Of a DNA stretch of 64,000 bases, positions 1 to 64,000 are shown one piece after another (position 1 is the stretch's first letter; every line of letters starts with the position of its first letter). Made by a program: the position numbers and the translations under genes. This stretch comes from Epibacterium sp. Ofav1-8 (lineage in GTDB: Bacteria; Pseudomonadota; Alphaproteobacteria; Rhodobacterales; Rhodobacteraceae). The stretch is taken from assembly GCF_022348185.1 (NCBI RefSeq), contig NZ_JAKRFD010000001.1, positions 1 through 64,000 of the forward strand, written 5' to 3'. A model generated the notes under the pieces. That model was not told where the DNA came from. It was given only the letters and a program-made list of their open reading frames with translations, and ran no database searches.

Positions 1-124
1 ACCGGGTCGAACGCTCCGCCAGCGCCTTCATGTTCGGCGCATGCAGCCAGTCTGCCGGACCATCCGGAAACAGCGTCCCGTTCAACTGGTCAACCATGAA
101 TATCAATATGTTAGGCGATGTCAT
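1..124 (-). CDS. betC: choline sulfatase, N-terminal fragment (cut by window edge)
   Basis: The minus strand from the ATG at 124 encodes about 41 residues beginning MTSPNILIFMVDQLNGTLFP before the window ends. The NILI-x-M-x-DQLNGT-x-FPDGPADWLHAPN pattern is the start of choline sulfatases (BetC), which hydrolyse choline-O-sulfate to choline and sulfate; the Asp of the VDQ motif is an expected metal ligand. The catalytic Cys/Ser lies outside the window, so activity cannot be judged. It reads away from the ABC operon and is separated from it by a terminator-like hairpin, so it is probably its own transcription unit. Another type I sulfatase is possible, but the N-terminus matches BetC well. 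Confidence 0.75.
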   Translation of the reverse strand, partial: MTSPNILIFMVDQLNGTLFPDGPADWLHAPNMKALAERSTR

Positions 125-209
125 AAGCACTGTCCCTCACGTCGGTGCGCCGGGTCGATGGGCGAAAGCCGAATCGAGCGCCGGGTGGCTGTGCGCTAGG
201 AGTAGTGCT

Positions 210-231
210 TTATTGACGCGTCAGACAATAA
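210..231. promoter_or_regulatory. candidate operator upstream of the sulfatase gene
   Basis: Inverted repeat TTATTG-N10-CAATAA with a perfect 10-bp palindrome TGACGCGTCA (214-223) nested in it, about 90 bp upstream of the choline-sulfatase start. bet genes are commonly controlled by the TetR-type repressor BetI; assigning this site to BetI is only a guess from position. Confidence 0.35.
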
Positions 232-284
232 AAAAATCATCGCCGCTCACGGCCCCTGCGCGCCCGGGTCGGCGCGCAGAGGGG
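230..284 (-). terminator. probable terminator of the sugar ABC operon
   Basis: Just past the ATPase stop, the minus strand carries a GC-rich hairpin (TGCGCGCC/GGCGCGCA, 257-264 with 271-278, extended by CCCC/GGGG across a 2-nt bulge). A run of seven Ts on the minus strand (230-236) follows about 16 nt later. The gap before the T-tract is longer than ideal. Confidence 0.5.
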
Positions 285-288
285 CGGG

Positions 289-1284
289 TCAGGACAGCCG
301 TGCACCGGTGCTGTCAAAGAGGTAGGATTTGCCCGCCGAGATACTCAGATTCAGGCTTTGGCCGGAACGGATCGCGTGCTGGCCGAACAGGCGCACGGTG
401 ATCTGGTGGCCGTTGCAATCGGCAATGACGTTGGTGTCGCCGCCCAGATGCTCCACATGTTTGGTGGTGATCTGGAGTGGGCCTGCGTCATCCAGCGTCA
501 GGTCCTCGGGGCGCACACCCAGCGTGTTGCCGTTGCCCGGCTCGATCAACTCTGCGGGCAGGAAGTTCATCGCCGGAGAGCCAAGGAAGCCCGCCACAAA
601 CTGATTGGCCGGGTTGTTATACAGCTCCATCGGAGAGCCGATCTGTTCGACACGGCCATTGCGCAGCACCACGATTTTATCCGCAAGCGTCATCGCTTCG
701 GTCTGGTCGTGGGTGACGTAGACCATCGTTGCGCCCAGTTGTTCATGGAGATTGGCGATCTCCAGCCGGGTGTTCATCCGCAGCGCCGCATCGAGGTTTG
801 ACAGCGGCTCATCGAACAAGAACAGCTTGGGGTGGCGCACGATGGCGCGGCCAATGGCGACGCGCTGGCGTTGCCCGCCCGAGAGTTCCGACGGGAAGCG
901 GTCGAGATAATCGCCAAGGCTCAGCATGCGGCTGGCTTCGGCCACGCGTTCCTCGATGGTTTCCTTGCTTTCCTTGGCCTGTTTCAGCGCCAAGGACATA
1001 TTGCCCCGCACATTGAGGTGCGGATAGAGCGCGTAGGATTGAAACACCATCGCGATGCCGCGTTTGGAGGGTGGGGTCTGGTTGACCACATTGCCTGCGA
1101 TGCAGACCTCGCCAGAGGTCACATCCTCAAGTCCCGCGATGGTGCGCAGGAGAGTGGATTTACCGCAGCCCGACGGGCCGACAAAGACGACGAACTCGCC
1201 CTCGTTCACCTCGATGTTGATGTCCTTGAGGACATGCACATTGCCGAAGGATTTGTTCACATTGGTCAGGGTCAGCGCGGTCAT
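289..1284 (-). CDS. carbohydrate ABC transporter ATP-binding protein (MalK/UgpC type)
   Basis: A 331-residue ATPase that powers sugar import with the two permeases of the same operon. Walker A GPSGCGKST (about residues 37-45), Q-loop, signature LSGGQRQRV, Walker B LFLFDEPLSNLD and the switch His in VTHD are all present. A C-terminal TOBE/OB regulatory region (GVRPEDLTL onward) marks the CUT1 (MalK) family. The start overlaps the oxidoreductase stop by 4 nt (ATGA), indicating translational coupling. It is last in the leftward operon murQ-SBP-permeases-Gfo/Idh-ATPase, which suggests an amino-sugar substrate, although CUT1 ATPases are not substrate-specific. Confidence 0.9.
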   Translation of the reverse strand: MTALTLTNVNKSFGNVHVLKDINIEVNEGEFVVFVGPSGCGKSTLLRTIAGLEDVTSGEVCIAGNVVNQTPPSKRGIAMVFQSYALYPHLNVRGNMSLALKQAKESKETIEERVAEASRMLSLGDYLDRFPSELSGGQRQRVAIGRAIVRHPKLFLFDEPLSNLDAALRMNTRLEIANLHEQLGATMVYVTHDQTEAMTLADKIVVLRNGRVEQIGSPMELYNNPANQFVAGFLGSPAMNFLPAELIEPGNGNTLGVRPEDLTLDDAGPLQITTKHVEHLGGDTNVIADCNGHQITVRLFGQHAIRSGQSLNLSISAGKSYLFDSTGARLS

Positions 1285-2315
1285 GGCGTTACCTCTTTCA
1301 GTTTGACAGGGGTCCCGGTGCGGACGCTTTCATCCGCCGCGAGGCAGATGGCCAGCGACTGGACGGCGTCTCGTGCGTGGCGGGAGAGGTCGAGATCCTC
1401 ACGGATGGCGCGCAGCATATAGGCCTGCTCCGCGTCGCAAAGGTCCTGATGGCCGGGTTCGTCGGGCAGGTCGATCAGCTGGTCGCCCTCGGGGCGGTGC
1501 ACCAGCAGCCCGCCGACGCGGGTATGGCCGTCCACATCCGAGGAGCCGGATTTGTCGGCCTCGGTGATTGAGACCGAGCCTTTGGGAGAGATCACATCTT
1601 TGACGAAGAAGGCGGTCTCCGACATCATCGGCCCCCAGCCTGCCTCGTACCAGCCGACAGAGCCATCCTCAAACGTGACCTGAAACTGGCCGTAGTTATA
1701 CATCTCGTGCGCGATCTCGTCCGAGAGGCGCAGGCCCATGGCGTTGACCTGAACAGGTTTTGCATCGGTGATCTGGCACCAGACATCCACGTAATGCACG
1801 CCGCAATCGACGATGGGCGCGGTGGTCTGCATCAGCGCCTTGTGGGTGTCCCACTCTGCGCCCTTGCTTTGCTGGTTGAGGTTCATACGGAACACGTAAG
1901 GTCCGCCAAGTGCGCGGGATTCCTCAATGAGCCGTACCCAAGAGGGGTGGTGGCGCAGGATGTAGCCTACCACGAGCTTGCGATTTGTCGCCTCGGCGGT
2001 GGCGACCACCCGGCGGGCGTCCTTCACCGTGGTGGCGAGGGGTTTTTCGACAAACACATGCGCGCCTGCCTCCATCGCGGCCACGGCATAGTCGGCGTGG
2101 CTGTCAGAGTATGTGGCGACGACCACCAGATCCGGTTTTGTGTCCTCGAGGGCCGCGTGAAAGTCGGTGAAGACGGGATAGCCCTGAAGATCGGGGTGGT
2201 CGACCTGGCCCGAGCGATTGACGAGGCCGACAATCTCGGCGCTGTCCTGTTTGTGATGCGCGAGGGCGTGGGAGAGGCCCATGTTGCCGAGGCCAGCGAT
2301 CAGAACACGGGTCAT
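1281..2315 (-). CDS. Gfo/Idh/MocA family NAD(P)-dependent oxidoreductase
   Basis: A 344-residue sugar dehydrogenase-like protein. The N-terminal Rossmann fold has the dinucleotide motif GLGNMG (about residues 9-14), and the family EKP motif occurs in VFVEKPLATT (about residues 90-99). The C-terminal GFO_IDH_MocA substrate domain follows. Members oxidise or epimerise sugars, inositols and amino sugars. Its place between sugar permease and ATPase genes suggests it processes the imported sugar, perhaps an oxidised or modified GlcNAc. The exact reaction cannot be read from sequence. It lies 160 nt after the permease gene, with a hairpin between. Confidence 0.85.
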   Translation of the reverse strand: MTRVLIAGLGNMGLSHALAHHKQDSAEIVGLVNRSGQVDHPDLQGYPVFTDFHAALEDTKPDLVVVATYSDSHADYAVAAMEAGAHVFVEKPLATTVKDARRVVATAEATNRKLVVGYILRHHPSWVRLIEESRALGGPYVFRMNLNQQSKGAEWDTHKALMQTTAPIVDCGVHYVDVWCQITDAKPVQVNAMGLRLSDEIAHEMYNYGQFQVTFEDGSVGWYEAGWGPMMSETAFFVKDVISPKGSVSITEADKSGSSDVDGHTRVGGLLVHRPEGDQLIDLPDEPGHQDLCDAEQAYMLRAIREDLDLSRHARDAVQSLAICLAADESVRTGTPVKLKEVTP

Positions 2316-2401
2316 GATGTGGCTCCTTTGCGGTTTGGGCCTTCAGGCCGGGTTGCTTGCGGCCCGGTCAGCGCCGTGCCGCAGGCATACTTCCAGCATG
2401 A

Positions 2402-2419
2402 CCCGCCCCCCCGGGCGGG
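2402..2419. other. intercistronic hairpin
   Basis: Perfect 7-bp inverted repeat CCCGCCC/GGGCGGG with a CCCC loop in the 160-nt gap between the second permease and the oxidoreductase. There is no T-tract, so mRNA stabilisation or partial attenuation is more likely than termination. Confidence 0.4.
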
Positions 2420-2475
2420 CGCTTCACGCCCTCCCGCGACCGGGCGCTGCCCTTCTGTGGTGAGGAGAGAAACCA

Positions 2476-3315
2476 TCATTTCACCGCCCCCGACGTGATG
2501 CCGCGAATGAGCTGGCGGGAGAAGATCACATAGAGGATCAGCACCGGCAGGATCGCCATCGACAGCGCCGACAGAACCGCGTTCCAGTCGGTCACGAACT
2601 GGCCGATAAACACCTGACTGCCAAGCGTCAGCGTCTTGGTTTCCTCGGCCGGGGCGAGGATCAGCGGGAACCACAGGTCGTTCCAGATCGGGATCATGTT
2701 GAACACCGCCACGGTGGCCAGCGCAGGCCGCACCAAGGGTAGAACCAGCTTGAAGAAGATGGTGAATTCGCTGAGCCCGTCGATGCGCCCGGCGTTTTTC
2801 AGATCGTCGCTCACCTGTCGCATAAATTCATTCAGGATGAAGACCGCGAGCGGCAGGCCTTGGGCCGTGTAGACAAGGATCAGCGCCCAGAGCGTGTTCA
2901 CCAGCCCGGTGGAGACCATCATCTCAAGGATCGCCACGGTGCCGATGCGGATCGGGATCATGATCCCGAGCGCCAGATAGAGCCCCATCAGCATATTGCC
3001 GCGAAAGCGATACTCGCTGAGCGCGAAGGCCGCCATGGCGCCAAACAGCAGGATCAGCGTGAGCGAGCCGACGGTGACAATGAAGGAGTTCTGAAAGTAG
3101 AGGAAGAAATCTCCCTGTTTCATCACCGTTTGATAGCCCACGAGAGAAAAGCTGTCCGCATCCGGCAGGGCCAGCGGTTCGCGGAAGATCTTTTTGCGGG
3201 TCTTGAAGCTGTTGATCAGGATCACAAAGACCGGAAACAGCGCAATCAAGGTGTAGATGATCAGCGCGCCATGCATTGCAGCCGTGTTGATCGGGTTGGA
3301 GCGTGCGGAACTCAT
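2476..3315 (-). CDS. carbohydrate ABC transporter permease (MalG type)
   Basis: A 279-residue inner-membrane permease with six hydrophobic segments. The EAA loop, about 100 residues from the C-terminus, reads KNAGRIDGLSEFTIFFKLVLPLVRPAL, matching the consensus EAA-x3-G that contacts the ATPase. The short N-terminus and length fit the MalG partner of CUT1 importers. It starts 12 nt after the stop of the MalF-type permease gene, so the two are surely co-transcribed. Confidence 0.9.
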   Translation of the reverse strand: MSSARSNPINTAAMHGALIIYTLIALFPVFVILINSFKTRKKIFREPLALPDADSFSLVGYQTVMKQGDFFLYFQNSFIVTVGSLTLILLFGAMAAFALSEYRFRGNMLMGLYLALGIMIPIRIGTVAILEMMVSTGLVNTLWALILVYTAQGLPLAVFILNEFMRQVSDDLKNAGRIDGLSEFTIFFKLVLPLVRPALATVAVFNMIPIWNDLWFPLILAPAEETKTLTLGSQVFIGQFVTDWNAVLSALSMAILPVLILYVIFSRQLIRGITSGAVK

Positions 3316-3327
3316 GAGTGCCTCCCG

Positions 3328-4242
3328 TCAGAGCTGGTAGCGGCGCATCCGGGTCTGGATGCCGAAGAGATAAAGACAGACGCCCACAAGGATGATCGCA
3401 AACATCGCCCCTGCAATCGCGGACCCCATATGTGGATCGCCCAGTTGCAGCTGGAAGCCAAAGAACGTCCGATACATGAAGGTGCCTAAGATGTCGGTGG
3501 AGAAATCAGGCCCCGCCAGCGCGCCTTGGGAGGCGTAGATCAGGTCGAAGGCGTTGAAATTTCCCACAAAGGTCAGGATCGAGATGATCCCGATCGAGGG
3601 CAGGATCAGCGGCAGTTTGATCTTCCAGAAGGCGGCCATGCCGGTGACGCCGTCAATCTCGCCCGCCTCAAGCATTTCTTCGGGGATCGACAGGAGTGCG
3701 GCATAGATCAGCATCATCGGGATGCCGACGAATTGCCACACGGAGATCAGCGCCAGCGTGGTGAGGGCGTATTCTTCCTTGCCGAGCCATGGCGCAAAGA
3801 GTGATTTCAGACCGACCGCATCCAGCATCGAAGGCGCAATGCCCCAGATTGGCGACAGGATCAGCTTCCATGCAAAACCCACGATCACAAAGCTCAGGAT
3901 CGTCGGGATGAAGATTGCGGAGCGATAGAGTGCCGCAAAGCGCAGGCGTGGGTGGCTCAGCAGGGCTGCGAGTGCGATCCCGATGGGGTTCTGCACCAGC
4001 ATGTGAACGAGGAAGAACCAGAAGTTATTTCCCAGAGCGTTCCAGAATTGCTCCGACCAGATCGGATCAAAGAAGAGCGTGCGGAAATTCTCCAGCCCCA
4101 CATAGACGCGCTCCTGATCGACCTCCTGAAAGAGGGCGAGGCGCAGCGTATTGAAGAGGGGGAAGATCATAACCGAGGTGTAGATCAGCACGGCAGGGGC
4201 CAAAAAGAGGGCGATATGCCAGCGGATGCGGGGCTTTTGCAT
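3328..4242 (-). CDS. carbohydrate ABC transporter permease (MalF type)
   Basis: A 304-residue permease with an N-terminal hydrophobic segment (WHIALFLAPAVLIYTSVMIF) followed by five more. The EAA loop LEAGEIDGVTGMAAFWKIKLPLILPS is well conserved. It pairs with the MalG-type permease downstream and lies 84 nt after the binding-protein gene, with a strong hairpin in the gap. The substrate is set by the binding protein. Confidence 0.9.
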   Translation of the reverse strand: MQKPRIRWHIALFLAPAVLIYTSVMIFPLFNTLRLALFQEVDQERVYVGLENFRTLFFDPIWSEQFWNALGNNFWFFLVHMLVQNPIGIALAALLSHPRLRFAALYRSAIFIPTILSFVIVGFAWKLILSPIWGIAPSMLDAVGLKSLFAPWLGKEEYALTTLALISVWQFVGIPMMLIYAALLSIPEEMLEAGEIDGVTGMAAFWKIKLPLILPSIGIISILTFVGNFNAFDLIYASQGALAGPDFSTDILGTFMYRTFFGFQLQLGDPHMGSAIAGAMFAIILVGVCLYLFGIQTRMRRYQL

Positions 4243-4263
4243 GGGAACCTCCGGTCCAGGTCC

Positions 4264-4287
4264 CGGACGCGCGGATTGGCGCGTCCG
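4264..4287. other. hairpin between binding-protein and permease genes
   Basis: Perfect 9-bp arms CGGACGCGC/GCGCGTCCG with a 6-nt loop, about 40 nt after the SBP stop on the minus strand, without a clear T-tract. Such hairpins protect the upstream SBP mRNA or partly terminate, giving excess binding protein over permease. Confidence 0.6.
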
Positions 4288-4326
4288 GAAGTGTTACAAC
4301 AGTGGTTTTCGTGTCGTTTCGGGGAC

Positions 4327-5580
4327 TTACTGTTGCGGTTCGTACCAGGTCTCAAGACCGGACTGGAGCTTTGCGCCCAGAGCTTCGGGGGTCTCGGTGC
4401 CTTTGATCGCTGCGGCGGATGCACCCCAAGTCTCATTTTCGAGGTTCGGCGTGCCGCGCGACAGGATCTGGTAGGTGGAGCGGATGGTGCTTTCGCACTC
4501 GTCCCGCCAGCTGACGAATTCCTTCGCAAGCGGGTCGTCCAGTTCAACCGGCGCATTGGACAGCGGGAAGAAGCCCGGCAGCGCGTTGCCGAAGATGTCG
4601 GCAAACTCGGGCGAGGCCACCCATGTCAGAAACGCTTTGGCCGCTTCGGGATGCTCGGTCGAGGCGTTCATGCCGATCCCGATGTCGGTGTGATCGGAGA
4701 TGTAGCAGGTGTCGCCTGCGGATTTGACCGGAGCCTTGAAGGCCCCCATCTCGAAATCAGCCTGCGTGTTGAAACCGGAGATTTCCCAGCTGCCTGCCGG
4801 ATAGATCGCCGCGCGGCCCAGTGTGAACAGGTTCTGGCTGTCGGGATAGGTCTGCGCCTCGTAGCCGTCGCCCAGATAGTCCGCCCATTTGGCGAGCGTT
4901 TCGAAAGGCGCAACCCACTGTTCGTCGGTCAGCTTCTGCTCGCCGTCGATCAGCGCCTTGCGGCCTTCTTCGCCTTTCCAGTAGTTCGGGCCGATGTTGT
5001 TATAGCCCATGGTGGCGGCTTCCCACTGGTCGTTGGTGCCCATCGCCATCGGGATATAAGTGCCGTCTTCCTTGATTTTCTCAAGCGCGGCAAAGAATTC
5101 GTCTTCGGTTTCGGGAACCTCAAGGCCGAGCTCTTCAAAGGCTTCCTTGTTGTAGATGAAGCCGTGGATCACGGAGGCCATCGGCACGCAGAAGCTCGCG
5201 GAGCCATCGTCGGTCTGCCACGCGGATTTCGCAACATCGGAGAAGTTGCTCATCGCGTCCATATCATCAAGCGCGGCAAGGTGGCCCGCCTCATAGAGCG
5301 CAAGAGAGGCGTCAAACGGGCGGCAGGTGATCAGATCACCAGCGGAGCCCGCGTCCAGTTTGGAGTTCAGAACCGCGTTATATTCGGTCGGCGCGCTGGG
5401 GGTGAATTTCACCTTGATGCCGGGGTGGGCCGCTTCAAACGCGGGGATGATCTTGTCCTGCCACAGGGTCAGGTCGTCGTTGCGCCAGCTTTCGACGGTG
5501 AGGGTGACATCCTCGGCCAAAGCGGATGTGGCAACCAGAGCGGTGCCCGCAAGCGCGGCCAACATAAACTTACTTTTCAT
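4327..5580 (-). CDS. sugar ABC transporter substrate-binding protein (family 1)
   Basis: The start is placed at the ATG at 5580 because MKSKFMLAALAGTALVATSALAED is a textbook Sec signal peptide (cleavage after ALA) and GGAGGAAG lies just upstream; the frame extends further but without such features. The 417-residue protein matches CUT1 binding proteins: an early TVESWRNDDLTLWQ strand, then PAFEAAHPGIKVKF, and aromatic-rich lobes. It captures a sugar in the periplasm and delivers it to the two permeases. The neighbours murQ, a GlcNAc kinase and nagA point to N-acetylglucosamine, chitobiose or an N-acetylmuramyl sugar. Confidence 0.9.
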   Translation of the reverse strand: MKSKFMLAALAGTALVATSALAEDVTLTVESWRNDDLTLWQDKIIPAFEAAHPGIKVKFTPSAPTEYNAVLNSKLDAGSAGDLITCRPFDASLALYEAGHLAALDDMDAMSNFSDVAKSAWQTDDGSASFCVPMASVIHGFIYNKEAFEELGLEVPETEDEFFAALEKIKEDGTYIPMAMGTNDQWEAATMGYNNIGPNYWKGEEGRKALIDGEQKLTDEQWVAPFETLAKWADYLGDGYEAQTYPDSQNLFTLGRAAIYPAGSWEISGFNTQADFEMGAFKAPVKSAGDTCYISDHTDIGIGMNASTEHPEAAKAFLTWVASPEFADIFGNALPGFFPLSNAPVELDDPLAKEFVSWRDECESTIRSTYQILSRGTPNLENETWGASAAAIKGTETPEALGAKLQSGLETWYEPQQ

Positions 5581-5620
5581 GGGTCTTCCTCCTATTGGAA
5601 TGGATTTATTGTTGTTTTTC

Positions 5621-6511
5621 TTATGTGTTGAGCGATGAGAGCGCTGGGCGCAGCTTGCCGCCTGTCGTCTCCAGACGCGCGTTGGCGTCCGCGAGGTCTG
5701 TTGCGCCAGCCGCAATCAGGATGGCGCATTTCACATTGCCGCCTGCGGCCTCGATGGCGGCATTGGCGGTGTCGTCGGTGGCACCGGTGATGCGGGTCAC
5801 GATCTGGCGGGCGCGGATACGCAGTTTGATATTGTCTGCGCGCAGGTTGATCATCATGCCGTCGTGGACATGGCCAAGATCGACCGCCATCAGGGTCGAC
5901 AGCATATTGAGCGCGATCTTCTGAGCGGTGCCGGCCCCCATGCGGGTGGAGCCGGAGATCACTTCCGGTGGGGTTTGCAGCAGGACCGCGTGATCGGCGA
6001 TGTCCAGCAGTGCCGACCCGGCGTTGTTGGCGATGCCGATGACGCAGGCGCCGCGCGTCTTTGCGAGCTTTGCGCCTGCAACCGTATAAGGTGTGGTGCC
6101 GCTGGCAGAGACGCCAATCAGCACATCATCCGGGCCGATCTCTGCGAGGGCGCGTTCCAGCTCTGCGGTTTCGTCCTCGGTGCCACCTGGCATCTCGACC
6201 CCGGTGGGCATGCCACCAGCCATATGGATGCGCAGTTGCGCCGCGGGGATCGAAAACGTGCCGCCCAGTTCAAGGGCGTCAGCTGCGGCCATCAGCCCCG
6301 AAGATCCGGCGGCGGCGTAATGCAATGTGCCGCCCGCGCGGATGGCCCGCGCCATGGCCGAAGCTCCGGCGCAAATGGCTTTTGTCGCGGCAAGAGGGGA
6401 TTGAGACGCATCGTGTTGCGCATGGGCCAAAATCTCTGCCACCTCAGCCAATGGGCGGGCGTCCAGATCTTTGGCGTTTTCGTGCAATTGTTCCGTGGCA
6501 GCGGTCGACAC
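5621..6511 (-). CDS. murQ: N-acetylmuramic acid 6-phosphate etherase
   Basis: MurQ cleaves the lactyl ether of MurNAc-6-phosphate to GlcNAc-6-phosphate and D-lactate in peptidoglycan salvage. The 296-residue protein has the SIS-domain sugar-phosphate motif AAGSSGLMAAADALELGGTFS, whose Glu corresponds to the catalytic acid of E. coli MurQ, and the family motif SGSTRMGAGTAQKIALNMLST. It is first in the leftward operon, 40 nt upstream of the SBP start, and divergent from the GlcNAc-kinase gene. No PTS MurP is present, so MurNAc would have to enter by the ABC system and be phosphorylated by the BadF-type kinase. Resemblance to other SIS etherases leaves some doubt about the substrate. Confidence 0.85.
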   Translation of the reverse strand: MSTAATEQLHENAKDLDARPLAEVAEILAHAQHDASQSPLAATKAICAGASAMARAIRAGGTLHYAAAGSSGLMAAADALELGGTFSIPAAQLRIHMAGGMPTGVEMPGGTEDETAELERALAEIGPDDVLIGVSASGTTPYTVAGAKLAKTRGACVIGIANNAGSALLDIADHAVLLQTPPEVISGSTRMGAGTAQKIALNMLSTLMAVDLGHVHDGMMINLRADNIKLRIRARQIVTRITGATDDTANAAIEAAGGNVKCAILIAAGATDLADANARLETTGGKLRPALSSLNT

Positions 6512-6536
6512 GTGATTCCCTCCAGATTTGAACCAA

Positions 6537-6700
6537 CAATACCCATTTGATACCTTTTGTCTACCTTTGCGTTCCAGTTGGGTTCAAAGGTTTGAATTCA
6601 TCACGTAAAAATCCCGATCTTGCCGATATTTACGGCCCTACCCGCAAATTTGGTACTGATTTCATCTTTCAAAGACCGCCTTGGTATCGTATTGGTATTT
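6537..6700. promoter_or_regulatory. divergent amino-sugar control region with two inverted composite operators
   Basis: The 191-bp gap between murQ (minus) and the kinase (plus) holds the same 18-bp composite element twice in opposite orientation. Reading outward to each gene it is GGTATC-N5-GGTATT: on the minus strand at 6537-6554 and on the plus strand at 6683-6700, the latter ending 2 nt before the kinase ATG. The two half-sites are 11 bp apart, one helical turn. A further TTGGTA lies near 6650, and TTTGAACC (about 6526) pairs with GGTTCAAA (about 6580). The GntR/HutC regulator encoded at 7577 is the obvious candidate binder. Confidence 0.55.
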
Positions 6701-6702
6701 TC

Positions 6703-7590
6703 ATGACGGACACATTGAAAACCTCTGTTCTGGCTCTCGATGGTGGCGGTACGCGGTGTCGGCTGGCGCTATCCGATGGGGATTCGGTGGTCACGGTAGA
6801 GACCGGCTCGGCGAATATTTCCACCGATATGGCGGGGGCTGTGGCGCAGGTGCGCGACGGTCTTGATCAACTGGCTGAGGCGACGGGCCAGAGTGCTGCG
6901 GCGCTGGCCATGTGCCCGGTTTATATCGGAATTGCCGGGGTGACAGGCGCGCAGATCGCCGCGCGGTTCTCGGAGGCGCTGCCCTTTCAGCTGGTGCGCG
7001 TGACCGATGATCGCCCCACTGCATTGAGCGGCGCATTGGGCGGCAGTGATGGCCTCATTGCTCATTGTGGCACCGGGTCGTTCTTTGCCGCGCAGATCGA
7101 AGGGCAAAGCCGATTCGCGGGGGGCTGGGGATCGGTGCTTGGCGATCCGGCGTCGGCGCAGTGGGTGGGACGACGCGCGCTGGCCTGCACGCTTGAGGAA
7201 GTGGATCGCCTGCGCGAGCCCTCGGAACTGGGGGCGCAGCTTCTGGAGCGGTTTGGCGGCTCGGCAGAGATTGTCGCCTTTGCGGTCAAGGCGCGGCCTG
7301 CGGATTTTGGCCGGGTGGCCCCGGATGTCACCGCCTTTGCCGCCAAGGGCGACCCGCTGGCGGTAGAGATCCTGACGGATGCCGCGCATGAGATCGCCAC
7401 GACGCTACATAAGATGGGGTGGAGAGCCGGATTGCCGCTGTGCCTGACCGGCGGGATTGCGCCGCAGTTCCTGCCCTATCTGCCACCGGCCATGCAGGAG
7501 GCCTGCATCGCGCCACGGGGCACGCCGCTCGACGGGGCGATTACGCTGGCGCATGAGTTCGCACGGGAGGTGCGGGATGACCATCACTGA
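6703..7590 (+). CDS. BadF/BadG/BcrA/BcrD-type sugar kinase, probable N-acetylglucosamine kinase
   Basis: A 295-residue ASKHA-fold kinase. The start at 6703 (MTDTLKTSVLALDGGGTRCRLAL) puts the phosphate-1 loop LALDGGGT at the N-terminus; upstream in-frame codons give no homologous sequence. The family phosphate-2 and adenosine motifs are HCGTGSFF, GGWGSVLGDPASAQWVGR and CLTGGIAP. Predicted reaction: ATP-dependent phosphorylation of GlcNAc (or MurNAc) to the 6-phosphate, feeding murQ and nagA. No convincing Shine-Dalgarno precedes the ATG, whose upstream bases belong to the operator element. The end overlaps the GntR gene by 14 nt. Confidence 0.8.
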   Translation: MTDTLKTSVLALDGGGTRCRLALSDGDSVVTVETGSANISTDMAGAVAQVRDGLDQLAEATGQSAAALAMCPVYIGIAGVTGAQIAARFSEALPFQLVRVTDDRPTALSGALGGSDGLIAHCGTGSFFAAQIEGQSRFAGGWGSVLGDPASAQWVGRRALACTLEEVDRLREPSELGAQLLERFGGSAEIVAFAVKARPADFGRVAPDVTAFAAKGDPLAVEILTDAAHEIATTLHKMGWRAGLPLCLTGGIAPQFLPYLPPAMQEACIAPRGTPLDGAITLAHEFAREVRDDHH

Positions 7591-8332
7591 ATTCCTGAAA
7601 CCCGACATCTGGTTCGATCAGGGCGCAGGACCGCGCTATGTGCAGCTGCGCCGCCGCCTCGAAGAGGCCATCCAGTCCGGTGTGCTGCCCCCCAACAGCT
7701 CCTTGCCACCCGAGCGCGAGATTGCCGAAATCACCGATCTTTCGCGCGTCACCGTGCGCAAGGCCATGCATGAGCTGGTGCAGCAGGGGGCGATCGAACA
7801 GCGACAGGGGTCTGGGTCTTTTGTACGCGAGAGCACCGCGCGGGTTGAACAATCGCTGCGTCATCTGACGTCCTTTACCGAAGATATGCAGCAACGCGGG
7901 TTGGAGACCACCTCCAAATGGCTGGAGCGTGGCGTCTTCCTGCCCACCGAAGAAGAGGTCTCTGTGTTGGGGCTGGGCGCTGAGGACTCGGTGGCCCGGA
8001 TCTATCGTCTGCGGGAAGCGGGCGGTCAGCCCATGGCGCTGGAGCGCGCGGCTTTGCCGCTCAGTATTCTGCCGAACCCGCTGGAGGTGACCACCTCGCT
8101 TTATGCAACGCTTGGTCTGATCGGCCACCGCCCGGTGCGCGCGATCCAGAAAATCTCTGCCATCAATCTGGAATCGACGGAAGCCAAGCTGCTGAACGTG
8201 GCCGAAGGCACCGCCGGGCTGCGCATTCAACGTCTGTCTTTCCTCGAAGATGGCCGGGTCGCGGAACTGACGCGCTCGCTTTATCGCGGTGACGCCTATG
8301 ACTTCGTCGCGGAGTTGCAACTGTCGGGCTGA
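7577..8332 (+). CDS. GntR family (HutC/UTRA) transcriptional regulator of amino-sugar genes
   Basis: 251 residues from MTITEFLKPD, preceded by GGGAGG and overlapping the kinase gene. The N-terminal winged helix spans about residues 17-85 (YVQLRRRLEEAIQSG, LPPEREIAEITDLSRVTVRKAMHELVQQG, then a basic wing). It is followed by a UTRA effector domain (residues about 100-245), the HutC/NagR arrangement in which amino-sugar phosphates are ligands. It likely represses murQ and the kinase operon through the repeated GGTATC/GGTATT elements and is relieved by GlcNAc-6-P or GlcN-6-P. The ligand is inferred from context. Confidence 0.85.
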   Translation: MTITEFLKPDIWFDQGAGPRYVQLRRRLEEAIQSGVLPPNSSLPPEREIAEITDLSRVTVRKAMHELVQQGAIEQRQGSGSFVRESTARVEQSLRHLTSFTEDMQQRGLETTSKWLERGVFLPTEEEVSVLGLGAEDSVARIYRLREAGGQPMALERAALPLSILPNPLEVTTSLYATLGLIGHRPVRAIQKISAINLESTEAKLLNVAEGTAGLRIQRLSFLEDGRVAELTRSLYRGDAYDFVAELQLSG

Positions 8333-8406
8333 GCCTCAGCCGTTGCGACCTGCCTTACTCCTACTTTCCCTCAATGACTGATCTGCCCAGTGAAAGGTTT
8401 TGAACC

Positions 8407-9435
8407 ATGAACGCTCCTCAAACGCAGATGCGCCGTGAAATCAACGAAATCCCCGACGCGGTCGAGCGTCTTCTGAGCGAAGGCGCGGGCGCGGTGACGG
8501 CCACCGCCGCTGAAATCCGTGACCTCGCCCCGAGCTATCTGTTGTCGGTGGCGCGCGGCTCCTCGGATCACGCCTCGACCTATCTGAAATACGCCAGCGA
8601 GTTGCTCTTGGGCCTGCCGATGGCGTCGGTGGGGCCGTCGGTGAAATCCATCTACGGGGTTGATCTGAACTGTGCGGGCGCGCTGAGTATTTCGGTGTCG
8701 CAGTCGGGCAAAAGCCCGGACATCGTGCAACTGACTTCCGCCTTCCGCGATAAGGGGGCCTATACGGTTGCGATCACCAATGATGCGACCTCGCCACTGG
8801 CGGAGGCCTCGGCGGCGGTGCTGCCCATCCACGCGGGCCCCGAGCTGAGTGTTGCGGCCACCAAGACGTTTGTCACCTCGCTGGTGGCGGGGCTTTGGTT
8901 GCTGGCTGAAATCAAACAGGACGCAGAGCTGTTGGATGCGATCCGCAAACTGCCCGGACATTTGGCCAAGGCAAAGGATTGCGATTGGAGCGCGGCGGTT
9001 GAGGCCATCGACGGTCAGTCGCTGTATACGCTGGGGCGTGGGCCAAGCTGGGCGATCTCCAACGAGGCGGCGCTGAAGTTCAAGGAAACCTGCCAGATCC
9101 ACGCCGAGAGCTATTCCGCGGCGGAGGTGCTGCATGGTCCGGTGTCGATCGTGGGTGAAAATTTCCCGGTGATCGCCTTTGCCGCGGCTGACGCCGCCGA
9201 GGAAAGCGTTGGCGATATGGTGCAGGCGCTCGCGGATAAGGGCGCGCGTGTCTTTGCCACCACGGATAAGGCCAAAGGCGCAGACGTTCTGCCGCATGTG
9301 CGCACCGATCACTGGATCACCGATCCGATTTCGTCGATCGTGTCGTTTTACGGCATGGTCGAAGCCGTGGCTGCGCGTCGCGGCGTGAACCCGGATGCAC
9401 CGCGCCACCTCAACAAGGTTACGGAAACCGTATGA
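8407..9435 (+). CDS. SIS-domain glucosamine-6-phosphate deaminase (NagB-II/AgaS type)
   Basis: A 342-residue protein with two SIS domains but no glutaminase domain, so an isomerase/deaminase rather than GlmS. Sugar-phosphate motifs are ARGSSDHASTYLKY and VSQSGKSPD in the first domain, and GRGPSWAISNEAALKFKE with AESYSAAEVLHGP in the second. The likely reaction is glucosamine-6-phosphate to fructose-6-phosphate plus ammonia, replacing classical NagB, which is absent here. An AAAGG lies upstream. The nagA ATG overlaps its stop by 4 nt, so the two consecutive catabolic steps are translationally coupled. Confidence 0.85.
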   Translation: MNAPQTQMRREINEIPDAVERLLSEGAGAVTATAAEIRDLAPSYLLSVARGSSDHASTYLKYASELLLGLPMASVGPSVKSIYGVDLNCAGALSISVSQSGKSPDIVQLTSAFRDKGAYTVAITNDATSPLAEASAAVLPIHAGPELSVAATKTFVTSLVAGLWLLAEIKQDAELLDAIRKLPGHLAKAKDCDWSAAVEAIDGQSLYTLGRGPSWAISNEAALKFKETCQIHAESYSAAEVLHGPVSIVGENFPVIAFAAADAAEESVGDMVQALADKGARVFATTDKAKGADVLPHVRTDHWITDPISSIVSFYGMVEAVAARRGVNPDAPRHLNKVTETV

Positions 9436-10574
9436 TGCAACGGCTGATTACCTTTCTGGGCGGGCCGATCTTTGACGGCAAACGCCTGCGGCAAGGCTAT
9501 GCAGCACAGTTTCGCGCAGGTCAGCTCGCGAAGATGGTGCCGCTGACGGAGTTGGGCGAGCGCGGTGACGTGGTGGATCTGGGCGGCGATATCCTGTCGC
9601 CCGGCTATGTCGATTTGCAGGTGAATGGCGGCGGTGGTGTGATGTTGGGCGATGCGCCGAACGTCGAGACGATTGCGACAATTTGCGATGCGCATCGCAG
9701 TCTGGGGGCGACCACGATCCTGCCAACGCTGATCACGGATACCGCCGAGAAGACCCGCGCGACGCTGAAGGCCGGGATTGATGCCCATGAGGCCGGGGTG
9801 CGTGGCTTTGGCGGCTTGCATCTGGAAGGGCCGCATCTGTCGGTCGCGCGCAAGGGGGCGCATGATGCAGCCTTGATCCGTCCGATGGAGGAGAGCGACC
9901 TGAGCGCGATCTGCGAGGCGGCGGCCCTGCTGCCCAAGCTCAAGGTCACGATTGCACCGGAGAATGTCACGCCTGAGCAGGTGACGCGGATGGTGGAGGC
10001 GGGCGTTCTGGTCTCGCTTGGCCATACGGATGCGCCCTTTGACACCTGTGTCGCCTATGCCAAGGCGGGTGCGGGTTGTGCGACCCATTTGTTCAACGCC
10101 ATGAGCCAGTTGGGAAATCGCGCGCCGGGTCTGGTGGGGGCGGTGCTGGACACCGCAGAGCTGTCGGCGGGATTGATTGCCGATGGCATCCATGTGCATC
10201 CCGCCAGCCTTCGCGCGGCCTGGCTGGCCAAACGGCGCGGGCCGGGGCGGATTTTCCTTGTGTCTGACGCCATGGCGGTTGCGGGCACGGCGGATAGCGA
10301 GTTCCGTCTGGAAGGGCGCCGGATTACCCGCAGCGAAGGGCGGTTGTGCTTGTCTGATGGCACCTTGGCCGGGGCGGATCTGGATCTGACCACGGCGCTC
10401 AGGGTGCTGACCAGCCAATGCGGTGTGTCCCTGGATGAGGCGCTGGAGGCGGCGACCTCGATCCCGGCGGCGCTGATTGATGCGCCGGTGGATCTGAAGC
10501 TGCCGGGGCAGATGTTGACGGATATGATCCGCATCAAATCCGATCTGAGCGCGGCGTCACCCGTGATTGGCTAA
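9432..10574 (+). CDS. nagA: N-acetylglucosamine-6-phosphate deacetylase
   Basis: A 380-residue amidohydrolase that removes acetate from GlcNAc-6-phosphate. The metal and substrate motifs are in order: GYVDLQVNGGGG, GLHLEGPHLS (metal Glu), LGHTDAPFD (His), THLFNAMSQLGNRAPGLVGA (His and substrate-contacting Asn), GLIADGIHVHP (His) and LVSDAMAVAG (catalytic Asp). Length is normal for the family. It is last in the rightward amino-sugar operon and converges on fdhD. Confidence 0.93.
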   Translation: MMQRLITFLGGPIFDGKRLRQGYAAQFRAGQLAKMVPLTELGERGDVVDLGGDILSPGYVDLQVNGGGGVMLGDAPNVETIATICDAHRSLGATTILPTLITDTAEKTRATLKAGIDAHEAGVRGFGGLHLEGPHLSVARKGAHDAALIRPMEESDLSAICEAAALLPKLKVTIAPENVTPEQVTRMVEAGVLVSLGHTDAPFDTCVAYAKAGAGCATHLFNAMSQLGNRAPGLVGAVLDTAELSAGLIADGIHVHPASLRAAWLAKRRGPGRIFLVSDAMAVAGTADSEFRLEGRRITRSEGRLCLSDGTLAGADLDLTTALRVLTSQCGVSLDEALEAATSIPAALIDAPVDLKLPGQMLTDMIRIKSDLSAASPVIG

Positions 10575-10597
10575 AGGTTTGCCAAAGTGCATGGCCG

Positions 10598-10615
10598 GGC
10601 GCATGGGTCTGCGCC
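10598..10615 (+). terminator. weak terminator candidate after nagA
   Basis: A 6-bp stem GGCGCA/TGCGCC with a 6-nt loop in the 67-bp gap between convergent nagA and fdhD. It lacks a T-tract, so support is modest. Confidence 0.25.
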
Positions 10616-10641
10616 TGTGCCACCCCTTTGCAATCACCCGG

Positions 10642-11475
10642 TTATGCGACGACCCGGTGCGGATGCGTATAGAGGGCAAAGCGCCCACCGCGTGTTGACG
10701 CGGCAAGGGTCATGCCTGCGCGATCTGCCAGCCGCACCGCATGCGAGGTCGGTGCGGAGACGGCGATAATCATGCCCGACCCCACTTCTGCCGCCTTTTG
10801 CACCAGATCCACCGAGATCCGCGAGGTCATCACAAAGGCACCGCTGGCCGGGTCGAGCCCTTGTCGCAGCAGCGCGCCGATGAGTTTGTCGAGCGCATTG
10901 TGACGCCCCACATCCTCGCGCACTGCAATCAGGCCATGATCCGGGCAGAGAAATCCTGCCGCATGTATCGCGCGGCATTGATCGTGCAAGGGCTGGTGGC
11001 GGGCGAGGTCACTGGGCGCGGCGGCAATCGCAGCAGCCCGAAACCGCAGCGCCACATCCGACACATCACGCGGATGGCGCAGCGCTTGTTCCAGACTGTC
11101 GATGCCGCACAGACCACAGCCAATGGGACCGGCCATGGCACGGCGGCGGCTGGCAATCGCGGCACCGCGATCCTCGCGCAGCCAGAACCGCGCCTCAATG
11201 CCACTGTCATGCGCGACCTGTTCAAACTCGCGCACATCGTCAAAGCCGGTGATGAACCCTTCGGTGCGGGCAAAGCCAAAGGCAAAATCCTCAATGTCGG
11301 AGGGGCTGGCCATCATCACGGCGGCGCTGGAGCCGTCAAACACCATGGCAACTGGCGTTTCCTCGGCCAGATCGCGGCTGTGGGGCGCGACCTCATCCGC
11401 CGAGACGATCAGCCCTTCGTGGCGATGCGCGGTGAAATGCGCAGGGGCCGTGGGATGGCGCAGCGGCGCGGTCAT
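10642..11475 (-). CDS. fdhD: formate dehydrogenase accessory sulfurtransferase FdhD
   Basis: FdhD transfers sulfur to the molybdenum cofactor of formate dehydrogenases. The 277-residue protein has the functional Cys-x2-Cys pair in GPIGCGLCGIDSLEQAL, plus the conserved CRAIHAAGFLCPDHGLIAVREDVGRHNALDKLIGA region and SRISVDLVQKAAEVG near the C-terminus. Its start overlaps the preceding small gene by 4 nt. The partner is probably the molybdoenzyme two genes upstream in the operon. Confidence 0.93.
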   Translation of the reverse strand: MTAPLRHPTAPAHFTAHRHEGLIVSADEVAPHSRDLAEETPVAMVFDGSSAAVMMASPSDIEDFAFGFARTEGFITGFDDVREFEQVAHDSGIEARFWLREDRGAAIASRRRAMAGPIGCGLCGIDSLEQALRHPRDVSDVALRFRAAAIAAAPSDLARHQPLHDQCRAIHAAGFLCPDHGLIAVREDVGRHNALDKLIGALLRQGLDPASGAFVMTSRISVDLVQKAAEVGSGMIIAVSAPTSHAVRLADRAGMTLAASTRGGRFALYTHPHRVVA

Positions 11476-11807
11476 GAGGCGTACTCCTTGGCTGAGCCTG
11501 CCGCGCTCAGGTGGGCGTTGTTTTCAGTATCATCACAGGCCCGCTCCACCGTGGCGAGACCGGTATCGCTGAGTTGGTAGAACAGGCGCTGGGATTTATC
11601 GCCGCGGCTCTCGACCATCAGCAGATCGTGGTCATGGGCTAAAAGCGTGCATTCACGCAGCACCAGCGCATGGGCAAGGCCGAACTTGCGCGCAAAACTG
11701 CGGCTGTCATGCGCGATCCCCAGATGCGCCGCTGTCATCAGACCGGCCCCGAGAGGAGAGAGCGCCTCCGGGTGATCGGCGACCAGTGCCTCAATGAGCG
11801 CCATCAT
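11472..11807 (-). CDS. small winged-helix-like protein in the formate-dehydrogenase-like operon
   Basis: A 111-residue protein that I cannot assign to a named family. The middle has two predicted helices followed by a Lys/Arg-rich segment and a beta-wing-like stretch, RGDKSQRLFYQLSDTGLATVERA, that resembles the wing plus L-x-D-x-G signature of MarR/PadR-type domains. No Cys pairs or membrane segments are seen. It overlaps both neighbours by 4 nt, so it is locked into the molybdoenzyme-small protein-fdhD operon; a regulatory or maturation role is a guess. Confidence 0.6.
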   Translation of the reverse strand: MMALIEALVADHPEALSPLGAGLMTAAHLGIAHDSRSFARKFGLAHALVLRECTLLAHDHDLLMVESRGDKSQRLFYQLSDTGLATVERACDDTENNAHLSAAGSAKEYAS

Positions 11808-14107
11808 GCGGACGTCTCGCTGGGGCGAAAGGTGACGGGCACGGATTTGGACGCAGGCGTAAAGCTTTTATCGCCAAAGACCTGATGCGGCACCAGCACG
11901 TTAAGCTCTGGATAGTAGCCCGCAACACAGCCCTTGGGGATGTCATAGGCCACCAGACGGAACCCCGGCGCGATGCGGTCCACGTCATCCTCGTGCAGGC
12001 CCACCACATCCATGACATCACCGGGCTCAGCATCCAGTGCGGCGATGTCATCGGGGTGCATAAAGACCACGTTGCGTTCGCCGTAGACGCCGCGATAGCG
12101 GTCATCCATGCCGTAGACGGTGGTGTTGTATTGATCGTGCGAGCGGAAGGTTTGCAGCACAAACCGCCGGTTTTCACCACGCAGGTTCTGCCATTCGGTC
12201 TGCTCTGGCAGCGGATCGGCAGAGAAGGTCGCGCGCCCGGCAGGGGTATTCCATTCACGCTCTGATGCGCCATTGCGCAGGTGGAAACCGCGCGGTTTGC
12301 GCACCGCCGCGTTGAAATCGCCAAAGATCGGCAGCACGCGGGCGATCAGGTCGCGGATCTTGTCGTTGTTTTGTGCAAGCGCGTCCCAGTCCACGGTGGT
12401 ATTGCCAAGTGTGGCGCGGGCAATGCCAGCAACGATCTGCACCTCGGATTTCAGGGTCTTGGCGGCGGGCGGGTTGATCCCGCCGGAGCCATGCACCATC
12501 GACATGGAATCCTCGACTGTTACGATCTGGCGCACGCCTGCGGCGTTCTTGTCGATCTCGGTGCGGCCCAGACAGGGCAGGATGTAGCTGTGCGTGCCCG
12601 GCAGCAAATGACCGTGGTTGAGCTTGGTGGCGATATTCACCGTCAGATCAAGGTTCTGCATCGCTTGTGCAATCAGCGCGCTGTCGGGGGTGGCGCGGGC
12701 GAAATTGCCGCCAAGTGCGATAAAGGCGCGCGCGTCGCCGGACAGCATCGCGCCTATCGCCTGCAAGACGTTATGGCCACGGTCACGCGGCATCGCCACG
12801 CCCAGCTCGCGCTCCATCGCATCCAGAAGGGCTGCCGGGGCTTTTTCATTGATGCCGACGGTGCGGTCGCCTTGCACGTTGGAATGGCCGCGCACCGGGC
12901 ACAGACCCGCGCCCGGACGTCCGACATTGCCGCGCAGGAACATGAAATTCGCAATCTCGCGGATCATCGGCACCGAATGGCGGTGCTGCGTGATCCCCAT
13001 CGCCCATGTGGTGATGACGCGATCAGAGGCCAGATAGATCTCTGCCGCCTCTGTGATCTGGTCGCGGCTGAGGCCGGATTGGTCTTCGATCTCGTCCCAG
13101 GAGGTGGCGTTCACCGTGTCGCGATAGGCCTCAAACGCTTCGGTGTGCGCGTTCAGGAAGGCGTGATCCAGCACTGCGGGCTGGCCAGTGGCCTGTGCCG
13201 CCTCCTCGGCGGCCAGAACGACTTTGGCCATGCCGCGAAACACCGCCATGTCGCCGCCAAGGCGCGGGCGGTAATAGTCGGTCGAGGTTGCCTCGGAACC
13301 GCCGCGGATCATTTCCAGCTTGTTTTGCGGGTCGGCAAAACGGTGCAGGCCCTTTTCCTTGAGGGTGTTGAACACCACCACGCGTGCGCCGCGTTGGGTG
13401 GCGGCGCGCAGATCGGCCAGCATGCGCGGGTGGTTGGTGCCGGGGTTCTGACCAACCACAAAGATCGCGTCGGCCTTCTCGAAGTCCTCCAAAAGCACGG
13501 TGCCCTTGCCGATGCCGATGGCCTCGGTGAGGGCGACGCCGCTGGCCTCGTGGCACATATTGGAGCAATCGGGGAAGTTGTTGGTGCCATAAAGGCGCAC
13601 GAACATCTGATAAAGAAACGCCGCCTCGTTGCTGGCGCGACCGGAGGTGTAGAACTCCGCCCGGTTGGGATCATCGAGCGCATTGAGGCGCGCGGCGATC
13701 CCGGCAAAAGCGTCGTCCCATGTGACCTCGACATAGCGGTCGCTGTCGGCGTCATAGCGCATGGGGTGGGTCAGGCGGCCCTGCTTTTCCAGCGCGTAGT
13801 CTGACCATGTACGCAGCTCGCTCACGCTGTGTTCGGCAAAGAATGCGGGCGTCACGCGGTCACGGGTGGCTTCCCATGCGACGGCCTTGACCCCGTTTTC
13901 GCAAAACTCGAAGGAGGAGCCATGTTCGGGGTCGCCCCACGCACAGCCGGGGCAGTCAAACCCATCGGGTTGGTTGGCCTTCAGCATTGTGCGCGCACCG
14001 GACAGGGGCTTACCGCTGCCCATCAACTGACGTCCGACGCTCTTGAGTGCGCCCCAGCCACCGGCGGCTGCGGAAGGTGCTTTTTCGGATCCGTTATTGT
14101 GGGTCAT
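11804..14107 (-). CDS. FdhF/YdeP family molybdopterin oxidoreductase
   Basis: A 767-residue member of the formate-dehydrogenase-alpha-like (YdeP) family. It has an N-terminal Cys-rich stretch FDCPGCAWGDPEHGSSFEFC, then the molybdopterin oxidoreductase domain (NFPDCSNMCHEASGVALTEAIGIGKGTV, FVVGQNPGTNHPRML) and a C-terminal molydopterin-dinucleotide domain (about residues 650-760). There is no Tat signal, so it is cytoplasmic. Family members include acid-resistance protein YdeP; many have no proven substrate, so formate oxidation is plausible, given fdhD, but not shown. No separate NADH-linked or FeS subunit is encoded nearby. Confidence 0.85.
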   Translation of the reverse strand: MTHNNGSEKAPSAAAGGWGALKSVGRQLMGSGKPLSGARTMLKANQPDGFDCPGCAWGDPEHGSSFEFCENGVKAVAWEATRDRVTPAFFAEHSVSELRTWSDYALEKQGRLTHPMRYDADSDRYVEVTWDDAFAGIAARLNALDDPNRAEFYTSGRASNEAAFLYQMFVRLYGTNNFPDCSNMCHEASGVALTEAIGIGKGTVLLEDFEKADAIFVVGQNPGTNHPRMLADLRAATQRGARVVVFNTLKEKGLHRFADPQNKLEMIRGGSEATSTDYYRPRLGGDMAVFRGMAKVVLAAEEAAQATGQPAVLDHAFLNAHTEAFEAYRDTVNATSWDEIEDQSGLSRDQITEAAEIYLASDRVITTWAMGITQHRHSVPMIREIANFMFLRGNVGRPGAGLCPVRGHSNVQGDRTVGINEKAPAALLDAMERELGVAMPRDRGHNVLQAIGAMLSGDARAFIALGGNFARATPDSALIAQAMQNLDLTVNIATKLNHGHLLPGTHSYILPCLGRTEIDKNAAGVRQIVTVEDSMSMVHGSGGINPPAAKTLKSEVQIVAGIARATLGNTTVDWDALAQNNDKIRDLIARVLPIFGDFNAAVRKPRGFHLRNGASEREWNTPAGRATFSADPLPEQTEWQNLRGENRRFVLQTFRSHDQYNTTVYGMDDRYRGVYGERNVVFMHPDDIAALDAEPGDVMDVVGLHEDDVDRIAPGFRLVAYDIPKGCVAGYYPELNVLVPHQVFGDKSFTPASKSVPVTFRPSETSA

Positions 14108-14383
14108 GGCTGGGGCCTTGTGACAGGCTCTGGCCGCACCGAGCCGGTCGCCAGCACCGTATGTGCTGCACGATCCGCGTCGGAGCCGGGCGGAGCAGTG
14201 GGAGGGTCATTGGTGGTGCGCGCGCCGAGATTGTCTGCGCGAGGATCGTTCGCACCTTAGATGCTGCGCCGCGGGATTTCTGTCAACGTATTGAAACGCC
14301 GTTTGAATTCGTAATTTTTGAAGTCGTGATAAGCATTGCGGATCACACGGCACTTGCTCTGGGTGACGCCAGGTCGTGAGGAT

Positions 14384-14437
14384 TGGCACGATGTGCCACT
14401 GTTTCCGCGCCCCGGTTGCCTTAGGGTGGGGCCTAAG
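14384..14437. promoter_or_regulatory. two palindromes in the 351-bp divergent gap before the molybdoenzyme operon
   Basis: The gap 14108-14458 contains no gene. Two operator-like elements lie near its right end: TGGCAC-GAT-GTGCCA (14384-14398) and CTTAGG-N6-CCTAAG (14420-14437), the latter 22 bp before the 2Fe-2S subunit ATG. The rest shows nothing I can name. Confidence 0.35.
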
Positions 14438-14458
14438 CGGCTGCCACGGAGAAAGATC

Positions 14459-14917
14459 ATGAAGCTGACCGTCAACGGAACCGAGCATGAGGTCGATGTC
14501 GAGCCCGAGATGCCCCTGTTGTGGGTGCTGCGGGACGAGTTGGACATCAAGGGGCCGAAATACGGCTGCGGCATCGCCCAATGCGGGGCCTGCACGGTGC
14601 ATGTGGACGGGATGGCGGTGCGTTCGTGTCAGTTGCCGGTTGGCGATCTGGAGGGCGAGGTCACGACCATCGAGGGGCTGGGTACGCCCGAGAGCCTGCA
14701 TGCGGTACAGGCCGCATGGGTGGCGCATCAGGTGGCGCAGTGCGGTTACTGCCAATCGGGCCAGATCATGCAGGCGGCAGCTTTGCTCGATCTGAACCCA
14801 GCGCCTTCGGATGAAGAGATTGATGCGGTGATGTCGGGGAACCTCTGCCGCTGCGGCACCTATCCCCGTATCCGGGCCGCGATCCATGACGCTGCGCAGA
14901 AATTGAGCGAGGCCTGA
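14459..14917 (+). CDS. (2Fe-2S)-binding small subunit of a xanthine-oxidase-family dehydrogenase (IorA/CoxS type)
   Basis: 152 residues from [12 protein letters not shown], preceded by CACGGAGAAAG. The plant-type ferredoxin cluster motif is [15 protein letters not shown] (about residues 40-54). The C-terminal cluster ligands are CGYCQSGQ and [14 protein letters not shown]. This is the electron-transfer subunit of two-component molybdenum hydroxylases such as isoquinoline 1-oxidoreductase. It accepts electrons from the Mo subunit encoded 3 nt downstream and likely passes them to the c-type cytochrome. Confidence 0.92.
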
Positions 14918-14920
14918 GCC

Positions 14921-17173
14921 ATGAGCCGTGTCGGAAAAATTGCCCGCCGTACATTCCTGATTGGGTCCGCCGCGATTGCCGGGGGCGTGGCCTTTGGCGT
15001 TTATATGGCGAAAAAGCCGATCCCCAATCCACTGCTTGATGATCTCAAGGACGGTGAGGCGGCGATCACGCCCTTTGTGAAGATCGACGCCAATGGCATC
15101 ACCCTGATCACGCCGCGTGCGGACAAAGGGCAGGGGGCTTACTCCATCCAAGCCTACCTGATCGCCGAAGAGCTGGACATCGACCCTGCCACCGCGACGA
15201 TCACCCCGGGGATGCCGGGGCAGGCCTATTACAACGCCACGGTGCTGGGCGAGGGCGTGCCGATCCCAGCCTACAAGGAAGGATTTGTGGCCGACACCCT
15301 GCGTGACTTCATGTCGGTCCCGGCCAAGCTGCTCTCGATCCAGATGACCGGCGGGTCGTCCACTGTGCCGGATGGGTTTGACCGGATGCGTCTGGCGGGG
15401 GCGACGGCGCGCGAAACCCTGAAAGAGGCGGCGGCCCGTCGGGTTGGCGTGGCGCGTGGGGATCTGCGGACCGAGAATGGCGCGGTGATCCTGCCGGATG
15501 GCACGTCCATCGCCTACACGGATCTGGCGGCAGAGGCGGCAGAGATTGACCCGGTCACGGATGTCACCCTGCGCCCCGCCTCTGCGTGGCGCTATCTGGG
15601 CAAGCCGGATCTGCCGCGTCTGGATATGCTGCGTAAATGCACCGGCACTGAGGTCTACGGCATCGACATGGAATTTCAGGACATGTTGCATGCCACCGTG
15701 CGTGCCAACCCTGCCGTTGGCACTGCGGGCGCGCGTGTTGATGCCTCGGCGGCAGAGGGGATGCGCGGGGTGGAGAAAATCCTGCCTGTCAGCAACGGTG
15801 TCGGTGTGATTGCCAACAACACCTGGCGTGCGTTTCAGGCGGCAGAGGCGCTAGAGATCGCGTGGAGCGCGCCGGACTATCCCGGCACCTCGGACGGGAT
15901 ATTCGCCGCGCTTGAACAGGCGCTGGGCGATCCCGACAGCTACGACCACCGCCAGCGCGATGAGGGCGATGTGGACGCCGCACTAGAGGCGGGTGAGGTC
16001 ATCGACGCGCGCTATCGCATTCCCTACCTCGCCCATGCGCCGATGGAGCCGATGAACGCGGTGGTGCGGGTGCTCGACGGGCAGGTGGAAATCTGGACCG
16101 GCACCCAGATCCCGCTGTTCATCCGCGACCGCGCCGCCACCATTGCGGGCGTCGATCCAGAGGCCGTGAAGGTCTATGTGCTGCCCATGGGCGGCAGCTT
16201 TGGTCACCGGCTGGAGATGACCCATGTGGAGCAGGCGGTGGAGCTGGCGCTGACGGTGCCGGGTCGGCATCTGAAACTTACATGGAGCCGCGAAGAGGAC
16301 ATGAGCCACGACTACCCGCGCCCGGCCTCGGTTGCCGCAGGGCGCGGTCAGGTTGCAGATGGCAAGGTGGTGGCCTTTGATCTTTCGGTCAGCCAGTCGG
16401 CCATGGCGCCGGAGTGGTTCGGCCGACTGAGCGGAATGAGTCTGCCGGGCCCCGATGCGACGATCACTACCGGGTCGTGGGATCAGCCGTTTGCTATTCC
16501 CGACTATCGTGTCACCGGTTATCGCGCGCCAAGCATGGTGCCGGTGTCGTCCTGGCGGTCGGTCGGGGCGTCGGGCAACGGGTTTTACCACGATTGCTTC
16601 CTTGATGAGCTGATCCATGCCGCCGGGGCCGATCCGCTGGCCGAACGCATCCGCCTGTGTCTGCATGAGCCTGCGCGCAAGGTGCTGGAGGCCGTGGGCG
16701 AGATGTCGGGCTGGGATGGTCCCTCGATCGGTGAGGGGCGCGGACGTGGCGTAGGGTTCTGCATGTCCTTTGGGGTGCCCTGCGCACAAGTCATCGAGGT
16801 CACGCAGACGGAGGCGGGCATTCGCATCGATCAGGTCTATGTGGCGGTGGATGTGGGCGAGGTGCTTGATCCCACAAACCTGGAGGCGCAGGTCTTTGGC
16901 GGGGTGATCTTTGGACTGGGGCACGCGATGAACTGCGCGCTGACCTACGAGGATCACGCCCCGCTAGAGACCAACTGTCACGCCTACGAGGGGATGCGGC
17001 TCTATCAGGCCCCGCAGATTGAGGTGCGCGCGCTGAGCAACGGCAGCCGCATCCGGGGTGTGGGCGAGCCGGCTGTGCCGCCTGCCGCCCCGGCGCTGGC
17101 CAATGCGATCTTTGCCGCCACCGGGCAACGCATCCGCGAATTGCCGCTGAACAAACATATCGATTTCGTCTGA
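14921..17173 (+). CDS. molybdopterin-binding large subunit, aldehyde dehydrogenase/IorB type, Tat-exported
   Basis: A 750-residue Mo-cytosine-dinucleotide hydroxylase subunit. The N-terminal [21 protein letters not shown] is a twin-arginine signal, so the enzyme is periplasmic. Moco and substrate motifs include [23 protein letters not shown] and the catalytic Glu in [19 protein letters not shown]. The fused length, without a separate FAD subunit gene, is typical of IorB-like enzymes that donate to cytochrome c. Possible substrates are N-heteroaromatics or aldehydes; none can be chosen from sequence. Confidence 0.9.
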
Positions 17174-17186
17174 GGAGGGCCGGGAC

Positions 17187-17801
17187 ATGCAAAAGAGCGT
17201 TGTCATCCTTGCCGCGGTTTCTATCGCCGGTGCAGCCCTTGCCGAAGGTGCGCTGACCCTGCCGGAAGAGGGCAGCATCAGTCGCGCAGACGGGCAGGCG
17301 GCGTTTGAACGCATCTACGAGGTGGTGATCCATCCCAGATGCGCCAACTGCCACGTGGGCGAGGACAATATCCCGATGTGGTCCGGGCCAAGCTACGGTG
17401 AGGCGCGCCCGCATGGGATGCACATCAATGCCGGTGAGAGCCGGATCGGGGCGGAGTTCCTGCCCTGTCAGACCTGCCATGTGACCTCGGATGATTTTGA
17501 CACCGCACCACACGCCGCGCCGCGCTTTGGTATTGCCTGGCAACTGGCCCCGGTGGAGTTCGAGTGGTTCGGCAAATCGCGCGCCGAGATCTGTGCGCAG
17601 CTCAAGGACCCGGAGCGCAACGGCGGACGCGACTGGCGCGAACTCGTTGAGCATCTGGAACATGACGCCAGTCTCAACGGGCCGGTGGCCTGGGGGTGGT
17701 CGCCGGGTGGAGACCGCGAACCCGCGCCCCGCACGCTGGAAGAGCATGTCGAGGATATGGCGCTTTGGGGCGCTGCGGGTCAGCCCTGCCCGGCAGAATG
17801 A
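17187..17801 (+). CDS. dihaem c-type cytochrome, electron acceptor of the molybdenum hydroxylase
   Basis: A 204-residue exported protein with signal peptide [21 protein letters not shown]. Two haem-c attachment motifs are present: CANCH (residues 52-56) and CQTCH (94-98). It lies 13 nt after the Mo subunit with GGAGGGC upstream. It has no membrane segment beyond the signal and so is likely soluble periplasmic. It probably carries electrons from the Mo/2Fe-2S enzyme to the respiratory chain. I recognise only the cytochrome-c motifs. Confidence 0.8.
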
Positions 17802-18213
17802 CCCAGGGGATTTGGCGCGCACGGGGCGACGGGTGTTGCCCCGGCAATGATTCTTGTTTGCGCGGCCAGGCCTGGCAGGTCTGCGCCGCGCCAATGGAAA
17901 TCGTGCCGCAAGCCACCACGCGGCACGCATCACAGCAAGCATAGGCAGGCCCGCGCTGCGCCTGTCAGACTTCGACGGTTGTCGCCCCTGATCCGGGGAC
18001 GGGAGCCCGGGATCACCACGCGATTTTCCAGCATTTTCGGGAGGCTGATGGCTTGACCATCGCCGAAAATATATTCACCAAATATATTTTATCCAATCCA
18101 GCGTTGCGGTCTTGTCAAACCCTGGGTGTTCGCCAAGACTGCGCCGTATGGGCCGCGAGCCGCCAGGTCGGACCGGCTGACAGACATTGATAAAAAACGA
18201 CGAGGGGGGTCCC
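17802..18213. promoter_or_regulatory. 412-bp intergenic region with a perfect 25-bp AT-rich palindrome
   Basis: No gene is visible. At 18066-18090 lies an inverted repeat with perfect 10-bp arms AAAATATATT/AATATATTTT and a 5-nt spacer, striking in this high-GC DNA. It sits about 120 bp upstream of the first SBP and is a good candidate operator for the transporter operon; the cognate regulator is not evident. A purine-rich CGAGGGGGG precedes the 18214 start. Confidence 0.6.
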
Positions 18214-19794
18214 ATGAAGACCACTACTGCACTGACACTGACGTCGCTTCTCTTGGCGTCGGCCGCGCCGTTGAGCGCGGAAACCCTGCGCTGGGCGCGC
18301 TCCGGCGACGCGCTGACGCTGGACCCGCACGCCCAGAACGAAGGGCCGACGCATACCATCCGCCACCAGATGTATGAACCACTCATCATCCGCGATGTGA
18401 CCGGCGCGTTCGAACCTGCACTGGCGACCGAATGGGCCCCCAAAGAGGGCGATCCGAACGTCTGGGTGTTCAAGCTGCGCGAAGGTGTGAAATTCCACGG
18501 CGGCGAAGACTTCACCGCAGAGGATGTGGTGTTCTCCTTCACCCGCGCCAAGCAGGAAAACTCCGACATGAAGGAGCTCATCGGCTCCATCACCGAGGTG
18601 CGCGCGGTTGACGATCTGACCGTCGAGATTGTCACCGACGGGCCGAACCCGATCCTGCCGTCGAACCTCACCAACCTGTTCATCATGGACAAGGGCTGGA
18701 CCGAGGCCAACGACACCGTGAACGTGCAGGACTTCGAGGGTGGCGAGATCACCTATGCCACCACCAATGCCAACGGCACCGGCCCCTATGTGCTGCAAAG
18801 CCGCGAGCCGGACGTCAAAACCGTGATGACCCTCAACGAGAGCTACTGGGGCAAGGACCAGTTCCCGCTTGAGGTGACCGAAATCGTCTATACCCCGATC
18901 CAGAACCCCGCGACCCGTGTGGCGGCGCTTTTGTCGGGCGAGGTGGATTTCCTTCAGGACATGCCGGTGCAGGATCTGGACCGCGTCAATGGCGCCGATG
19001 GCCTGATGGTGCGCCAGGCGCCGCAGAACCGGGTGATCTTCTTTGGCATGAACATGGGCGCCGATGACATCGAGGCCGACAATGTGGACGGCAAGAACCC
19101 GCTTGCGGATGTGCGCGTGCGCAAGGCGATGTCGATGGCGATCAACCGCGATGCGATCCAGAAGGTTGTGATGCGCGGCCAGTCCCAGCCTGCGGGTATG
19201 ATCGCACCGCCGTTCGTCAACGGCTGGACCGAAGAGATGGATGCGGAATCCAAGACCGACATCGAAGGTGCCAAGGCGCTGATGGCTGAGGCGGGGTACG
19301 GCGATGGTTTCTCGATCCGTCTGGACTGCCCCAATGACCGCTATGTCAACGACGAGCCGATCTGTCAGGCCGCCGTGGGCATGCTCGGTCAGATCGGCAT
19401 CACCGTGAACCTCGACGCCAAACCCAAGGCGCAGCACTTCCCGCTGATCACCGATGGCAAGACCGATTTCTACATGCTGGGTTGGGGCGTGCCGACATAT
19501 GATTCCGAGTATATCTTCAACTTCCTCGTGCATGGTCGTGAAAGCGACATCGGCACCTGGAACGGCACCGGCTACGACAATGATGAGCTGGACGCGAAGA
19601 TCAAATCGCTGGCTTCGAACACCGATCTGGACGCCCGCAATCAGGACATCGCGGATATCTGGCGGGTGGTTCAGGACGAGCAGCTCTACATCCCGATCCA
19701 CCATCAGGTGCTGAACTGGGGCATGTCCGAGAAGGTCGACATCGCGGTTGATCCCGAAGATCAGCCGAAGGTCAAATACTTCAAGATGAACTGA
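18214..19794 (+). CDS. peptide/nickel-type ABC transporter substrate-binding protein (SBP family 5), first copy
   Basis: 526 residues starting MKTTTALTLTSLLLASAAPLSAE, a clear Sec signal. The SBP_bac_5 hallmarks are TLDPHAQNEGP, a YEPLIIRD strand, the LREGVKFHGGEDFTAEDVVFSFTRA segment, and the RVRKAMSMAINRDAI region. Family-5 proteins bind peptides, opines, glutathione or oligosaccharides. It is encoded directly before a second family-5 SBP and a DppBCDF-type set. Linkage to a demethylase for N-methylproline-like compounds hints at an N-methylated amino acid or peptide ligand, which is inference. Confidence 0.9.
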   Translation: MKTTTALTLTSLLLASAAPLSAETLRWARSGDALTLDPHAQNEGPTHTIRHQMYEPLIIRDVTGAFEPALATEWAPKEGDPNVWVFKLREGVKFHGGEDFTAEDVVFSFTRAKQENSDMKELIGSITEVRAVDDLTVEIVTDGPNPILPSNLTNLFIMDKGWTEANDTVNVQDFEGGEITYATTNANGTGPYVLQSREPDVKTVMTLNESYWGKDQFPLEVTEIVYTPIQNPATRVAALLSGEVDFLQDMPVQDLDRVNGADGLMVRQAPQNRVIFFGMNMGADDIEADNVDGKNPLADVRVRKAMSMAINRDAIQKVVMRGQSQPAGMIAPPFVNGWTEEMDAESKTDIEGAKALMAEAGYGDGFSIRLDCPNDRYVNDEPICQAAVGMLGQIGITVNLDAKPKAQHFPLITDGKTDFYMLGWGVPTYDSEYIFNFLVHGRESDIGTWNGTGYDNDELDAKIKSLASNTDLDARNQDIADIWRVVQDEQLYIPIHHQVLNWGMSEKVDIAVDPEDQPKVKYFKMN

Positions 19795-19844
19795 TCTCTG
19801 TCGCAGCGGACCGGCGCGCCCGGTGTGCTGCATGACATGCCAAG

Positions 19845-19874
19845 GTCGCCGGGGCGCATACGCATCCCGGCGAC
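19845..19874 (+). other. strong hairpin between the two binding-protein genes
   Basis: Perfect 9-bp stem GTCGCCGGG/CCCGGCGAC with a 12-nt loop that can itself pair GCG/CGC. No T-tract follows, so a 3'-stabiliser or processing signal that raises first-SBP mRNA is more likely than full termination. Confidence 0.6.
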
Positions 19875-19902
19875 ACGCGCATTGACCGGAAAGGACTTCC
19901 CG

Positions 19903-21480
19903 ATGCTCCGTCTCTTACGCACCGCTGCCTGCGCGGCAGCCTGTCTCCCCGCAGCTCTTGTGCCTGCCGTTCAGGCCAAGGAATTTTCATGGGCGGTGAC
20001 CACCGATCCGCAGACGATGGACCCGCATGCGGTCAACTCCACCCCCGTTTTGGGGTTCTTGAACAACGTCTATGAAGGCCTCGTGCGGCGCGGCAAGGAT
20101 ATGAGCATCGAGCCTGCGCTGGCCACTGGCTGGGAGCCGATCGGCGACGGCGAAGGCTGGCGGTTTTTCCTGCGCGAGGGGGTGACGTTTCAGGACGGCA
20201 GCACCTTTGATGCAGAGGATGTGCTGTTCTCTTATGAGCGTGCATCCAGCCCGGAATCGGACACCGCAAGCTGGTTTGCGCCGGTCTCGGATGTGGTCAG
20301 GGTCGATGACTACACCGTTGATTTCCTGACCCATTCTCCCAACCCGATCTTTCCCGACAGTATCGCCAACTGGATGATCATGGACAGCGGCTGGGCCGCG
20401 GCCAACGCGGCGACCCGCCCCGACAAGGAAAGCGGCAACTTTGCCACGCTCAATGCCAATGGCACCGGCGCGTTTCGTGTGACAACCCGCGAGCCGGGCC
20501 TGCGCACGGTGTTGGAGCCTTTTGCGGAGTGGTGGGGTGAGCCCGAACACAACATCACCCGCGCCGAAATGACCCCGATCCAGAACCCGGCCACAGCGCT
20601 TGCGGCGCTGTTGTCCGGCGATGTGGACATGATCAACCCGGTGCCCATTCAGGACGTTCAGCGCCTGCAAGGCAACCCGGATGTGAAAGTCGTGCAGGGC
20701 ATCGAGGCGCGTGTGATCATGCTGGGCTTTCCGCATCAGGCGGAGGCGTTGAAATATTCCGCCGAAACCGAGGGCAACCCGTTTGCCGATGCGCGCGTGC
20801 GCAAGGCCGTTGCCCATGCCATCAATGTGCCCGCGATCCTGCGCACCATCATGCGTGGCAATGCCGAGCCAGTGAACCAACTGGTGAGCAGCGCCATGCG
20901 GGGCTATTCCGAGGCACTCGCGGATGCGCCGGCGTATGATCCGGAGGCCGCGAAGGCACTGCTGGCCGAGGCAGGTTATCCGGATGGGTTCTCCTTTGGT
21001 CTGAAATGCCCCAACAATCGTTATCTCAATGATGAGGCGGTCTGTCAGGCGGCCACCGCCATGCTGGCGCAGGTGGGGCTCACGGCAACGCTGGATGCGA
21101 TGCCGGTGCAGAATTACTGGCCGGAACTGCGGGCCGGAAACTATGACATGTACCTTCTGGGCTGGTCGCCGGGCACCTTTGATGCGGAACACCCGATCCG
21201 CTTCCTTGCGGCAACCCCCAATGAGGAAAAGAAGCTCGGTTCGTGGAACTTTGGCGGCTATTCCAACGCACGCGTGGATGAACTGCTGCCCAGGATCCAG
21301 TCCGAGATCGACGAGCCGACCCGGCAGGGGATGCTCGATGAGGTGGCGCAGGTCTTGCAGGACGAGACCGCCTATGTGCCGCTTTATGTGCAACCGCTGG
21401 TCTGGGGCACCGGCAGCAACGTCACCCTGACCCAAAGGCCGGATAACTTCTTTATTCTGCGCTGGGTCTCCGTTAACTAA
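19903..21480 (+). CDS. peptide/nickel-type ABC transporter substrate-binding protein (SBP family 5), second copy
   Basis: 525 residues from MLRLLRTAACAAACLPAALVPAVQA, with GGAAAGGA upstream; earlier in-frame codons precede the signal peptide and are rejected. It is clearly paralogous to the first SBP: TMDPHAVNSTP, LREGVTFQDGSTFDAEDVLFSYERA, MTPIQNPATALAALLSGDVDMINPVPIQDVQRL and LKCPNNRYLNDEAVCQAATAMLAQVG all have counterparts. Sequence has drifted enough to suggest different ligands feeding one permease. Confidence 0.9.
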   Translation: MLRLLRTAACAAACLPAALVPAVQAKEFSWAVTTDPQTMDPHAVNSTPVLGFLNNVYEGLVRRGKDMSIEPALATGWEPIGDGEGWRFFLREGVTFQDGSTFDAEDVLFSYERASSPESDTASWFAPVSDVVRVDDYTVDFLTHSPNPIFPDSIANWMIMDSGWAAANAATRPDKESGNFATLNANGTGAFRVTTREPGLRTVLEPFAEWWGEPEHNITRAEMTPIQNPATALAALLSGDVDMINPVPIQDVQRLQGNPDVKVVQGIEARVIMLGFPHQAEALKYSAETEGNPFADARVRKAVAHAINVPAILRTIMRGNAEPVNQLVSSAMRGYSEALADAPAYDPEAAKALLAEAGYPDGFSFGLKCPNNRYLNDEAVCQAATAMLAQVGLTATLDAMPVQNYWPELRAGNYDMYLLGWSPGTFDAEHPIRFLAATPNEEKKLGSWNFGGYSNARVDELLPRIQSEIDEPTRQGMLDEVAQVLQDETAYVPLYVQPLVWGTGSNVTLTQRPDNFFILRWVSVN

Positions 21481-21500
21481 CGCCGCTCATCAAGGCAGAC

Positions 21501-21516
21501 GGGGGTCTCGGCCCCC
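21501..21516 (+). other. hairpin between second SBP and permease genes
   Basis: GGGGG/CCCCC stem with a 6-nt loop in the 63-bp SBP-permease gap, followed by only two Ts. It is probably an mRNA 3' stabiliser or attenuator. Confidence 0.4.
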
Positions 21517-21543
21517 TTCATCCACCCACAGGAGAGCACGGAT

Positions 21544-22524
21544 ATGCTCGCTTATATCATCCGGCGCGTGGCCCAATCCGCGCTGGTTCTTCTTATCGTC
21601 GGACTCGTGGCCTTTGCCATGTTCCGCTTTGTCGGTGACCCGATCGACAACATGCTGGGCCAGGAGCGCACCGCCGAGGACATCGAACGGCTGCGCGGAC
21701 AACTTGGCCTCGATCAGCCCTTTGTGGTGCAATACTACCGGTTTCTCGAAAACGCCGTGCAGGGCAATTTCGGGGTTAGCTACCGGCAGGGGCGCCCCGT
21801 TATCGACATCCTGATGGAACGCGCGCCCGCAACACTGGAACTGGCGGCGGTCTCGGGCATTCTGGCAATCATATTCGGCATTGCGCTTGGGGTCTTTACC
21901 GCCATCAAGCGAAACGGGATCACGGCCAACCTTATTATGTCGGGCTCCCTCATAGGGGTGTCCTTGCCGACCTTCCTGATTGGTATCCTGCTGATTTATC
22001 TGTTTTCCGTGGAACTTGGCTGGTTGCCGAGTTTCGGGCGCGGCGAGGTGGTCGACCTTGGCGGCTGGAGCACGGGGTTCTTAACCGCAAGTGGCCTCAA
22101 GGCGCTGATCCTGCCGTCGATCACGCTGGGGCTTTATCAGATGACGCTCATCATGCGGCTGGTGCGTTCGGAAATGCTTGAGGTGCTTCGGCAGGATTAT
22201 ATCCGCTTTGCCCGCGCCCGTGGCCTGCGGGATCGCACCGTGCATTTCCGTCACGCGCTGAAGAACACCATGGTACCGGTGATAACCGTAATCGGCCTGC
22301 AAGTGGGCGCGATCATCGCATTCGCCATCATCACCGAGACGGTGTTCCAATGGCCCGGTGTCGGCCTGTTGTTCATCAACGCGATCCAGTTCGTCGATAT
22401 CCCGGTGATGGCAGCCTATCTGATGCTGATTTCGGTGATGTTCGTCGGCATCAACCTGATCGTCGATATCCTCTATTTCTTTATCGATCCGCGTCTGCGC
22501 GTTGATCGCAAGGGAGGTCACTAA
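21544..22524 (+). CDS. dipeptide-type ABC transporter permease (DppB type)
   Basis: 326 residues; N-terminal MLAYIIRRVAQSALVLLIVGLVAFAMFRF is the typical first membrane span of DppB/OppB. The EAA loop reads DYIRFARARGLRDRTVHFRHALKNTMVPVI. ACAGGAGAG precedes the start. The stop overlaps the next start by 1 nt (TAATG). Confidence 0.92.
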   Translation: MLAYIIRRVAQSALVLLIVGLVAFAMFRFVGDPIDNMLGQERTAEDIERLRGQLGLDQPFVVQYYRFLENAVQGNFGVSYRQGRPVIDILMERAPATLELAAVSGILAIIFGIALGVFTAIKRNGITANLIMSGSLIGVSLPTFLIGILLIYLFSVELGWLPSFGRGEVVDLGGWSTGFLTASGLKALILPSITLGLYQMTLIMRLVRSEMLEVLRQDYIRFARARGLRDRTVHFRHALKNTMVPVITVIGLQVGAIIAFAIITETVFQWPGVGLLFINAIQFVDIPVMAAYLMLISVMFVGINLIVDILYFFIDPRLRVDRKGGH

Positions 22525-23465
22525 TGTCCGGGACATCTACCCCCGCCCAGAAATCGCGCCTGCGCACCGCGCTGGAAAGCGATCTGTTCTATACCTTCAA
22601 ACGCTCGCCCGTGGCGGTGGTCTCCACCGTGGTGGTTCTGGTTCTGGTGCTCTCGGCGGTCTTTGCGCCGCTGATTGCGCCCACCAACCCGTTTGACCCG
22701 GCCTCGCTCAACCTGATGAACGGCTTCACGCCGCCGATGTCGCCCAATGATTTCACCGGTGAGACGTTCTTTATGGGGACCGACGATCAGGGCCGCGATG
22801 TGTTCTCGACCATCCTTTATGGTATGCGAATTTCGCTGTTCGTTGGCGTCGCTGCCGTTCTGTTCGCCATGGTGCTCGGGATCACGCTGGGCTTGTTGTC
22901 CGGTTACCTCGGTGGCTGGGTTGAGACGGTGATTATGCGCGTCGCCGATGTGCAGCTGACCTTTCCGTCGATCCTTGTGGCGATGCTGATCTTTGGTGTC
23001 GCCAAGGGCATCACCCCGGTGGAATACCGCGATCAGATGGCGATCTGGGTGCTGATCCTTGCGATTGGCCTGTCGGATTGGGTGCAGTTTGCCCGCGTCG
23101 TGCGTGGCGCGACCCTTGTTGAAAAAAACAAGGAATACGTCGAGGCCGCCCGGCTGATCGGACGACGCTCTGGCGCGATCATGTTGCGGCATATCCTGCC
23201 CAATGTGCTGTCGCCGGTGTTGGTCATCGCCACCATCTCGCTGGCGCTGGCGATCATTGCCGAGGCGACGCTGTCGTTCCTCGGGGTGGGCGCGCCGCCG
23301 ACCCAGCCGTCTCTTGGTACACTCATTCGCATTGGGCAGGGCTTCCTGTTCTCTGGCGAATGGTGGATTCTTCTCTTCCCTGCGATCACGCTGTTGGGAC
23401 TGGCGCTCAGCGTCAACCTGCTGGGCGACTGGCTGCGTGACGCCCTGAACCCGAGGCTTCGCTAA
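22524..23465 (+). CDS. dipeptide-type ABC transporter permease (DppC type)
   Basis: 313 residues with a cytoplasmic N-terminus, a first span VVSTVVVLVLVLSAVFAPLIAP, the DppC-specific GTDDQGRDVFSTILYGMRISL segment and the EAA loop YVEAARLIGRRSGAIMLRHILPNVLSPVLV. It is translationally coupled on both sides by TAATG junctions. Confidence 0.92.
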   Translation: MSGTSTPAQKSRLRTALESDLFYTFKRSPVAVVSTVVVLVLVLSAVFAPLIAPTNPFDPASLNLMNGFTPPMSPNDFTGETFFMGTDDQGRDVFSTILYGMRISLFVGVAAVLFAMVLGITLGLLSGYLGGWVETVIMRVADVQLTFPSILVAMLIFGVAKGITPVEYRDQMAIWVLILAIGLSDWVQFARVVRGATLVEKNKEYVEAARLIGRRSGAIMLRHILPNVLSPVLVIATISLALAIIAEATLSFLGVGAPPTQPSLGTLIRIGQGFLFSGEWWILLFPAITLLGLALSVNLLGDWLRDALNPRLR

Positions 23466-24439
23466 TGGCTGACCCTGTTCTGTCCATCCGCAACCTTTGT
23501 GTGGAAATCCCAACCCGCCACGGCATTCTGAAACCGGTCGATGGCGTCTCTTATGACATTGCCAAGGGCGAGATCCTCGGCATCGTTGGCGAAAGTGGCG
23601 CCGGCAAGTCGATGGCGGGCAATGCCGTCATCGGCCTGCTCAATCCGCCGGCGCATGTCTCCTCTGGCGAGATCTGGCTTAATGGCAAACGCATCGACAC
23701 CCTGAAGGGTGACGCGCTGCGCCGCCTCCGGGGCAAGGAAATCGGTATGGTCTTTCAGGACCCGCTGACCTCGCTCAATCCGTTGTTGCGGATCGGGGAT
23801 CAACTGGTTGAGACCATGCTGACCCATCTGCCGATCAGCAAATCCGAAGCGGAGAAACGCGCGGTTGCTGCGCTTGAAGAAGTCGGTATTCCCGGTGCTG
23901 CCAAACGTGTAAACAGCTACCCGCACGAATTTTCCGGCGGTATGCGGCAGCGGGTGGTGATCGCCCTGGCGCTCTGTGCAGAGCCGTCCTTGGTGATCGC
24001 GGACGAGCCGACAACCGCGCTTGATGTGTCGGTGCAGGCGCAGATCATCGCGTTGCTGAAACGGCTTTGTCGTGAGCGGGGCACGGCGGTGATGTTGATT
24101 ACGCATGATATGGGCGTGATTGCCGAGGCCGCTGATCGTGTGGCGGTGATGTATGCCGGGCGGCTGGCCGAGCTTGGCCCGGTGCGCGATGTGATCACCG
24201 CGCCGGAGCACCCCTATACCCATGGCTTGATGGCCTCGACGCCGCTGGCGTCGCGTGGGCAGAAACGTCTGCACCAGATCCCCGGCGCGATGCCGCGTCT
24301 GGATGCGGTGCCCGATGGCTGTGCTTTCAATCCGCGCTGTCCGCACGTGGCCGACAAATGCCGACAGGCACCTGCGCCCAAGGTCGACGGTGCTGCCGCT
24401 GCCTGCTGGTTCCCGCTACAACATGAGGAGGCCTCCTGA
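23465..24439 (+). CDS. dipeptide-type ABC transporter ATP-binding protein (DppD type)
   Basis: 324 residues. Walker A is GESGAGKSM; signature FSGGMRQRV; Walker B LVIADEPTTALD; switch His in ITHD. The C-terminal oligopeptide-transporter domain has the Cys cluster CAFNPRCPHVADKC that in some family members binds an Fe-S cluster. It pairs with the DppF-type ATPase that follows directly. Confidence 0.92.
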   Translation: MADPVLSIRNLCVEIPTRHGILKPVDGVSYDIAKGEILGIVGESGAGKSMAGNAVIGLLNPPAHVSSGEIWLNGKRIDTLKGDALRRLRGKEIGMVFQDPLTSLNPLLRIGDQLVETMLTHLPISKSEAEKRAVAALEEVGIPGAAKRVNSYPHEFSGGMRQRVVIALALCAEPSLVIADEPTTALDVSVQAQIIALLKRLCRERGTAVMLITHDMGVIAEAADRVAVMYAGRLAELGPVRDVITAPEHPYTHGLMASTPLASRGQKRLHQIPGAMPRLDAVPDGCAFNPRCPHVADKCRQAPAPKVDGAAAACWFPLQHEEAS

Positions 24440-25404
24440 TGGCGCTTGTCTCCGTCAAGAACCTGAGCCGTGTGTTTGACGTGTCCAAACCCTGGCTGAA
24501 CCGGGTGATCGAACGTGAACCCAAGGCTTTTCTGACCGCTGTGTCAGATGTGGATTTCGAGGTTGAGCCGCAGACCACCTATGCGCTGGTTGGCGAATCC
24601 GGGTCCGGCAAATCCACCATTGGCCGCATGCTGGTGGGGCTTTTGAATCCCTCGGACGGCAATGTGGAGATCGAAGGCGTTGATCTGGCGAACGAGACAG
24701 ACGCCGCCAAGGTCGATGCGATCCGCTCTGACATCCAGATGATCTTTCAGGACCCCTACGCCTCGCTCAACCCGCGCTGGCGGGTGCGTGACATCATCGT
24801 TGAACCCGTGGCGGCGCGTGGTGGCAAGACCGATGGGCTGGCCGAACGCCTGCTGGAACAGGTGGGTCTGTCGGTGAAAGACGCGGGCAAGTTCCCGCAT
24901 GAGTTCTCCGGCGGGCAGCGGCAGCGGATCTGTATTGCCCGCGCGCTGGCCTCCGAGCCGCGCCTGATCGTCTGTGACGAGCCCACCTCGGCGCTGGATG
25001 TGTCGGTGCAGTCGCAGGTGCTGAACCTGATGAGCGACCTCAAGGATAACTTTGGCCTGACTTATGTGCTGATCACCCACGATCTGACGGTGGTGCAGCA
25101 TATGGCGGACCGGATCGGGGTGCTCTACCTCGGGCGTCTGGTTGAGGAGGGCGCACCGGACGAATTATTCGAGCGCCCCAAACACCCCTATACGCAGATG
25201 CTGCTGGAGGCCGCCCCGCGTATGGATGGGTTCGGCCGCGAGGTGGCCCCGCCCGAAGGTGAAATCCCCGATCCGATCAACCCGCCGCCCGGCTGCGCCT
25301 TTCACCCGCGCTGCCCGCTGGCCGGTGACATCTGTCGACAAGAACGCCCCGAGATGCGCAGGATCGGGACAACCCGAGTCGCCTGTCACATGGCGGAGGG
25401 CTGA
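24439..25404 (+). CDS. dipeptide-type ABC transporter ATP-binding protein (DppF type)
   Basis: 321 residues. Walker A GESGSGKST, signature FSGGQRQRI, Walker B LIVCDEPTSALD, switch ITHD, and the C-terminal CAFHPRCPLAGDIC cluster. The start overlaps the DppD-type stop (TGATG) and is preceded by GAGGAGG. It forms the second half of the heterodimeric ATPase. Confidence 0.92.
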   Translation: MALVSVKNLSRVFDVSKPWLNRVIEREPKAFLTAVSDVDFEVEPQTTYALVGESGSGKSTIGRMLVGLLNPSDGNVEIEGVDLANETDAAKVDAIRSDIQMIFQDPYASLNPRWRVRDIIVEPVAARGGKTDGLAERLLEQVGLSVKDAGKFPHEFSGGQRQRICIARALASEPRLIVCDEPTSALDVSVQSQVLNLMSDLKDNFGLTYVLITHDLTVVQHMADRIGVLYLGRLVEEGAPDELFERPKHPYTQMLLEAAPRMDGFGREVAPPEGEIPDPINPPPGCAFHPRCPLAGDICRQERPEMRRIGTTRVACHMAEG

Positions 25405-25428
25405 AACAGACAACAGGAGCGCAGTGCC

Positions 25429-26220
25429 ATGGCAGACCAGACATTCGGTATCATCGGAGGGACGGGCATGCTGGGCAGTGCGATCCTGCGTGCGGTTGTG
25501 CAGGCGCAGATGGTCGCCGAGGAGCGGATCTGGGTAGCGTCGCGGTCCGGGAAGCTTGACGGGTTCTCGGGTCATCCGGGGCTGAGCATCACCACGGACA
25601 TGACAGCCCTGATTGCGGCCTCGGACGTGGTGCTGTTGTGCGTGCCGCCTGCGGCGATGGGCACGCTGTCGCTGGACCTGAGAGACAAACTGGTGATCTC
25701 CGTCATGGCGGGGATCACCATTGACCGGATTTCCGAGATGACCGGGGCAACGCGGATCATTCGCGCCATGAGCAGCCCGGCGGCGGCAGAGCGGCTTGCC
25801 TATTCGCCCTGGGTTGCGACAGAGGCCACGTCGGATGCAGATCGCGCCTTTGCCACGGCGCTGTTTGAGGCCTGCGGCAGCACGGACCGGATCACGCAGG
25901 AGGCGCATCTGGATGTTTTCACCGCGATGACCGGGCCGGTGCCGGGGTTCGTCGCCTATTTTGCCGAAGTGATGGCGGGTTACGCCGAGGCCAAGGGCCT
26001 GCCGTCCGAGGTCGCCGACAAGGCGGTGCGGCAGTTGTTCCTCGGTGCCGGGCAGATGATGGCGACAGGCGCGGCCCGCCCCAGCGATCATGTGCAGGAG
26101 ATGATCGACTACGCTGGCACTACGGCTGCGGGGCTGGAGGTGCTGCGGGCCTCAGACATTGGCGCAGAGCTTGCAAAAGGGCTGGACGCCGCGGTCGCCC
26201 GCTGCCGCACCATTGGCTAG
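25429..26220 (+). CDS. pyrroline-5-carboxylate reductase-like NAD(P)-binding protein
   Basis: 263 residues in the ProC/NADP_oxidoreductase_F420 family. Rossmann motif GIIGGTGMLGSAIL (about residues 6-19) and a conserved VISVMAGITIDRI strand; the C-terminal dimerisation region includes VMAGYAEAKGLPSEVADKAVRQLFLGAGQMM. Canonical ProC reduces pyrroline-5-carboxylate to proline. Here, 25 nt after a Dpp-type transporter and near a putative N-methylproline demethylase, it may handle a cyclic imine from the imported compound. It converges on tetR, overlapping it by 4 nt. Confidence 0.75.
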   Translation: MADQTFGIIGGTGMLGSAILRAVVQAQMVAEERIWVASRSGKLDGFSGHPGLSITTDMTALIAASDVVLLCVPPAAMGTLSLDLRDKLVISVMAGITIDRISEMTGATRIIRAMSSPAAAERLAYSPWVATEATSDADRAFATALFEACGSTDRITQEAHLDVFTAMTGPVPGFVAYFAEVMAGYAEAKGLPSEVADKAVRQLFLGAGQMMATGAARPSDHVQEMIDYAGTTAAGLEVLRASDIGAELAKGLDAAVARCRTIG

Positions 26221-26837
26221 CCCGACGTGTGGCGCGCCATGAACGCTGCGATTTCCGCCTGTGTCGGGGGCTGGCCCGAGAACATCTCCACGTAATGTGG
26301 TACGCGGTTCAGCCGCGCGACAGGGTCCTCTTCGACCTCCATCGAGATATAGCCCACCTGCGTGTAAATCGTGGTGAGGCTTCTGACATCGGCCTGTTCC
26401 CTGCTGTAGCCAAAGCGCAGGAACATGTCGTGCACGGCGGCGATGCGAGCATTATCCGCCGCATCAAGCCGCGCCGCCAATGTGGTGTCATTGCGCGCCC
26501 AGTTGCGGATCGCCAGATCGAGGCGGGCATCAAACAGGGCCGGGTCCAGCCAGCAATCCATCAGGTTGAACAGGGCTGTGTTGACGGTCTGCGCCGGGGC
26601 CTCGCAGCGGGCCTGTATCTGGCCGGTGTTGCGGGCCTCCCATGTCTCAACCATGGCGTCGTGCAGCGCGCCGAGATCCTTGAAATACCAGTAGAACCCC
26701 GTGCGCGTCTGATCCACGGCGCGGGCCAGCGGCATGATTTTCACCGCGTCGATCCCGCTTGAGACCAAGAGATCAAGCGCGGCATCGAGCCAGAGGTCGC
26801 GCGAGCCGCGCGGGCGAGGGGAGGCGGGTTTGGACAT
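26217..26837 (-). CDS. TetR family transcriptional regulator
   Basis: 206 residues. The N-terminal HTH spans about residues 15-60 (DAALDLLVSSGIDAVKIMPLARAVDQTRTGFYWYFKDLGALHDAMVETW), with the family's YWYF recognition-helix end. The C-terminal ligand domain is unremarkable. It is divergent from the demethylase-like gene, and two TTGACAC/GTGTCAA palindromes in the 93-bp gap suggest autoregulation and control of the flavoenzyme. Confidence 0.9.
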   Translation of the reverse strand: MSKPASPRPRGSRDLWLDAALDLLVSSGIDAVKIMPLARAVDQTRTGFYWYFKDLGALHDAMVETWEARNTGQIQARCEAPAQTVNTALFNLMDCWLDPALFDARLDLAIRNWARNDTTLAARLDAADNARIAAVHDMFLRFGYSREQADVRSLTTIYTQVGYISMEVEEDPVARLNRVPHYVEMFSGQPPTQAEIAAFMARHTSG

Positions 26838-26852
26838 GAGGGCACTCTAAAA

Positions 26853-26907
26853 CAATTGACACATGTGTCAATTGCGATGCAGGCTGACTTTACACTTGTG
26901 TCAAGTC
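26853..26907. promoter_or_regulatory. tandem TetR-type operators
   Basis: A perfect 22-bp palindrome at 26853-26874 (half-site CAATTGACACA, core ACATGT). A near-perfect 22-bp copy lies at 26886-26907 (arms GACTT and AAGTC around ACACTTGTGT, one mismatched pair). Both share TTGACAC/GTGTCAA and their starts are 33 bp apart, about three helical turns. They fill the gap between tetR and the flavoenzyme gene. Confidence 0.75.
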
Positions 26908-26930
26908 ACCTGATTCCATGAGGCAGCGCC

Positions 26931-28976
26931 ATGTCACACGATCCGCTTTTGCAGCCCTTTCAGCTGAAGCATCTGACCCTTCGCAACCGCATTATGACCA
27001 CCAGTCATGAACCGGCCTATCCGGAGGACGGCATGCCCAAGGCGCGCTACCGCGCCTATCATGCGGAGCGTGCAAAGGCCGGGGTGGCGCTGGCGATGAC
27101 GGCGGGATCTGCGGCGGTCTCAAAGGATAGCCCGCCGGTGTTCAACAATATCCTCGCCTACAAGGACGAGGTGGTGCCGTGGATCACCGACCTGACCGAA
27201 GGCTGCCATGAACACGGCTGCGCGGTAATGATCCAGCTGACGCATCTGGGGCGGCGCACGGGGTGGAACAAAGGCGACTGGCTGCCGTCGGTGTCTTCGT
27301 CACGGCACCGCGAACCGGCGCACCGGACCTTTCCCAAGCTTGTCGAGGACTGGGATATCGAGCGTATCATCACGGATTTCGCCGATGCCGCCGAACGCAT
27401 GAAGGCCGGGGGCATGGATGGGATCGAGTTGCAGGCCTATGGTCATCTGATCGACCAGTTCTGGTCGCCGCTGACCAATGATCTGAGCGGCCCCTATGGG
27501 GCGGATACTTTGGAGAACCGTTTGCGGTTCCCGATGGATGTGCTCTCGGCCATTCGCAAGCGGGTGGGGGACGCGTTCATCGTGGGTATGCGGTTCACAG
27601 CGGATGAGGTGCAAAAAGGCGGCATCACCGCAGAGGAGGGGCTGGAAATCACCCGCATCCTGAGCGCAACGGGGCAGGTGGATTTCCTCAATGTGATCAG
27701 AGGGCGCATCCATACCGATCCGGCGATGACCGATGTGATCCCGGTGCAGGGGATGAAATCCGCGCCGCATCTGGATTTTGCAGGCCGCGTCAAAGAGGAA
27801 ACTGACCTGCCGGTGTTTCACGCCGCGCGTATTCCCGACGTCGCCACCGCGCGCCATGCGGTGCAGGCGGGGCTGTTGGATATGGTGGGCATGACGCGGG
27901 CGCATATGGCCGACCCGCATGTGGTGCGCAAAATTCGCGAGGGGCGCGAGGACGATATTCGCCCCTGCGTGGGGGCGACCTATTGTCTGGACCGGATCTA
28001 TCAGGCGGGGGATGCGCTGTGCATTCACAACGCCGCCACCGGGCGTGAATTGACGATGCCGCATGAGATCACAGCCGCTGAGACCTCAAAGAAAGTGGTG
28101 ATCGTCGGCGCAGGCCCGGCGGGGCTGGAGGCGGCGCGCGTCGCAGCCGAGCGCGGGCATAAGGTGGTGGTCTTTGAGGCCCAGCCCGACCCCGGCGGCC
28201 AGATCCGCCTGACCGCGCAATCTCCGCGCCGCCGCGAGATGATCTCCATCATCGACTGGCGCATGGCGCAATGCGCGGCACGGGATGTGCAGTTTCACTT
28301 TAATACCTGGGCCGAGGAAGCCGACGTGCTGGCGGAGACCCCGGATGTGGTCATTATCGCCACCGGGGGGCTGCCCAATCTGGAACTGTTCGAGACCGGG
28401 CAAGAGGCGGCGCATGTGGTCTCGGCCTGGGATCTGATCGCGGGGGATGTGAAACCGGCAGGCCGTGTGTTGATCTATGACGAAAGCGGCGACCACCCCG
28501 GCCTGCAGGCGGCAGAGGTGGCCGCAGAGGCGGGCGCCGAGGTTGAGGTGATGACTCCGGACCGCACCTTTGCGCCCGAGATCATGGCGATGAACCTCGT
28601 GCCTTATATGCGGTCCCTGCAAGATAAGGATGTGACCTTCACCGTGACTCGCCGCCTGTTAGGCGTGGCCCAAAAGGGCAACGAACTGGTTGCCACGATT
28701 GGCACGGATTACAGCGATTTCACCTATGATCAGACCTACGATCAGGTGGTGGTGAACTATGGCACCTTGCCCAATGATGACCTCTATCAGGAGTTGCGTT
28801 CCGCGAGCCTGAACCATGGCGAAGTCGACCATGAGGCGCTCATTGCCGGTCAATCACAGACGGTCAGCCGCAACCCAGATGGTGCGTTTCAGCTGTTTCG
28901 GATCGGCGATGCGGTCTCGGCGCGCAACACCCACGCGGCGATCTACGATGCGCTGCGCCTGATGAAAGACATCTGA
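26931..28976 (+). CDS. NADH:flavin oxidoreductase, N-methylproline demethylase-like
   Basis: A 681-residue fusion of an old-yellow-enzyme FMN barrel (residues about 1-345) with a flavin/NAD(P)-binding domain (VVIVGAGPAGLEAARVAAERG at about 385) and a second dinucleotide domain. This is the trimethylamine dehydrogenase/dienoyl-CoA reductase architecture. Between the domains is CVGATYCLDRIYQAGDALC, where the usual C-x2-C-x3-C-x11-C iron-sulfur pattern has lost one Cys. This feature and overall look match N-methylproline (stachydrine pathway) demethylases. The adjacent ABC transporter and ProC-like protein support N-methyl amino-acid breakdown. The substrate is unproven. Confidence 0.75.
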   Translation: MSHDPLLQPFQLKHLTLRNRIMTTSHEPAYPEDGMPKARYRAYHAERAKAGVALAMTAGSAAVSKDSPPVFNNILAYKDEVVPWITDLTEGCHEHGCAVMIQLTHLGRRTGWNKGDWLPSVSSSRHREPAHRTFPKLVEDWDIERIITDFADAAERMKAGGMDGIELQAYGHLIDQFWSPLTNDLSGPYGADTLENRLRFPMDVLSAIRKRVGDAFIVGMRFTADEVQKGGITAEEGLEITRILSATGQVDFLNVIRGRIHTDPAMTDVIPVQGMKSAPHLDFAGRVKEETDLPVFHAARIPDVATARHAVQAGLLDMVGMTRAHMADPHVVRKIREGREDDIRPCVGATYCLDRIYQAGDALCIHNAATGRELTMPHEITAAETSKKVVIVGAGPAGLEAARVAAERGHKVVVFEAQPDPGGQIRLTAQSPRRREMISIIDWRMAQCAARDVQFHFNTWAEEADVLAETPDVVIIATGGLPNLELFETGQEAAHVVSAWDLIAGDVKPAGRVLIYDESGDHPGLQAAEVAAEAGAEVEVMTPDRTFAPEIMAMNLVPYMRSLQDKDVTFTVTRRLLGVAQKGNELVATIGTDYSDFTYDQTYDQVVVNYGTLPNDDLYQELRSASLNHGEVDHEALIAGQSQTVSRNPDGAFQLFRIGDAVSARNTHAAIYDALRLMKDI

Positions 28977-28999
28977 GCACGCAGCCTCCATCCATTCTG

Positions 29000-31102
29000 T
29001 CAGACCGCCCTGGAGGTGGTCTGGCGCCCCTCGCGGGCCTCAAGCCATTCGGTCACCGCTTGCTGTGGCATCGGGCGTGCGATGCCGTAGCCCTGAAAGC
29101 GGCTGCACCCCAGCGCCAGCAGCTTGTCCTGCTCCACCTCGGTTTCGACACCTTCGGCCAGGCATTCGATGCCGAGGTTGCGGCACAGGTCGATCATCGT
29201 GCGCAGGATCATTTCCTGTTCGGCGTCCTGATCGACGCCGGATACAAAGTCACGATCCACCTTGACCCCGTCGACCTTGAATCGACGCAGGTTGGAGATC
29301 GAGGCATGTCCGGTGCCAAAGTCATCCAGCTCGATCCGATAGCCGCGTGCCTGGAGCTGGGAAATGGTGTTCAGGGCCGGGTCCACACCGTCGCTGAACA
29401 ACACGCTTTCCAGTACTTCGATGGCAATGTCCTTGGGCTGGAGGTTCGCCGCAAAAAGCGCATCGTCGAGATATTCCACCAGACCACCATCGCGCAGCTG
29501 CTTGGCCGAGAAATTGACGCTGACACAAGGCGCGGGCAGGCCGCGGCGCCGCCAGTCCTGCAGGGCGGCAATGGCATCTGACACGATCCGCTCCGTCAAC
29601 CGGTCCCCGAGGCCATGTTCGAAGGCCAGCGTGATGAAGACACCGGGGTCGAGCATGCCACGTTCGGGGTGATGCCAGCGCGCCAGTGCTTCGAACCCGA
29701 TGACCTCATCCGTATGGCCATCGATCTGGGGTTGGAAGAACGCGGTGATCTCGCCCTGCTCCAAACCACGCCGCAGATCCTTGAGCAGCGCCATGTTGCC
29801 CTCGAATTTGGCACGCGTGGCATCGTTGTAGAAAGACGCCCGCCCGCGGCCCTTGCTCTTGGCGACATAGAGCGCGATGTCGGCATTGGACAGGATGCGG
29901 GCGGGATCTTCTTCGCTGTCGTCGGCAAAGGCGATGCCGATACTGGCCCCGACGTTGATGAACTCACCCCAGACCTCGATCGGCTGCGACACCGCTTCGA
30001 TCACGGATTGGGCAAAGCTCCGCAAGGTGCCCTCGTCGCCGGGGTTTTGCAGAACAATGACAAACTCGTCTCCGCCAACGCGCGCGGTCAGATCCTCCGG
30101 GCCGACCTGTCGCTGCATCGCCCGGGCGGCATGACGCAGGATTTCGTCGCCGGCGGCGTGGCCCATCAGATCGTTGATCTGCTTGAACCGGTCCAGATCG
30201 ACATGCAGGATCGCTGCCGGTCGGGTGCTGTCCGGCGCCTCCGCCAGACGACGTTGCAGGTATTCCTGCAGAGCCCGGCGATTGGGCAGGTTGGTCAGTT
30301 GGTCGTGCAGCGCCAGATGCTCAATGCGTGATTTTGCGGCGCTCAGATCCTGCAGCGTATGAGAGAAGGCCGCCACACCGCGCGCAATCTGCCCGACCTC
30401 GTCCTCGCGGGTCAGGTCGCGGACGGTGGTGTCATAGTTGCCGTTGCGAATGCTCTCCATGGCAGCGGCCAGCCGCGTGAGGGAGGACACGAGATGGCTG
30501 CCGAACCCGAGAAACATGGAACCGGCAATCAGAAACACCACGATCATCGCCGCAAACACGATCACAACCTGACGGGCGTATTTGCGGCGCTCGCTGCGAT
30601 TGGTCTGGAGCGCGCTGGCCCGTACTTCCTGCTCCAGGGCAACAAGGTCAAGCTCCAGCCTCCGGGCCAGGCGTTCGAGGCGACTGTGCGAGGGCACATG
30701 GGTATCGGCAATCAGGCCAAGCGCGATCGAGGCTTCGGTGTTCCAGGCGTCAAACTGTTGTGCCACGCGTTGGGTCATGGCCTTCTGGCGCTGCGAGCCC
30801 TCGCTGGTCTCCAGAATGGACCATACGGCCTGAAACCCGTCTACGAACTGCCCATGACGGCGGGAAACCCGGGCGGAGGGGGGAACGGTGTTGAACTCAA
30901 GAAAGCGGGACAGCTGCGTTTCGATTTCTTCCCGGATGCGTTGGGCACGTTCGGTGGCTTGTAGCGTCTTCAGCGTTGTGCTGTCGGATTTCTGGATGGC
31001 GTTCTGCGTCTGGATCGCAGCAAGCGACAGGCAGGACGCGGCAACGATGCCGATGAGGATCAGCAACACAATTGGTCCCAGAATACGGCGTTTGATCGAC
31101 AT
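29000..31102 (-). CDS. membrane GGDEF-EAL cyclic-di-GMP turnover protein
   Basis: The start is set at 31102 (MSIKRRILG, with AAGGA upstream) so that the first membrane span (residues about 7-32) is N-terminal. A periplasmic helical domain (33-175), second span (about 178-202) and HAMP-like linker follow. The GGDEF domain has intact RVGGDEF (343-347); no RxxD inhibitory site is visible. The EAL domain has GFEALARWHH (EAL 471-473), and later conserved FGTGHASISNLRRFKVDGVKVDRDFV. Both activities are possible; many such tandems use one only. It is 10 nt downstream of a dihaem peroxidase gene, suggesting a redox or oxidative input. Confidence 0.88.
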   Translation of the reverse strand: MSIKRRILGPIVLLILIGIVAASCLSLAAIQTQNAIQKSDSTTLKTLQATERAQRIREEIETQLSRFLEFNTVPPSARVSRRHGQFVDGFQAVWSILETSEGSQRQKAMTQRVAQQFDAWNTEASIALGLIADTHVPSHSRLERLARRLELDLVALEQEVRASALQTNRSERRKYARQVVIVFAAMIVVFLIAGSMFLGFGSHLVSSLTRLAAAMESIRNGNYDTTVRDLTREDEVGQIARGVAAFSHTLQDLSAAKSRIEHLALHDQLTNLPNRRALQEYLQRRLAEAPDSTRPAAILHVDLDRFKQINDLMGHAAGDEILRHAARAMQRQVGPEDLTARVGGDEFVIVLQNPGDEGTLRSFAQSVIEAVSQPIEVWGEFINVGASIGIAFADDSEEDPARILSNADIALYVAKSKGRGRASFYNDATRAKFEGNMALLKDLRRGLEQGEITAFFQPQIDGHTDEVIGFEALARWHHPERGMLDPGVFITLAFEHGLGDRLTERIVSDAIAALQDWRRRGLPAPCVSVNFSAKQLRDGGLVEYLDDALFAANLQPKDIAIEVLESVLFSDGVDPALNTISQLQARGYRIELDDFGTGHASISNLRRFKVDGVKVDRDFVSGVDQDAEQEMILRTMIDLCRNLGIECLAEGVETEVEQDKLLALGCSRFQGYGIARPMPQQAVTEWLEAREGRQTTSRAV

Positions 31103-31112
31103 AGGGGGTCCT

Positions 31113-32105
31113 TCAATCCACAGGCAGCGAGGGTGCCGAGACATGCGGGTCATACGCCGTCAGTGTTTCAAGGAAGGCGAGCAGGTCATTGACGTTGCGG
31201 TCCGACAACCCGTCCAGCGGCGCAATGTCGTTCTGCCGGTCCGGATGCGGAACACCGCCGCTGCGGTAATGCGCGATCACGTCGCGCAGCGTGGTCAGGC
31301 TGCCGTCATGCATGTAGGGGGCCCGCAGGGCGATATTGCGCAGCCCCGGGGTTTTGAAGTGATACTGCATCTCCGGATCCAGGAGGCCACGGCCACTGTC
31401 ATCGCTGGCCAGTCCGATCGTGTGAAACCCGTGATCGGTGAAGGCCCAGCTCTGGTGGCAGCTGCTGCACCGCCCGACCCCGGTAAAGACCTCAAAGCCG
31501 CGTTTGGCGGAGGTGGAAATCGCCTCCTCGTCCCCTTCGATCCAATCGTCGAAGGGCGACCATCCGGACCGCAGGGTGCGGAGATAGGTGGCCAGGGCAG
31601 CCACGATGTTGTCCTGGGTCAGGCCGTCTTCGGGAAATGCGATCTCGAAATAGCGGCGATACCCGGAAATCGCCTCCAGCCGCCGCACCACCTGCCGCAT
31701 GCTTGAATTCATCTTGAGCGGATGGGTGATCGGCCCAACGACCTGCAGTTCAAGGCTGCCGACCCGCCCGTCCCAGAAGAAATGCTCTGACTCTGCCAGG
31801 TTCTCGATCGTGGGCGTGTGCCGTTCCAGCGCCTGATTCATCGCGCCCACCGCCCGCGACGCCGGGGTTTCCCACCCGAAGGAGGGGTTGTGACAGGTGG
31901 CACAGCTGAGATTCTGCGCGCCCGACAGGCGGGTGTCAAAGAACAGCATTTTGCCAAGCGCTGCTTTTTGCGGGGAATAGGGATTGGTCTCGGGAAAGGC
32001 GATGCGGGCGGGGCGCTCAAACCCGACTCGCAGGTCGTGAAAGGTGGCCGCTGCCAGCAGGAGGACGCTGCACAGCAAAAAAGAGAGGGTCTTGATGAGA
32101 TGCAC
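31113..32105 (-). CDS. dihaem cytochrome c peroxidase / MauG-like protein
   Basis: 330 residues with an N-terminal signal (FLLCSVLLLAAATF). Two haem-c motifs: CATCH (residues 68-72) and CSSCH (213-217), the spacing of bacterial CcpA/MauG enzymes. Family landmarks are LGKMLFFDTRLS and the C-terminal LRNIALRAPYMHDGSLTTLRDVIAHY. It is periplasmic and reduces hydrogen peroxide or performs MauG-type oxidation. No methylamine dehydrogenase genes are near, so peroxidase is preferred. It is co-transcribed with the GGDEF-EAL gene. Confidence 0.85.
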   Translation of the reverse strand: MHLIKTLSFLLCSVLLLAAATFHDLRVGFERPARIAFPETNPYSPQKAALGKMLFFDTRLSGAQNLSCATCHNPSFGWETPASRAVGAMNQALERHTPTIENLAESEHFFWDGRVGSLELQVVGPITHPLKMNSSMRQVVRRLEAISGYRRYFEIAFPEDGLTQDNIVAALATYLRTLRSGWSPFDDWIEGDEEAISTSAKRGFEVFTGVGRCSSCHQSWAFTDHGFHTIGLASDDSGRGLLDPEMQYHFKTPGLRNIALRAPYMHDGSLTTLRDVIAHYRSGGVPHPDRQNDIAPLDGLSDRNVNDLLAFLETLTAYDPHVSAPSLPVD

Positions 32106-32662
32106 GGCTGCTTTCCCCGGAGCCTTGAACAGCGTTGAATTGCCGTTCAGCGTGAGGTTGCGCCCGTGAAAAAACAGTTTATTCCAACCGCGAGAACCCG
32201 GTTAGTTCTTTGAAAAACAAATTAAATCCTCGGTCTAATTTATCTCTTCTCGACCTCTATCGCCTGATGGACGGCTGCTGAAACACCCGGATCAGGTGCC
32301 CGAGTCATGGCGGATGCACCGGTTTCAGAAGTCACGGCACATTCGAGAAAAGTATATTCCAAACAGGAGGTTGCTGGCTGTTCGCTCACCACGCCAAAGC
32401 GGCCAAATGGTGCTGGAGATCGGTGCTGAAGGGGCCGCGCGAACACGGCGCTCTTTTGCAATTTGACTCGCATTTTAGATATATACGCCGACATTTTAGC
32501 TCTTCATTAGCATCCTCACGGCAAGAGTTGGCCTGCATCTTATTGAGTTTGTTGTGGTGGCCAAAGCGCCCCGCACGTTCAGAAAGACGAGAGAGAAACC
32601 CCATAACGGGGCAAGGAAATACATCGGGGCCAAAGTGCTCCTTGCTCAAAGGAACTCATGCT
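32106..32662. promoter_or_regulatory. 557-bp AT-richer gap upstream of flagellin
   Basis: The gap holds no convincing gene. It is visibly AT-richer than its surroundings (for example 32210-32250 and 32455-32510). It must contain the peroxidase promoter and a long flagellin leader. A possible short hairpin CCCC-ATAAC-GGGG (32599-32611) precedes the flagellin ribosome-binding site AAAGGAA. I cannot define a flagellar sigma-factor promoter with confidence. Confidence 0.4.
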
Positions 32663-33508
32663 ATGTCCAGCATTTTGACAAACAATGGTGCAATGGTCGC
32701 CCTGCAGACGCTGAAGTCTGTGAATATGAACCTCACCGACACACAGAACGCGATTTCCACCGGTAAGGAAATCGGCACCGCCAAGGATAACGCCGCGGTT
32801 TGGGCGATTTCCAAGACCATGGAATCCGACATCGCGAGTTTTGAAGCGATCGAGGAAGGTCTGGCCATGGGCGATGCGACCGTTGCGGTTGCTTCGGCAG
32901 GGGCCGAGCAGATCGTTGAAAAGCTTGTGGAAATCAAGGAACTGATCGTTTCTGCCCAGGCTGAGAACGTCGACCACGACAAGATCCAGACCGACATTGA
33001 TTCCAAGGTGGATCAGATCGAATCGATCATTTCCGCGGCGCAGTTCAACGGCGCCAACCTGCTGGCCAACACGATCGACGGCACGGCAACCGAAATGGGT
33101 GTTCTGGCCTCGCTGGATCGCGTCGGCGCCGGTGGCACCGTGACCTCGGTGGATATTACCATCGCGGCGCAGGGCTTCGAATCCAGTCTGAACCTGTCCA
33201 CCAGCCTGACCACGATCACCGATACGGCAACCGCCGAATCCGCTCTGGCAGAGATCGAGGTCTATCTCCAGACTGCCATCTCCGGTGCTGCTGCCCTCGG
33301 GGCCGCCTCTGCGCGGATCGACGATCAGTCCCAGTTCGTGACCGACCTTGTCGACTCCATGACCCTCGGGGTCTCGACAATGACGGATACCGACATGGAA
33401 GAAGCATCGGCCCGATTGTCGGCGCTACAGACCCAACAGGAGCTGGCGGTGCAATCGCTCGGCATTGCGAACGAAGCGCCACAGGCCCTGCTACAGTTGT
33501 TCAACTAA
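32663..33508 (+). CDS. flagellin
   Basis: 281 residues from MSSILTNNGAMVALQTLKSVN, with AAAGGAAC upstream. The N-terminal D0/D1 segment (NLTDTQNAISTGKEIGTAKDNAAVWAISKTM) and the C-terminal D1/D0 segment (ASARIDDQSQFVTDLVDSM, ending AVQSLGIANEAPQALLQLF) are intact, with a short variable centre. This is the compact flagellin usual in Rhodobacterales. No other flagellar gene is within the window, so it is transcribed alone and ends in a strong terminator. Confidence 0.95.
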   Translation: MSSILTNNGAMVALQTLKSVNMNLTDTQNAISTGKEIGTAKDNAAVWAISKTMESDIASFEAIEEGLAMGDATVAVASAGAEQIVEKLVEIKELIVSAQAENVDHDKIQTDIDSKVDQIESIISAAQFNGANLLANTIDGTATEMGVLASLDRVGAGGTVTSVDITIAAQGFESSLNLSTSLTTITDTATAESALAEIEVYLQTAISGAAALGAASARIDDQSQFVTDLVDSMTLGVSTMTDTDMEEASARLSALQTQQELAVQSLGIANEAPQALLQLFN

Positions 33509-33541
33509 CCGTCTGAACCATACGATGAAGGTCACACTTCA

Positions 33542-33566
33542 GGGGCGCGTTTCGCGCCCCTTTTTT
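33542..33566 (+). terminator. Rho-independent terminator of flagellin
   Basis: Perfect 8-bp stem GGGGCGCG/CGCGCCCC with loop TTT followed directly by six Ts, 34 nt after the flagellin stop. It is the clearest intrinsic terminator in the window. Confidence 0.92.
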
Positions 33567-33602
33567 GCATGAGGCAGCGCCTCGCGCGTCTTCGATCCGG
33601 CA

Positions 33603-33992
33603 TCAGGCGACCGGTTTATACGCCGTCACATCGATTTCGATCTTGGCGTCGACCATCAACTGCGAGCGCACCGTCGAGCGTGCCGGAGCGCCGTTGGGGA
33701 AATAGCTCGCGTAGACCCGGTTGAAGGTCCAGAAATCACGCGGATCATCAAGCCAGACATTGACCTTGGCCACGTCGTCCAGCGTGCAGCCCGCCTGCGC
33801 CAGTACGGCGATCACGTTTTCCATGGTGCGCTTGGTCTGTGCCTCGATGCCGCCGGGCTCAATCTCGCCCCGTTCATTCATCGCGACCTGACCGGAAATA
33901 AAGACAAAATCTCCAGCGCGGGTGGCCGGGGAAAACGGCAGGTTCTGCCCGCCTGCGCCAGTGCGCTCTGCGCCGATACGTTCAATTGTCAT
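33603..33992 (-). CDS. RidA family enamine/imine deaminase
   Basis: 129 residues. Family features: LPFSPATRAGDFVFISGQVA near the N-terminus, TKRTMENVIAVLAQAGCTLDDVAKVNVWL, and the substrate-binding Arg in APARSTVRSQLMVDAKIEIDV. RidA proteins hydrolyse reactive 2-aminoacrylate-type enamines made by PLP-dependent dehydratases. It is the last gene of the TRAP operon, which also encodes such a PLP enzyme, so it probably clears that enzyme's product. Confidence 0.9.
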   Translation of the reverse strand: MTIERIGAERTGAGGQNLPFSPATRAGDFVFISGQVAMNERGEIEPGGIEAQTKRTMENVIAVLAQAGCTLDDVAKVNVWLDDPRDFWTFNRVYASYFPNGAPARSTVRSQLMVDAKIEIDVTAYKPVA

Positions 33993-34018
33993 GAGGAGTC
34001 TCCTGATAGTTTGGGAGT

Positions 34019-34945
34019 TTAGCCCCGCACCGCCTGTTCAAGGGCGTTGCGAGTTTGGGAAAGGGGCGGGATCGGTGTCACGGCACCAAATCCGGTGGTC
34101 GAGAGCGCGGCTGCCATATTGGCATGCTCGGCTGCGGCGAATGGATCGTCGGTTGCCAGAAGGCGCGCGAGGAAAGCGCCGTTGAAACAGTCACCTGCGC
34201 CGGTGGCGTCTTTGGCCGCGACGCGGTGCCCGGACAGCCTGCGTTGCGCGCCGTCGACAGAGATCAGCACGCCCTCAGCCCCCAGCGTCAGGGCCACGAT
34301 GCGCGGGCCGAGGTCGTGATAGAACCTGGCAATGTCCTCAGCCGTGTTCAGGCCCGTCAATTGCCGTGCGTCATCCAGACCCGGCAGCGCAATGTCACAG
34401 GTCGCCATGCAGCGATGTGTCGTCTCGCGGGCCACGTCCAGCGACCAGAGCGCAAGGCGCAGGTTCGGATCAAAGGCAAACATGCCGCCTGCGGCGCGCG
34501 TGAGTGCTGCGGCCTCGGTCACGGCGTCCTGCATGCTGGGGGACACAGCAAGGCTGATGCCCGAGGCGTAAAAGATCGGGCCGTTCTGCAAGGCTGCGCG
34601 CGGCAGATCCGCGGGGGCGAGGCGTGAGGCGGCTGATCCCTTGCGCCGATAGGTGAAGTGATGACCGTCCGCATCGTGGGTCACGAAATAGACGCCGGTC
34701 TCTTCTCCGGTGGCGCGGGTGACATGCGCGGTCGAGACGCCCTCGTCAGACCACAGATCGCCAAGGGCCGCCCCAAAGGGATCATCGCCGACACGGGTGA
34801 TCATTCCTGCGCGCGCGCCCTGTCGGGCAGCGGCGATGGCGACGTTTGACACATCACCGCCAAAGCCCATCGCAAAGGAACCGTCAGGCGTCTGGTTGAA
34901 CTCCACCAATGGCTCGCCAAGGCATAGAATCTGAGCACTGCTCAC
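34019..34945 (-). CDS. PfkB family sugar kinase, 2-keto-3-deoxygluconate kinase-like
   Basis: 308 residues. The PfkB signatures are GFGGDVSNVAIAAARQGARAGMITRVGDDPFG near the start and DATGAGDCFNGAFLARLL near the end, holding the catalytic Asp and anion hole. The opening ILCLGEPLVEFNQ resembles KdgK-type kinases. It would phosphorylate a keto-deoxy sugar acid released in the pathway. The gene starts inside the end of the PLP-enzyme gene (4-nt overlap). Confidence 0.85.
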   Translation of the reverse strand: MSSAQILCLGEPLVEFNQTPDGSFAMGFGGDVSNVAIAAARQGARAGMITRVGDDPFGAALGDLWSDEGVSTAHVTRATGEETGVYFVTHDADGHHFTYRRKGSAASRLAPADLPRAALQNGPIFYASGISLAVSPSMQDAVTEAAALTRAAGGMFAFDPNLRLALWSLDVARETTHRCMATCDIALPGLDDARQLTGLNTAEDIARFYHDLGPRIVALTLGAEGVLISVDGAQRRLSGHRVAAKDATGAGDCFNGAFLARLLATDDPFAAAEHANMAAALSTTGFGAVTPIPPLSQTRNALEQAVRG

Positions 34946-35997
34946 CAGACTTGCCCCCGCGCGGCGACGGGTTCGGTGCCGATGATCGCATCGCTGCGCA
35001 TCAGCGTGACATGGTCGAGCATGTTCGACACCACGCAGGCATGATTGGGCACGATCCGGAGTTGGTCGCCAACCCGAAGCCCGGTTGGCTGATCCGAGGT
35101 GATCCGGCCATGCTCTTCACTCAGTTGATCAATTTTCAGATCGGGGTGCCCCAGAACGTGACCAAAGCCATCGAGACCAAGCAAATCCGAGGTCAGAACT
35201 TTGGACCCTGCGTCAATGATTGCGCGGGTCTTTGACGGGGTGGAAACCACCGTCGCCAGAACCGTCAGGGCGCAATCGTCCCAGTCGCAGGTGCCACGCG
35301 TCACCAAGGAGCGGTCGTTGTAGATATAGGTCCCGATCCGGTATTCGGTGGCGAGTGGCATATGGTGGGCGCGCCACATATCGGGTGATCCGCCAGAGGA
35401 AATCACTTCTACTGTCAGGTCCGTGGCCTCAATCAAATCCTTGGCTTCGGCGAGCCATGTGGTGACCTGCGTCGCACCCCCCGTCGGCGGGTAGGTCATC
35501 AGCCCCGCAAAGCGCAGACCGGGGGCGGCATTGATCGCCAACGCCAGCTCCAACGCCTCTGCCGGAGTTTCCACACCGCAACGGTCCGCGCCGGTATTAC
35601 ACTCGACCAGCACCGGGAGCGGGGTTTTTGCATCCGCAAACCCTGCACTCAGCCCTTCGACAACAGCGGCATTATCCGCCACGACGGACAGGCGCACCTG
35701 TTCCGACAGGGCGCGCAGCCGTGCGACCTTGTCCTGACCGAGGATATTATAGGTGATCAGAATATCACGCATATCGCCACCCGCGATCATGGCTTCGGCT
35801 TCGGTGATTTTCTGACAGGTGATGCCGATGGCACCCTGTTCAATCTGATATTCTGCCAGACGCGGCAGTTTGTGGGTTTTGATATGCGGACGAAGCTGCA
35901 GGCCGTGGCTGTCGCAATAGTCCTGAAAGGCGCGGACATTGGCCTCTGCGATGTTCAGATCGACGAGGACAGCGGGGGTGTCGATGGGCAAGGTCAT
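34942..35997 (-). CDS. DSD1-family PLP enzyme (D-threonine aldolase / D-serine or D-glucosaminate dehydratase type)
   Basis: 351 residues, fold type III. The N-terminal alanine-racemase-like barrel carries the PLP lysine in LRPHIKTHKLPRLAEYQ (about residues 36-52). The C-terminal domain has the metal-binding His-x-Cys pair in RIVPNHACVVSNMLDHV. These enzymes act on D-threonine, D-serine or D-glucosaminate. The partners KDG-like kinase and RidA fit a dehydratase. The start overlaps the M81 stop by 1 nt. Confidence 0.85.
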   Translation of the reverse strand: MTLPIDTPAVLVDLNIAEANVRAFQDYCDSHGLQLRPHIKTHKLPRLAEYQIEQGAIGITCQKITEAEAMIAGGDMRDILITYNILGQDKVARLRALSEQVRLSVVADNAAVVEGLSAGFADAKTPLPVLVECNTGADRCGVETPAEALELALAINAAPGLRFAGLMTYPPTGGATQVTTWLAEAKDLIEATDLTVEVISSGGSPDMWRAHHMPLATEYRIGTYIYNDRSLVTRGTCDWDDCALTVLATVVSTPSKTRAIIDAGSKVLTSDLLGLDGFGHVLGHPDLKIDQLSEEHGRITSDQPTGLRVGDQLRIVPNHACVVSNMLDHVTLMRSDAIIGTEPVAARGQVW

Positions 35998-37463
35998 CAG
36001 GCGGTTTCCTCAGCATGCGGCGTTTCAACACGCGGCCAGATCGCACGGGTCAGACGGGTGTAGTCGGTGCGCGCCGGGTCGTTTGGATAGGGGCCATCAA
36101 CGGCAGCGTAGAGGATCTCACCAGCCACTGGCGCAAAGGCCCCGTGAAAGTGGTTGGTGGATTTCACCACCACGATGCGTTTTTGCGCAAGATCAATGCC
36201 GAGGTTAGTGAAGAGATCGGGTGAGAACGTCTGGCTGCGGTTGGTGTTCAACACAATGTCCAGATCCCCGATCCGGATCACTGCGCAATCGCCAAGCGGC
36301 ACCACCGAGGTGCCAAAGCTCTGCACCGCATCGCGTTGAAGCCGCATCACGGTCACCCGCGCGTCCACCGGTGCGCCCGCGTGGGCAGAGGTCTTGCCGC
36401 CAAAGCGCAGATCCAGCGCGGCACCCTCTCCGGCGGCGAAACACAGACGCACCGCCATCGGGTCCCAAATGGTGCCAAAGGCCACGCCATCCAGCTGTTG
36501 GGTCAGCACCTCGCGCAGCAAAATCGTGGAATCGCCCGCAACACCGCCGCCCGGATTGTCCCAAACGTCAGCGACCACAACGGGGGTCTTGGTGCTGGTA
36601 TCGGCGCGCCGCAGGGCCTCGGCTGCGGGTAGGAAATCGGGTTTGGTGCGACCACGAAAACCAAAGAGCTCCAGTCCAAGTTCTCGCGCGATCCTGTCGC
36701 CCTTACTCGCGTCGCCATCGGTGATCACGATGATCTTTGCGCCAAGGTCGGGGCTGTCGCCGGCCATGAACCCGTGAATGACAGAGCCGGAGAGGATCTC
36801 GCCGCGCGCTTCCAGCCCCATGATCTTATCCACGAACCCGCGCATCGGCTGAATGCTGGTTGGCAGCACATCCATCATGCGCACGTCAAAGACTGATATT
36901 TCGGGCGCAATCTCACCGCGCACGGCCCGCAGGGTCAGATCCACGCAAGCCTCGCCCGCCTCGACAAAATCCGTATGTGGGAACTCCTTGAACACGGTGA
37001 TGATGTCGGCGTTTTCGACCCGTTTGGCACTCAGATGGCTGTGGGGGTCAAAGCTCACGCCGATCTTGGCGTCCGGTCCCGCCAACGCGCGGGCGGAGGC
37101 GATCAATTCGCCCTCGCAGTCGACACAGCCATCCGCAATCATCGCGCCATGCAGGCCCAGTATCACCGCGTCCACCGGCAAGGCGGCCTTCAGTTGGCTC
37201 AGTACCTCATCGCGCAGATGTTCCCAGGTTGCCGCACTCACCAGCCCGCCGGGTTCCGCCCATGTGGCGGTGCCTTCGATCAGGGTGAACCCTTCTTCTT
37301 TTGCGCGCCGCCGCAAGGCCGGGAACACGGCGGAGCACAGCGTCGGAGTGTCCGGGTGTTCGCCCGGAGGGGCGTAAAAGCTCTGCGCAAAGTCGGAAAA
37401 ATCCGTGCGCAGCGGCGAGAAGGTATTGGTTTCGGTGGCAAGAGAAGCGCAGAAGACGCGCAT
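35997..37463 (-). CDS. M81 family (MlrC-like) metalloprotein
   Basis: 488 residues with the DUF1485 N-terminal domain and MlrC C-terminal domain. The start MRVFCASLATETNTFSPLRTDF is typical. Probable metal ligands are in GLHGAMIADGCVDCEGEL, SFDPHSHLS and VADVWDNPGGGVAGDST. MlrC was named for microcystin degradation, but most members sit in catabolic operons without a peptide substrate. In this TRAP operon it may hydrolyse or isomerise the imported compound. Confidence 0.85.
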   Translation of the reverse strand: MRVFCASLATETNTFSPLRTDFSDFAQSFYAPPGEHPDTPTLCSAVFPALRRRAKEEGFTLIEGTATWAEPGGLVSAATWEHLRDEVLSQLKAALPVDAVILGLHGAMIADGCVDCEGELIASARALAGPDAKIGVSFDPHSHLSAKRVENADIITVFKEFPHTDFVEAGEACVDLTLRAVRGEIAPEISVFDVRMMDVLPTSIQPMRGFVDKIMGLEARGEILSGSVIHGFMAGDSPDLGAKIIVITDGDASKGDRIARELGLELFGFRGRTKPDFLPAAEALRRADTSTKTPVVVADVWDNPGGGVAGDSTILLREVLTQQLDGVAFGTIWDPMAVRLCFAAGEGAALDLRFGGKTSAHAGAPVDARVTVMRLQRDAVQSFGTSVVPLGDCAVIRIGDLDIVLNTNRSQTFSPDLFTNLGIDLAQKRIVVVKSTNHFHGAFAPVAGEILYAAVDGPYPNDPARTDYTRLTRAIWPRVETPHAEETA

Positions 37464-37487
37464 GAGGCAAATCCTTGAAATTGAGGT

Positions 37488-37517
37488 TCCGGGGCGCGAG
37501 CGCGCTCACGCCCCGGA
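37488..37517. other. hairpin after the TRAP binding-protein gene
   Basis: Perfect 9-bp stem TCCGGGGCG/CGCCCCGGA with a 12-nt loop, beginning 9 nt past the SBP stop on the minus strand and just before the M81 gene. No T-tract is present. Likely an mRNA stabiliser or attenuator separating transport from catabolic genes. Confidence 0.6.
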
Positions 37518-37526
37518 CGGGGACCG

Positions 37527-38570
37527 TTAGTCGAGGTAAGAGGCGTCGTTGGCCTTCCCGACTTCGGATTTGAAGAGCGTCAGCAATTCGCCCGCCTTGG
37601 CGTCGAGGTTCTCGGCCACATGGGCCTCAAACGCGGGCTGGGTGGCACCGGCCATCGCGGCGCGCTGCTCGGCGGAGAGGGCGGTCACTTCGATCTTGTC
37701 CATCAGACCCGCCAGACCACGATCCGAGGCCTCGATGATGCGCGACAGACCCCGGCTGGCGGTGACGCAGCTTTCGGCGGCGGTGTGCAGGGTGTTCTGC
37801 TCCGCCTCGGTCAGACCATCGTAAAACGCCTTGTTGACCATGAAGGTGTAGGGCGAGAACAGGTGGTTGGTGAGTGTCATGTGCTTTTGCACCTCGGCGA
37901 AATTCGCAAAGGAGATGATCGGCACCGGGTTCATCTGACCGTCGATCACGCCGGTTTGCAGACCGGAATAGACCTCCCCCCAGCTGAGCGGATAGGCCTC
38001 CGCCCCCAGGGCCTGTACGATTTTCTGGTGGCTCGGCAGGGTCATGGTGCGGATGCGGATACCGTCGAAATCCTCAAGGTTGGCGATCTGGCGCTGAGAG
38101 TTGGTGACGGCAAAGAACCCGCCCGTATCCGGGAAGCCCAGCACCACAACGTCACCCAGTTCCGCCTCGATATCTGCCGCCAGTGCCTCGCCAAATTCAC
38201 CGTCAAAGACCGAGTAGGTCGATGCGTTGTTGGCGAAAGCAAATGGCAGGTTCAGCACGTCGATACGCGGGTAATAGCTCGCCAGTGCGCCGGTGGAGGT
38301 GAGTGTCGCCTGAATGACGCCGTCACGCACCTGCTGGACATGTTCGGCAGCGGTGCCAAGCTGGTTGGAACCAAAGACTTCAACCGTGACGCTGCCATTG
38401 GTGTCGGCGGTGACGATGTTTTGAAACACAGCCGTGCAGGCGTGCGCCGGGTTTTCAAACGGATCTGTCTTGTTGTCATGGCCAAAGCGGATGGTGCCAC
38501 CGGCCATGGCGGAGCTGGCGGTCAGGGCCGCAATCGCGCCAACGACAGCAGTTTTCAGGACTGTTTTCAT
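37527..38570 (-). CDS. TRAP transporter substrate-binding protein (DctP type)
   Basis: 347 residues, with the start at 38570 (MKTVLKTAVVGAIAALTASSAMAGG, a Sec signal) and GAGGAAAT upstream. DctP signature: the ligand carboxylate Arg in GIRIRTM and the following SWGEVYSGLQTGVIDGQMNPV. TRAP SBPs bind organic acids, sugar acids or amino-acid derivatives. The neighbouring catabolic genes favour an amino sugar acid or hydroxy-amino acid. Confidence 0.9.
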   Translation of the reverse strand: MKTVLKTAVVGAIAALTASSAMAGGTIRFGHDNKTDPFENPAHACTAVFQNIVTADTNGSVTVEVFGSNQLGTAAEHVQQVRDGVIQATLTSTGALASYYPRIDVLNLPFAFANNASTYSVFDGEFGEALAADIEAELGDVVVLGFPDTGGFFAVTNSQRQIANLEDFDGIRIRTMTLPSHQKIVQALGAEAYPLSWGEVYSGLQTGVIDGQMNPVPIISFANFAEVQKHMTLTNHLFSPYTFMVNKAFYDGLTEAEQNTLHTAAESCVTASRGLSRIIEASDRGLAGLMDKIEVTALSAEQRAAMAGATQPAFEAHVAENLDAKAGELLTLFKSEVGKANDASYLD

Positions 38571-38619
38571 TTTGATTTCCTCACTGTTGGTTTTTTGATG
38601 GTTGGTTTGGTGGCCCCGA

Positions 38620-39906
38620 TCAGGGGGCAAATCCGAGCGCACGCGGCAGCATCAGGGCCGCGTCCTCCCAGAATGCGAATAGGAAGAGGATGATCACTTC
38701 GGCGATCAGGAAGGGTGCGAGCTTGACCGAGATCCGCTCCAGCTTCTCGCCCGTGACCGAGGACAGCACGAACAGGCAGGCCCCCACCGGCGGCGTCATC
38801 AAAGAGATGTTGAGCGCCAGCACAAAGATGATGCCTGCATGGATCGGCTCCAGTCCGATCTGTTCGGTGAGCGGCACAAGCACCGGGCCGAGGATGATCA
38901 GGATCGCGGTGATATCCATCACCATGCCGACCACCAGCAGGATGCAGATGATGATGGCGATCACCGCATAAGGGTTCTCCGACAGGCCCAACACGCTGCC
39001 CGCAATGGCCTGCGGGATGCGCTCGAAACTCATCCACCAGCCCAAGATCCCGGCAAAGGCGATGATGACGAAGATCACACCGGTGATGCGCGCGGTGCGC
39101 ACCAACATCGCGTACAGGTCGGGAAAGGTCAGTGTGCGGTAGACGAAGAAGCCGATGAACAGCGCATAGGCCACAGCGATAGAGGCCGCCTCGGTCGGGG
39201 TGACGATCCCGCCAAGGATGCCGCCAAGAATGATGATCGGCATCAGGAGTGCAGTGATCGACGAGAGGAACGTCCTCCAGACCTCTCCCAATGTGGCACC
39301 GCGGTCGGCCTTGGGCAGGTTCTCGCGTTTGCCGCCAATGGCGATCACGCCCATGCAGACCGCACAGATCACCAATCCCGGCAGCAGCCCTGCTGCAAAC
39401 AGCCCACCGATGGAGACTCCCATCAAGGAGCCATAGACCACCATCAGCCCCGATGGCGGAATGGTCGGGCCGATGATTGACCCCGCAGCCGTGACCGCGC
39501 AGGCGTAATCGCGTTTGTACCCCTGTTTGACCATGGCGGGCACCAACGTACGGCCAAAGGCTGCGGCGTCGGCGGTGGCAGACCCGGTGAGACCGGCAAA
39601 GAACACCGAGGCCAGCATATTGGTATGGGCAAGGCCACCGCGAAAGCGGCCCACCAGCACCTCCGCCAGTTTCACCAGCCGCCCGGTGATGCCGGTGCTG
39701 TTCATGATCTCGCCCGCGAGGATGAAGAAGGGCATTGCAAGAAACGGAAAGATATTGAGCCCGTTGAAGATCTTGCTGGGTCCGATGGCGAGGAACGTGG
39801 TGCCGCCGCCCATGCTGAAGATACCGATGACACCCGCAAGCCCGATGGCAAAGCCGATGGGCATGCCGACGGCAAGCAGGACGACAAAACAGATGCCGAC
39901 GATCAT
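38620..39906 (-). CDS. TRAP transporter large permease (DctM type)
   Basis: 428 residues, almost entirely hydrophobic with about 12 membrane segments. It contains the characteristic GGTTFLAIGPSKIFNGLNIFPFLAMPFFILAGEIMNSTGI and GSIIGPTIPPSGLMVVYGSL re-entrant motifs. It drives Na+-coupled uptake with the small subunit and SBP. Its start overlaps the DctQ gene by 4 nt. Confidence 0.93.
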   Translation of the reverse strand: MIVGICFVVLLAVGMPIGFAIGLAGVIGIFSMGGGTTFLAIGPSKIFNGLNIFPFLAMPFFILAGEIMNSTGITGRLVKLAEVLVGRFRGGLAHTNMLASVFFAGLTGSATADAAAFGRTLVPAMVKQGYKRDYACAVTAAGSIIGPTIPPSGLMVVYGSLMGVSIGGLFAAGLLPGLVICAVCMGVIAIGGKRENLPKADRGATLGEVWRTFLSSITALLMPIIILGGILGGIVTPTEAASIAVAYALFIGFFVYRTLTFPDLYAMLVRTARITGVIFVIIAFAGILGWWMSFERIPQAIAGSVLGLSENPYAVIAIIICILLVVGMVMDITAILIILGPVLVPLTEQIGLEPIHAGIIFVLALNISLMTPPVGACLFVLSSVTGEKLERISVKLAPFLIAEVIILFLFAFWEDAALMLPRALGFAP

Positions 39907-40421
39907 GCGCCTGCTCCTTCTTCGCTATCGGTTTCGGGCAGATCAAGCTGTCGTCCGGCATCGCGGACCATCACCAGAACCACCTGCACGCAGGCCAGCG
40001 CGGCGGCGGGGATTGCGGCGTAGAAGGGCTGCAACGTCGCGCCAAGGATCATCGCCTGCCGCTTGGCGCCGCTTTCGGCAAAACCGATGCCGAACCACAG
40101 CACGTAGAAAAACAGGGCGAATGTCATCAGGTCGATGGCGATCAGCATCGCGCGGCGCAGCGGCGCGGGCAGGTTCAGCAAGACCGCCGTCAGACCGATA
40201 TGTTCGCGCCGCGCAATCCCCGAAGAGACCGCCAGCATCGCAGACCAGATCATCAGGTAGCGCGCCAGCACTTCGGGCCATGGCAGCTGCCAGTGAAAGA
40301 AGTAGCGATCCACAACGCCGATCCAGACGTCGAGCACCAGAGCCACCATCAGTGCGGCAAGGATGACCTCGGTCCCGCGGTTGATCTGGTGGCTTAGCCG
40401 ACCTGCAAAATCCCCGATCAT
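39903..40421 (-). CDS. TRAP transporter small permease (DctQ type)
   Basis: 172 residues, starting at 40421 (MIGDFAGRLSHQINRG) behind GGGGAG; the further upstream Met would overlap the operator. Four membrane segments. The second and third are joined by the conserved WPEVLARYLMIWSAMLAVSSGIARREHIGL loop. It is first gene of the leftward TRAP operon. Confidence 0.9.
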   Translation of the reverse strand: MIGDFAGRLSHQINRGTEVILAALMVALVLDVWIGVVDRYFFHWQLPWPEVLARYLMIWSAMLAVSSGIARREHIGLTAVLLNLPAPLRRAMLIAIDLMTFALFFYVLWFGIGFAESGAKRQAMILGATLQPFYAAIPAAALACVQVVLVMVRDAGRQLDLPETDSEEGAGA

Positions 40422-40443
40422 GACGACTCCCCGTTTTGTAATT

Positions 40444-40570
40444 AAGGTACACAATCAGGAGGTATTGCGGGTTCCGTCAAGTCATTTTTGTTACTTAGCT
40501 ACAAATATGGGTGTATAAAGGAAGAATTCGATGGCGATTTGACCTGAAAATGTATCTTAGGTACAGAATC
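40444..40570. promoter_or_regulatory. RpiR/TRAP divergent control region with repeated operator and rpiR promoter
   Basis: Two direct copies of AGGTACA-N-AATC lie at 40444-40456 (beside the TRAP start) and 40557-40570 (beside the rpiR start), about 113 bp apart, a spacing that allows looping. For rpiR a promoter TTGACC (40539-40544), 17-bp spacer, TACAGA (40562-40567) fits, with the second repeat covering its -10 box, which implies autorepression. Confidence 0.55.
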
Positions 40571-40596
40571 GCTTGATCAAATGACCGGAGAGACAG

Positions 40597-41502
40597 ATGC
40601 CGACACCTGACAACGGCCCCGCACAGGGCGCAGTGGATCTGATCTCCAATCTCCGCCAGTTGAACGGCACCTTTGCCGCGCGTGAGCAGAAGGTGGCAGA
40701 CTTCGTGTCGGCACATCTCGAGGAGATTTCCGGCATGACCATCGCCGAACTTGCGGGGGCGGTGGGGGTCAGCACGCCCACGGTTGTGCGCTTTTGCCGG
40801 AGCATGGGCTGTGACGGGTTTCGAGAGTTCAAATTACGCCTGGCACAGAACCTCGCGGTCAGCCTGCAATACCTCGCGCCCAGTCAGCGGGACGTGTCCG
40901 AGGGGGGCGCGGGCGCGGTCGATCAGGTGTTGGGCGCGCTCTATGCGACCGTGAATGTGATGCGTCAGCAGATCGTGCCCGAACGGCTTGATGCGGCGGT
41001 GCAGGCGTTGACGGAGGCCGGGCAGATCGTGGTCGCCGGGGTCGGCGGCGGATCAACCATGGTGGCGCAGGAGGCGGCCAACCGGATGTTCCGGCTTGGA
41101 ATTCCGGCAGTTGCGGTTTCCGACAGCTATCTGTTGCAGATGCGCGCGGCGACCTTGGGCGCGGGCGATGTGCTGCTGTTGGTCTCCACCAGCGGCGCGG
41201 CGGATGAAATCGTCAGCGCGGCGGGGATCGCCGGGGGCTACGGCGCAACGGTCGTGGCCATCACCCGCCCCGGCAGCCGGTTGGCGCAGGAAGCGACCAT
41301 CGCAATCGAGGCCGATCTGCCCGAAGATCCGGACATCCTGAAACCCACCGCATCGCGCTATGCCCATCTGGTGATCGTGGATGCGCTGGCAATGTCCGTG
41401 GCGCAGGCGCGCAGCGAGGCCACAACCGAAAACCTGCGCCGCATCCGGGCCTCTCTCACCGCCTATCACGGTCGCACGGGGCCGCAGCCCCTGGGCGACT
41501 GA
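40597..41502 (+). CDS. RpiR/MurR family transcriptional regulator
   Basis: 301 residues, GGAGAG upstream. The N-terminal HTH_6 domain (about 18-90) contains LREQ-like ARE QKVADFV and MTIAELAGAVGVSTPTVVRFCRSMGCDGFREFKLRLAQ. The C-terminal SIS domain (about 125-265, VVAGVGGGSTMVAQEAANR and VLLLVSTSGAADEIVSAA) binds sugar phosphates or related acids. It probably controls the divergent TRAP operon, with a keto-deoxy sugar acid phosphate a plausible ligand. Confidence 0.9.
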   Translation: MPTPDNGPAQGAVDLISNLRQLNGTFAAREQKVADFVSAHLEEISGMTIAELAGAVGVSTPTVVRFCRSMGCDGFREFKLRLAQNLAVSLQYLAPSQRDVSEGGAGAVDQVLGALYATVNVMRQQIVPERLDAAVQALTEAGQIVVAGVGGGSTMVAQEAANRMFRLGIPAVAVSDSYLLQMRAATLGAGDVLLLVSTSGAADEIVSAAGIAGGYGATVVAITRPGSRLAQEATIAIEADLPEDPDILKPTASRYAHLVIVDALAMSVAQARSEATTENLRRIRASLTAYHGRTGPQPLGD

Positions 41503-41505
41503 GCC

Positions 41506-44500
41506 TCAGCCGCGCTGGGCGATCAAGGCGCGGAACTCCTCCAGCCGGGTTTCCATCGCATCAAAGCGCTGGGCGAGGGCCTTGTCCACGGTGTCGCGTT
41601 CCTTGAGCGAGAGCACAAAGCTCACGGTTTTCAGCACGTCCCGCCAGCGCGGGTTGTCGGGCAGGGTCTCGATCAGCAGGTATTTGTCGAGCGTGCGGGT
41701 CTGCAGTGATGTCTTGTCGAGGTTCACGCGCCAGATGCCACTGGTCTCGGCAAAGTCGATCTTGCCCTTGCCGGTCGCGGCGCTCCAGATCTCCAGCGAG
41801 TCCGACATCAGCGCCACGATGGTTTCGCGGTAGCTGTCACCGGGCGCGGCGCTGGCTTCTTCGGTGGTATCTTCTGTAATCAAGGAAGGCAGCGAAGTGT
41901 CGACCACATCACGCAGAGAGTGCACGAATTGCGCGCGCGGGGTTTGCGCCTGCGTGAACAGCACAGCACGCCCACCGCCCGCTTCGGGGAGCATGGCAAA
42001 CAGGCTGACCTGATGCGAGGTCCCACGCAGGGTGATTTCCATGTGGATCGGCTCGTCCTCGACTTCTGTTTGTTCCAGCGGGGCCAGAACCTCCGGGGGC
42101 AGAACCTCCTTCAGACGACTGCGGTTCACCGTCACGCGCTGGTCGAGAACCTGTTGCGCGGCGTCATTGACGTAAGTGACCACACCGCGGGCGTTGATGC
42201 AGATCAGCCCGTCCTCCAGCGTGTCGAGCAATTGTGTCATCCGGCGCTGCGACAGGCGCAGGGCGTCCTCGATCTGGATACGACGCTCGATCTCCTCTTT
42301 CAGTTCACGGTTTTCCTCGGCCCGGCTGCGGGCGCGGCTGGCCTCAAGAAGGGTGCGAATGCGGCTCAACAGCTCGTCTTTGACAAAGGGTTTCACCACA
42401 TAATCATTGGCGCCCGCCTCAAACCCCGCAAGCATATCGCTGGTGCGCCCGCGCGCTGTGAGCAGAATGATCGGCAGTTCATGCAATCCGTGGCGGCGGC
42501 GCAGATCCCGCGCCACGTCAAGCCCGCTGAGACCCGCCATCATCACATCCAGCACGATCAGATCAGGCCGGTCCTGCGCAACATTGCGCAGCGCTTCTGT
42601 CCCGTTGCGCGCGGTGGTGACACGGTAGCCTTGCGGTTGCAGTACATTTTGCAGCACTTGCAGGTTGATCGGCTCATCATCCACGGCGAGGATCATCGGC
42701 GACCCATCCGGTGCGGCCGGGCTGGTGTTGCCTGTCTCGGACTGCATCATCGGGGCCGGGGCAAGTTGCGTCGGCAGCCCGTCCTCAAGCGGCGCAATCG
42801 CCGGAAGGTCGGATTGCGGCAAGAGCACCCGGAATTCCGATCCCTCGCCGGGGGTGCTTGAGACCTCGATGCTGCCCGACATCAGATCCGCCAGATGGCG
42901 CGCAATGGTAAGCCCCAGACCGGTGCCTGTGGCCTGACCTGACCCTTCGGGCATCAGCTGTTCCAGCGGGTGAAAGATCCGCTCCATACTATCAGCAGCA
43001 ATCCCGGGGCCATGATCGCGGATTGCAAGTGCCATCTGCCCCGAGGTACGCCGCTCTGCGGTGATATGTACCTCGCTGCCGCCGCCATATTTCACCGCAT
43101 TTGACAGCAGGTTGAACAGGATCTGCTCAAACCGCACCGGGTCCGCAGTGACGGCGGGCAGATCTTCGGGCAGGTCGAGGTGGAATTTGGCCGGATCCAC
43201 CTGAAACGTCGGCTGCAACAATTGCAGCACGTTGCGCAGCGCATGGGCGACATCCACGGGCTGCAAATCCAGCCGCATGCGGCCCTCACGAATACGGTAG
43301 ATGTCCAGAAGGTCGTCCACCAGACGGGACAGGCGACGCGCGCTGAAGGTAATCAGACGCAGCTGGCTCGTCTGTGCGGGCAGCATGTCGCCCATGGCGC
43401 CGCCTTCCAGCGTTTCCAGAATGCCGATGATCCCGTTCAGCGGCGTGCGCAATTCGTGCGAGGTATTGGCAAGGAAGCGGTCCTTCATCCGGTCCGCTTC
43501 TTCGAGCTTGGCGTTCTTTTCGCCGATCTGGCGCAGGTTTTCCTGAAGCTCGGCGTTCTTATCGCGGATCATGTCGAGCTGATCGCGCAAGGCGCGCCGC
43601 ATCTGGTTCACGGCGCGCGAAAGGCGGGCATATTCCACCGGGTGGTCGTATTCCGGTAGCGCTTCGTTCAGGCTGCCGGTGGCGACCGCGCTGGCGGCCT
43701 CTGAAAGGCGCCGCACCGGGCGGGTCAGTGCGTTGGAAAACAAAAAGGACAACACCCCAAGCCCCGCGACAGCCACCGCCCCGATCAGGAACAGCGCGTT
43801 GCGCAACTGGCGGCTGGTGGCAAAGGCCGTGTCCCGGTCGGCCTCGGCGACGACCGTCCATTCGGGAAACGGCGGGTCCAGCACCCGCCAGGCCGACAGG
43901 GACGGGTCCCCCGAGAGACCTGCCTCCAGCAGGGCGACCCCATCCGCCCCGGACATCGCATCCGGCATATCACCGGGCGTCGGCCCGCCACTGGAGGCAA
44001 TGACCGTCCCTTGCGACGACAACACCGTCAGGGCGGTTTCGCTCTCGATCATCAGCCGTTGCAGGCTGTTGGGCGGCATGCGCAGGATCATCGCGCCTTT
44101 GTTGCTGCCATGCAGACGAACCGGCACCGCCAGATAGGCCACGAGATCCCCGGTGACCGCATCCAATGCGTAGTCCTGAAACACCGGATTATACCCCGGC
44201 TGGCTCACCGCGCGGCTATAGGCTTGCCCCAAACCAACAGTGCCCGGGTCCAGCATGCGCCCGAGGTAGCGATCTTTGTGCACCGAATAGACCACCTGAC
44301 CGTGACGATCCGCGAGATAGAGATTGTCGAATTCCGCCTCGTTCAAAAAGTCGAGAAACCCCGCGTGAAAGCGGCGATGGGTATTGGAATACTCCAGCGC
44401 CTCGCGCAGCAGCCGATCTTCGCTGCCGATACCGGACGGGGGCGCCGCAGGGCCATCGATATCGAAAATATTGCGCAGCTTGGCGCCAGCTTCCTCGGGG

Positions 44501-44787
44501 GTGCCGTCCATCTGCCGCAGCGCATGGCTAAAGCCATAAAACTCCCCCACGGAGTAGCGCACATTGGCAGACTGGGCGAGGTTTTCGGCCTGCCTGCGGG
44601 CATAGGTCATATACTGCGTGATCTCGCTGGCCTTCGCATCACGCACAAAGGCCACCTTCTGAAAGGTTTCGGTGGCGATGGTCTGATTGACCAGCCGATA
44701 GAACACCATGCCGCCCAGCGTCAGCGGCAGAACCGACGCAAGAAGAAAGGTAAACAGCAGGCGCGCGCGAATTCCCTGTAGCGGCAC
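41506..44787 (-). CDS. ChiS-like hybrid sensor kinase with C-terminal ChiS-family DNA-binding domain
   Basis: I choose the GTG at 44787 (VPLQGIRARLLFTFLLASVLPLTLGG, with CGGAG upstream), giving 1093 residues. An in-frame extension to 45072 reads as non-coding Arg/Ser-rich sequence. Domains: span 1 (about 10-32), periplasmic dCache-like sensor (33-328), span 2 (330-350), HAMP, coiled coil, HisKA with His444 in NTSHELRTPLNGI, HATPase (NLLSNAVKYGGG; DHGPGIA; GTGLGL), receiver with Asp747 in IVLDVMMAG, PAS-like (about 850-960). The last domain, near 985-1060, reads SGIWRVNLDKTSLQTRTLDKY, as in Vibrio ChiS. It likely senses chitooligosaccharide through the adjacent CBP-type SBP and directly controls that operon. 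It converges on rpiR with 3 nt between stops. Confidence 0.85.
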   Translation of the reverse strand: MPLQGIRARLLFTFLLASVLPLTLGGMVFYRLVNQTIATETFQKVAFVRDAKASEITQYMTYARRQAENLAQSANVRYSVGEFYGFSHALRQMDGTPEEAGAKLRNIFDIDGPAAPPSGIGSEDRLLREALEYSNTHRRFHAGFLDFLNEAEFDNLYLADRHGQVVYSVHKDRYLGRMLDPGTVGLGQAYSRAVSQPGYNPVFQDYALDAVTGDLVAYLAVPVRLHGSNKGAMILRMPPNSLQRLMIESETALTVLSSQGTVIASSGGPTPGDMPDAMSGADGVALLEAGLSGDPSLSAWRVLDPPFPEWTVVAEADRDTAFATSRQLRNALFLIGAVAVAGLGVLSFLFSNALTRPVRRLSEAASAVATGSLNEALPEYDHPVEYARLSRAVNQMRRALRDQLDMIRDKNAELQENLRQIGEKNAKLEEADRMKDRFLANTSHELRTPLNGIIGILETLEGGAMGDMLPAQTSQLRLITFSARRLSRLVDDLLDIYRIREGRMRLDLQPVDVAHALRNVLQLLQPTFQVDPAKFHLDLPEDLPAVTADPVRFEQILFNLLSNAVKYGGGSEVHITAERRTSGQMALAIRDHGPGIAADSMERIFHPLEQLMPEGSGQATGTGLGLTIARHLADLMSGSIEVSSTPGEGSEFRVLLPQSDLPAIAPLEDGLPTQLAPAPMMQSETGNTSPAAPDGSPMILAVDDEPINLQVLQNVLQPQGYRVTTARNGTEALRNVAQDRPDLIVLDVMMAGLSGLDVARDLRRRHGLHELPIILLTARGRTSDMLAGFEAGANDYVVKPFVKDELLSRIRTLLEASRARSRAEENRELKEEIERRIQIEDALRLSQRRMTQLLDTLEDGLICINARGVVTYVNDAAQQVLDQRVTVNRSRLKEVLPPEVLAPLEQTEVEDEPIHMEITLRGTSHQVSLFAMLPEAGGGRAVLFTQAQTPRAQFVHSLRDVVDTSLPSLITEDTTEEASAAPGDSYRETIVALMSDSLEIWSAATGKGKIDFAETSGIWRVNLDKTSLQTRTLDKYLLIETLPDNPRWRDVLKTVSFVLSLKERDTVDKALAQRFDAMETRLEEFRALIAQRG

Positions 44788-44917
44788 GGTGGCTCCGGTT
44801 TTTCTGGTTTTGTTGCGCGTGATCCTGCGGTTTGCGGCCCGCCGAAGCAAGAGCGCCGGGCGAAATCGCGATGCCTGTGGATCGGCAAGCGAACTCTCTA
44901 ACAGATTGGTCTGGCTG

Positions 44918-45048
44918 TATAATTGCGATACGTGAAAACGGCGCGCGCGGCGTTTTGACGAAATTTCCGATTTTTCGGGTACCATTGGAGGCGCAGCGCG
45001 GACTTCATTGTGGGACATCCCCGGCGTTTGGTGAGGAGACCAAATGCC
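44918..45048 (+). promoter_or_regulatory. promoter and structured leader of the CBP-type operon
   Basis: A perfect -10 TATAAT lies at 44918-44923; no good -35 exists, which fits activator dependence. Just downstream an inverted repeat AAAACG-N10-CGTTTT (44935-44956) could be an operator or a hairpin. At 45023-45048 the transcript can form a 10-bp stem (GGCGUUUGGU with ACCAAAUGCC, one G-U pair) whose 6-nt loop is GAGGAG, a Shine-Dalgarno-like, GGA-bearing loop. The remainder of 44788-45141 holds the sensor-kinase leader and the short ORF at 45052. Confidence 0.5.
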
Positions 45049-45051
45049 GCC

Positions 45052-45138
45052 ATGAATTCTATCATGGGCCACCTGTCACAAGGCGGTATCAGGCGGATGA
45101 ACACGAGGCGGGGCAAACCCGTCATCACAGGGAGATAG
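45052..45138 (+). CDS. possible 28-codon leader ORF before the CBP-type gene
   Basis: ATG at 45052, TAG at 45136-45138, ending 3 nt before the SBP ATG. The ORF runs through the SBP ribosome-binding site GGGAGA, so its translation could couple to or gate the SBP. The peptide begins MNSIMGHLSQGG and is Arg-rich at the end. A 3-codon ORF (ATG CCG CCA TGA, 45044-45055) just upstream shares the GAGGAG loop as its Shine-Dalgarno. The ORF may be chance; I report it for its position. Confidence 0.3.
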   Translation: MNSIMGHLSQGGIRRMNTRRGKPVITGR

Positions 45139-45141
45139 AAA

Positions 45142-46797
45142 ATGAAATTCACTGCTACCGCCGGGCTGCTGGCCTCGGTTGCGCTCTGGACCACCGCTGC
45201 TCAGGCAGAGGAAACCGTGCTGAGTGCGTTGCCGGAACAGGTCACCGCCTGGGTGGAGAACTTCAACCCGTTCAACCAGACCACCGCCGCGCCCTCGGTC
45301 ATGCATTTCATGTATGAGCCGCTGATTATTTTCAACGCGCTGGATGGCGGCAAACCGATTTACCGTCTGGCGACCGCATTTGAATATTCCGATGATCTCA
45401 GCACCATCACCGTGACCCTGCGCGAGGGCGTCCAGTGGTCCGATGGCGAGGCGTTCACCGCCGATGACGTGGTCAAATCCTTCGATCTGGCGCTGAGCGA
45501 TCCTGCGCTCGATAGCGTGGGCATGGCGCAGATGCTCTCTGGCGTCGAAAAAATCGACGAGATGACGGTGAAGTTCAACCTCTCCACCCCTTCCAGTCAG
45601 GCGATGTATCAGATCGTGCGCGTGCCGATCGTGCCGGAACACATCTGGAGCGACGTTGCAGACCCCGTCACCTTTACCAACCCTGATCCGGTTGGTTCTG
45701 GCCCGCTGACGGAAATCCGCCGCTTTACGCCGCAGGAATACATCCAGTGCCGCAATGACAATTATTGGGACGCCGAGAGCCTCAAGGTCGACTGCATGCG
45801 TTTCCCGCAGATCGCCAACAACGATCAGGCGCTGGCAGCCGCCGCCAATGGCGAGCTGGACTGGATGGGCTCCTTCCTGCCTGATATCGAGAACACCTAT
45901 GTTGCCAAGGACCCGGAGCATCACAGCTACTGGCTGCCCGCAGGCTCTCTGGTTGCGTTCTACATGAACTTTGAGGCCAAAGAGGCCGGCGACAAAGAAG
46001 CGATCAACGATGTGGCCTTCCGCCGTGCGGTGTCGATGGCGTTTGACCGCGAGGCGATGGTTGAAATCGCAGGCTACGGCTATCCGACGATCAACCAGTA
46101 TCCGTCCGGACTGGGCCGCGCCTATCACGCGTGGAACAATCCCGAGGTGGAAGACAAATTCGGTGCGTTCACCCGCTACGATATCGAGGGGGCCAAGGCG
46201 CAGCTGGCCGAAGCCGGGTTCAAGGATGTCGATGGCGACGGTTTTGTCGAGACCCCAAGCGGTGAGCAGATCGACATCGAAGTTATCGTGCCCAATGGCT
46301 GGACCGACTGGGTCAACAGCAGCCAGATCGCGGTTGAAGGTCTGAATGCAGCCGGCATCAAGGCCAATGTCTCAACCCCCGAATCTGCGATCTGGACCGA
46401 AAAGCTGATCAAGGGCGACTACGACATGGCGATCAATTCCGTTCGTGTCGGTGCGACCCCCTTCAACCAGTATCTGGACTCGCTGCATGAGATCAATCAG
46501 GCCAAATCGCGCTTTGCCGCCTCGCGCTATTACAATAAAGAGCTGAGCGGCCTGCTGGATGCCTTCACCCAGACCAGCGATACCGACAAGCAAATGGCGA
46601 TCATCGCCGATGTGCAAAAAATCGTCGGTGAAGACATGCCGCTGGCCTATGTGTTCAACAATCCGCGTTGGTATCAGTACAACACCAAGCGTTTTGAAGG
46701 CTTCTTTAATGCCGACAACCCGGTGGCCAACCCGGTGGTTCACAAGACCAATCCGGCCCGTCTGATCCACCTCCTGAACCTGCGCCCGGTCGACTAA
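45142..46797 (+). CDS. chitooligosaccharide-binding protein (CBP)-like ABC substrate-binding protein
   Basis: 551 residues with signal MKFTATAGLLASVALWTTAAQA. SBP family 5, but with the pattern of Vibrio CBP rather than peptide binders: VENFNPFNQTTAAPSVMHFMYEPLIIFN, RLATAFEYSDDL, VPIVPEHIW, FTNPDPVGSGPL, DCMRFPQIANNDQALAAAANGELDW and SPNGWTDW-like VPNGWTDWVNSSQIAVE. In Vibrio, CBP binds (GlcNAc)n and also holds ChiS inactive. The divergent ChiS-like kinase and the GH20 gene downstream support the same role here. Confidence 0.85.
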   Translation: MKFTATAGLLASVALWTTAAQAEETVLSALPEQVTAWVENFNPFNQTTAAPSVMHFMYEPLIIFNALDGGKPIYRLATAFEYSDDLSTITVTLREGVQWSDGEAFTADDVVKSFDLALSDPALDSVGMAQMLSGVEKIDEMTVKFNLSTPSSQAMYQIVRVPIVPEHIWSDVADPVTFTNPDPVGSGPLTEIRRFTPQEYIQCRNDNYWDAESLKVDCMRFPQIANNDQALAAAANGELDWMGSFLPDIENTYVAKDPEHHSYWLPAGSLVAFYMNFEAKEAGDKEAINDVAFRRAVSMAFDREAMVEIAGYGYPTINQYPSGLGRAYHAWNNPEVEDKFGAFTRYDIEGAKAQLAEAGFKDVDGDGFVETPSGEQIDIEVIVPNGWTDWVNSSQIAVEGLNAAGIKANVSTPESAIWTEKLIKGDYDMAINSVRVGATPFNQYLDSLHEINQAKSRFAASRYYNKELSGLLDAFTQTSDTDKQMAIIADVQKIVGEDMPLAYVFNNPRWYQYNTKRFEGFFNADNPVANPVVHKTNPARLIHLLNLRPVD

Positions 46798-46813
46798 GTC
46801 CTCCCCGACCTTC

Positions 46814-46846
46814 GGGACCGCTCATCTGATGAGTGGTCCCGCTTTT
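46814..46846 (+). other. hairpin with short U-tract after the CBP-like gene
   Basis: Long inverted repeat GGGACC-g-CTCATC / GATGAG-t-GGTCCC (46814-46840), continuous with one G-U pair, then GCTTTT. It may be a leaky terminator giving excess binding protein over permease. Confidence 0.65.
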
Positions 46847-46884
46847 GGCGCCACACTCCCCCTCCCGACAGATGGTTTGACCTG

Positions 46885-47862
46885 ATGCGTTTTCTTTTGA
46901 AGCGGCTCGGCTTTTATGCCGTTGCCTTTTTGGTGGCCGCGACCTTCAACTTCATGATCCCGCGCCTGTTGCCCGGCAACCCGGCGGATATCATGCTGGC
47001 GAACTCCGGTGGCATGATCGCACCCGAAGCGCGCGAGGCGCTGATGGCCACCTTTGGGTTCATCGACGCGCCGCTGCACGAACAGTATTTCGCCTATCTC
47101 GGCTCGATCTTCACCTGGGACTTTGGCCTGTCGATCAAGTTCTACCCGATGCCGGTTGCCGATGTGCTGACACAGGCGTTGCCGTGGACCTTGTTCCTGA
47201 CCGGCTCGGCCCTGTTGATTTCCTTTTCCATCGGCACGCTTCTTGGTGTGCTTGCGGCATGGCGGCGCGGGCAGCTTACGGATGTGATCGCCTCGCCCAT
47301 CGCGTTGGCGCTGCAATCGGTGCCCGCTGTCGTGGTGGCGCTTTGCGGGCTGTATTTCCTTGCGGTGCGCAACCGTTTCTTCCCGACCTCCTATGCCTTT
47401 GATCCCAAGCTGGACCCGGCGTGGAGCTGGGAGTTCATCTCTTCCGTGGCCTATCACGGCTTTTTGCCGGTGGTGACGCTGAGCGTGGTGCTGATTGGCG
47501 GCTACCTCATCACCATGCGCAACAATATGATTGGGCAGCTGGGAGAGGACTACCTCGCCATGGCCGAAGCCAAGGGCCTCAGCGATGCCCGCGTGCGCTA
47601 TGCCTATGCCGCCCGCAACGCGCTGCTGCCATCCGTCACCGCGCTGGCGCTCAGTTTCGGAGCGCTGTTTGGCGGCTCGCTGATCACGGAGGTGGTGTTC
47701 AACTATCCCGGTGTGGGCAACCTTTTGTACCTTGGCATCGTCGGGCGGGACTTCCCGCTGATCCAGGGCCAGCTCCTCATCATGACACTCGCCATGCTGC
47801 TCGCGAACCTCGCGGTGGATCTGGCCTATGTCTTCCTTGACCCCAGACTGAAGAGGGCCTGA
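46885..47862 (+). CDS. ABC transporter permease (DppB type) of the CBP-like system
   Basis: 325 residues. First span FYAVAFLVAATFNFMIPRLLPGNPADIM, and the EAA loop YLAMAEAKGLSDARVRYAYAARNALLPSVTA. The ending LAVDLAYVFLDPRLK is typical of DppB-type subunits. Coupled to the next permease by a TGATG junction. Confidence 0.9.
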   Translation: MRFLLKRLGFYAVAFLVAATFNFMIPRLLPGNPADIMLANSGGMIAPEAREALMATFGFIDAPLHEQYFAYLGSIFTWDFGLSIKFYPMPVADVLTQALPWTLFLTGSALLISFSIGTLLGVLAAWRRGQLTDVIASPIALALQSVPAVVVALCGLYFLAVRNRFFPTSYAFDPKLDPAWSWEFISSVAYHGFLPVVTLSVVLIGGYLITMRNNMIGQLGEDYLAMAEAKGLSDARVRYAYAARNALLPSVTALALSFGALFGGSLITEVVFNYPGVGNLLYLGIVGRDFPLIQGQLLIMTLAMLLANLAVDLAYVFLDPRLKRA

Positions 47863-48770
47863 TGTCAGATCTCCTCCGTACTTTCCTGCGCAACCGCAAG
47901 GCGGCCATCGGGCTTGCTATCGTGCTGGCCTATATCGCAATTGCATTGGCCGCGCCTCTGCTTGCCCCTTTTGATCCCATCGCCCGCGTAGGTCGTCCGC
48001 ATCAGGCCCCCTCGGCGGAGCATTGGCTGGGCACCACCCGCATGGGGCGCGATGTGTTCAGCCAGTTGATCTGGGGCACCCGCACCTCCTTGATGGTGGG
48101 TATTGTTGCAGGGCTGATCGTGACCGCCATCGGCACCTTCATCGGCATCACCGCCGCCTATTTCGGCGGTATCGTGGATGATGTGCTGAACTTCCTCACC
48201 AATGTGGTGCTGGTGCTGCCGCAACTGCCGCTTCTGCTGGTTCTGGCCGCTTTCCTCGGTCAGGTCGGACCCTGGGCGATTGCGCTGATTATTGGCCTGA
48301 CCTCTTGGGCCTGGGGTGCGCGCGTCACCCGTGCGCAGGCGATGTCGCTGAAAACCCGCGATTTTATTCAGGCCTCCGCGATGATTGGCGAGCCCACATG
48401 GCGGATGATCCTTGTGGAGATGCTGCCGAACCTTCTGTCGATCATCGGCTTCAATTTCATCGGCTCTGTCATTTTCACCATCATCACCGAGGCGACGCTG
48501 GAATTCCTCGGCCTTGGCAGCCCCTTGGCCCTGTCGTGGGGCACCATGCTTTACAATGCGCAGACCGCATCGGCGATTATGGTGGGCGCATGGTGGGAGG
48601 TGCTGGCCCCCTGTGCCGCCATCGTCCTGATCGGCGTGGGCCTGTCGCTGATGAACTTCGGCGTGGACGAGATCGCAAACCCGCGCATGCGCACCCTTGG
48701 CAATGTCGCCAAGGCACTCCGGATCGAAAAGCGCCTGTTGCGCCAACGGATGCAGGAGGCCAGCCAATGA
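47862..48770 (+). CDS. ABC transporter permease (DppC type) of the CBP-like system
   Basis: 302 residues. It has the DppC landmark HWLGTTRMGRDVFSQLIWGTRTSLMVG and the EAA loop FIQASAMIGEPTWRMILVEMLPNLLSIIG. The shortened N-terminus before span 1 is normal for the type. Its stop overlaps the ATPase start by 4 nt. Confidence 0.9.
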   Translation: MSDLLRTFLRNRKAAIGLAIVLAYIAIALAAPLLAPFDPIARVGRPHQAPSAEHWLGTTRMGRDVFSQLIWGTRTSLMVGIVAGLIVTAIGTFIGITAAYFGGIVDDVLNFLTNVVLVLPQLPLLLVLAAFLGQVGPWAIALIIGLTSWAWGARVTRAQAMSLKTRDFIQASAMIGEPTWRMILVEMLPNLLSIIGFNFIGSVIFTIITEATLEFLGLGSPLALSWGTMLYNAQTASAIMVGAWWEVLAPCAAIVLIGVGLSLMNFGVDEIANPRMRTLGNVAKALRIEKRLLRQRMQEASQ

Positions 48771-49579
48771 GCGCGCTTCTCTCTGTCGACGGTTTGCGGG
48801 TCGACTACCTGACCGCAGGCGAGCCTTTCACCGCCGTTCGGGACCTTTCGTTTGAGATCCAACCCAACGAGATCCTTGGTCTTGCTGGCGAGTCCGGTTG
48901 TGGCAAGAGCACGGTGGCCTATGCCCTGATGCGCCTGCACAAACCTCCGGCATTGGTGCGCCGTGGACGCATCCTGTTTGAGGGGCGCGATGTCTTGTCG
49001 TTCTCCGACAGGGATTTGCGCGCATGGCGCTGGTCCGAGGTCTCCATGGTGTTCCAAAGTGCGATGAACTCGCTCAGCCCGGTGATGACGATCTTTCGCC
49101 AGTTCTACGACATGCTGCGCGCGCACGGTCCGATCACTAAGGCGGACGCACAGGATCGCACCGCCCATATGCTGGAGATGGTCGGCATCCCGGCGGATCG
49201 CATGCAGTCACACCCGCATCAGCTGTCGGGAGGGATGCGGCAGCGGGTGGCGCTTGCGCTTGCGCTCACCTTGCAGCCCAAACTCATCATCATGGATGAG
49301 CCGACAACCGCACTCGATGTGGTGGTGCAGCGCGAGATCCTGCAAGAGGTGCTGCGGCTGAAGGATGAACTGGGGTTTTCGGTTCTGTTCATCACCCACG
49401 ACATTGCCCTGATGGCGCAGATCTCGGACCGCATCGGCATCATGCGCGCGGGCGAGATTGTCGAGTTCGGCACGGCCGCGCAGATCGTGACCAACCCGAG
49501 CCACGACTACACCCGCAGCCTGTGGGAGGCGATGCCGATCCTTGCCAAACGCCCGGAAGGAGCGCGTCATGCTGTCTGA
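48767..49579 (+). CDS. ABC transporter ATP-binding protein (DppD type) of the CBP-like system
   Basis: 270 residues from MSALLSVDGLRVDY, chosen for the ATGA overlap and GCAGGAGG upstream. Walker A GESGCGKST, signature LSGGMRQRV, Walker B LIIMDEPTTALD, ITHD switch. It ends shortly after the ATPase core and lacks the C-terminal Cys-rich oligopeptide domain seen in the DppD-type ATPase at 23465. The same short form is known in sugar-oligomer transporters of this family. Confidence 0.9.
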   Translation: MSALLSVDGLRVDYLTAGEPFTAVRDLSFEIQPNEILGLAGESGCGKSTVAYALMRLHKPPALVRRGRILFEGRDVLSFSDRDLRAWRWSEVSMVFQSAMNSLSPVMTIFRQFYDMLRAHGPITKADAQDRTAHMLEMVGIPADRMQSHPHQLSGGMRQRVALALALTLQPKLIIMDEPTTALDVVVQREILQEVLRLKDELGFSVLFITHDIALMAQISDRIGIMRAGEIVEFGTAAQIVTNPSHDYTRSLWEAMPILAKRPEGARHAV

Positions 49580-50498
49580 AACCCCGATCCTCAGCCTTGA
49601 TAGTCTCAGCAAGACCTTCACCTTGCGCCCCGCCTTCGGGCGCGCAACCGAGGTGCATGCGCTGCGCAATGTCTCGCTTGATCTGATGCCGGGCCGTGCG
49701 CTGGCGCTGGTGGGAGAGAGCGGCTCTGGCAAAAGCACCGTGGGCCGGATGATTGTTGGCCACCATACGCCGACCTCGGGCCGCATCCTGTTTGAGGGCC
49801 AGGACATCGCAGAGCTGACCACACGCGCCGATCAGATGCGCTATCGGCAAGCCGTGCAGATGGTGTTTCAGGACCCGTTTTCGGCGCTCAACCCCGCGCA
49901 CACGATCCGCCACCACCTGCTGCGCGCCCTGTCACTGCACCAGCCAGAGGCTGATCCCGAAACGGCCCTGCGCATGATCCTTGAGGATGTGGAGCTGGAC
50001 CCGATCTCGACCCCCGCAAAGTTCCCGCATGAACTGTCGGGCGGGCAGCGCCAGCGGGTGAATTTCGCCCGCGCATTGGCGGTCAAGGCGCGTCTGATCG
50101 TGGCGGATGAGCCGACCTCGATGCTGGATGTGTCGATCCGCAAGTCCATCCTTGGTCTGATGCAGCGCCTGAAAGACGAACACGGGCTGTCGCTCCTGTA
50201 TATCACCCACGACATCGCCACGGCGGAGTATCTGGCCGAAGACACGGCGGTGATGTTTCGCGGTCAGGTGGTCGAGAAAGGCCCCACCGCAGAGGTCGTG
50301 GGCGCGCCGCAACATGGCTATACGAAACTGCTGCGCGCGGCGGTTCCCGACCCAGAGCTGCGCCTCACCGGCAGCGATGCGGGCTTTGCCGCCGAGGCAC
50401 GCCGGGTGCGGGACCTCAGCGCGCATCCCGTCCGTGCCTTGCAGGAGGTCAGCCCCGGCCACCTCATCGCGCAACACGCGGAGGCCGCCCATGCCTGA
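49569..50498 (+). CDS. ABC transporter ATP-binding protein (DppF type) of the CBP-like system
   Basis: 309 residues from MLSETPILSLDSLSKTFTL, preceded by GGAAGGAG and overlapping the previous gene by 11 nt. Walker A GESGSGKST, signature LSGGQRQRV, Walker B LIVADEPTSMLD, ITHD switch. The C-terminal tail lacks the CxxxxRCP cluster. Overlaps the GNAT gene by 8 nt. Confidence 0.9.
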   Translation: MLSETPILSLDSLSKTFTLRPAFGRATEVHALRNVSLDLMPGRALALVGESGSGKSTVGRMIVGHHTPTSGRILFEGQDIAELTTRADQMRYRQAVQMVFQDPFSALNPAHTIRHHLLRALSLHQPEADPETALRMILEDVELDPISTPAKFPHELSGGQRQRVNFARALAVKARLIVADEPTSMLDVSIRKSILGLMQRLKDEHGLSLLYITHDIATAEYLAEDTAVMFRGQVVEKGPTAEVVGAPQHGYTKLLRAAVPDPELRLTGSDAGFAAEARRVRDLSAHPVRALQEVSPGHLIAQHAEAAHA

Positions 50499-50946
50499 TA
50501 TGCTGGTGCCGCTCTATCGTCTGCCGCCGGTGCCTGATCTCGCGGACGGCCTCACGATCCGGCCTGCACTGCCGTTTGAATCGCATGTCCTGCTGGAGTT
50601 CGTGGGTCGGCATTTCAGTCCCAAATGGGTGGATGAGTGCACGGTGGCGCTGGCTGCGCGCCCGGCGCGGGTTCTGATCGCGACCGAAGGCAAGCGCCTC
50701 TTGGGGTTTGCCTGCTATGACGTCACCTGTCGCGGCTTTTTTGGTCCCACCGGCGTCGACCCGCAGGCCCGGGGCAAGGGGCTTGGCAAGGCGCTCCTGC
50801 TCGCTGCACTGCATCGCCTCCATGACGAAGGGTTCGCCTATGGCATCATCGGTCAGGCGGGGCCGGTGGAGTTTTATCAGCAGGTCTGCGGCGCGGTGGC
50901 GATCCCGGACTCTGATGAGGGCGTCTTTGCGCGCGCCCTTGTCTGA
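50491..50946 (+). CDS. GNAT family N-acetyltransferase
   Basis: 151 residues. The acetyl-CoA pyrophosphate loop is VDPQARGKGLGKALLLAAL (about 90-108). The C-terminal FYQQVCGA matches the GNAT motif-B region. It overlaps the ATPase stop and lies 37 nt before GH20, so it is part of the oligosaccharide operon. A role acetylating a partially deacetylated chitin product (GlcN) is an attractive but unsupported guess. Confidence 0.8.
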   Translation: MPDMLVPLYRLPPVPDLADGLTIRPALPFESHVLLEFVGRHFSPKWVDECTVALAARPARVLIATEGKRLLGFACYDVTCRGFFGPTGVDPQARGKGLGKALLLAALHRLHDEGFAYGIIGQAGPVEFYQQVCGAVAIPDSDEGVFARALV

Positions 50947-50983
50947 CACCCTCTGACACATACAACCAACAGGATCATCTCAA

Positions 50984-52867
50984 ATGCATTTCCACCTCGA
51001 CAGCCTGTGGCACGCCGAAGAGGGCGCGATGGAGTTCGCGCTGACCAATTGCGGCGACACTCCGGTTGCAAATCCGCGCCTTGTCTACGCCACCCTGACG
51101 CGTTGCCTGCGTCCCTCGCGCTGCACGGGGGCGCGGCTGATACGGCGGCAGGCGAATTTTCACGAGTATGCCTCTGACGCGGGCTTTGTTCTGCAACCGG
51201 GCGAGACGTGGCGGTTCACCGAGTTCAACCTCACCCGTCCGGCGCTGCATTCCAATGAGGGGCCAAAATCTGCCGGAGTCTTGCTGGACGACGGAACTCT
51301 TGTCCCGGCCTTTGCGGGGGACTTGCAGGCCTCAGCGGCTGTTGCAGATACAAATGCATCGCAAAATGCGGTTCTAACATGCGGTGTTTTACCCGAGCCT
51401 CAGCAAACCGCCATTACGGAGTGGTGCGCCACGGCCCCTGTCCATCTGGCACTTCGGACCGATGACGTCGCGGTCATGCAGAGCGTGTCACAGGTGGCAG
51501 ACCTGACCCGCCGCCTGCATCCGCTGGCACCGACCCCCTTTGTGCTGATCGCCAAGGACGACGTCCCGCAGCTGACCGTTGAGGCGGATCAGACGCTGGG
51601 CGAGGACACCTATCGGATCACCTGGACGGAGGGTAAAGCCACGCTCTGCCATGGCGCAGGGCAGGGGCTGCTTTACGGCCTGATTACGCTGGCGCAGGTG
51701 CTGAGCAATGCCCATGCGGCGCCTGCGCGTTATGGCGTTCCCCGCAGTGGTCAGATCGAGGATGCCCCCCGCCACGGCTGGCGCGGCGCGCATCTGGATG
51801 TCTCGCGCCAGTTCTACCCGCTCGATCAGGTGCTGCGCTATGTGGACATTCTGGCGTGGCACAAAATGAACCGCTTTCATTGGCATCTGACCGATGACGA
51901 AGGCTGGCGGCTGGAGATCAAGGCCTATCCGCAGCTCACCGAGACTGCCGCACATACCGGGATGGACCTGCCAGTGTTGCCGCAGCTTGGCCCCGATATG
52001 ACGGGGCAGGGCGGCTATTATACGCAAGACGAGGCGCGACAGGTGGTGAAACATGCGGCCCGATTGGGTGTCGAGGTGATGCCGGAGATCGATGTTCCGG
52101 GGCACTGCGCCTGTGTGTTGGGGGCCTTGCCAGACCTCGTCGATCCAGAGGAACCCGAGAGCTACTGGTCGGTGCAGGGCTTTGGCAATAACGCGCTGAA
52201 CCCGGCCATCGAGGGATCGTATGTTTTCGCCGAGACCGTGCTGGCTGAGGTCTGCGAGATCTTCCCGTTTGAGGTCGTGCATGTGGGCGGTGACGAAGTG
52301 GCCGAGGGCGCATGGATGCAATCGCCCAAGGCAAAGGCGATGATGCGCGAAACCGGCCTGAAGGACACGCCGGAACTGCAGGCCTATTTCCTGCGCCACA
52401 TTCAGAACTTCCTCATCGGTCTGGGTCGCAAGCTTGGCGGCTGGGAGGAGGTCGCCCATGGCGGCGGTCTGGACCCCGCGCATAGCCTGCTGTTTGCATG
52501 GACCACCATCGAGAAAACCGCTGAGCTGGCGCAAGAGGGCTATGACGTGGTCAGCACGCCGGGGCAGGCCTATTACCTCGATATGGCGCTGTCGGATGCG
52601 TGGTATGCGCCGGGGGCCAGCTGGGCGGGCTTCACCCCGCTCGACAAGACCTATGCGTTTGAGGCCGACAATGGAGATGCGGCTCTAATTGGGCGTTTGA
52701 AGGGGGTTCAGGCCTGCGTCTGGAGCGAGCATCTGACCACGATGGCGCGCCGAAACCACATGATCTTCCCTCGCCTCAGCGCTATTGCCGAGGCCGGGTG
52801 GAGCACGGCGGAAAACAAGGACTACGACAGGTTCACAGCGCTCGCGGATCTGATGCCGCGTCTCTAA
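50984..52867 (+). CDS. GH20 beta-N-acetylhexosaminidase, cytoplasmic
   Basis: 627 residues without a signal peptide, so it acts on imported oligomers. An N-terminal beta domain (about 1-260) precedes the catalytic barrel. Hallmarks: WHKMNRFHWHLTDDEGWRLEIKAYP (292-316), EVMPEIDVPGH (364-374) and the catalytic pair Asp437-Glu438 in HVGGDEV. The aromatic WTTIE near 505 is also conserved. It releases terminal GlcNAc from chitooligosaccharides. The layout matches the cytoplasmic GH20 in the Vibrio chitobiose operon. Confidence 0.92.
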   Translation: MHFHLDSLWHAEEGAMEFALTNCGDTPVANPRLVYATLTRCLRPSRCTGARLIRRQANFHEYASDAGFVLQPGETWRFTEFNLTRPALHSNEGPKSAGVLLDDGTLVPAFAGDLQASAAVADTNASQNAVLTCGVLPEPQQTAITEWCATAPVHLALRTDDVAVMQSVSQVADLTRRLHPLAPTPFVLIAKDDVPQLTVEADQTLGEDTYRITWTEGKATLCHGAGQGLLYGLITLAQVLSNAHAAPARYGVPRSGQIEDAPRHGWRGAHLDVSRQFYPLDQVLRYVDILAWHKMNRFHWHLTDDEGWRLEIKAYPQLTETAAHTGMDLPVLPQLGPDMTGQGGYYTQDEARQVVKHAARLGVEVMPEIDVPGHCACVLGALPDLVDPEEPESYWSVQGFGNNALNPAIEGSYVFAETVLAEVCEIFPFEVVHVGGDEVAEGAWMQSPKAKAMMRETGLKDTPELQAYFLRHIQNFLIGLGRKLGGWEEVAHGGGLDPAHSLLFAWTTIEKTAELAQEGYDVVSTPGQAYYLDMALSDAWYAPGASWAGFTPLDKTYAFEADNGDAALIGRLKGVQACVWSEHLTTMARRNHMIFPRLSAIAEAGWSTAENKDYDRFTALADLMPRL

Positions 52868-52884
52868 GCCACCAAACGGAGCAG

Positions 52885-52913
52885 CGGCCTCGGGGATACT
52901 CCGGGGCCGTCTT
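52885..52913 (+). terminator. terminator between GH20 and mdeR
   Basis: Nine-bp stem CGGCCTCGG/CCGGGGCCG (one G-T pair) with a 7-nt loop, followed by TCTT. It lies between convergent genes and could serve both, though T-runs are short. Confidence 0.55.
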
Positions 52914-53370
52914 AACCCAGCCGTGGAAAGACCGAGGTGTTCTTGACCGTGCTGTAGACAAAGCTGGTGTCAATCGAGGCAATGCCCCCGATGGGGTGGA
53001 TGCGGTTGCGGATGAAATCCTCGTAGGCGTCCAGATCGGCAACCACCACACGCAGCTGATAATCCGTGGCCCCGGTCAGGATGTGACACTCCAGCACCTC
53101 GTCGATCATATGGACGCGGCGCTCAAAATTCTTCACGTCCTCCTCGTTGTGGCGCTCCAGTTTGATGCGCACAAACACCGTGATCGGCAGCCCATAGGCC
53201 CGCGCATCCACATCGGCGCTATACCCCCGGATCACACCGGCGGCCTCAAGGTTCCTGACCCGGCGCAGGCAGGGCGAGGGCGAGAGGTTCACCGCGTCCG
53301 CAAGGTCCTGATTGGTCATCCGACCATTGGCCTGAAGCACGCGAATAATCTGGCGATCTTTGCTGTCCAT
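52912..53370 (-). CDS. mdeR: Lrp/AsnC family regulator, probable MdeR
   Basis: 152 residues from MDSKDRQIIRVLQANG at 53370; the longer frame upstream is not homologous. HTH at about 5-52 (NQDLADAVNLSPSPCLRRVRNLE) and a RAM effector domain (about 65-145, ECHILTGATDYQLRVVVADL). It is divergent from a methionine gamma-lyase gene, as mdeR is in Pseudomonas putida, where it activates mdeAB in response to methionine. A 17-bp palindrome in the gap is the likely site. Confidence 0.85.
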   Translation of the reverse strand: MDSKDRQIIRVLQANGRMTNQDLADAVNLSPSPCLRRVRNLEAAGVIRGYSADVDARAYGLPITVFVRIKLERHNEEDVKNFERRVHMIDEVLECHILTGATDYQLRVVVADLDAYEDFIRNRIHPIGGIASIDTSFVYSTVKNTSVFPRLG

Positions 53371-53381
53371 TTTGCTACCTA

Positions 53382-53428
53382 TTGGCAGAATCTGCCAACA
53401 TGATCTGTGATGTTGGTATCTTTTGCAA
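53382..53428. promoter_or_regulatory. Lrp-type operators between mdeR and mdeA
   Basis: Perfect palindrome TTGGCAGA-A-TCTGCCAA (53382-53398), starting 12 bp from the mdeR ATG, and a looser TTGG-N8-GCAA element at 53413-53428. Their starts are 31 bp apart, about three helical turns, the phased arrangement typical of Lrp-family octamers. Confidence 0.65.
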
Positions 53429-53486
53429 TCTAACGCCTCGCACGGGGGCGCATCATGGCGGACAAATGAGGAAGGAGACCACCCAC

Positions 53487-54689
53487 ATGTCCGACGCCAA
53501 AGGCTTTGCCACCCGTGCCATCCACCACGCCTATGACCCGATGCAGAACGAGGGCGCGCTGACGCCGCCGGTGCATCTGACCTCGACCTTTGTGTTCGAG
53601 AACGCCGAAGCCGGGGGCGAAATGTTCGCGGGCGAGCGTGAGGGCCATATCTACAGCCGGATCTCGAACCCGACCTGCGCCCTGCTGGAACAGCGCATCG
53701 CCACGCTCGAAGGGGCCGAGGCCGGTCTGGCACTGGCAAGCGGTATGGGCGCGGTGACGGCGATCCTGTGGACGCTCCTCAGCCCCGGTGACGAGGTCAT
53801 CGTCGACAAGACGCTCTATGGCTGCACCTTTGCCTATATGCGTCACGGGTTGTCGAAATGGGGGGTCACCATCACCCATGTGGACATGACCGATGCGGAC
53901 GCCCTGCGTGCCGCCATCAGTGACAAGACCCGTGTGGTCTATTTCGAGACCCCCGCCAACCCTAATATGCGGCTGGTGGACATTAAGCTGGCCTCTGAGA
54001 TTGCCCATTCCGTGGGTGCGCGGGTGGTGGTGGATAACACCTACGCGACACCTTACCTGACCCGCCCGATCGAGCTCGGCGCGGATCTGGTGCTGCATTC
54101 GGCGACCAAATACCTTGGTGGTCACGGCGATGTGGTCGCGGGGCTGGTTGCGGGCAGCGCCGAGCTTTTGACCGAAATCCGCCTTGTCGGCATGAAGGAC
54201 ATGACCGGCGCGGTGATGGCGCCCTTTAACGCGATGCTGATCATGCGCGGGCTGAAGACGCTGGCGCTTCGGATGGACCGTCACTGTGCCTCGGCGCAGA
54301 CCGTTGCCGAGTGGCTTGAGGCCCAGCCCGGCGTCGCCAAGGTCTATTTCCCCGGCTTGCAAAGCTTTGAACAGCACGAGATCGCCAAGGCGCAGATGGC
54401 GCAGCCCGGTGGCATGATCGCCTTTGAACTCGAAGGCGGTATGGAGGCTGGCATCAGCCTGATGAACCGCCTGCAAATGATCCAGCGCGCGGTGTCGCTG
54501 GGCGATGCAGAGACGCTGATCCAGCACCCGGCCTCGATGACCCATTCCACCTACACGCCCGAAGAACGTGCCGAACATGGCATCAGCGACGGGCTTGTGC
54601 GCTTGTCAGTGGGGCTGGAAGAAGTCTCTGACATTCTGGATGATCTGCATCAGGCGCTGTCGCCCGAGATGCGGCAGGCGGCAGAGTAA
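53487..54689 (+). CDS. mdeA: methionine gamma-lyase
   Basis: 400 residues from MSDAKGFATRAIHH, with GAAGGAG upstream. Cys/Met-metabolism PLP family: catalytic Lys208 in HSATKYLGGHGD. Cys113 in LYGCTFAYM is the residue that distinguishes methionine gamma-lyase (Cys116 in P. putida) from cystathionine lyases, which have Gly. It splits methionine into methanethiol, ammonia and 2-oxobutyrate; the next gene would use the last. Confidence 0.88.
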   Translation: MSDAKGFATRAIHHAYDPMQNEGALTPPVHLTSTFVFENAEAGGEMFAGEREGHIYSRISNPTCALLEQRIATLEGAEAGLALASGMGAVTAILWTLLSPGDEVIVDKTLYGCTFAYMRHGLSKWGVTITHVDMTDADALRAAISDKTRVVYFETPANPNMRLVDIKLASEIAHSVGARVVVDNTYATPYLTRPIELGADLVLHSATKYLGGHGDVVAGLVAGSAELLTEIRLVGMKDMTGAVMAPFNAMLIMRGLKTLALRMDRHCASAQTVAEWLEAQPGVAKVYFPGLQSFEQHEIAKAQMAQPGGMIAFELEGGMEAGISLMNRLQMIQRAVSLGDAETLIQHPASMTHSTYTPEERAEHGISDGLVRLSVGLEEVSDILDDLHQALSPEMRQAAE

Positions 54690-54698
54690 GGGGGCGAG

Positions 54699-57083
54699 AT
54701 GTCCGACCAGATCCAGCACCTGAAAACGGTGGAGCAGCGGCTGTTGTGGCTGTCCCACTGGATGATCCACAACGCCAACCATCTGCGCGCCAAGGAAGAC
54801 GGCATCAAGATCGGCGGCCATCAGGCGTCCTCGGCGTCGATGGTGTCGATCATGACCGCGCTCTATTTCTCGGCCCTCAGACCCGAGGATCGGGTGGCGG
54901 TAAAACCGCATGCCTCGCCCATTTTCCACGCCATGCAATACCTGATGGGCAATCAAACCCGCGAGAAGATGGAGAATTTCCGGGGCTATGGCGGCGTGCA
55001 GAGCTACCCCAGCCGCACCAAGGACATCGACGATGTGGATTTCTCCACCGGGTCTGTGGGCCTTGGCGTGGGGATCACCGCGCTTGCGTCCATGGTGCAG
55101 GATTTCATCACGGCCAAGGACTGGGGCGGCGATGTCGATCCGGGCCGGATGGTGGCGTTGGTGGGCGATGCCGAGCTTGATGAGGGCAATATCTACGAGG
55201 TGTTGCAGGAAGGCTGGAAGAACGACCTGCGCAACACCTGGTGGATCATCGACTACAACCGCCAGAGCCTTGATGGCATCGTGCGCGAGGGGCTGTTTGG
55301 CCGGGTTGAGAAAATATTCGAGGCCTTCGGCTGGGATGTGGTGCGGGTGAAATACGGCGCGCTGCAACGGGCCGCATTTGAAGAACCCGGCGGCGCGGCC
55401 CTGCGCGACTGGATTGATGCCTGTCCGAACGTCGAATACTCCGCGCTGACCTATATGGGCGGGGCCAATTGGCGCAAACGGCTGATGGAGGATCTGGGCG
55501 ATCAGGGGGCGGTCTCGGCGCTGATCGACAAACGCAGCGACGCGGAACTGGCGGCGCTGATGGAGAACCTCGGCGGCAATTGCGTGGAGACCATGGCCGA
55601 CACATTCGCCGCCATCGACCATGACCGCCCGACCTGTTTCCTTGCATATACGATCAAGGGTTGGGGCACGCCGATTGCGGGCCATAAGGACAACCACGGC
55701 GGCCTGATGACCAAGGCGCAAATGGCAGAGTGGCAGACCCATATGGGCGTGGCCGAGGGGCAGGAGTGGGAGCCGCTCGCGACCGTTTCTGACACCAAGA
55801 GCTTTCAGGCCTACCTCGATCAGGTGCCGTTTTTTGCAAAGGGGGCGCGGCGCTACTCGGACGCGCGGCTTTCGGTGCCGGCGGTTGCCGTGGACACAAG
55901 CCGCGAGATTTCAACGCAAATGGCCTTTGGCAAGATCCTCGACGATCTGGCGCGGGGCGACAGCGATCTGGCGGCGCGGATCATGACCACCTCGCCGGAT
56001 GTGACCGGCACCACGGGGCTTGGGCCATGGGTCAATCGGCGCAAGCTCTTTGCCCGCAAGGCACAGAAGGATGCGTTTATCGAGCATCGCATCCCGTCGA
56101 CCGCCAAGTGGAACTTTGACCCGCAAGGCCAGCATGTCGAACTTGGCATTGCCGAGATGAACCTGTTCCTGTTGCTGGGCGCGGCGGGCCTGTCGCATAG
56201 CCTCTGGGGCAAGCGAGTGATCCCGATTGGCACGGTCTATGATCCCTTCGTGCACCGGGGTTTGGACGCGCTGAACTACGCTTGCTATCAGGATGCGCGG
56301 TTCATGATTGTCGGCACGCCGTCCGGGGTGACGCTGGCACCCGAAGGCGGCGCGCACCAATCTGTCGGCACGCCTCTTACGGGCATGGCACAGGATGGGC
56401 TGGCGAGCTTTGAACCGGCCTTTGCCGATGAACTCGCGGTCATCATGGAATGGGCCTTTGATTACATGCAGCGCGATGGCGAAGGCGACCCGGACGAACG
56501 CACCTGGCTGCGCGATGAAACCGGGGGATCGGTCTATCTGCGGCTGACCACCAAGCCGCTCGAACAGCCGGGGCAGCGCGTAGATGACGCCTTCCGGCAG
56601 GGGGCGATTGATGGGGCTTATTGGTTGCGCAAGCCGGGGCCGAATTGTTCGGTGGTGATCGCCTATCAGGGCGCGGTCGCGGATGAGGCGATTGCGGCGG
56701 CGGGTCTGGTCGGTGAGCATCGCCGCGATGTTGCAGTGCTGGCGGTTACATCGGCGGATCGCCTCAATGCGGGCTGGACGGCGGCGCAGCGGGAACGGGC
56801 CCGTGGCAACCCGCAGGCCCTGTCGCATGTGGAGCGTCTCTTGGGCGAACTGCCGGCCCATTGCACCCTGATTACCGCGATTGATGGCCATCCGGCGACG
56901 CTCTCGTGGTTGGGGTCGGTTGCGGGGCATCGGGTGGTGTCGCATGGCGTTGAACACTTTGGCCAAACGGGCACCATCGGCGATCTTTACCGTCATTTTG
57001 GCCTCGACCGCCACAATCTGGCGCGCTCGGTAGGTGAGTTGACGGCGGGCGCGCGCCGCATTCCCGGTGGTCAGGCGGGCTGA
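54699..57083 (+). CDS. mdeB: 2-oxobutyrate dehydrogenase E1-like protein (AceE/transketolase family)
   Basis: 794 residues, single-chain AceE-type E1 architecture. N-terminal TPP half has IGGHQASSASM (29-39) and the diphosphate motif GDAELDEGN ending IIDYNRQSLDG. The pyrimidine half includes HVELGIAEMNLFLLLGAAGL. In P. putida mdeB, downstream of mdeA, encodes a PDH-E1 homologue that decarboxylates 2-oxobutyrate. It starts 9 nt after mdeA behind GGGCGAG. No E2 or E3 is adjacent, so it must borrow them. Confidence 0.85.
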   Translation: MSDQIQHLKTVEQRLLWLSHWMIHNANHLRAKEDGIKIGGHQASSASMVSIMTALYFSALRPEDRVAVKPHASPIFHAMQYLMGNQTREKMENFRGYGGVQSYPSRTKDIDDVDFSTGSVGLGVGITALASMVQDFITAKDWGGDVDPGRMVALVGDAELDEGNIYEVLQEGWKNDLRNTWWIIDYNRQSLDGIVREGLFGRVEKIFEAFGWDVVRVKYGALQRAAFEEPGGAALRDWIDACPNVEYSALTYMGGANWRKRLMEDLGDQGAVSALIDKRSDAELAALMENLGGNCVETMADTFAAIDHDRPTCFLAYTIKGWGTPIAGHKDNHGGLMTKAQMAEWQTHMGVAEGQEWEPLATVSDTKSFQAYLDQVPFFAKGARRYSDARLSVPAVAVDTSREISTQMAFGKILDDLARGDSDLAARIMTTSPDVTGTTGLGPWVNRRKLFARKAQKDAFIEHRIPSTAKWNFDPQGQHVELGIAEMNLFLLLGAAGLSHSLWGKRVIPIGTVYDPFVHRGLDALNYACYQDARFMIVGTPSGVTLAPEGGAHQSVGTPLTGMAQDGLASFEPAFADELAVIMEWAFDYMQRDGEGDPDERTWLRDETGGSVYLRLTTKPLEQPGQRVDDAFRQGAIDGAYWLRKPGPNCSVVIAYQGAVADEAIAAAGLVGEHRRDVAVLAVTSADRLNAGWTAAQRERARGNPQALSHVERLLGELPAHCTLITAIDGHPATLSWLGSVAGHRVVSHGVEHFGQTGTIGDLYRHFGLDRHNLARSVGELTAGARRIPGGQAG

Positions 57084-57091
57084 GACGCGGG

Positions 57092-58114
57092 CTACTGCAA
57101 GACGGCGCTGCTCCACTCGCGCAGGAACGCGGCCTTTTTGAAGGCGTCGAGATAGACCAGCAGCCCGGGCCCCATGCGGATACGACGCAGGGCGTGGGTG
57201 TCGTCGCTCCAGGCGTCTTCCTCCAGCACGGAAAACGCCCCGGGGGCCGCCTGCCACCCCTGCGAAATCAGGTGGTCGATCATCAGGCCCGCCAGTTCGG
57301 GCGCCTTGCTGTCGCGCGGAATGAAGGCGGTGCGCAGGGCCACCACGGTGTAATCCTGCGGCAGCAGAACAAGCACGTCATCCGTGTTGCTCTTCTCGCG
57401 CGCATAGCTGCCCAGCACGTTGTAGGCCATGGTCAATTCGCCGGAGGCCACATCGTCGATCATCTGGCTCGAACAGCAATAGAGCCGCACGCCGACCGAC
57501 CCCATCACCTCGCTCAGCCTCCAGTAGGTGTCCGAGGTCCGCGCATCCTGCGTGGCATAGAGATACCCAAGCCCCGAGGTGCGGATGTCATAGGTGCCGA
57601 CCTTGCCTTCGAACCGGTCGGGATGGTCGCGGATCAAGGCAATCAGATCCTGCCGGTTGTCCGGCAAAGGCAAGCCATCCAGCGCCTTGCGCGACAGCAC
57701 CACCGCCGCGGGTTCCTGGGTAAATGCAAACAGGTGTTCGCGCCAGCGGGCCCAGGCCGGCAGCCGCTGCGTCGCCAGAGAGCTGTAGGGCTGCGCCTTG
57801 CCGTCGTTCACCAGCTTGGTTTGCAGATCGGTTGCGATCGAGATCGCCAGATCCATGTCGACCGTGTCCCGGTCGAGCGCCTGCATCAATTCACCGGAAC
57901 TGGCCACCGTATACTCAACCCGCACATCCGGCAGGTTGCGCAGGAAATCCCGCAATGTCGGCTCGAAGAATTCCGCATCGCCGGTAGACAGGACACGCAG
58001 GACCCGGCGCGCGTCAGGGGGGCCGACGCTGATGTGGTTTTCGACCTCGAACGCAGGCAGCGGCGCCGCAAAGAGGCCGAGGATCAGGCCAAGGGAAACG
58101 ACAAGCTTGCGCAT
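57092..58114 (-). CDS. periplasmic substrate-binding protein linked to TctDE
   Basis: 340 residues with signal MRKLVVSLGLILGLFAAPLPAFEV. The fold resembles iron/phosphonate family-1 binding proteins (VRVEYTVASSGELMQALDRD near 60-80; GKVGTYDIRTSGLGYLYATQD). It overlaps the sensor-kinase gene by 31 nt and has no permease partner. That arrangement suggests a periplasmic co-sensor delivering ligand information to TctE rather than a transport component. There are several Cys (CCSS), unusual for this group. Confidence 0.75.
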   Translation of the reverse strand: MRKLVVSLGLILGLFAAPLPAFEVENHISVGPPDARRVLRVLSTGDAEFFEPTLRDFLRNLPDVRVEYTVASSGELMQALDRDTVDMDLAISIATDLQTKLVNDGKAQPYSSLATQRLPAWARWREHLFAFTQEPAAVVLSRKALDGLPLPDNRQDLIALIRDHPDRFEGKVGTYDIRTSGLGYLYATQDARTSDTYWRLSEVMGSVGVRLYCCSSQMIDDVASGELTMAYNVLGSYAREKSNTDDVLVLLPQDYTVVALRTAFIPRDSKAPELAGLMIDHLISQGWQAAPGAFSVLEEDAWSDDTHALRRIRMGPGLLVYLDAFKKAAFLREWSSAVLQ

Positions 58115-59469
58115 GCACCACCTGTATCGCTGTGATTGGTGAGGAAGAGCCGCCCGCCATGGGCGCGGGCAACTTCATGTGCGATGGTCAGACCAAGACC
58201 GGACCCGACCACGGCATCCGTATTGCCGCCGCGCACAAACCTGCGCGTGAGGTGGCCCATATCGGCCTTTGGAAAACCTGCGCCCTCGTCCCGCACGGTG
58301 ATCTCGGCGGTGGTGCCGCTGCGGCGGGCGCTGACGTGGACGATGCTGTCGGCGGGCGAATACTTGATCGCATTGTCGAGCAGATTGAGCAGCGCGCTTT
58401 GCATCAGGATCGGATCCCCCTTCACCACCATTGCGGCGTCGGGCAGGGTGATCTCAAGGTCGATATCGCGCAGTTCCGCCAGCGGGCGCAGGCGCGACAC
58501 CGCATCCCGGGCCAGGCGGGTCAGCTCCACATCTTCCATCTCCAGATGATCGGAGCGAAAGGACACCATGGCGTGATCCAGCAATTGCCCGGCTGCGCGG
58601 CTGCTTTCGTCGATGGCGCGGATCATCTCGCGCACGGCCTGCCGGTTCTCGGGCTTGTCGACCCGGCGCAGGGTGATTTCCGCCTGCGTGCGCACGGTGG
58701 TGAGCGGCGTGCGGACCCGGTGCGCGGCCTCGGCGATCAGATCCTCCGACCGCGACAGCGAGGTCTTGAGGCGGCTCATAAATCCATTGAGCGCGCCCAC
58801 AAGGGATTCCATCTCCGCCGGCACCGGGGCCGAGACGGGCCGCAGATCCGAAAGGCCGCGCCGCGACACCGAGCCTGCCAATTGCCGCAGCGGCTGGATC
58901 GCGGATTGGGCCGCAAGGATGCCAAAGATCGCCGCGATCACAAAGAAGCCGATGCCAAACCCGGCCACGGTCCGTGAAATCCCCGCCAATTGCTGACGCA
59001 GGCCATAGCGGGTCTGCGCGACGGTCACCTCGACAAAATCGGGCGTGCCGCTGACCGACAGACGCCGGGTGGCGGTGGCCATGCGGATTTCCTCGCCATC
59101 GTAGCGCGCGGTCTGGAACCGCGGGGCCAGATCGATGGCTGCCACAGGTTTTGGCAGATCCGGGTAGCCGGTGAGGAACTCCCCGTTGCGGGTGATGGCA
59201 TAAAACACCCGATCATCGCTGATATTGCCGAGCATGGAAAAGGCGAAATAGGGAATATCCACCGTCAGCTCGCCGTTGCGCACGGAGGCGGAGTCGAGGA
59301 TGGCGGTGACCGAGGCGGAGAGGATTTCATCCTGGCTTTGGCCCGCCAGATCACGGGTGTAGTTCCGCACCACGAAAAACACCAACGTCGCCAGAAGCGC
59401 CGCTCCGGTCAGCAGCTGAATGATCAGGCGTCGCCGGATGGAGCCGCGCAGCTGGATCGGCGTGCTCAT
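58084..59469 (-). CDS. tctE: sensor histidine kinase (TctE type)
   Basis: 461 residues: span 1 (about 15-38), short periplasmic sensor, span 2 (about 165-185), HAMP, HisKA with His in AEAAHRVRTPLTTVRTQ, HATPase with N-box NLLDNAIKYS, DEGAGF and GSGLGLTI. It belongs to the TctE group that controls tricarboxylate transport. It overlaps the regulator by 4 nt. Confidence 0.88.
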   Translation of the reverse strand: MSTPIQLRGSIRRRLIIQLLTGAALLATLVFFVVRNYTRDLAGQSQDEILSASVTAILDSASVRNGELTVDIPYFAFSMLGNISDDRVFYAITRNGEFLTGYPDLPKPVAAIDLAPRFQTARYDGEEIRMATATRRLSVSGTPDFVEVTVAQTRYGLRQQLAGISRTVAGFGIGFFVIAAIFGILAAQSAIQPLRQLAGSVSRRGLSDLRPVSAPVPAEMESLVGALNGFMSRLKTSLSRSEDLIAEAAHRVRTPLTTVRTQAEITLRRVDKPENRQAVREMIRAIDESSRAAGQLLDHAMVSFRSDHLEMEDVELTRLARDAVSRLRPLAELRDIDLEITLPDAAMVVKGDPILMQSALLNLLDNAIKYSPADSIVHVSARRSGTTAEITVRDEGAGFPKADMGHLTRRFVRGGNTDAVVGSGLGLTIAHEVARAHGGRLFLTNHSDTGGACASLSFPLA

Positions 59470-60131
59470 GTCAGGCTCAGCCGGTAGCCGAGACCGCGCA
59501 CGGTGACGATCTGTGCCTGCGCGCCTTCCAGATGTTTGCGCAGGCGCCCGACATAGACCTCGATCGCATTCTCCGAGGCATCGACGTCATAGGAAAACAG
59601 CCGGTCCACAAGCTTTGATTTCGAAAACACCTGATCGGGGGCGCAGATGAAGATCTCCAGCAGGCGCAGTTCCCGGTTGCGCAGGTGGATCTCGCGGTTG
59701 CCGACGGTCAGCGTGCAGGCCAGCGGATCAAAGCTGATGTCGCCGAGCCGGTGCACATTGCTGGCCCCGCCGCTCTGACGCCGCAGCACCGCCCGGCAGC
59801 GCGCTTCCAGCTCGGAGAAATCAAAGGGTTTGACGATATAGTCGTCGGCGCCAAGATCCAGCACCCCGACCCGATCAGACACTTCGGATCGTGCCGTGAG
59901 GACAATCACGGGCGTGTCGCGGCGCGCGGCGCGATGAGATTGCAGAAAGTGCCGCCCGTCGCCGTCGGGCAGCATGATGTCCAGCAGGATCAGGTCGTAT
60001 TCGGTGGTCGCGATGAAATCCTCCGCCGTGCCAAGATCGCCGGCGCGATCCACCACATGCCCGTCCAGGGTCAGACGTCCCACCACCGCGTTGGCAAGCT
60101 GGTCGTTATCTTCAACGAGTAAATAGCGCAT
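59466..60131 (-). CDS. tctD: OmpR-family response regulator (TctD type)
   Basis: 221 residues, start at 60131 (MRYLLVEDNDQLANAVV). Receiver with phospho-Asp in YDLILLDIMLPDGDG; C-terminal winged helix (NREIHLRNRELRLLEIF, VDASENAIEVYVGRLRKHLEG, VTVRGLGYRLS). Probably activates the divergent tctCBA through the repeats just upstream. Confidence 0.9.
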   Translation of the reverse strand: MRYLLVEDNDQLANAVVGRLTLDGHVVDRAGDLGTAEDFIATTEYDLILLDIMLPDGDGRHFLQSHRAARRDTPVIVLTARSEVSDRVGVLDLGADDYIVKPFDFSELEARCRAVLRRQSGGASNVHRLGDISFDPLACTLTVGNREIHLRNRELRLLEIFICAPDQVFSKSKLVDRLFSYDVDASENAIEVYVGRLRKHLEGAQAQIVTVRGLGYRLSLT

Positions 60132-60151
60132 GGCGGGGAAACTTTTGCCTC

Positions 60152-60193
60152 GTGTCAGGTTTGTGTCAGCTTGAACCGGGATATCCCGATTCA
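60152..60193. promoter_or_regulatory. TctD-type direct repeats and a palindrome before tctC
   Basis: Direct repeats GTGTCAG at 60152-60158 and 60163-60169 are 11 bp apart, the spacing of OmpR-family sites. Right beside them is a 22-bp inverted repeat (60172-60193) with core CGGGATATCCCG and one mismatched pair. Confidence 0.6.
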
Positions 60194-60233
60194 TGAGCGT
60201 GCAATTGCGCGTTTGTCAAATGGGAGGAACATT

Positions 60234-61214
60234 ATGACATCTTTTGCGCTGGGTCGTCGGACCCTGATGGCTGCTGCTGCAGCCGCCCTGACCTTCGGCT
60301 CCCCGGCTATGGCCGAGCAGGTTCTCGACAAGGTTCACTTCCTGATCCCCGGCGGCGCCGGTGGTGGCTGGGACGGAACCGCGCGCGGCACCGGTGAGGC
60401 GCTGACCAAATCGGGCCTCGTGGGCACCGCATCCTATGAAAACATGTCCGGCGGTGGCGGTGGCAAGGCCATCGGGTATCTGATCGAGAACGCCGAGAGC
60501 CTGGATGACACGCTAATGGTGAACTCCACCCCCATCGTGATCCGCTCGCTGACCGGTGTGTTCCCGCACAACTTCCGTGACCTGACGCTGGTTGCAGGCA
60601 CCATCGGGGACTACGCCGCCCTGGTCGTGGCCAAGGACAGCCCGATCGGCAATATGGAAGAATTCCTCGCGGCCTATCGTGAAGATCCGCGCGGCACCGC
60701 CGTGGGCGGCGGCTCGGTTCCGGGTGGCATGGATCACCTCGTTGCGGCCATGGTGATGCAGTCCGCGGGCGAAGATCCGACCGCGCTGAAATACATCCCC
60801 TATGACGCAGGCGGCAAGGCGATGGCAGCTCTCCTGTCGGGTGAGATCAAGGCGCTTTCCACCGGGTTCTCCGAGGCGATCGCACTGGCCGAAGCGGGCG
60901 AAGTCAAAATCCTCGGCGTGACCGCGGACGAGCGCGTCCCGGCCTATGACAGTGCCGCCACCATGAAAGAGCAGGGTCTGGAGACCACGTTCGTGAACTG
61001 GCGCGGGTTCTTTGGCGCGCCGGGCCTGTCGGAAGACAAGGTTGCCGCCTATCAGGACGTGCTGGCCAAGATGTATGACACCCCCGAGTGGGAAGACGTG
61101 CGCGCCCGTAACGGCTGGGTCAACATCCACAATTCCGGTGACGAGTTCAAAGCCTTCCTCGAAGGTCAGGAAAAGGTCATCGGCGACCTGATGAAGCAGC
61201 TGGGCTTCCTCTAA
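60234..61214 (+). CDS. tctC: tripartite tricarboxylate transporter substrate-binding protein
   Basis: 326 residues from MTSFALGRRTLMAAAAAALTFG, a Sec/Tat-like signal (RRTLM) ending AMAE, with GGGAGGAA upstream. TTT-family SBP marks: FLIPGGAGGGWDGTARGTGEALTKSG near the start and VGGGSVPGGMDHL. It binds citrate-like or other carboxylates. Phylogenetic spread of TctC ligands is wide, so citrate is only a default. Confidence 0.9.
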   Translation: MTSFALGRRTLMAAAAAALTFGSPAMAEQVLDKVHFLIPGGAGGGWDGTARGTGEALTKSGLVGTASYENMSGGGGGKAIGYLIENAESLDDTLMVNSTPIVIRSLTGVFPHNFRDLTLVAGTIGDYAALVVAKDSPIGNMEEFLAAYREDPRGTAVGGGSVPGGMDHLVAAMVMQSAGEDPTALKYIPYDAGGKAMAALLSGEIKALSTGFSEAIALAEAGEVKILGVTADERVPAYDSAATMKEQGLETTFVNWRGFFGAPGLSEDKVAAYQDVLAKMYDTPEWEDVRARNGWVNIHNSGDEFKAFLEGQEKVIGDLMKQLGFL

Positions 61215-61233
61215 TTTTCGAGCAGTGACGTCA

Positions 61234-61262
61234 GGTCCGGCACCAATCGCGGGTGCCGGACC
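61234..61262 (+). other. hairpin between tctC and tctB
   Basis: Perfect 11-bp stem GGTCCGGCACC/GGTGCCGGACC, 7-nt loop, then CTTT, 19 nt after the tctC stop. A likely attenuator or stabiliser yielding more SBP than membrane subunits. Confidence 0.7.
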
Positions 61263-61298
61263 CTTTCCCGTATCCCCAAACAGCAACAGGAGGAGATC

Positions 61299-61784
61299 AT
61301 GGCGCTCGACCGTTGGATCGCGCTGATCATTCTCGGCATCGCTCTGGCCTATGGCTATGCGGCCTTTTTCACCATGGATCAGCTACTGCCGCCGTTCATG
61401 CAGCGAAACCCGATCTGGCCGAGCACCTTTCCCAAGGTTCTGGCCGTACTGTCGATCTTGACCGCTGCGATCATCGTTCTGGGGCTGGAAAAACCCAGTG
61501 GCGAGGTCAAGACCCCGGACATCGATTACCGCCGCCTTGGCGACTACAACATCGGTCAAGCCGCGCTTCTGCTGGGGCTGATGGTCGCCTATGCGCTCTT
61601 GCTGCGTCCGGCGGGGTTCCTGTTGTCCACCTCCGGGTTCCTCATCGTCGGCGCGATGATCCTTGGCGAGCGCAAGCTGTGGATTCTGATCCCGGTTGCG
61701 GCCGTGGCGACGGGCATCGTCTGGTACCTCGTCGAGGGCGTGCTGGGCATCTTCTTGCGGCCCTTGCCGTTCTTTCTCGGATAA
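61299..61784 (+). CDS. tctB: tripartite tricarboxylate transporter small membrane subunit
   Basis: 161 residues with four membrane segments: WIALIILGIALAYGYAAFF, an amphipathic VLAVLSILTAAIIVLGL, ALLLGLMVAYALLLRPAGFLLSTSGFLIVGAMI and LIPVAAVATGIVWYLVEGVLGIFL. AGGAGG precedes the ATG. Length and layout are standard for TctB. Confidence 0.88.
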   Translation: MALDRWIALIILGIALAYGYAAFFTMDQLLPPFMQRNPIWPSTFPKVLAVLSILTAAIIVLGLEKPSGEVKTPDIDYRRLGDYNIGQAALLLGLMVAYALLLRPAGFLLSTSGFLIVGAMILGERKLWILIPVAAVATGIVWYLVEGVLGIFLRPLPFFLG

Positions 61785-61796
61785 TCGGAGGCTCAG

Positions 61797-63317
61797 ATGC
61801 TCGAAGGTTTGATGATCGGCCTCTCTACGGCCTTTTCCGTTACAAATATCCTGATGGTAATCGGCGGCTGTCTGATCGGGACATTCATCGGGATGCTGCC
61901 GGGGCTTGGCCCCATGTCCATCATTGCGATCATGATCCCGGTTGCGATCACGCTGGGCGATCCGTCGGCGGCGCTCATCCTGCTGGCCGGGGTCTATTAT
62001 GGCGCGATCTTCGGGGGCTCGACCTCGTCGATCCTGCTCAACGCGCCGGGGGTCGCGGGCACCGTGGCCTCCAGTTTCGATGGCTACCCGATGGCGCGCG
62101 CCGGCATGGCCGGCAAGGCGCTGACCATTGCGGCGATCTCGTCCTTCATGGGGGGCACCATCGGCGCGATCCTGTTGATGGTCTTTGCGCCGATGCTGTC
62201 GACGGTTGCCCTCCTGTTCCACTCGGCCGAGTATTTCGCGCTGATGGTCGTGGGTCTTTCCGCGATCGCGGCCTTTGCCGGCACCGGCAATGTGGCCAAG
62301 GCGCTGATGATGACGCTTCTGGGGCTGATGATGGCCACGGTCGGCGAGGGCGCATTGTTCAACATGCCGCGCTTCACCATGGGGCTGATGGATCTGCAAT
62401 CCGGCTTCAGCTTTATCACGCTGGCGATGGCGATGTTTGCCCTGCCCGAGGCGATCTTTCTGGTGATGAACCCGAAACGCTCCGCCCAGGGGGGCGAGGA
62501 CGGTGGCAAGATCACTGGCCTGCGGATCTCCGGCCAGGAGGCGCGCAAGATCGCGCCCGTGATCGGTCGCCAGTCCATCCAGGGTTTCTTTATTGGCGTG
62601 TTGCCGGGCGCGGGGGCGACGATCGCCTCCTTCCTCGGCTACGCGGTGGAGCGTAATATCGCCTCTGAGGAAGAGCAGAAAGAGTTCGGCAAAGGCGCCA
62701 TCAAGGGGCTCGCCGCACCGGAGACCGCAAATAACGCGGCCTGTACCGGATCGTTTGTGCCGCTCCTGACGCTGGGTATTCCGGGGTCGGGCACCACGGC
62801 GATCCTGTTGGGGGCGTTGATTGCGCTCAACGTGACGCCGGGGCCGCGGCTGATGGTGGATAGCCCGCATATCTTCTGGGCGGTCATCATCTCGATGTAT
62901 ATCGGCAACCTTGTGCTCCTGGTGCTGAACCTGCCGCTCATCCCCTATATCGCCAAGGTCCTGTCGATCCCGCGCAACTATCTGATCCCGTTCATTTTGT
63001 TCTTCACCCTAATGGGGTCCTATATCGGACAGAACAACGCGACAGAGCTGTTGATCCTCGTGGGCTTTGGCATCTGTGCGACGGTGCTGCGGTTTGCGGA
63101 TTATCCGCTGGCGCCTCTGCTCATCGGTTTCATTCTGGGGCGGATGCTGGAGGATAACTTTGCGCGCTCAATGCAGATCTATGACGGCATTTCCTTCATC
63201 CTTGACCGTCCGATGACGCTGGGGCTGTTGGTGTTGGCCATTCTGCTGGTGATCGTGCCGAGCTACCGTGCGCGCCGTGCCCGCGCCCGTGCGGCCGGGG
63301 TGGCCGATGGGGATTAA
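61797..63317 (+). CDS. tctA: tripartite tricarboxylate transporter large membrane subunit
   Basis: 506 residues, about 12 spans. Conserved TctA motifs: GTFIGMLPGLGPMSIIAIMIP, YYGAIFGGSTSSILLNAPG, GVLPGAGATIASFLGYAVE and GIPGSGTTAILLGALI. It is 12 nt after tctB. Its stop is overlapped 11 nt by a CoA-transferase gene, suggesting the imported acid is CoA-activated. Confidence 0.93.
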   Translation: MLEGLMIGLSTAFSVTNILMVIGGCLIGTFIGMLPGLGPMSIIAIMIPVAITLGDPSAALILLAGVYYGAIFGGSTSSILLNAPGVAGTVASSFDGYPMARAGMAGKALTIAAISSFMGGTIGAILLMVFAPMLSTVALLFHSAEYFALMVVGLSAIAAFAGTGNVAKALMMTLLGLMMATVGEGALFNMPRFTMGLMDLQSGFSFITLAMAMFALPEAIFLVMNPKRSAQGGEDGGKITGLRISGQEARKIAPVIGRQSIQGFFIGVLPGAGATIASFLGYAVERNIASEEEQKEFGKGAIKGLAAPETANNAACTGSFVPLLTLGIPGSGTTAILLGALIALNVTPGPRLMVDSPHIFWAVIISMYIGNLVLLVLNLPLIPYIAKVLSIPRNYLIPFILFFTLMGSYIGQNNATELLILVGFGICATVLRFADYPLAPLLIGFILGRMLEDNFARSMQIYDGISFILDRPMTLGLLVLAILLVIVPSYRARRARARAAGVADGD

Positions 63318-64000
63318 ACCGCTCTCCGGGGTTCGGGTTCTTGACCTGACCAATGTGCTTGCGGGGCCGTATTGCTGTTATCAGCTGGCCCTGCTCGGTG
63401 CAGAAGTCATCAAGGTCGAGCGCCCCGGCACCGGCGATCTGGCCCGGCAACTGGGGGCCGATCCGGAGCGGAATAAATCCCTGATGGGGGTGAGTTTTCT
63501 GGCGCAGAACGCGCAGAAGAAATCCGTAACCCTCGACATGAAACACGACCAGGGCAAGGCGCTTCTCAAGCGCCTTGTTCGCACATCTGAGGTATTGGTT
63601 GAGAACTTCCGTCCCGGCGTCATGGCGCGTCTTGGCCTTGGATATGAAGTGCTGAAGGCGGAAAATCCAAACCTCATCTACTGCGCCATCAGCGGCTTTG
63701 GACAGGACGGTGCGTGGAAGGACAACCCCGCCTATGACCAGATCGTGCAGGGGATCAGCGGCGTGATGTCGATCACCGGAGATGGCGATAGCGCGCCGTT
63801 GCGGGTGGGCTACCCGCTGGCCGATACCGTGGGCGGCATGACCGCAGCCTTTGCGATCGCGGCAGCGCTCAACGACCCGGAGCGCGGCGCGTTTCTGGAT
63901 ATCTCCATGACCGAGGCGGTGATTTCCACCATGGGATGGGTGGTGTCCAACCATCTGATCGCAGGGCAAACCCCCGGCGCACATGGCAATGAGAACACCA
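63307..64000 (+). CDS. CaiB/BaiF family CoA-transferase, N-terminal part (cut by window edge)
   Basis: 231 residues are visible from MGIKPLSGVRVLDLTNVLAGPYC. Family III CoA-transferase features: LGAEVIKVERPGTGD, KKSVTLDMKHDQGKALLKRLV, LVENFRPGVMARLGLGYE and the likely catalytic Asp in VGYPLADTVGG. It transfers CoA between carboxylates. Translational overlap with tctA suggests it activates the tricarboxylate-transporter substrate. The C-terminus lies beyond the window. Confidence 0.88.
   Translation, partial: MGIKPLSGVRVLDLTNVLAGPYCCYQLALLGAEVIKVERPGTGDLARQLGADPERNKSLMGVSFLAQNAQKKSVTLDMKHDQGKALLKRLVRTSEVLVENFRPGVMARLGLGYEVLKAENPNLIYCAISGFGQDGAWKDNPAYDQIVQGISGVMSITGDGDSAPLRVGYPLADTVGGMTAAFAIAAALNDPERGAFLDISMTEAVISTMGWVVSNHLIAGQTPGAHGNENT

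Follow-up and report, generated by a model that had tools for sequence, protein, structure and literature searches.

A divergent ChiS-type kinase gene and CBP-led operon in Tritonibacter as a probable chitooligosaccharide uptake module with a candidate ChiS operator

Results

The window, i.e. the entire 64,000-nucleotide stretch of Tritonibacter DNA that was analysed, harbours a gene for a ChiS-type hybrid sensor kinase that is divergently oriented to an operon headed by the gene for a CBP-type binding protein. The kinase gene was assigned to positions 41506–44856 of the minus strand, within an ORF open to 45072, on the basis of its domains and the ORF length of relatives. The operon on the plus strand begins with the gene for the CBP-type chitooligosaccharide-binding protein (SBP_bac_5; 45142–46797), identified by its match to CBP structures, its place in the tree and its ligand residues. 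It continues with two ABC permease genes, both matching BPD_transp_1 and the second also OppC_N (46885–47862 and 47862–48770; 50–52% identity to the Vibrio chb permease and 47–48% identity to Vibrio, respectively), two ABC ATPase genes (about 48767–49579 and about 49563–50498; 54–55% and 50–52% identity to Vibrio, respectively), a GNAT acetyltransferase gene (about 50494–50946; Acetyltransf_1, E = 1.2e-7) and the gene for a GH20 β-N-acetylhexosaminidase (50984–52867; PF00728, E = 2.1e-101). All genes listed in the initial annotation, namely those for the hybrid kinase, the binding protein, two permeases, two ATPases, GNAT protein and GH20, are thus present with open reading frames. The GH20 protein is the sole GH20 match in a whole-genome search, and no signal peptide was seen upon inspection by eye. 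Among the 80 named CBP loci, which are the best of 502, 30 have a relative of the GNAT gene.

Pfam searches and prediction of transmembrane segments (TM) yielded the domain order TM, dCache, TM, HAMP, HisKA, HATPase_c, receiver, PAS and ChiS-family DNA-binding domain for the kinase, the PAS match being weak (E = 5.3e-5, barely above its cut-off). The sensor (dCache_1, E = 4.1e-13) is flanked by TM at residues 101–119 and 427–445 of the long ORF, and its predicted structure (pLDDT 84.8) resembles dCache-type sensors. This ORF opens with a GTG at 45072; the kinase ORFs of the nearest relatives (L072, L091–L099) comprise 1096–1147 aa, and homology to L091 places the likely start near 44856, which leaves ~285 bp of intergenic DNA. 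The C-terminal domain (41533–41847, minus strand; residues 1076–1180 of the long ORF) was matched by phmmer to the V. cholerae ChiS DNA-binding domain 7kpo (E = 3e-21 and 9.6e-23). Residues R1068, R1074, K1078, R1090 and R1092 are reported as essential in the latter, with R1068 described as poorly conserved (PMC8092284). Four of these are identical in the window protein and R1068 is replaced by Lys, as in 24 of 66 full-length ChiS rows, the window included. The periplasmic sensor shares 24% identity with Vibrio ChiS over 368 aa. Hence, the ChiS-type layout proposed in the initial annotation holds for domain order and DNA-binding domain, and the relation to ChiS extends beyond HisKA and receiver to both ends of the protein.

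The binding protein is likewise of the expected type. It matches CBP structures with E = 2.7e-168 for the best CBP chain and 1.1e-167 for 1zty, as compared to 1e-57 for the next SBP, and scores 564 bits against Vibrio CBP versus 198 bits against the best other SBP. It groups with chitin-oligosaccharide-binding proteins rather than with peptide binders, and an ordinary peptide transporter was accordingly rejected. The stretches NFNPF, PQIANNDQ and NGWTDW, previously singled out as CBP-specific, are present and align with Vibrio CBP, where the last one reads NGWTDF.

Conservation of the sugar site is incomplete, which bears on the identity of the ligand. W363, D365, R436 and F437 of Vibrio CBP are kept, whereas E10, N409, F411 and W513 correspond to Q, S, R and H in the window protein, so that four of ten sugar contacts differ. 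Among the major sugar residues W363, D365, F437 and W513, only the last one is changed; this position is occupied by His, Tyr or Phe in the alphaproteobacterial, Aeromonas and divergent gammaproteobacterial ChiS groups and by Trp in 11/11 canonical Vibrio rows. As substitution W513A in VhCBP is reported to cost 4.2 kcal/mol (PMC8449061), the window protein may differ in affinity or in the ligand that it prefers. The transporter could serve another GlcNAc-containing ligand, such as a sugar from the cell wall or a fragment of partly deacetylated chitosan, in place of chitobiose, and the altered contacts as well as the GNAT gene in the operon and a GH3 gene in or beside it at other loci would suit such a role. 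However, R436 and F437, to which the GlcNAc specificity of CBP is mainly attributed (PMC8449061), are both retained and the operon encodes a GH20 enzyme; another ligand appears rather unlikely.

To what extent CBP and ChiS travel together was assessed in several samples. Among 385 alphaproteobacterial genomes, CBP (E ≤ 1e-120) and the DNA-binding domain (E ≤ 1e-8) were each found in nine, and these are the same nine genomes. At the best 80 of 502 CBP loci (named), a protein with this domain is encoded in 66 cases, comprising 63 full-length ChiS proteins and three kinase-less 'mini' forms. The pairing is not obligatory: no DNA-binding domain protein was seen at 8/80 of these loci despite at least 7 kb of upstream sequence, and in the phylum sample the domain is missing from 7/17 CBP genomes and CBP from 5/15 genomes with the domain. 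The distance matrices of CBP and the ChiS sensor correlate with r = 0.92 over 73 pairs, a value reached in 0/2000 permutations (best 0.12), although related loci are included and are not independent, so that the values from permutation and shuffling look more significant than they are.

The window CBP falls into a clade comprising 46 alphaproteobacterial rows (SH-aLRT 98), and the ChiS tree agrees with the CBP tree in placing the window protein among Alphaproteobacteria. Further instances of the pair occur in Rhodobacterales, Hyphomicrobiales, Aeromonas and other Gammaproteobacteria, which suggests that the set is widespread beyond Vibrio. None of the literature listings searched concerned alphaproteobacterial ChiS or CBP. 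The initial annotation had offered transfer or a broader ancient system as explanations. Recent acquisition from Vibrionaceae might account for the patchy presence, as the pair occurs in 6/18 genomes of the genus and CBP (E ≤ 1e-100) in 0/19 sampled genomes of the family outside the genus. Moreover, both trees unite a locus labelled Hyphomicrobiales (L132) with Oceanospirillaceae/Osedax symbionts, the one case of class-to-class transfer of the whole pair that was seen. However, the window CBP is 63–72% identical to the proteins of Nitratireductor, Pannonibacter and Thalassovita/Zongyanglinia but only 45–47% to the best Vibrio CBPs, and the vibrios L124, L125 and L169 carry a divergent form with 54–57% identity to the window protein. 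Together with the well-supported alphaproteobacterial clade, the agreeing ChiS tree and a gene orientation unlike that of canonical Vibrio, these data led us to set aside recent transfer from Vibrio, which appears extremely unlikely. The older, broader distribution fits better.

Near the CBP operon of eight alphaproteobacterial loci (Niveispirillum L152, AAP38 L158, L076, L077, L079, L083, L084 and L134) we found mini-ChiS proteins that consist of sensor, TM, a flexible Pro/Ala-rich linker and the DNA-binding domain. Like the window, these loci thus combine a sensor and a ChiS-family DNA-binding domain with a CBP operon, but HAMP, kinase, receiver and PAS domains were not found (Pfam at E ≤ 1; six of the eight scanned) and a GH3 gene adjoins the operon. 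The structural model of mini-ChiS is weak (mean pLDDT 59.7), and we use it for the domain matches and the low-confidence linker only. In the ChiS tree L134 stands apart from the other seven, equivalent to two changes. Two independent kinase losses were nonetheless not adopted: neither the ChiS data (p-AU 0.117) nor the CBP side (0.07; 44-row tree) rejects a single clade uniting all eight, and we therefore claim only one loss.

The mini-ChiS loci also bear on how the window kinase operates. Intact HisKA, HATPase and receiver domains according to Pfam, and an H-box motif matched in 66/68 full-length proteins, would be compatible with a conventional phosphorelay in which a separate response regulator is the target, the C-terminal domain being no DNA-binding activator here. 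This is highly unlikely, given that the latter domain and its essential residues are retained and that eight loci without histidine kinase and receiver still have sensor, DNA-binding domain and CBP operon.

Upstream of CBP operons we detected a 9-bp direct repeat with the strict pattern T[GTA][AC]CG-N4-T[GTA][AC]CG. In the window it reads TTGACGAAATTTCCG (44955–44969, plus strand), lies in a conserved tract (44952–44986) 187 bp before the CBP start and represents a candidate ChiS operator. Of 82 regions whose examined stretch includes a ChiS gene, 61 have the strict repeat on the sense strand and 21 lack it, with one antisense occurrence; it was found in 0/8 regions from ChiS-less groups and in 6/6 Aeromonas regions without a ChiS gene within the stretch examined. 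A 9-bp period of the strict half-site occurs in 68/90 regions, whereas none of the other spacings between 0 and 11 was found in more than nine. The 90 regions were assigned by clade and include seven loci whose stretch lacks a ChiS ORF (the six Aeromonas loci and L123, which has a truncated ChiS-like match at a contig end) and a Vibrio locus (L043) with ChiS elsewhere in the genome. In Vibrio the repeat occurs once or twice per region, in the latter case 30 bp apart, which fits the two ChiS sites within a 60-bp probe reported in PMC8092284. In the Tritonibacter genome, TTKACGANNYTNNCGA has five matches versus one for the reversed pattern, and judging from the ORFs around the other four, the match in the window alone looks regulatory. 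At the mini-ChiS loci a looser pattern is found in 6/8 cases (two of them weak) and the strict one in 2/8.

The repeat might instead belong to a promoter or be bound by a different regulator, e.g. for sugar or catabolite control. It was defined by sequence comparison, TTGACG resembles a sigma-70 –35 box, six Aeromonas regions possess the repeat although no ChiS gene lies within reach, and the strict form is confined to two of the eight mini-ChiS loci. On the other hand, enrichment is confined to the 9-bp period and to a single strand, the ChiS-less groups lack it, it accompanies full-length ChiS of both Gamma- and Alphaproteobacteria, and copy number and distance in Vibrio agree with the probe data (PMC8092284). 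A site unrelated to ChiS is thus a serious contender, albeit an unlikely one.

Discussion

Taken together, the comparisons of genes, domains and residues, the co-occurrence, the concordant trees and the conserved site make it very likely that the window encodes a ChiS-CBP-chitobiose uptake module in which CBP also acts as co-receptor and ChiS controls the operon through an operator. By inference, this reading extends to the ligand, the contact between CBP and ChiS, DNA binding by ChiS, the sense of regulation and the place of GH20. Periplasmic chitooligosaccharides would be bound by CBP (45142–46797) and imported via its ABC transporter, whereupon GH20, taken as cytoplasmic, would free GlcNAc for metabolism via the products of kinase-like, deacetylase and SIS genes located elsewhere in the window. 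CBP would double as a co-receptor, and ChiS, encoded divergently, would sense its state through the dCache domain. In the Vibrio scheme, unliganded CBP restrains ChiS until chitooligosaccharide releases it; for the pair considered here, joint inheritance is the observation that bears on this point. In its active form, ChiS would remain in the membrane and place its C-terminal domain on the 9-bp repeat (44955–44969) between the two genes, thereby switching the operon on.

As for the source of the sugar, a genome search gave no GH18 chitinase match, so the oligosaccharides would come from outside or be released by an enzyme of another kind; the corresponding search for GH19 was uninformative, the control genomes being silent too. 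Considering also the GlcNAc genes in the window, the bacterium probably scavenges chitooligosaccharides and may live on others' leavings. For marine and soil Alphaproteobacteria, the locus may serve as a marker of the ability to take up chitooligosaccharides.

ChiS serves as a model of regulators that sit in the membrane and yet contact DNA themselves. The work on it that we found in the literature concerns Vibrio, and the window locus and its relatives supply many natural variants. With the candidate operator, DNA binding by ChiS becomes testable outside Vibrio. The kinase-less forms represent a natural test of the need for the kinase half, and mini-ChiS is a small protein in which the passage of a periplasmic signal across the membrane could be studied. 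On balance, the odds appear even that ChiS, CBP and the 9-bp operator constitute one old co-inherited unit of Alpha- and Gammaproteobacteria that can do without the phosphorelay core. One alphaproteobacterial lineage at least, and perhaps two, would have lost kinase, receiver and PAS; there, a dCache sensor tethered to the ChiS DNA-binding domain by a flexible linker would still answer CBP and, in some members of the lineage, still use the same repeat. If so, mini-ChiS without HAMP and kinase coiled-coil would need pairing or clustering of sensors and not a helical stroke.

The closest known counterpart is the Vibrio ChiS-CBP-chb system, represented by VC0622/VC0620-0611 of V. cholerae (PMC12282291). 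Kinase domain order, the DNA-binding domain with its essential residues, the CBP, permease and ATPase homologues and a GH20 gene in the cluster are common to both. The view that the window mirrors the Vibrio arrangement is correct in that chiS adjoins the cbp-led operon, but not for orientation: chiS is upstream of and codirectional with the operon at the two canonical Vibrio loci with flanks (L085, L086) and divergent here. In addition, W513 of Vibrio CBP is His in the window, the GH20 proteins share only about 39% identity over 444 aa, and the window differs in having a GNAT gene and in the missing GH18 match in its genome. V. cholerae also needs a SlmA site (PMC5519180). Aeromonas resembles the window in carrying full-length ChiS beside the CBP operon in 10/16 loci, the other six lacking a ChiS gene in the stretch examined, and in that the majority of its longer stretches include GH20, but its chiS is codirectional with the operon, and three loci (L147, L155, L168) have two cbp genes in tandem. 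Finally, the ChiS-family DNA-binding domain is combined with diverse sensory modules, 587 of 3,829 matches having other architectures (PMC8092284). None of these is linked to CBP in the portion of that paper available to us, but they share with the window protein the ChiS-type DNA-binding domain at the C-terminus.

ChiS-type kinase and CBP of the module

The genome carrying the window has 4.76 Mb, and every gene that the initial annotation had listed for the module, that is kinase, SBP, permeases, ATPases, GNAT protein and GH20, is there with an open reading frame. In the kinase (41506-44856, minus strand), a dCache domain flanked by two TM segments is followed by HAMP, HisKA, HATPase_c and receiver domains and a weak PAS match. 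Its likeness to ChiS is not confined to HisKA and receiver, the outcome that would have spoken against the annotation, as the C-terminus matches PDB 7kpo, by its entry title the DNA-binding domain (DBD) of V. cholerae ChiS, with E 3e-21. The available text of PMC8092284 calls R1068, R1074, K1078, R1090 and R1092 of ChiS essential and describes the conservation of R1068 as poor; the window DBD is identical at the latter four positions and has Lys at R1068.

The SBP, encoded first in the divergent operon (45142-52867, plus strand), is no ordinary peptide binder either: a PDB search returned CBP chains as the top nine matches (E 2.7e-168 to 3.5e-166), followed by 4pft and 1vr5 at E 2.6e-57. Judged by sequence, it is correctly placed in the CBP family, and it is 98% identical to the CBP of Tritonibacter mobilis NBRC101030, on which basis the window is assigned to Tritonibacter. 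Of the CBP structures matched, 1zty is presumably from Vibrio. Structures 5yqw, 6lzq and 7ebi originate from Vibrio according to the available text of PMC8449061, which also examines ten sugar-contact residues of VhCBP. By this list, the window CBP retains six contacts (N204, S221, W363, D365, R436, F437) and carries substitutions at four (E10 to Q, N409 to S, F411 to R, W513 to H). At the W513 position, canonical Vibrio rows have Trp (11/11) and Aeromonas rows His (19/19); in the alphaproteobacterial and divergent gammaproteobacterial ChiS groups the residue is His, Tyr or Phe. F437 is not universal, being present in 19/23 Devosiaceae/Rhizobium, 9/12 divergent-gamma and 4/7 mini-ChiS rows.

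Additional paralogues were seen at loci of other genomes. At L046, L050, L051 and L052, which come from vibrio-group genomes plus one relative, a distantly related CBP-like paralogue has W at R436, H at F437 and Y at W513; it probably takes another sugar. The cbp genes are doubled in tandem in Aeromonas L147, L155 and L168, and Motilimonas L133 and L136 have, downstream, a second and diverged CBP paralogue with 42-43% identity to the window CBP.

Co-occurrence and joint inheritance of CBP and ChiS

Among 61 related genomes including the window's own, CBP (E <= 1e-100) was detected in 7 and the DBD (E <= 0.001) in 8; seven are common to both, the eighth DBD genome being a weak match (5e-4). Both occur together in 6/18 genomes of the genus, and in the class sample (385 genomes) the nine with CBP are identical to the nine with the DBD. 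The phylum sample (398 genomes) yielded 17 with CBP, 15 with the DBD and 10 with both, leaving seven with CBP but no DBD, six of them from one alphaproteobacterial family code, and five with the DBD but no CBP. At L054, L056 and L065-L070, in genomes without CBP at the cut-off, the DBD lies within ORFs of 392-987 aa, which are possibly ChiS-type regulators of other systems.

Among the best 80 of 502 confirmed CBP matches in the named-genome scan, full-length ChiS is divergent from the operon in 53 and codirectional in 10, every one Aeromonas, whereas mini-ChiS, a kinase-less sensor-linker-DBD protein, is divergent in two and downstream in one. Eight of these 80 have neither protein despite at least 7 kb of room; six more show none, but here contig or upstream stretch is short. 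CBP operons for which ChiS was not found in the stretch examined include L087-L090, L139, L148, L160 and L170; L148 may be a mislabelled record, because it is labelled Mycobacterium, yet its CBP clusters with Inquilinus. A GH3 (NagZ-like) gene, identified by Pfam at L152 and L158 and otherwise by eye or BLAST, separates ChiS or mini-ChiS from CBP at L076, L077, L079, L083, L084, L124, L137, L142, L152, L158 and L169.

In the CBP tree (121 rows), the window falls in a roseobacter group, which belongs to an alphaproteobacterial clade with 46 rows and an SH-aLRT support of 98. The ChiS tree (sensor plus DBD, 74 rows), a comparison that the initial annotation had suggested, repeats the main groups of the CBP tree, and in both trees L132, labelled Hyphomicrobiales, joins Oceanospirillaceae and Osedax symbionts. 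Over 73 pairs, distances of CBP correlate with those of the sensor (r = 0.92) and the DBD (0.85), while none of 2000 permutations exceeded 0.14. This agreement shows joint inheritance rather than contact, because the shared ancestry of the genomes contributes to it.

Kinase-less ChiS forms

Eight non-redundant alphaproteobacterial mini-ChiS loci were found (L076, L077, L079, L083, L084, L134, L152, L158). Their ORFs of 474-624 aa contain ChiS sensor and DBD, and a search for histidine kinase or receiver matches in between gave none at all eight loci. A Pfam scan at E <= 1, covering six of them (L134 via its twin L081), likewise detected no HAMP, kinase, receiver or PAS; dCache_1 matched in four of the six at 4e-5 to 2e-4, under the curated cut-off, and not in the other two. 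The five essential DBD positions are R or K in 8/8, and the linker past the second TM segment is, by eye, Pro/Ala/acid-rich. A model of the L152 protein is poor overall (pLDDT 59.7, 27-45 over residues 351-420), but it matches sensors of the dCache type as well as 7kpo, the latter with 48% identity and a target-based TM of 0.77.

Seven mini-ChiS form one clade with L134 apart, and a topology test did not reject a single clade of all eight. On the CBP side, L080 is sister of the main mini group (support 98-99). Because the kinase of L080 is full, origin by loss of the kinase half would fit these data better than its gain. In the ChiS tree, L080 and L134 are long branches of unsure position, the placement of L080 having a support of 29.

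A candidate operator upstream of the CBP operon

Roseobacter intergenic regions have a common tract, TTTTGACGAAATTTCCGATTTTTC (44953-44976 in the window), and a scan with it revealed similar tracts before CBP in several other groups. Two patterns were drawn up after the tracts had been viewed, and therefore spacing, strand and ChiS-less controls outweigh the raw counts. The looser one, YTNNCG-N3-YTNNCG, was sought in the 400 bp ahead of the first operon gene and occurs in roseobacters (15/15), Nitratireductor (6/6), Pannonibacter (2/2), Devosiaceae/Rhizobium (19/23), divergent gammas (4/10), Aeromonas (7/16), canonical Vibrio (9/9), mini-ChiS loci (6/8, two weak), G247 (0/1) and loci with CBP but no ChiS (1/8). 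Dinucleotide shuffles give a chance expectation of ~2.1/90; antisense hits amount to 9/90, six of the nine in Aeromonas, and other spacings reach up to 24/90. At L124, L125 and L169, a looser site is found upstream of CBP and not of GH3, the presumed first gene; at L083 and L084 it is contained in the mini-ChiS ORF when the longer reading of that ORF is taken.

The strict pattern T[GTA][AC]CG-N4-T[GTA][AC]CG was found in 68/90 regions in sense, one antisense and 0/8 controls, and its half-site at any other spacing from 0 to 11 in at most 9 regions. The 90 regions were chosen by clade, and 82 have a ChiS or mini-ChiS ORF in the stretch examined. Of these, 61 carry the strict site: roseobacters 14/15, Nitratireductor 6/6, Pannonibacter 2/2, Devosiaceae/Rhizobium 16/22, divergent gammas 3/10, Aeromonas 9/10, Vibrio 8/8, mini-ChiS 2/8 and G247 1/1. 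However, six Aeromonas regions with no ChiS ORF in the stretch examined (L146, L149, L150, L151, L157, L163) have it as well (6/6), which speaks against a strict link between the repeat and an adjacent ChiS, unless these genomes carry ChiS at another place. Vibrio regions contain one or two copies, with pairs 30 bp apart (L041, L044, L045), an arrangement that would fit the two ChiS sites within a 60-bp probe described in the available text of PMC8092284.

Metabolic context in the window

GlcNAc catabolic genes and a sugar ABC importer (289-10574) lie ~30 kb away from the module. They comprise NagA (9432-10574; TIGR00221 E 2.3e-73, above cut-off), a SIS-domain protein (8407-9435), a GntR/UTRA regulator (7457-8332), a BadF-type kinase-like protein (6547-7590) and the two importer genes scanned, ATPase (289-1284) and SBP (4327-5715). 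GH20 is present in one copy in the genome, and a GH18 search of the whole genome gave 0 matches, the same search scoring in 6/14 control genomes, five above cut-off. The picture is that of a putative scavenger of short chitin sugars; it is a guess that the GNAT protein may re-acetylate GlcN-containing sugars, letting GH20 act.

A second SBP_bac_5 operon (19825-25404) encodes an SBP, two permease-length ORFs and two ATPases ~41-42% identical to those of the CBP operon. A TRAP transporter (DctP, DctM) adjoins an RpiR-type regulator at 37527-41502. In Tritonibacter this regulator borders directly on the kinase gene, but L094-L098, mostly Shimia, have a relative (63-66%) on the operon's opposite side.

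Comparison with the Vibrio system

Since natural kinase-less forms occur beside the same kind of operon, the route from sensor to DNA is likely the core of the system, on top of which the phosphorelay would form an added layer. Spread of the DBD as such is not new, because the available text of PMC8092284 already reports it in diverse proteobacteria, also with other architectures. In the literature covered, nothing was found on CBP-paired kinase-less forms or a shared operator. In V. cholerae, ChiS is repressed by CBP as long as chitin is absent and, once activated, binds the chb promoter from its place in the membrane (available text of PMC5519180, PMC11856585 and PMC10208484). Canonical Vibrio loci for which flanking DNA was read, two in number, have chiS codirectional with the operon, whereas it is divergent in the window. 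At the level of genes alone, ChiS, CBP, transporter and hydrolase of the V. cholerae scheme all have counterparts in the window.
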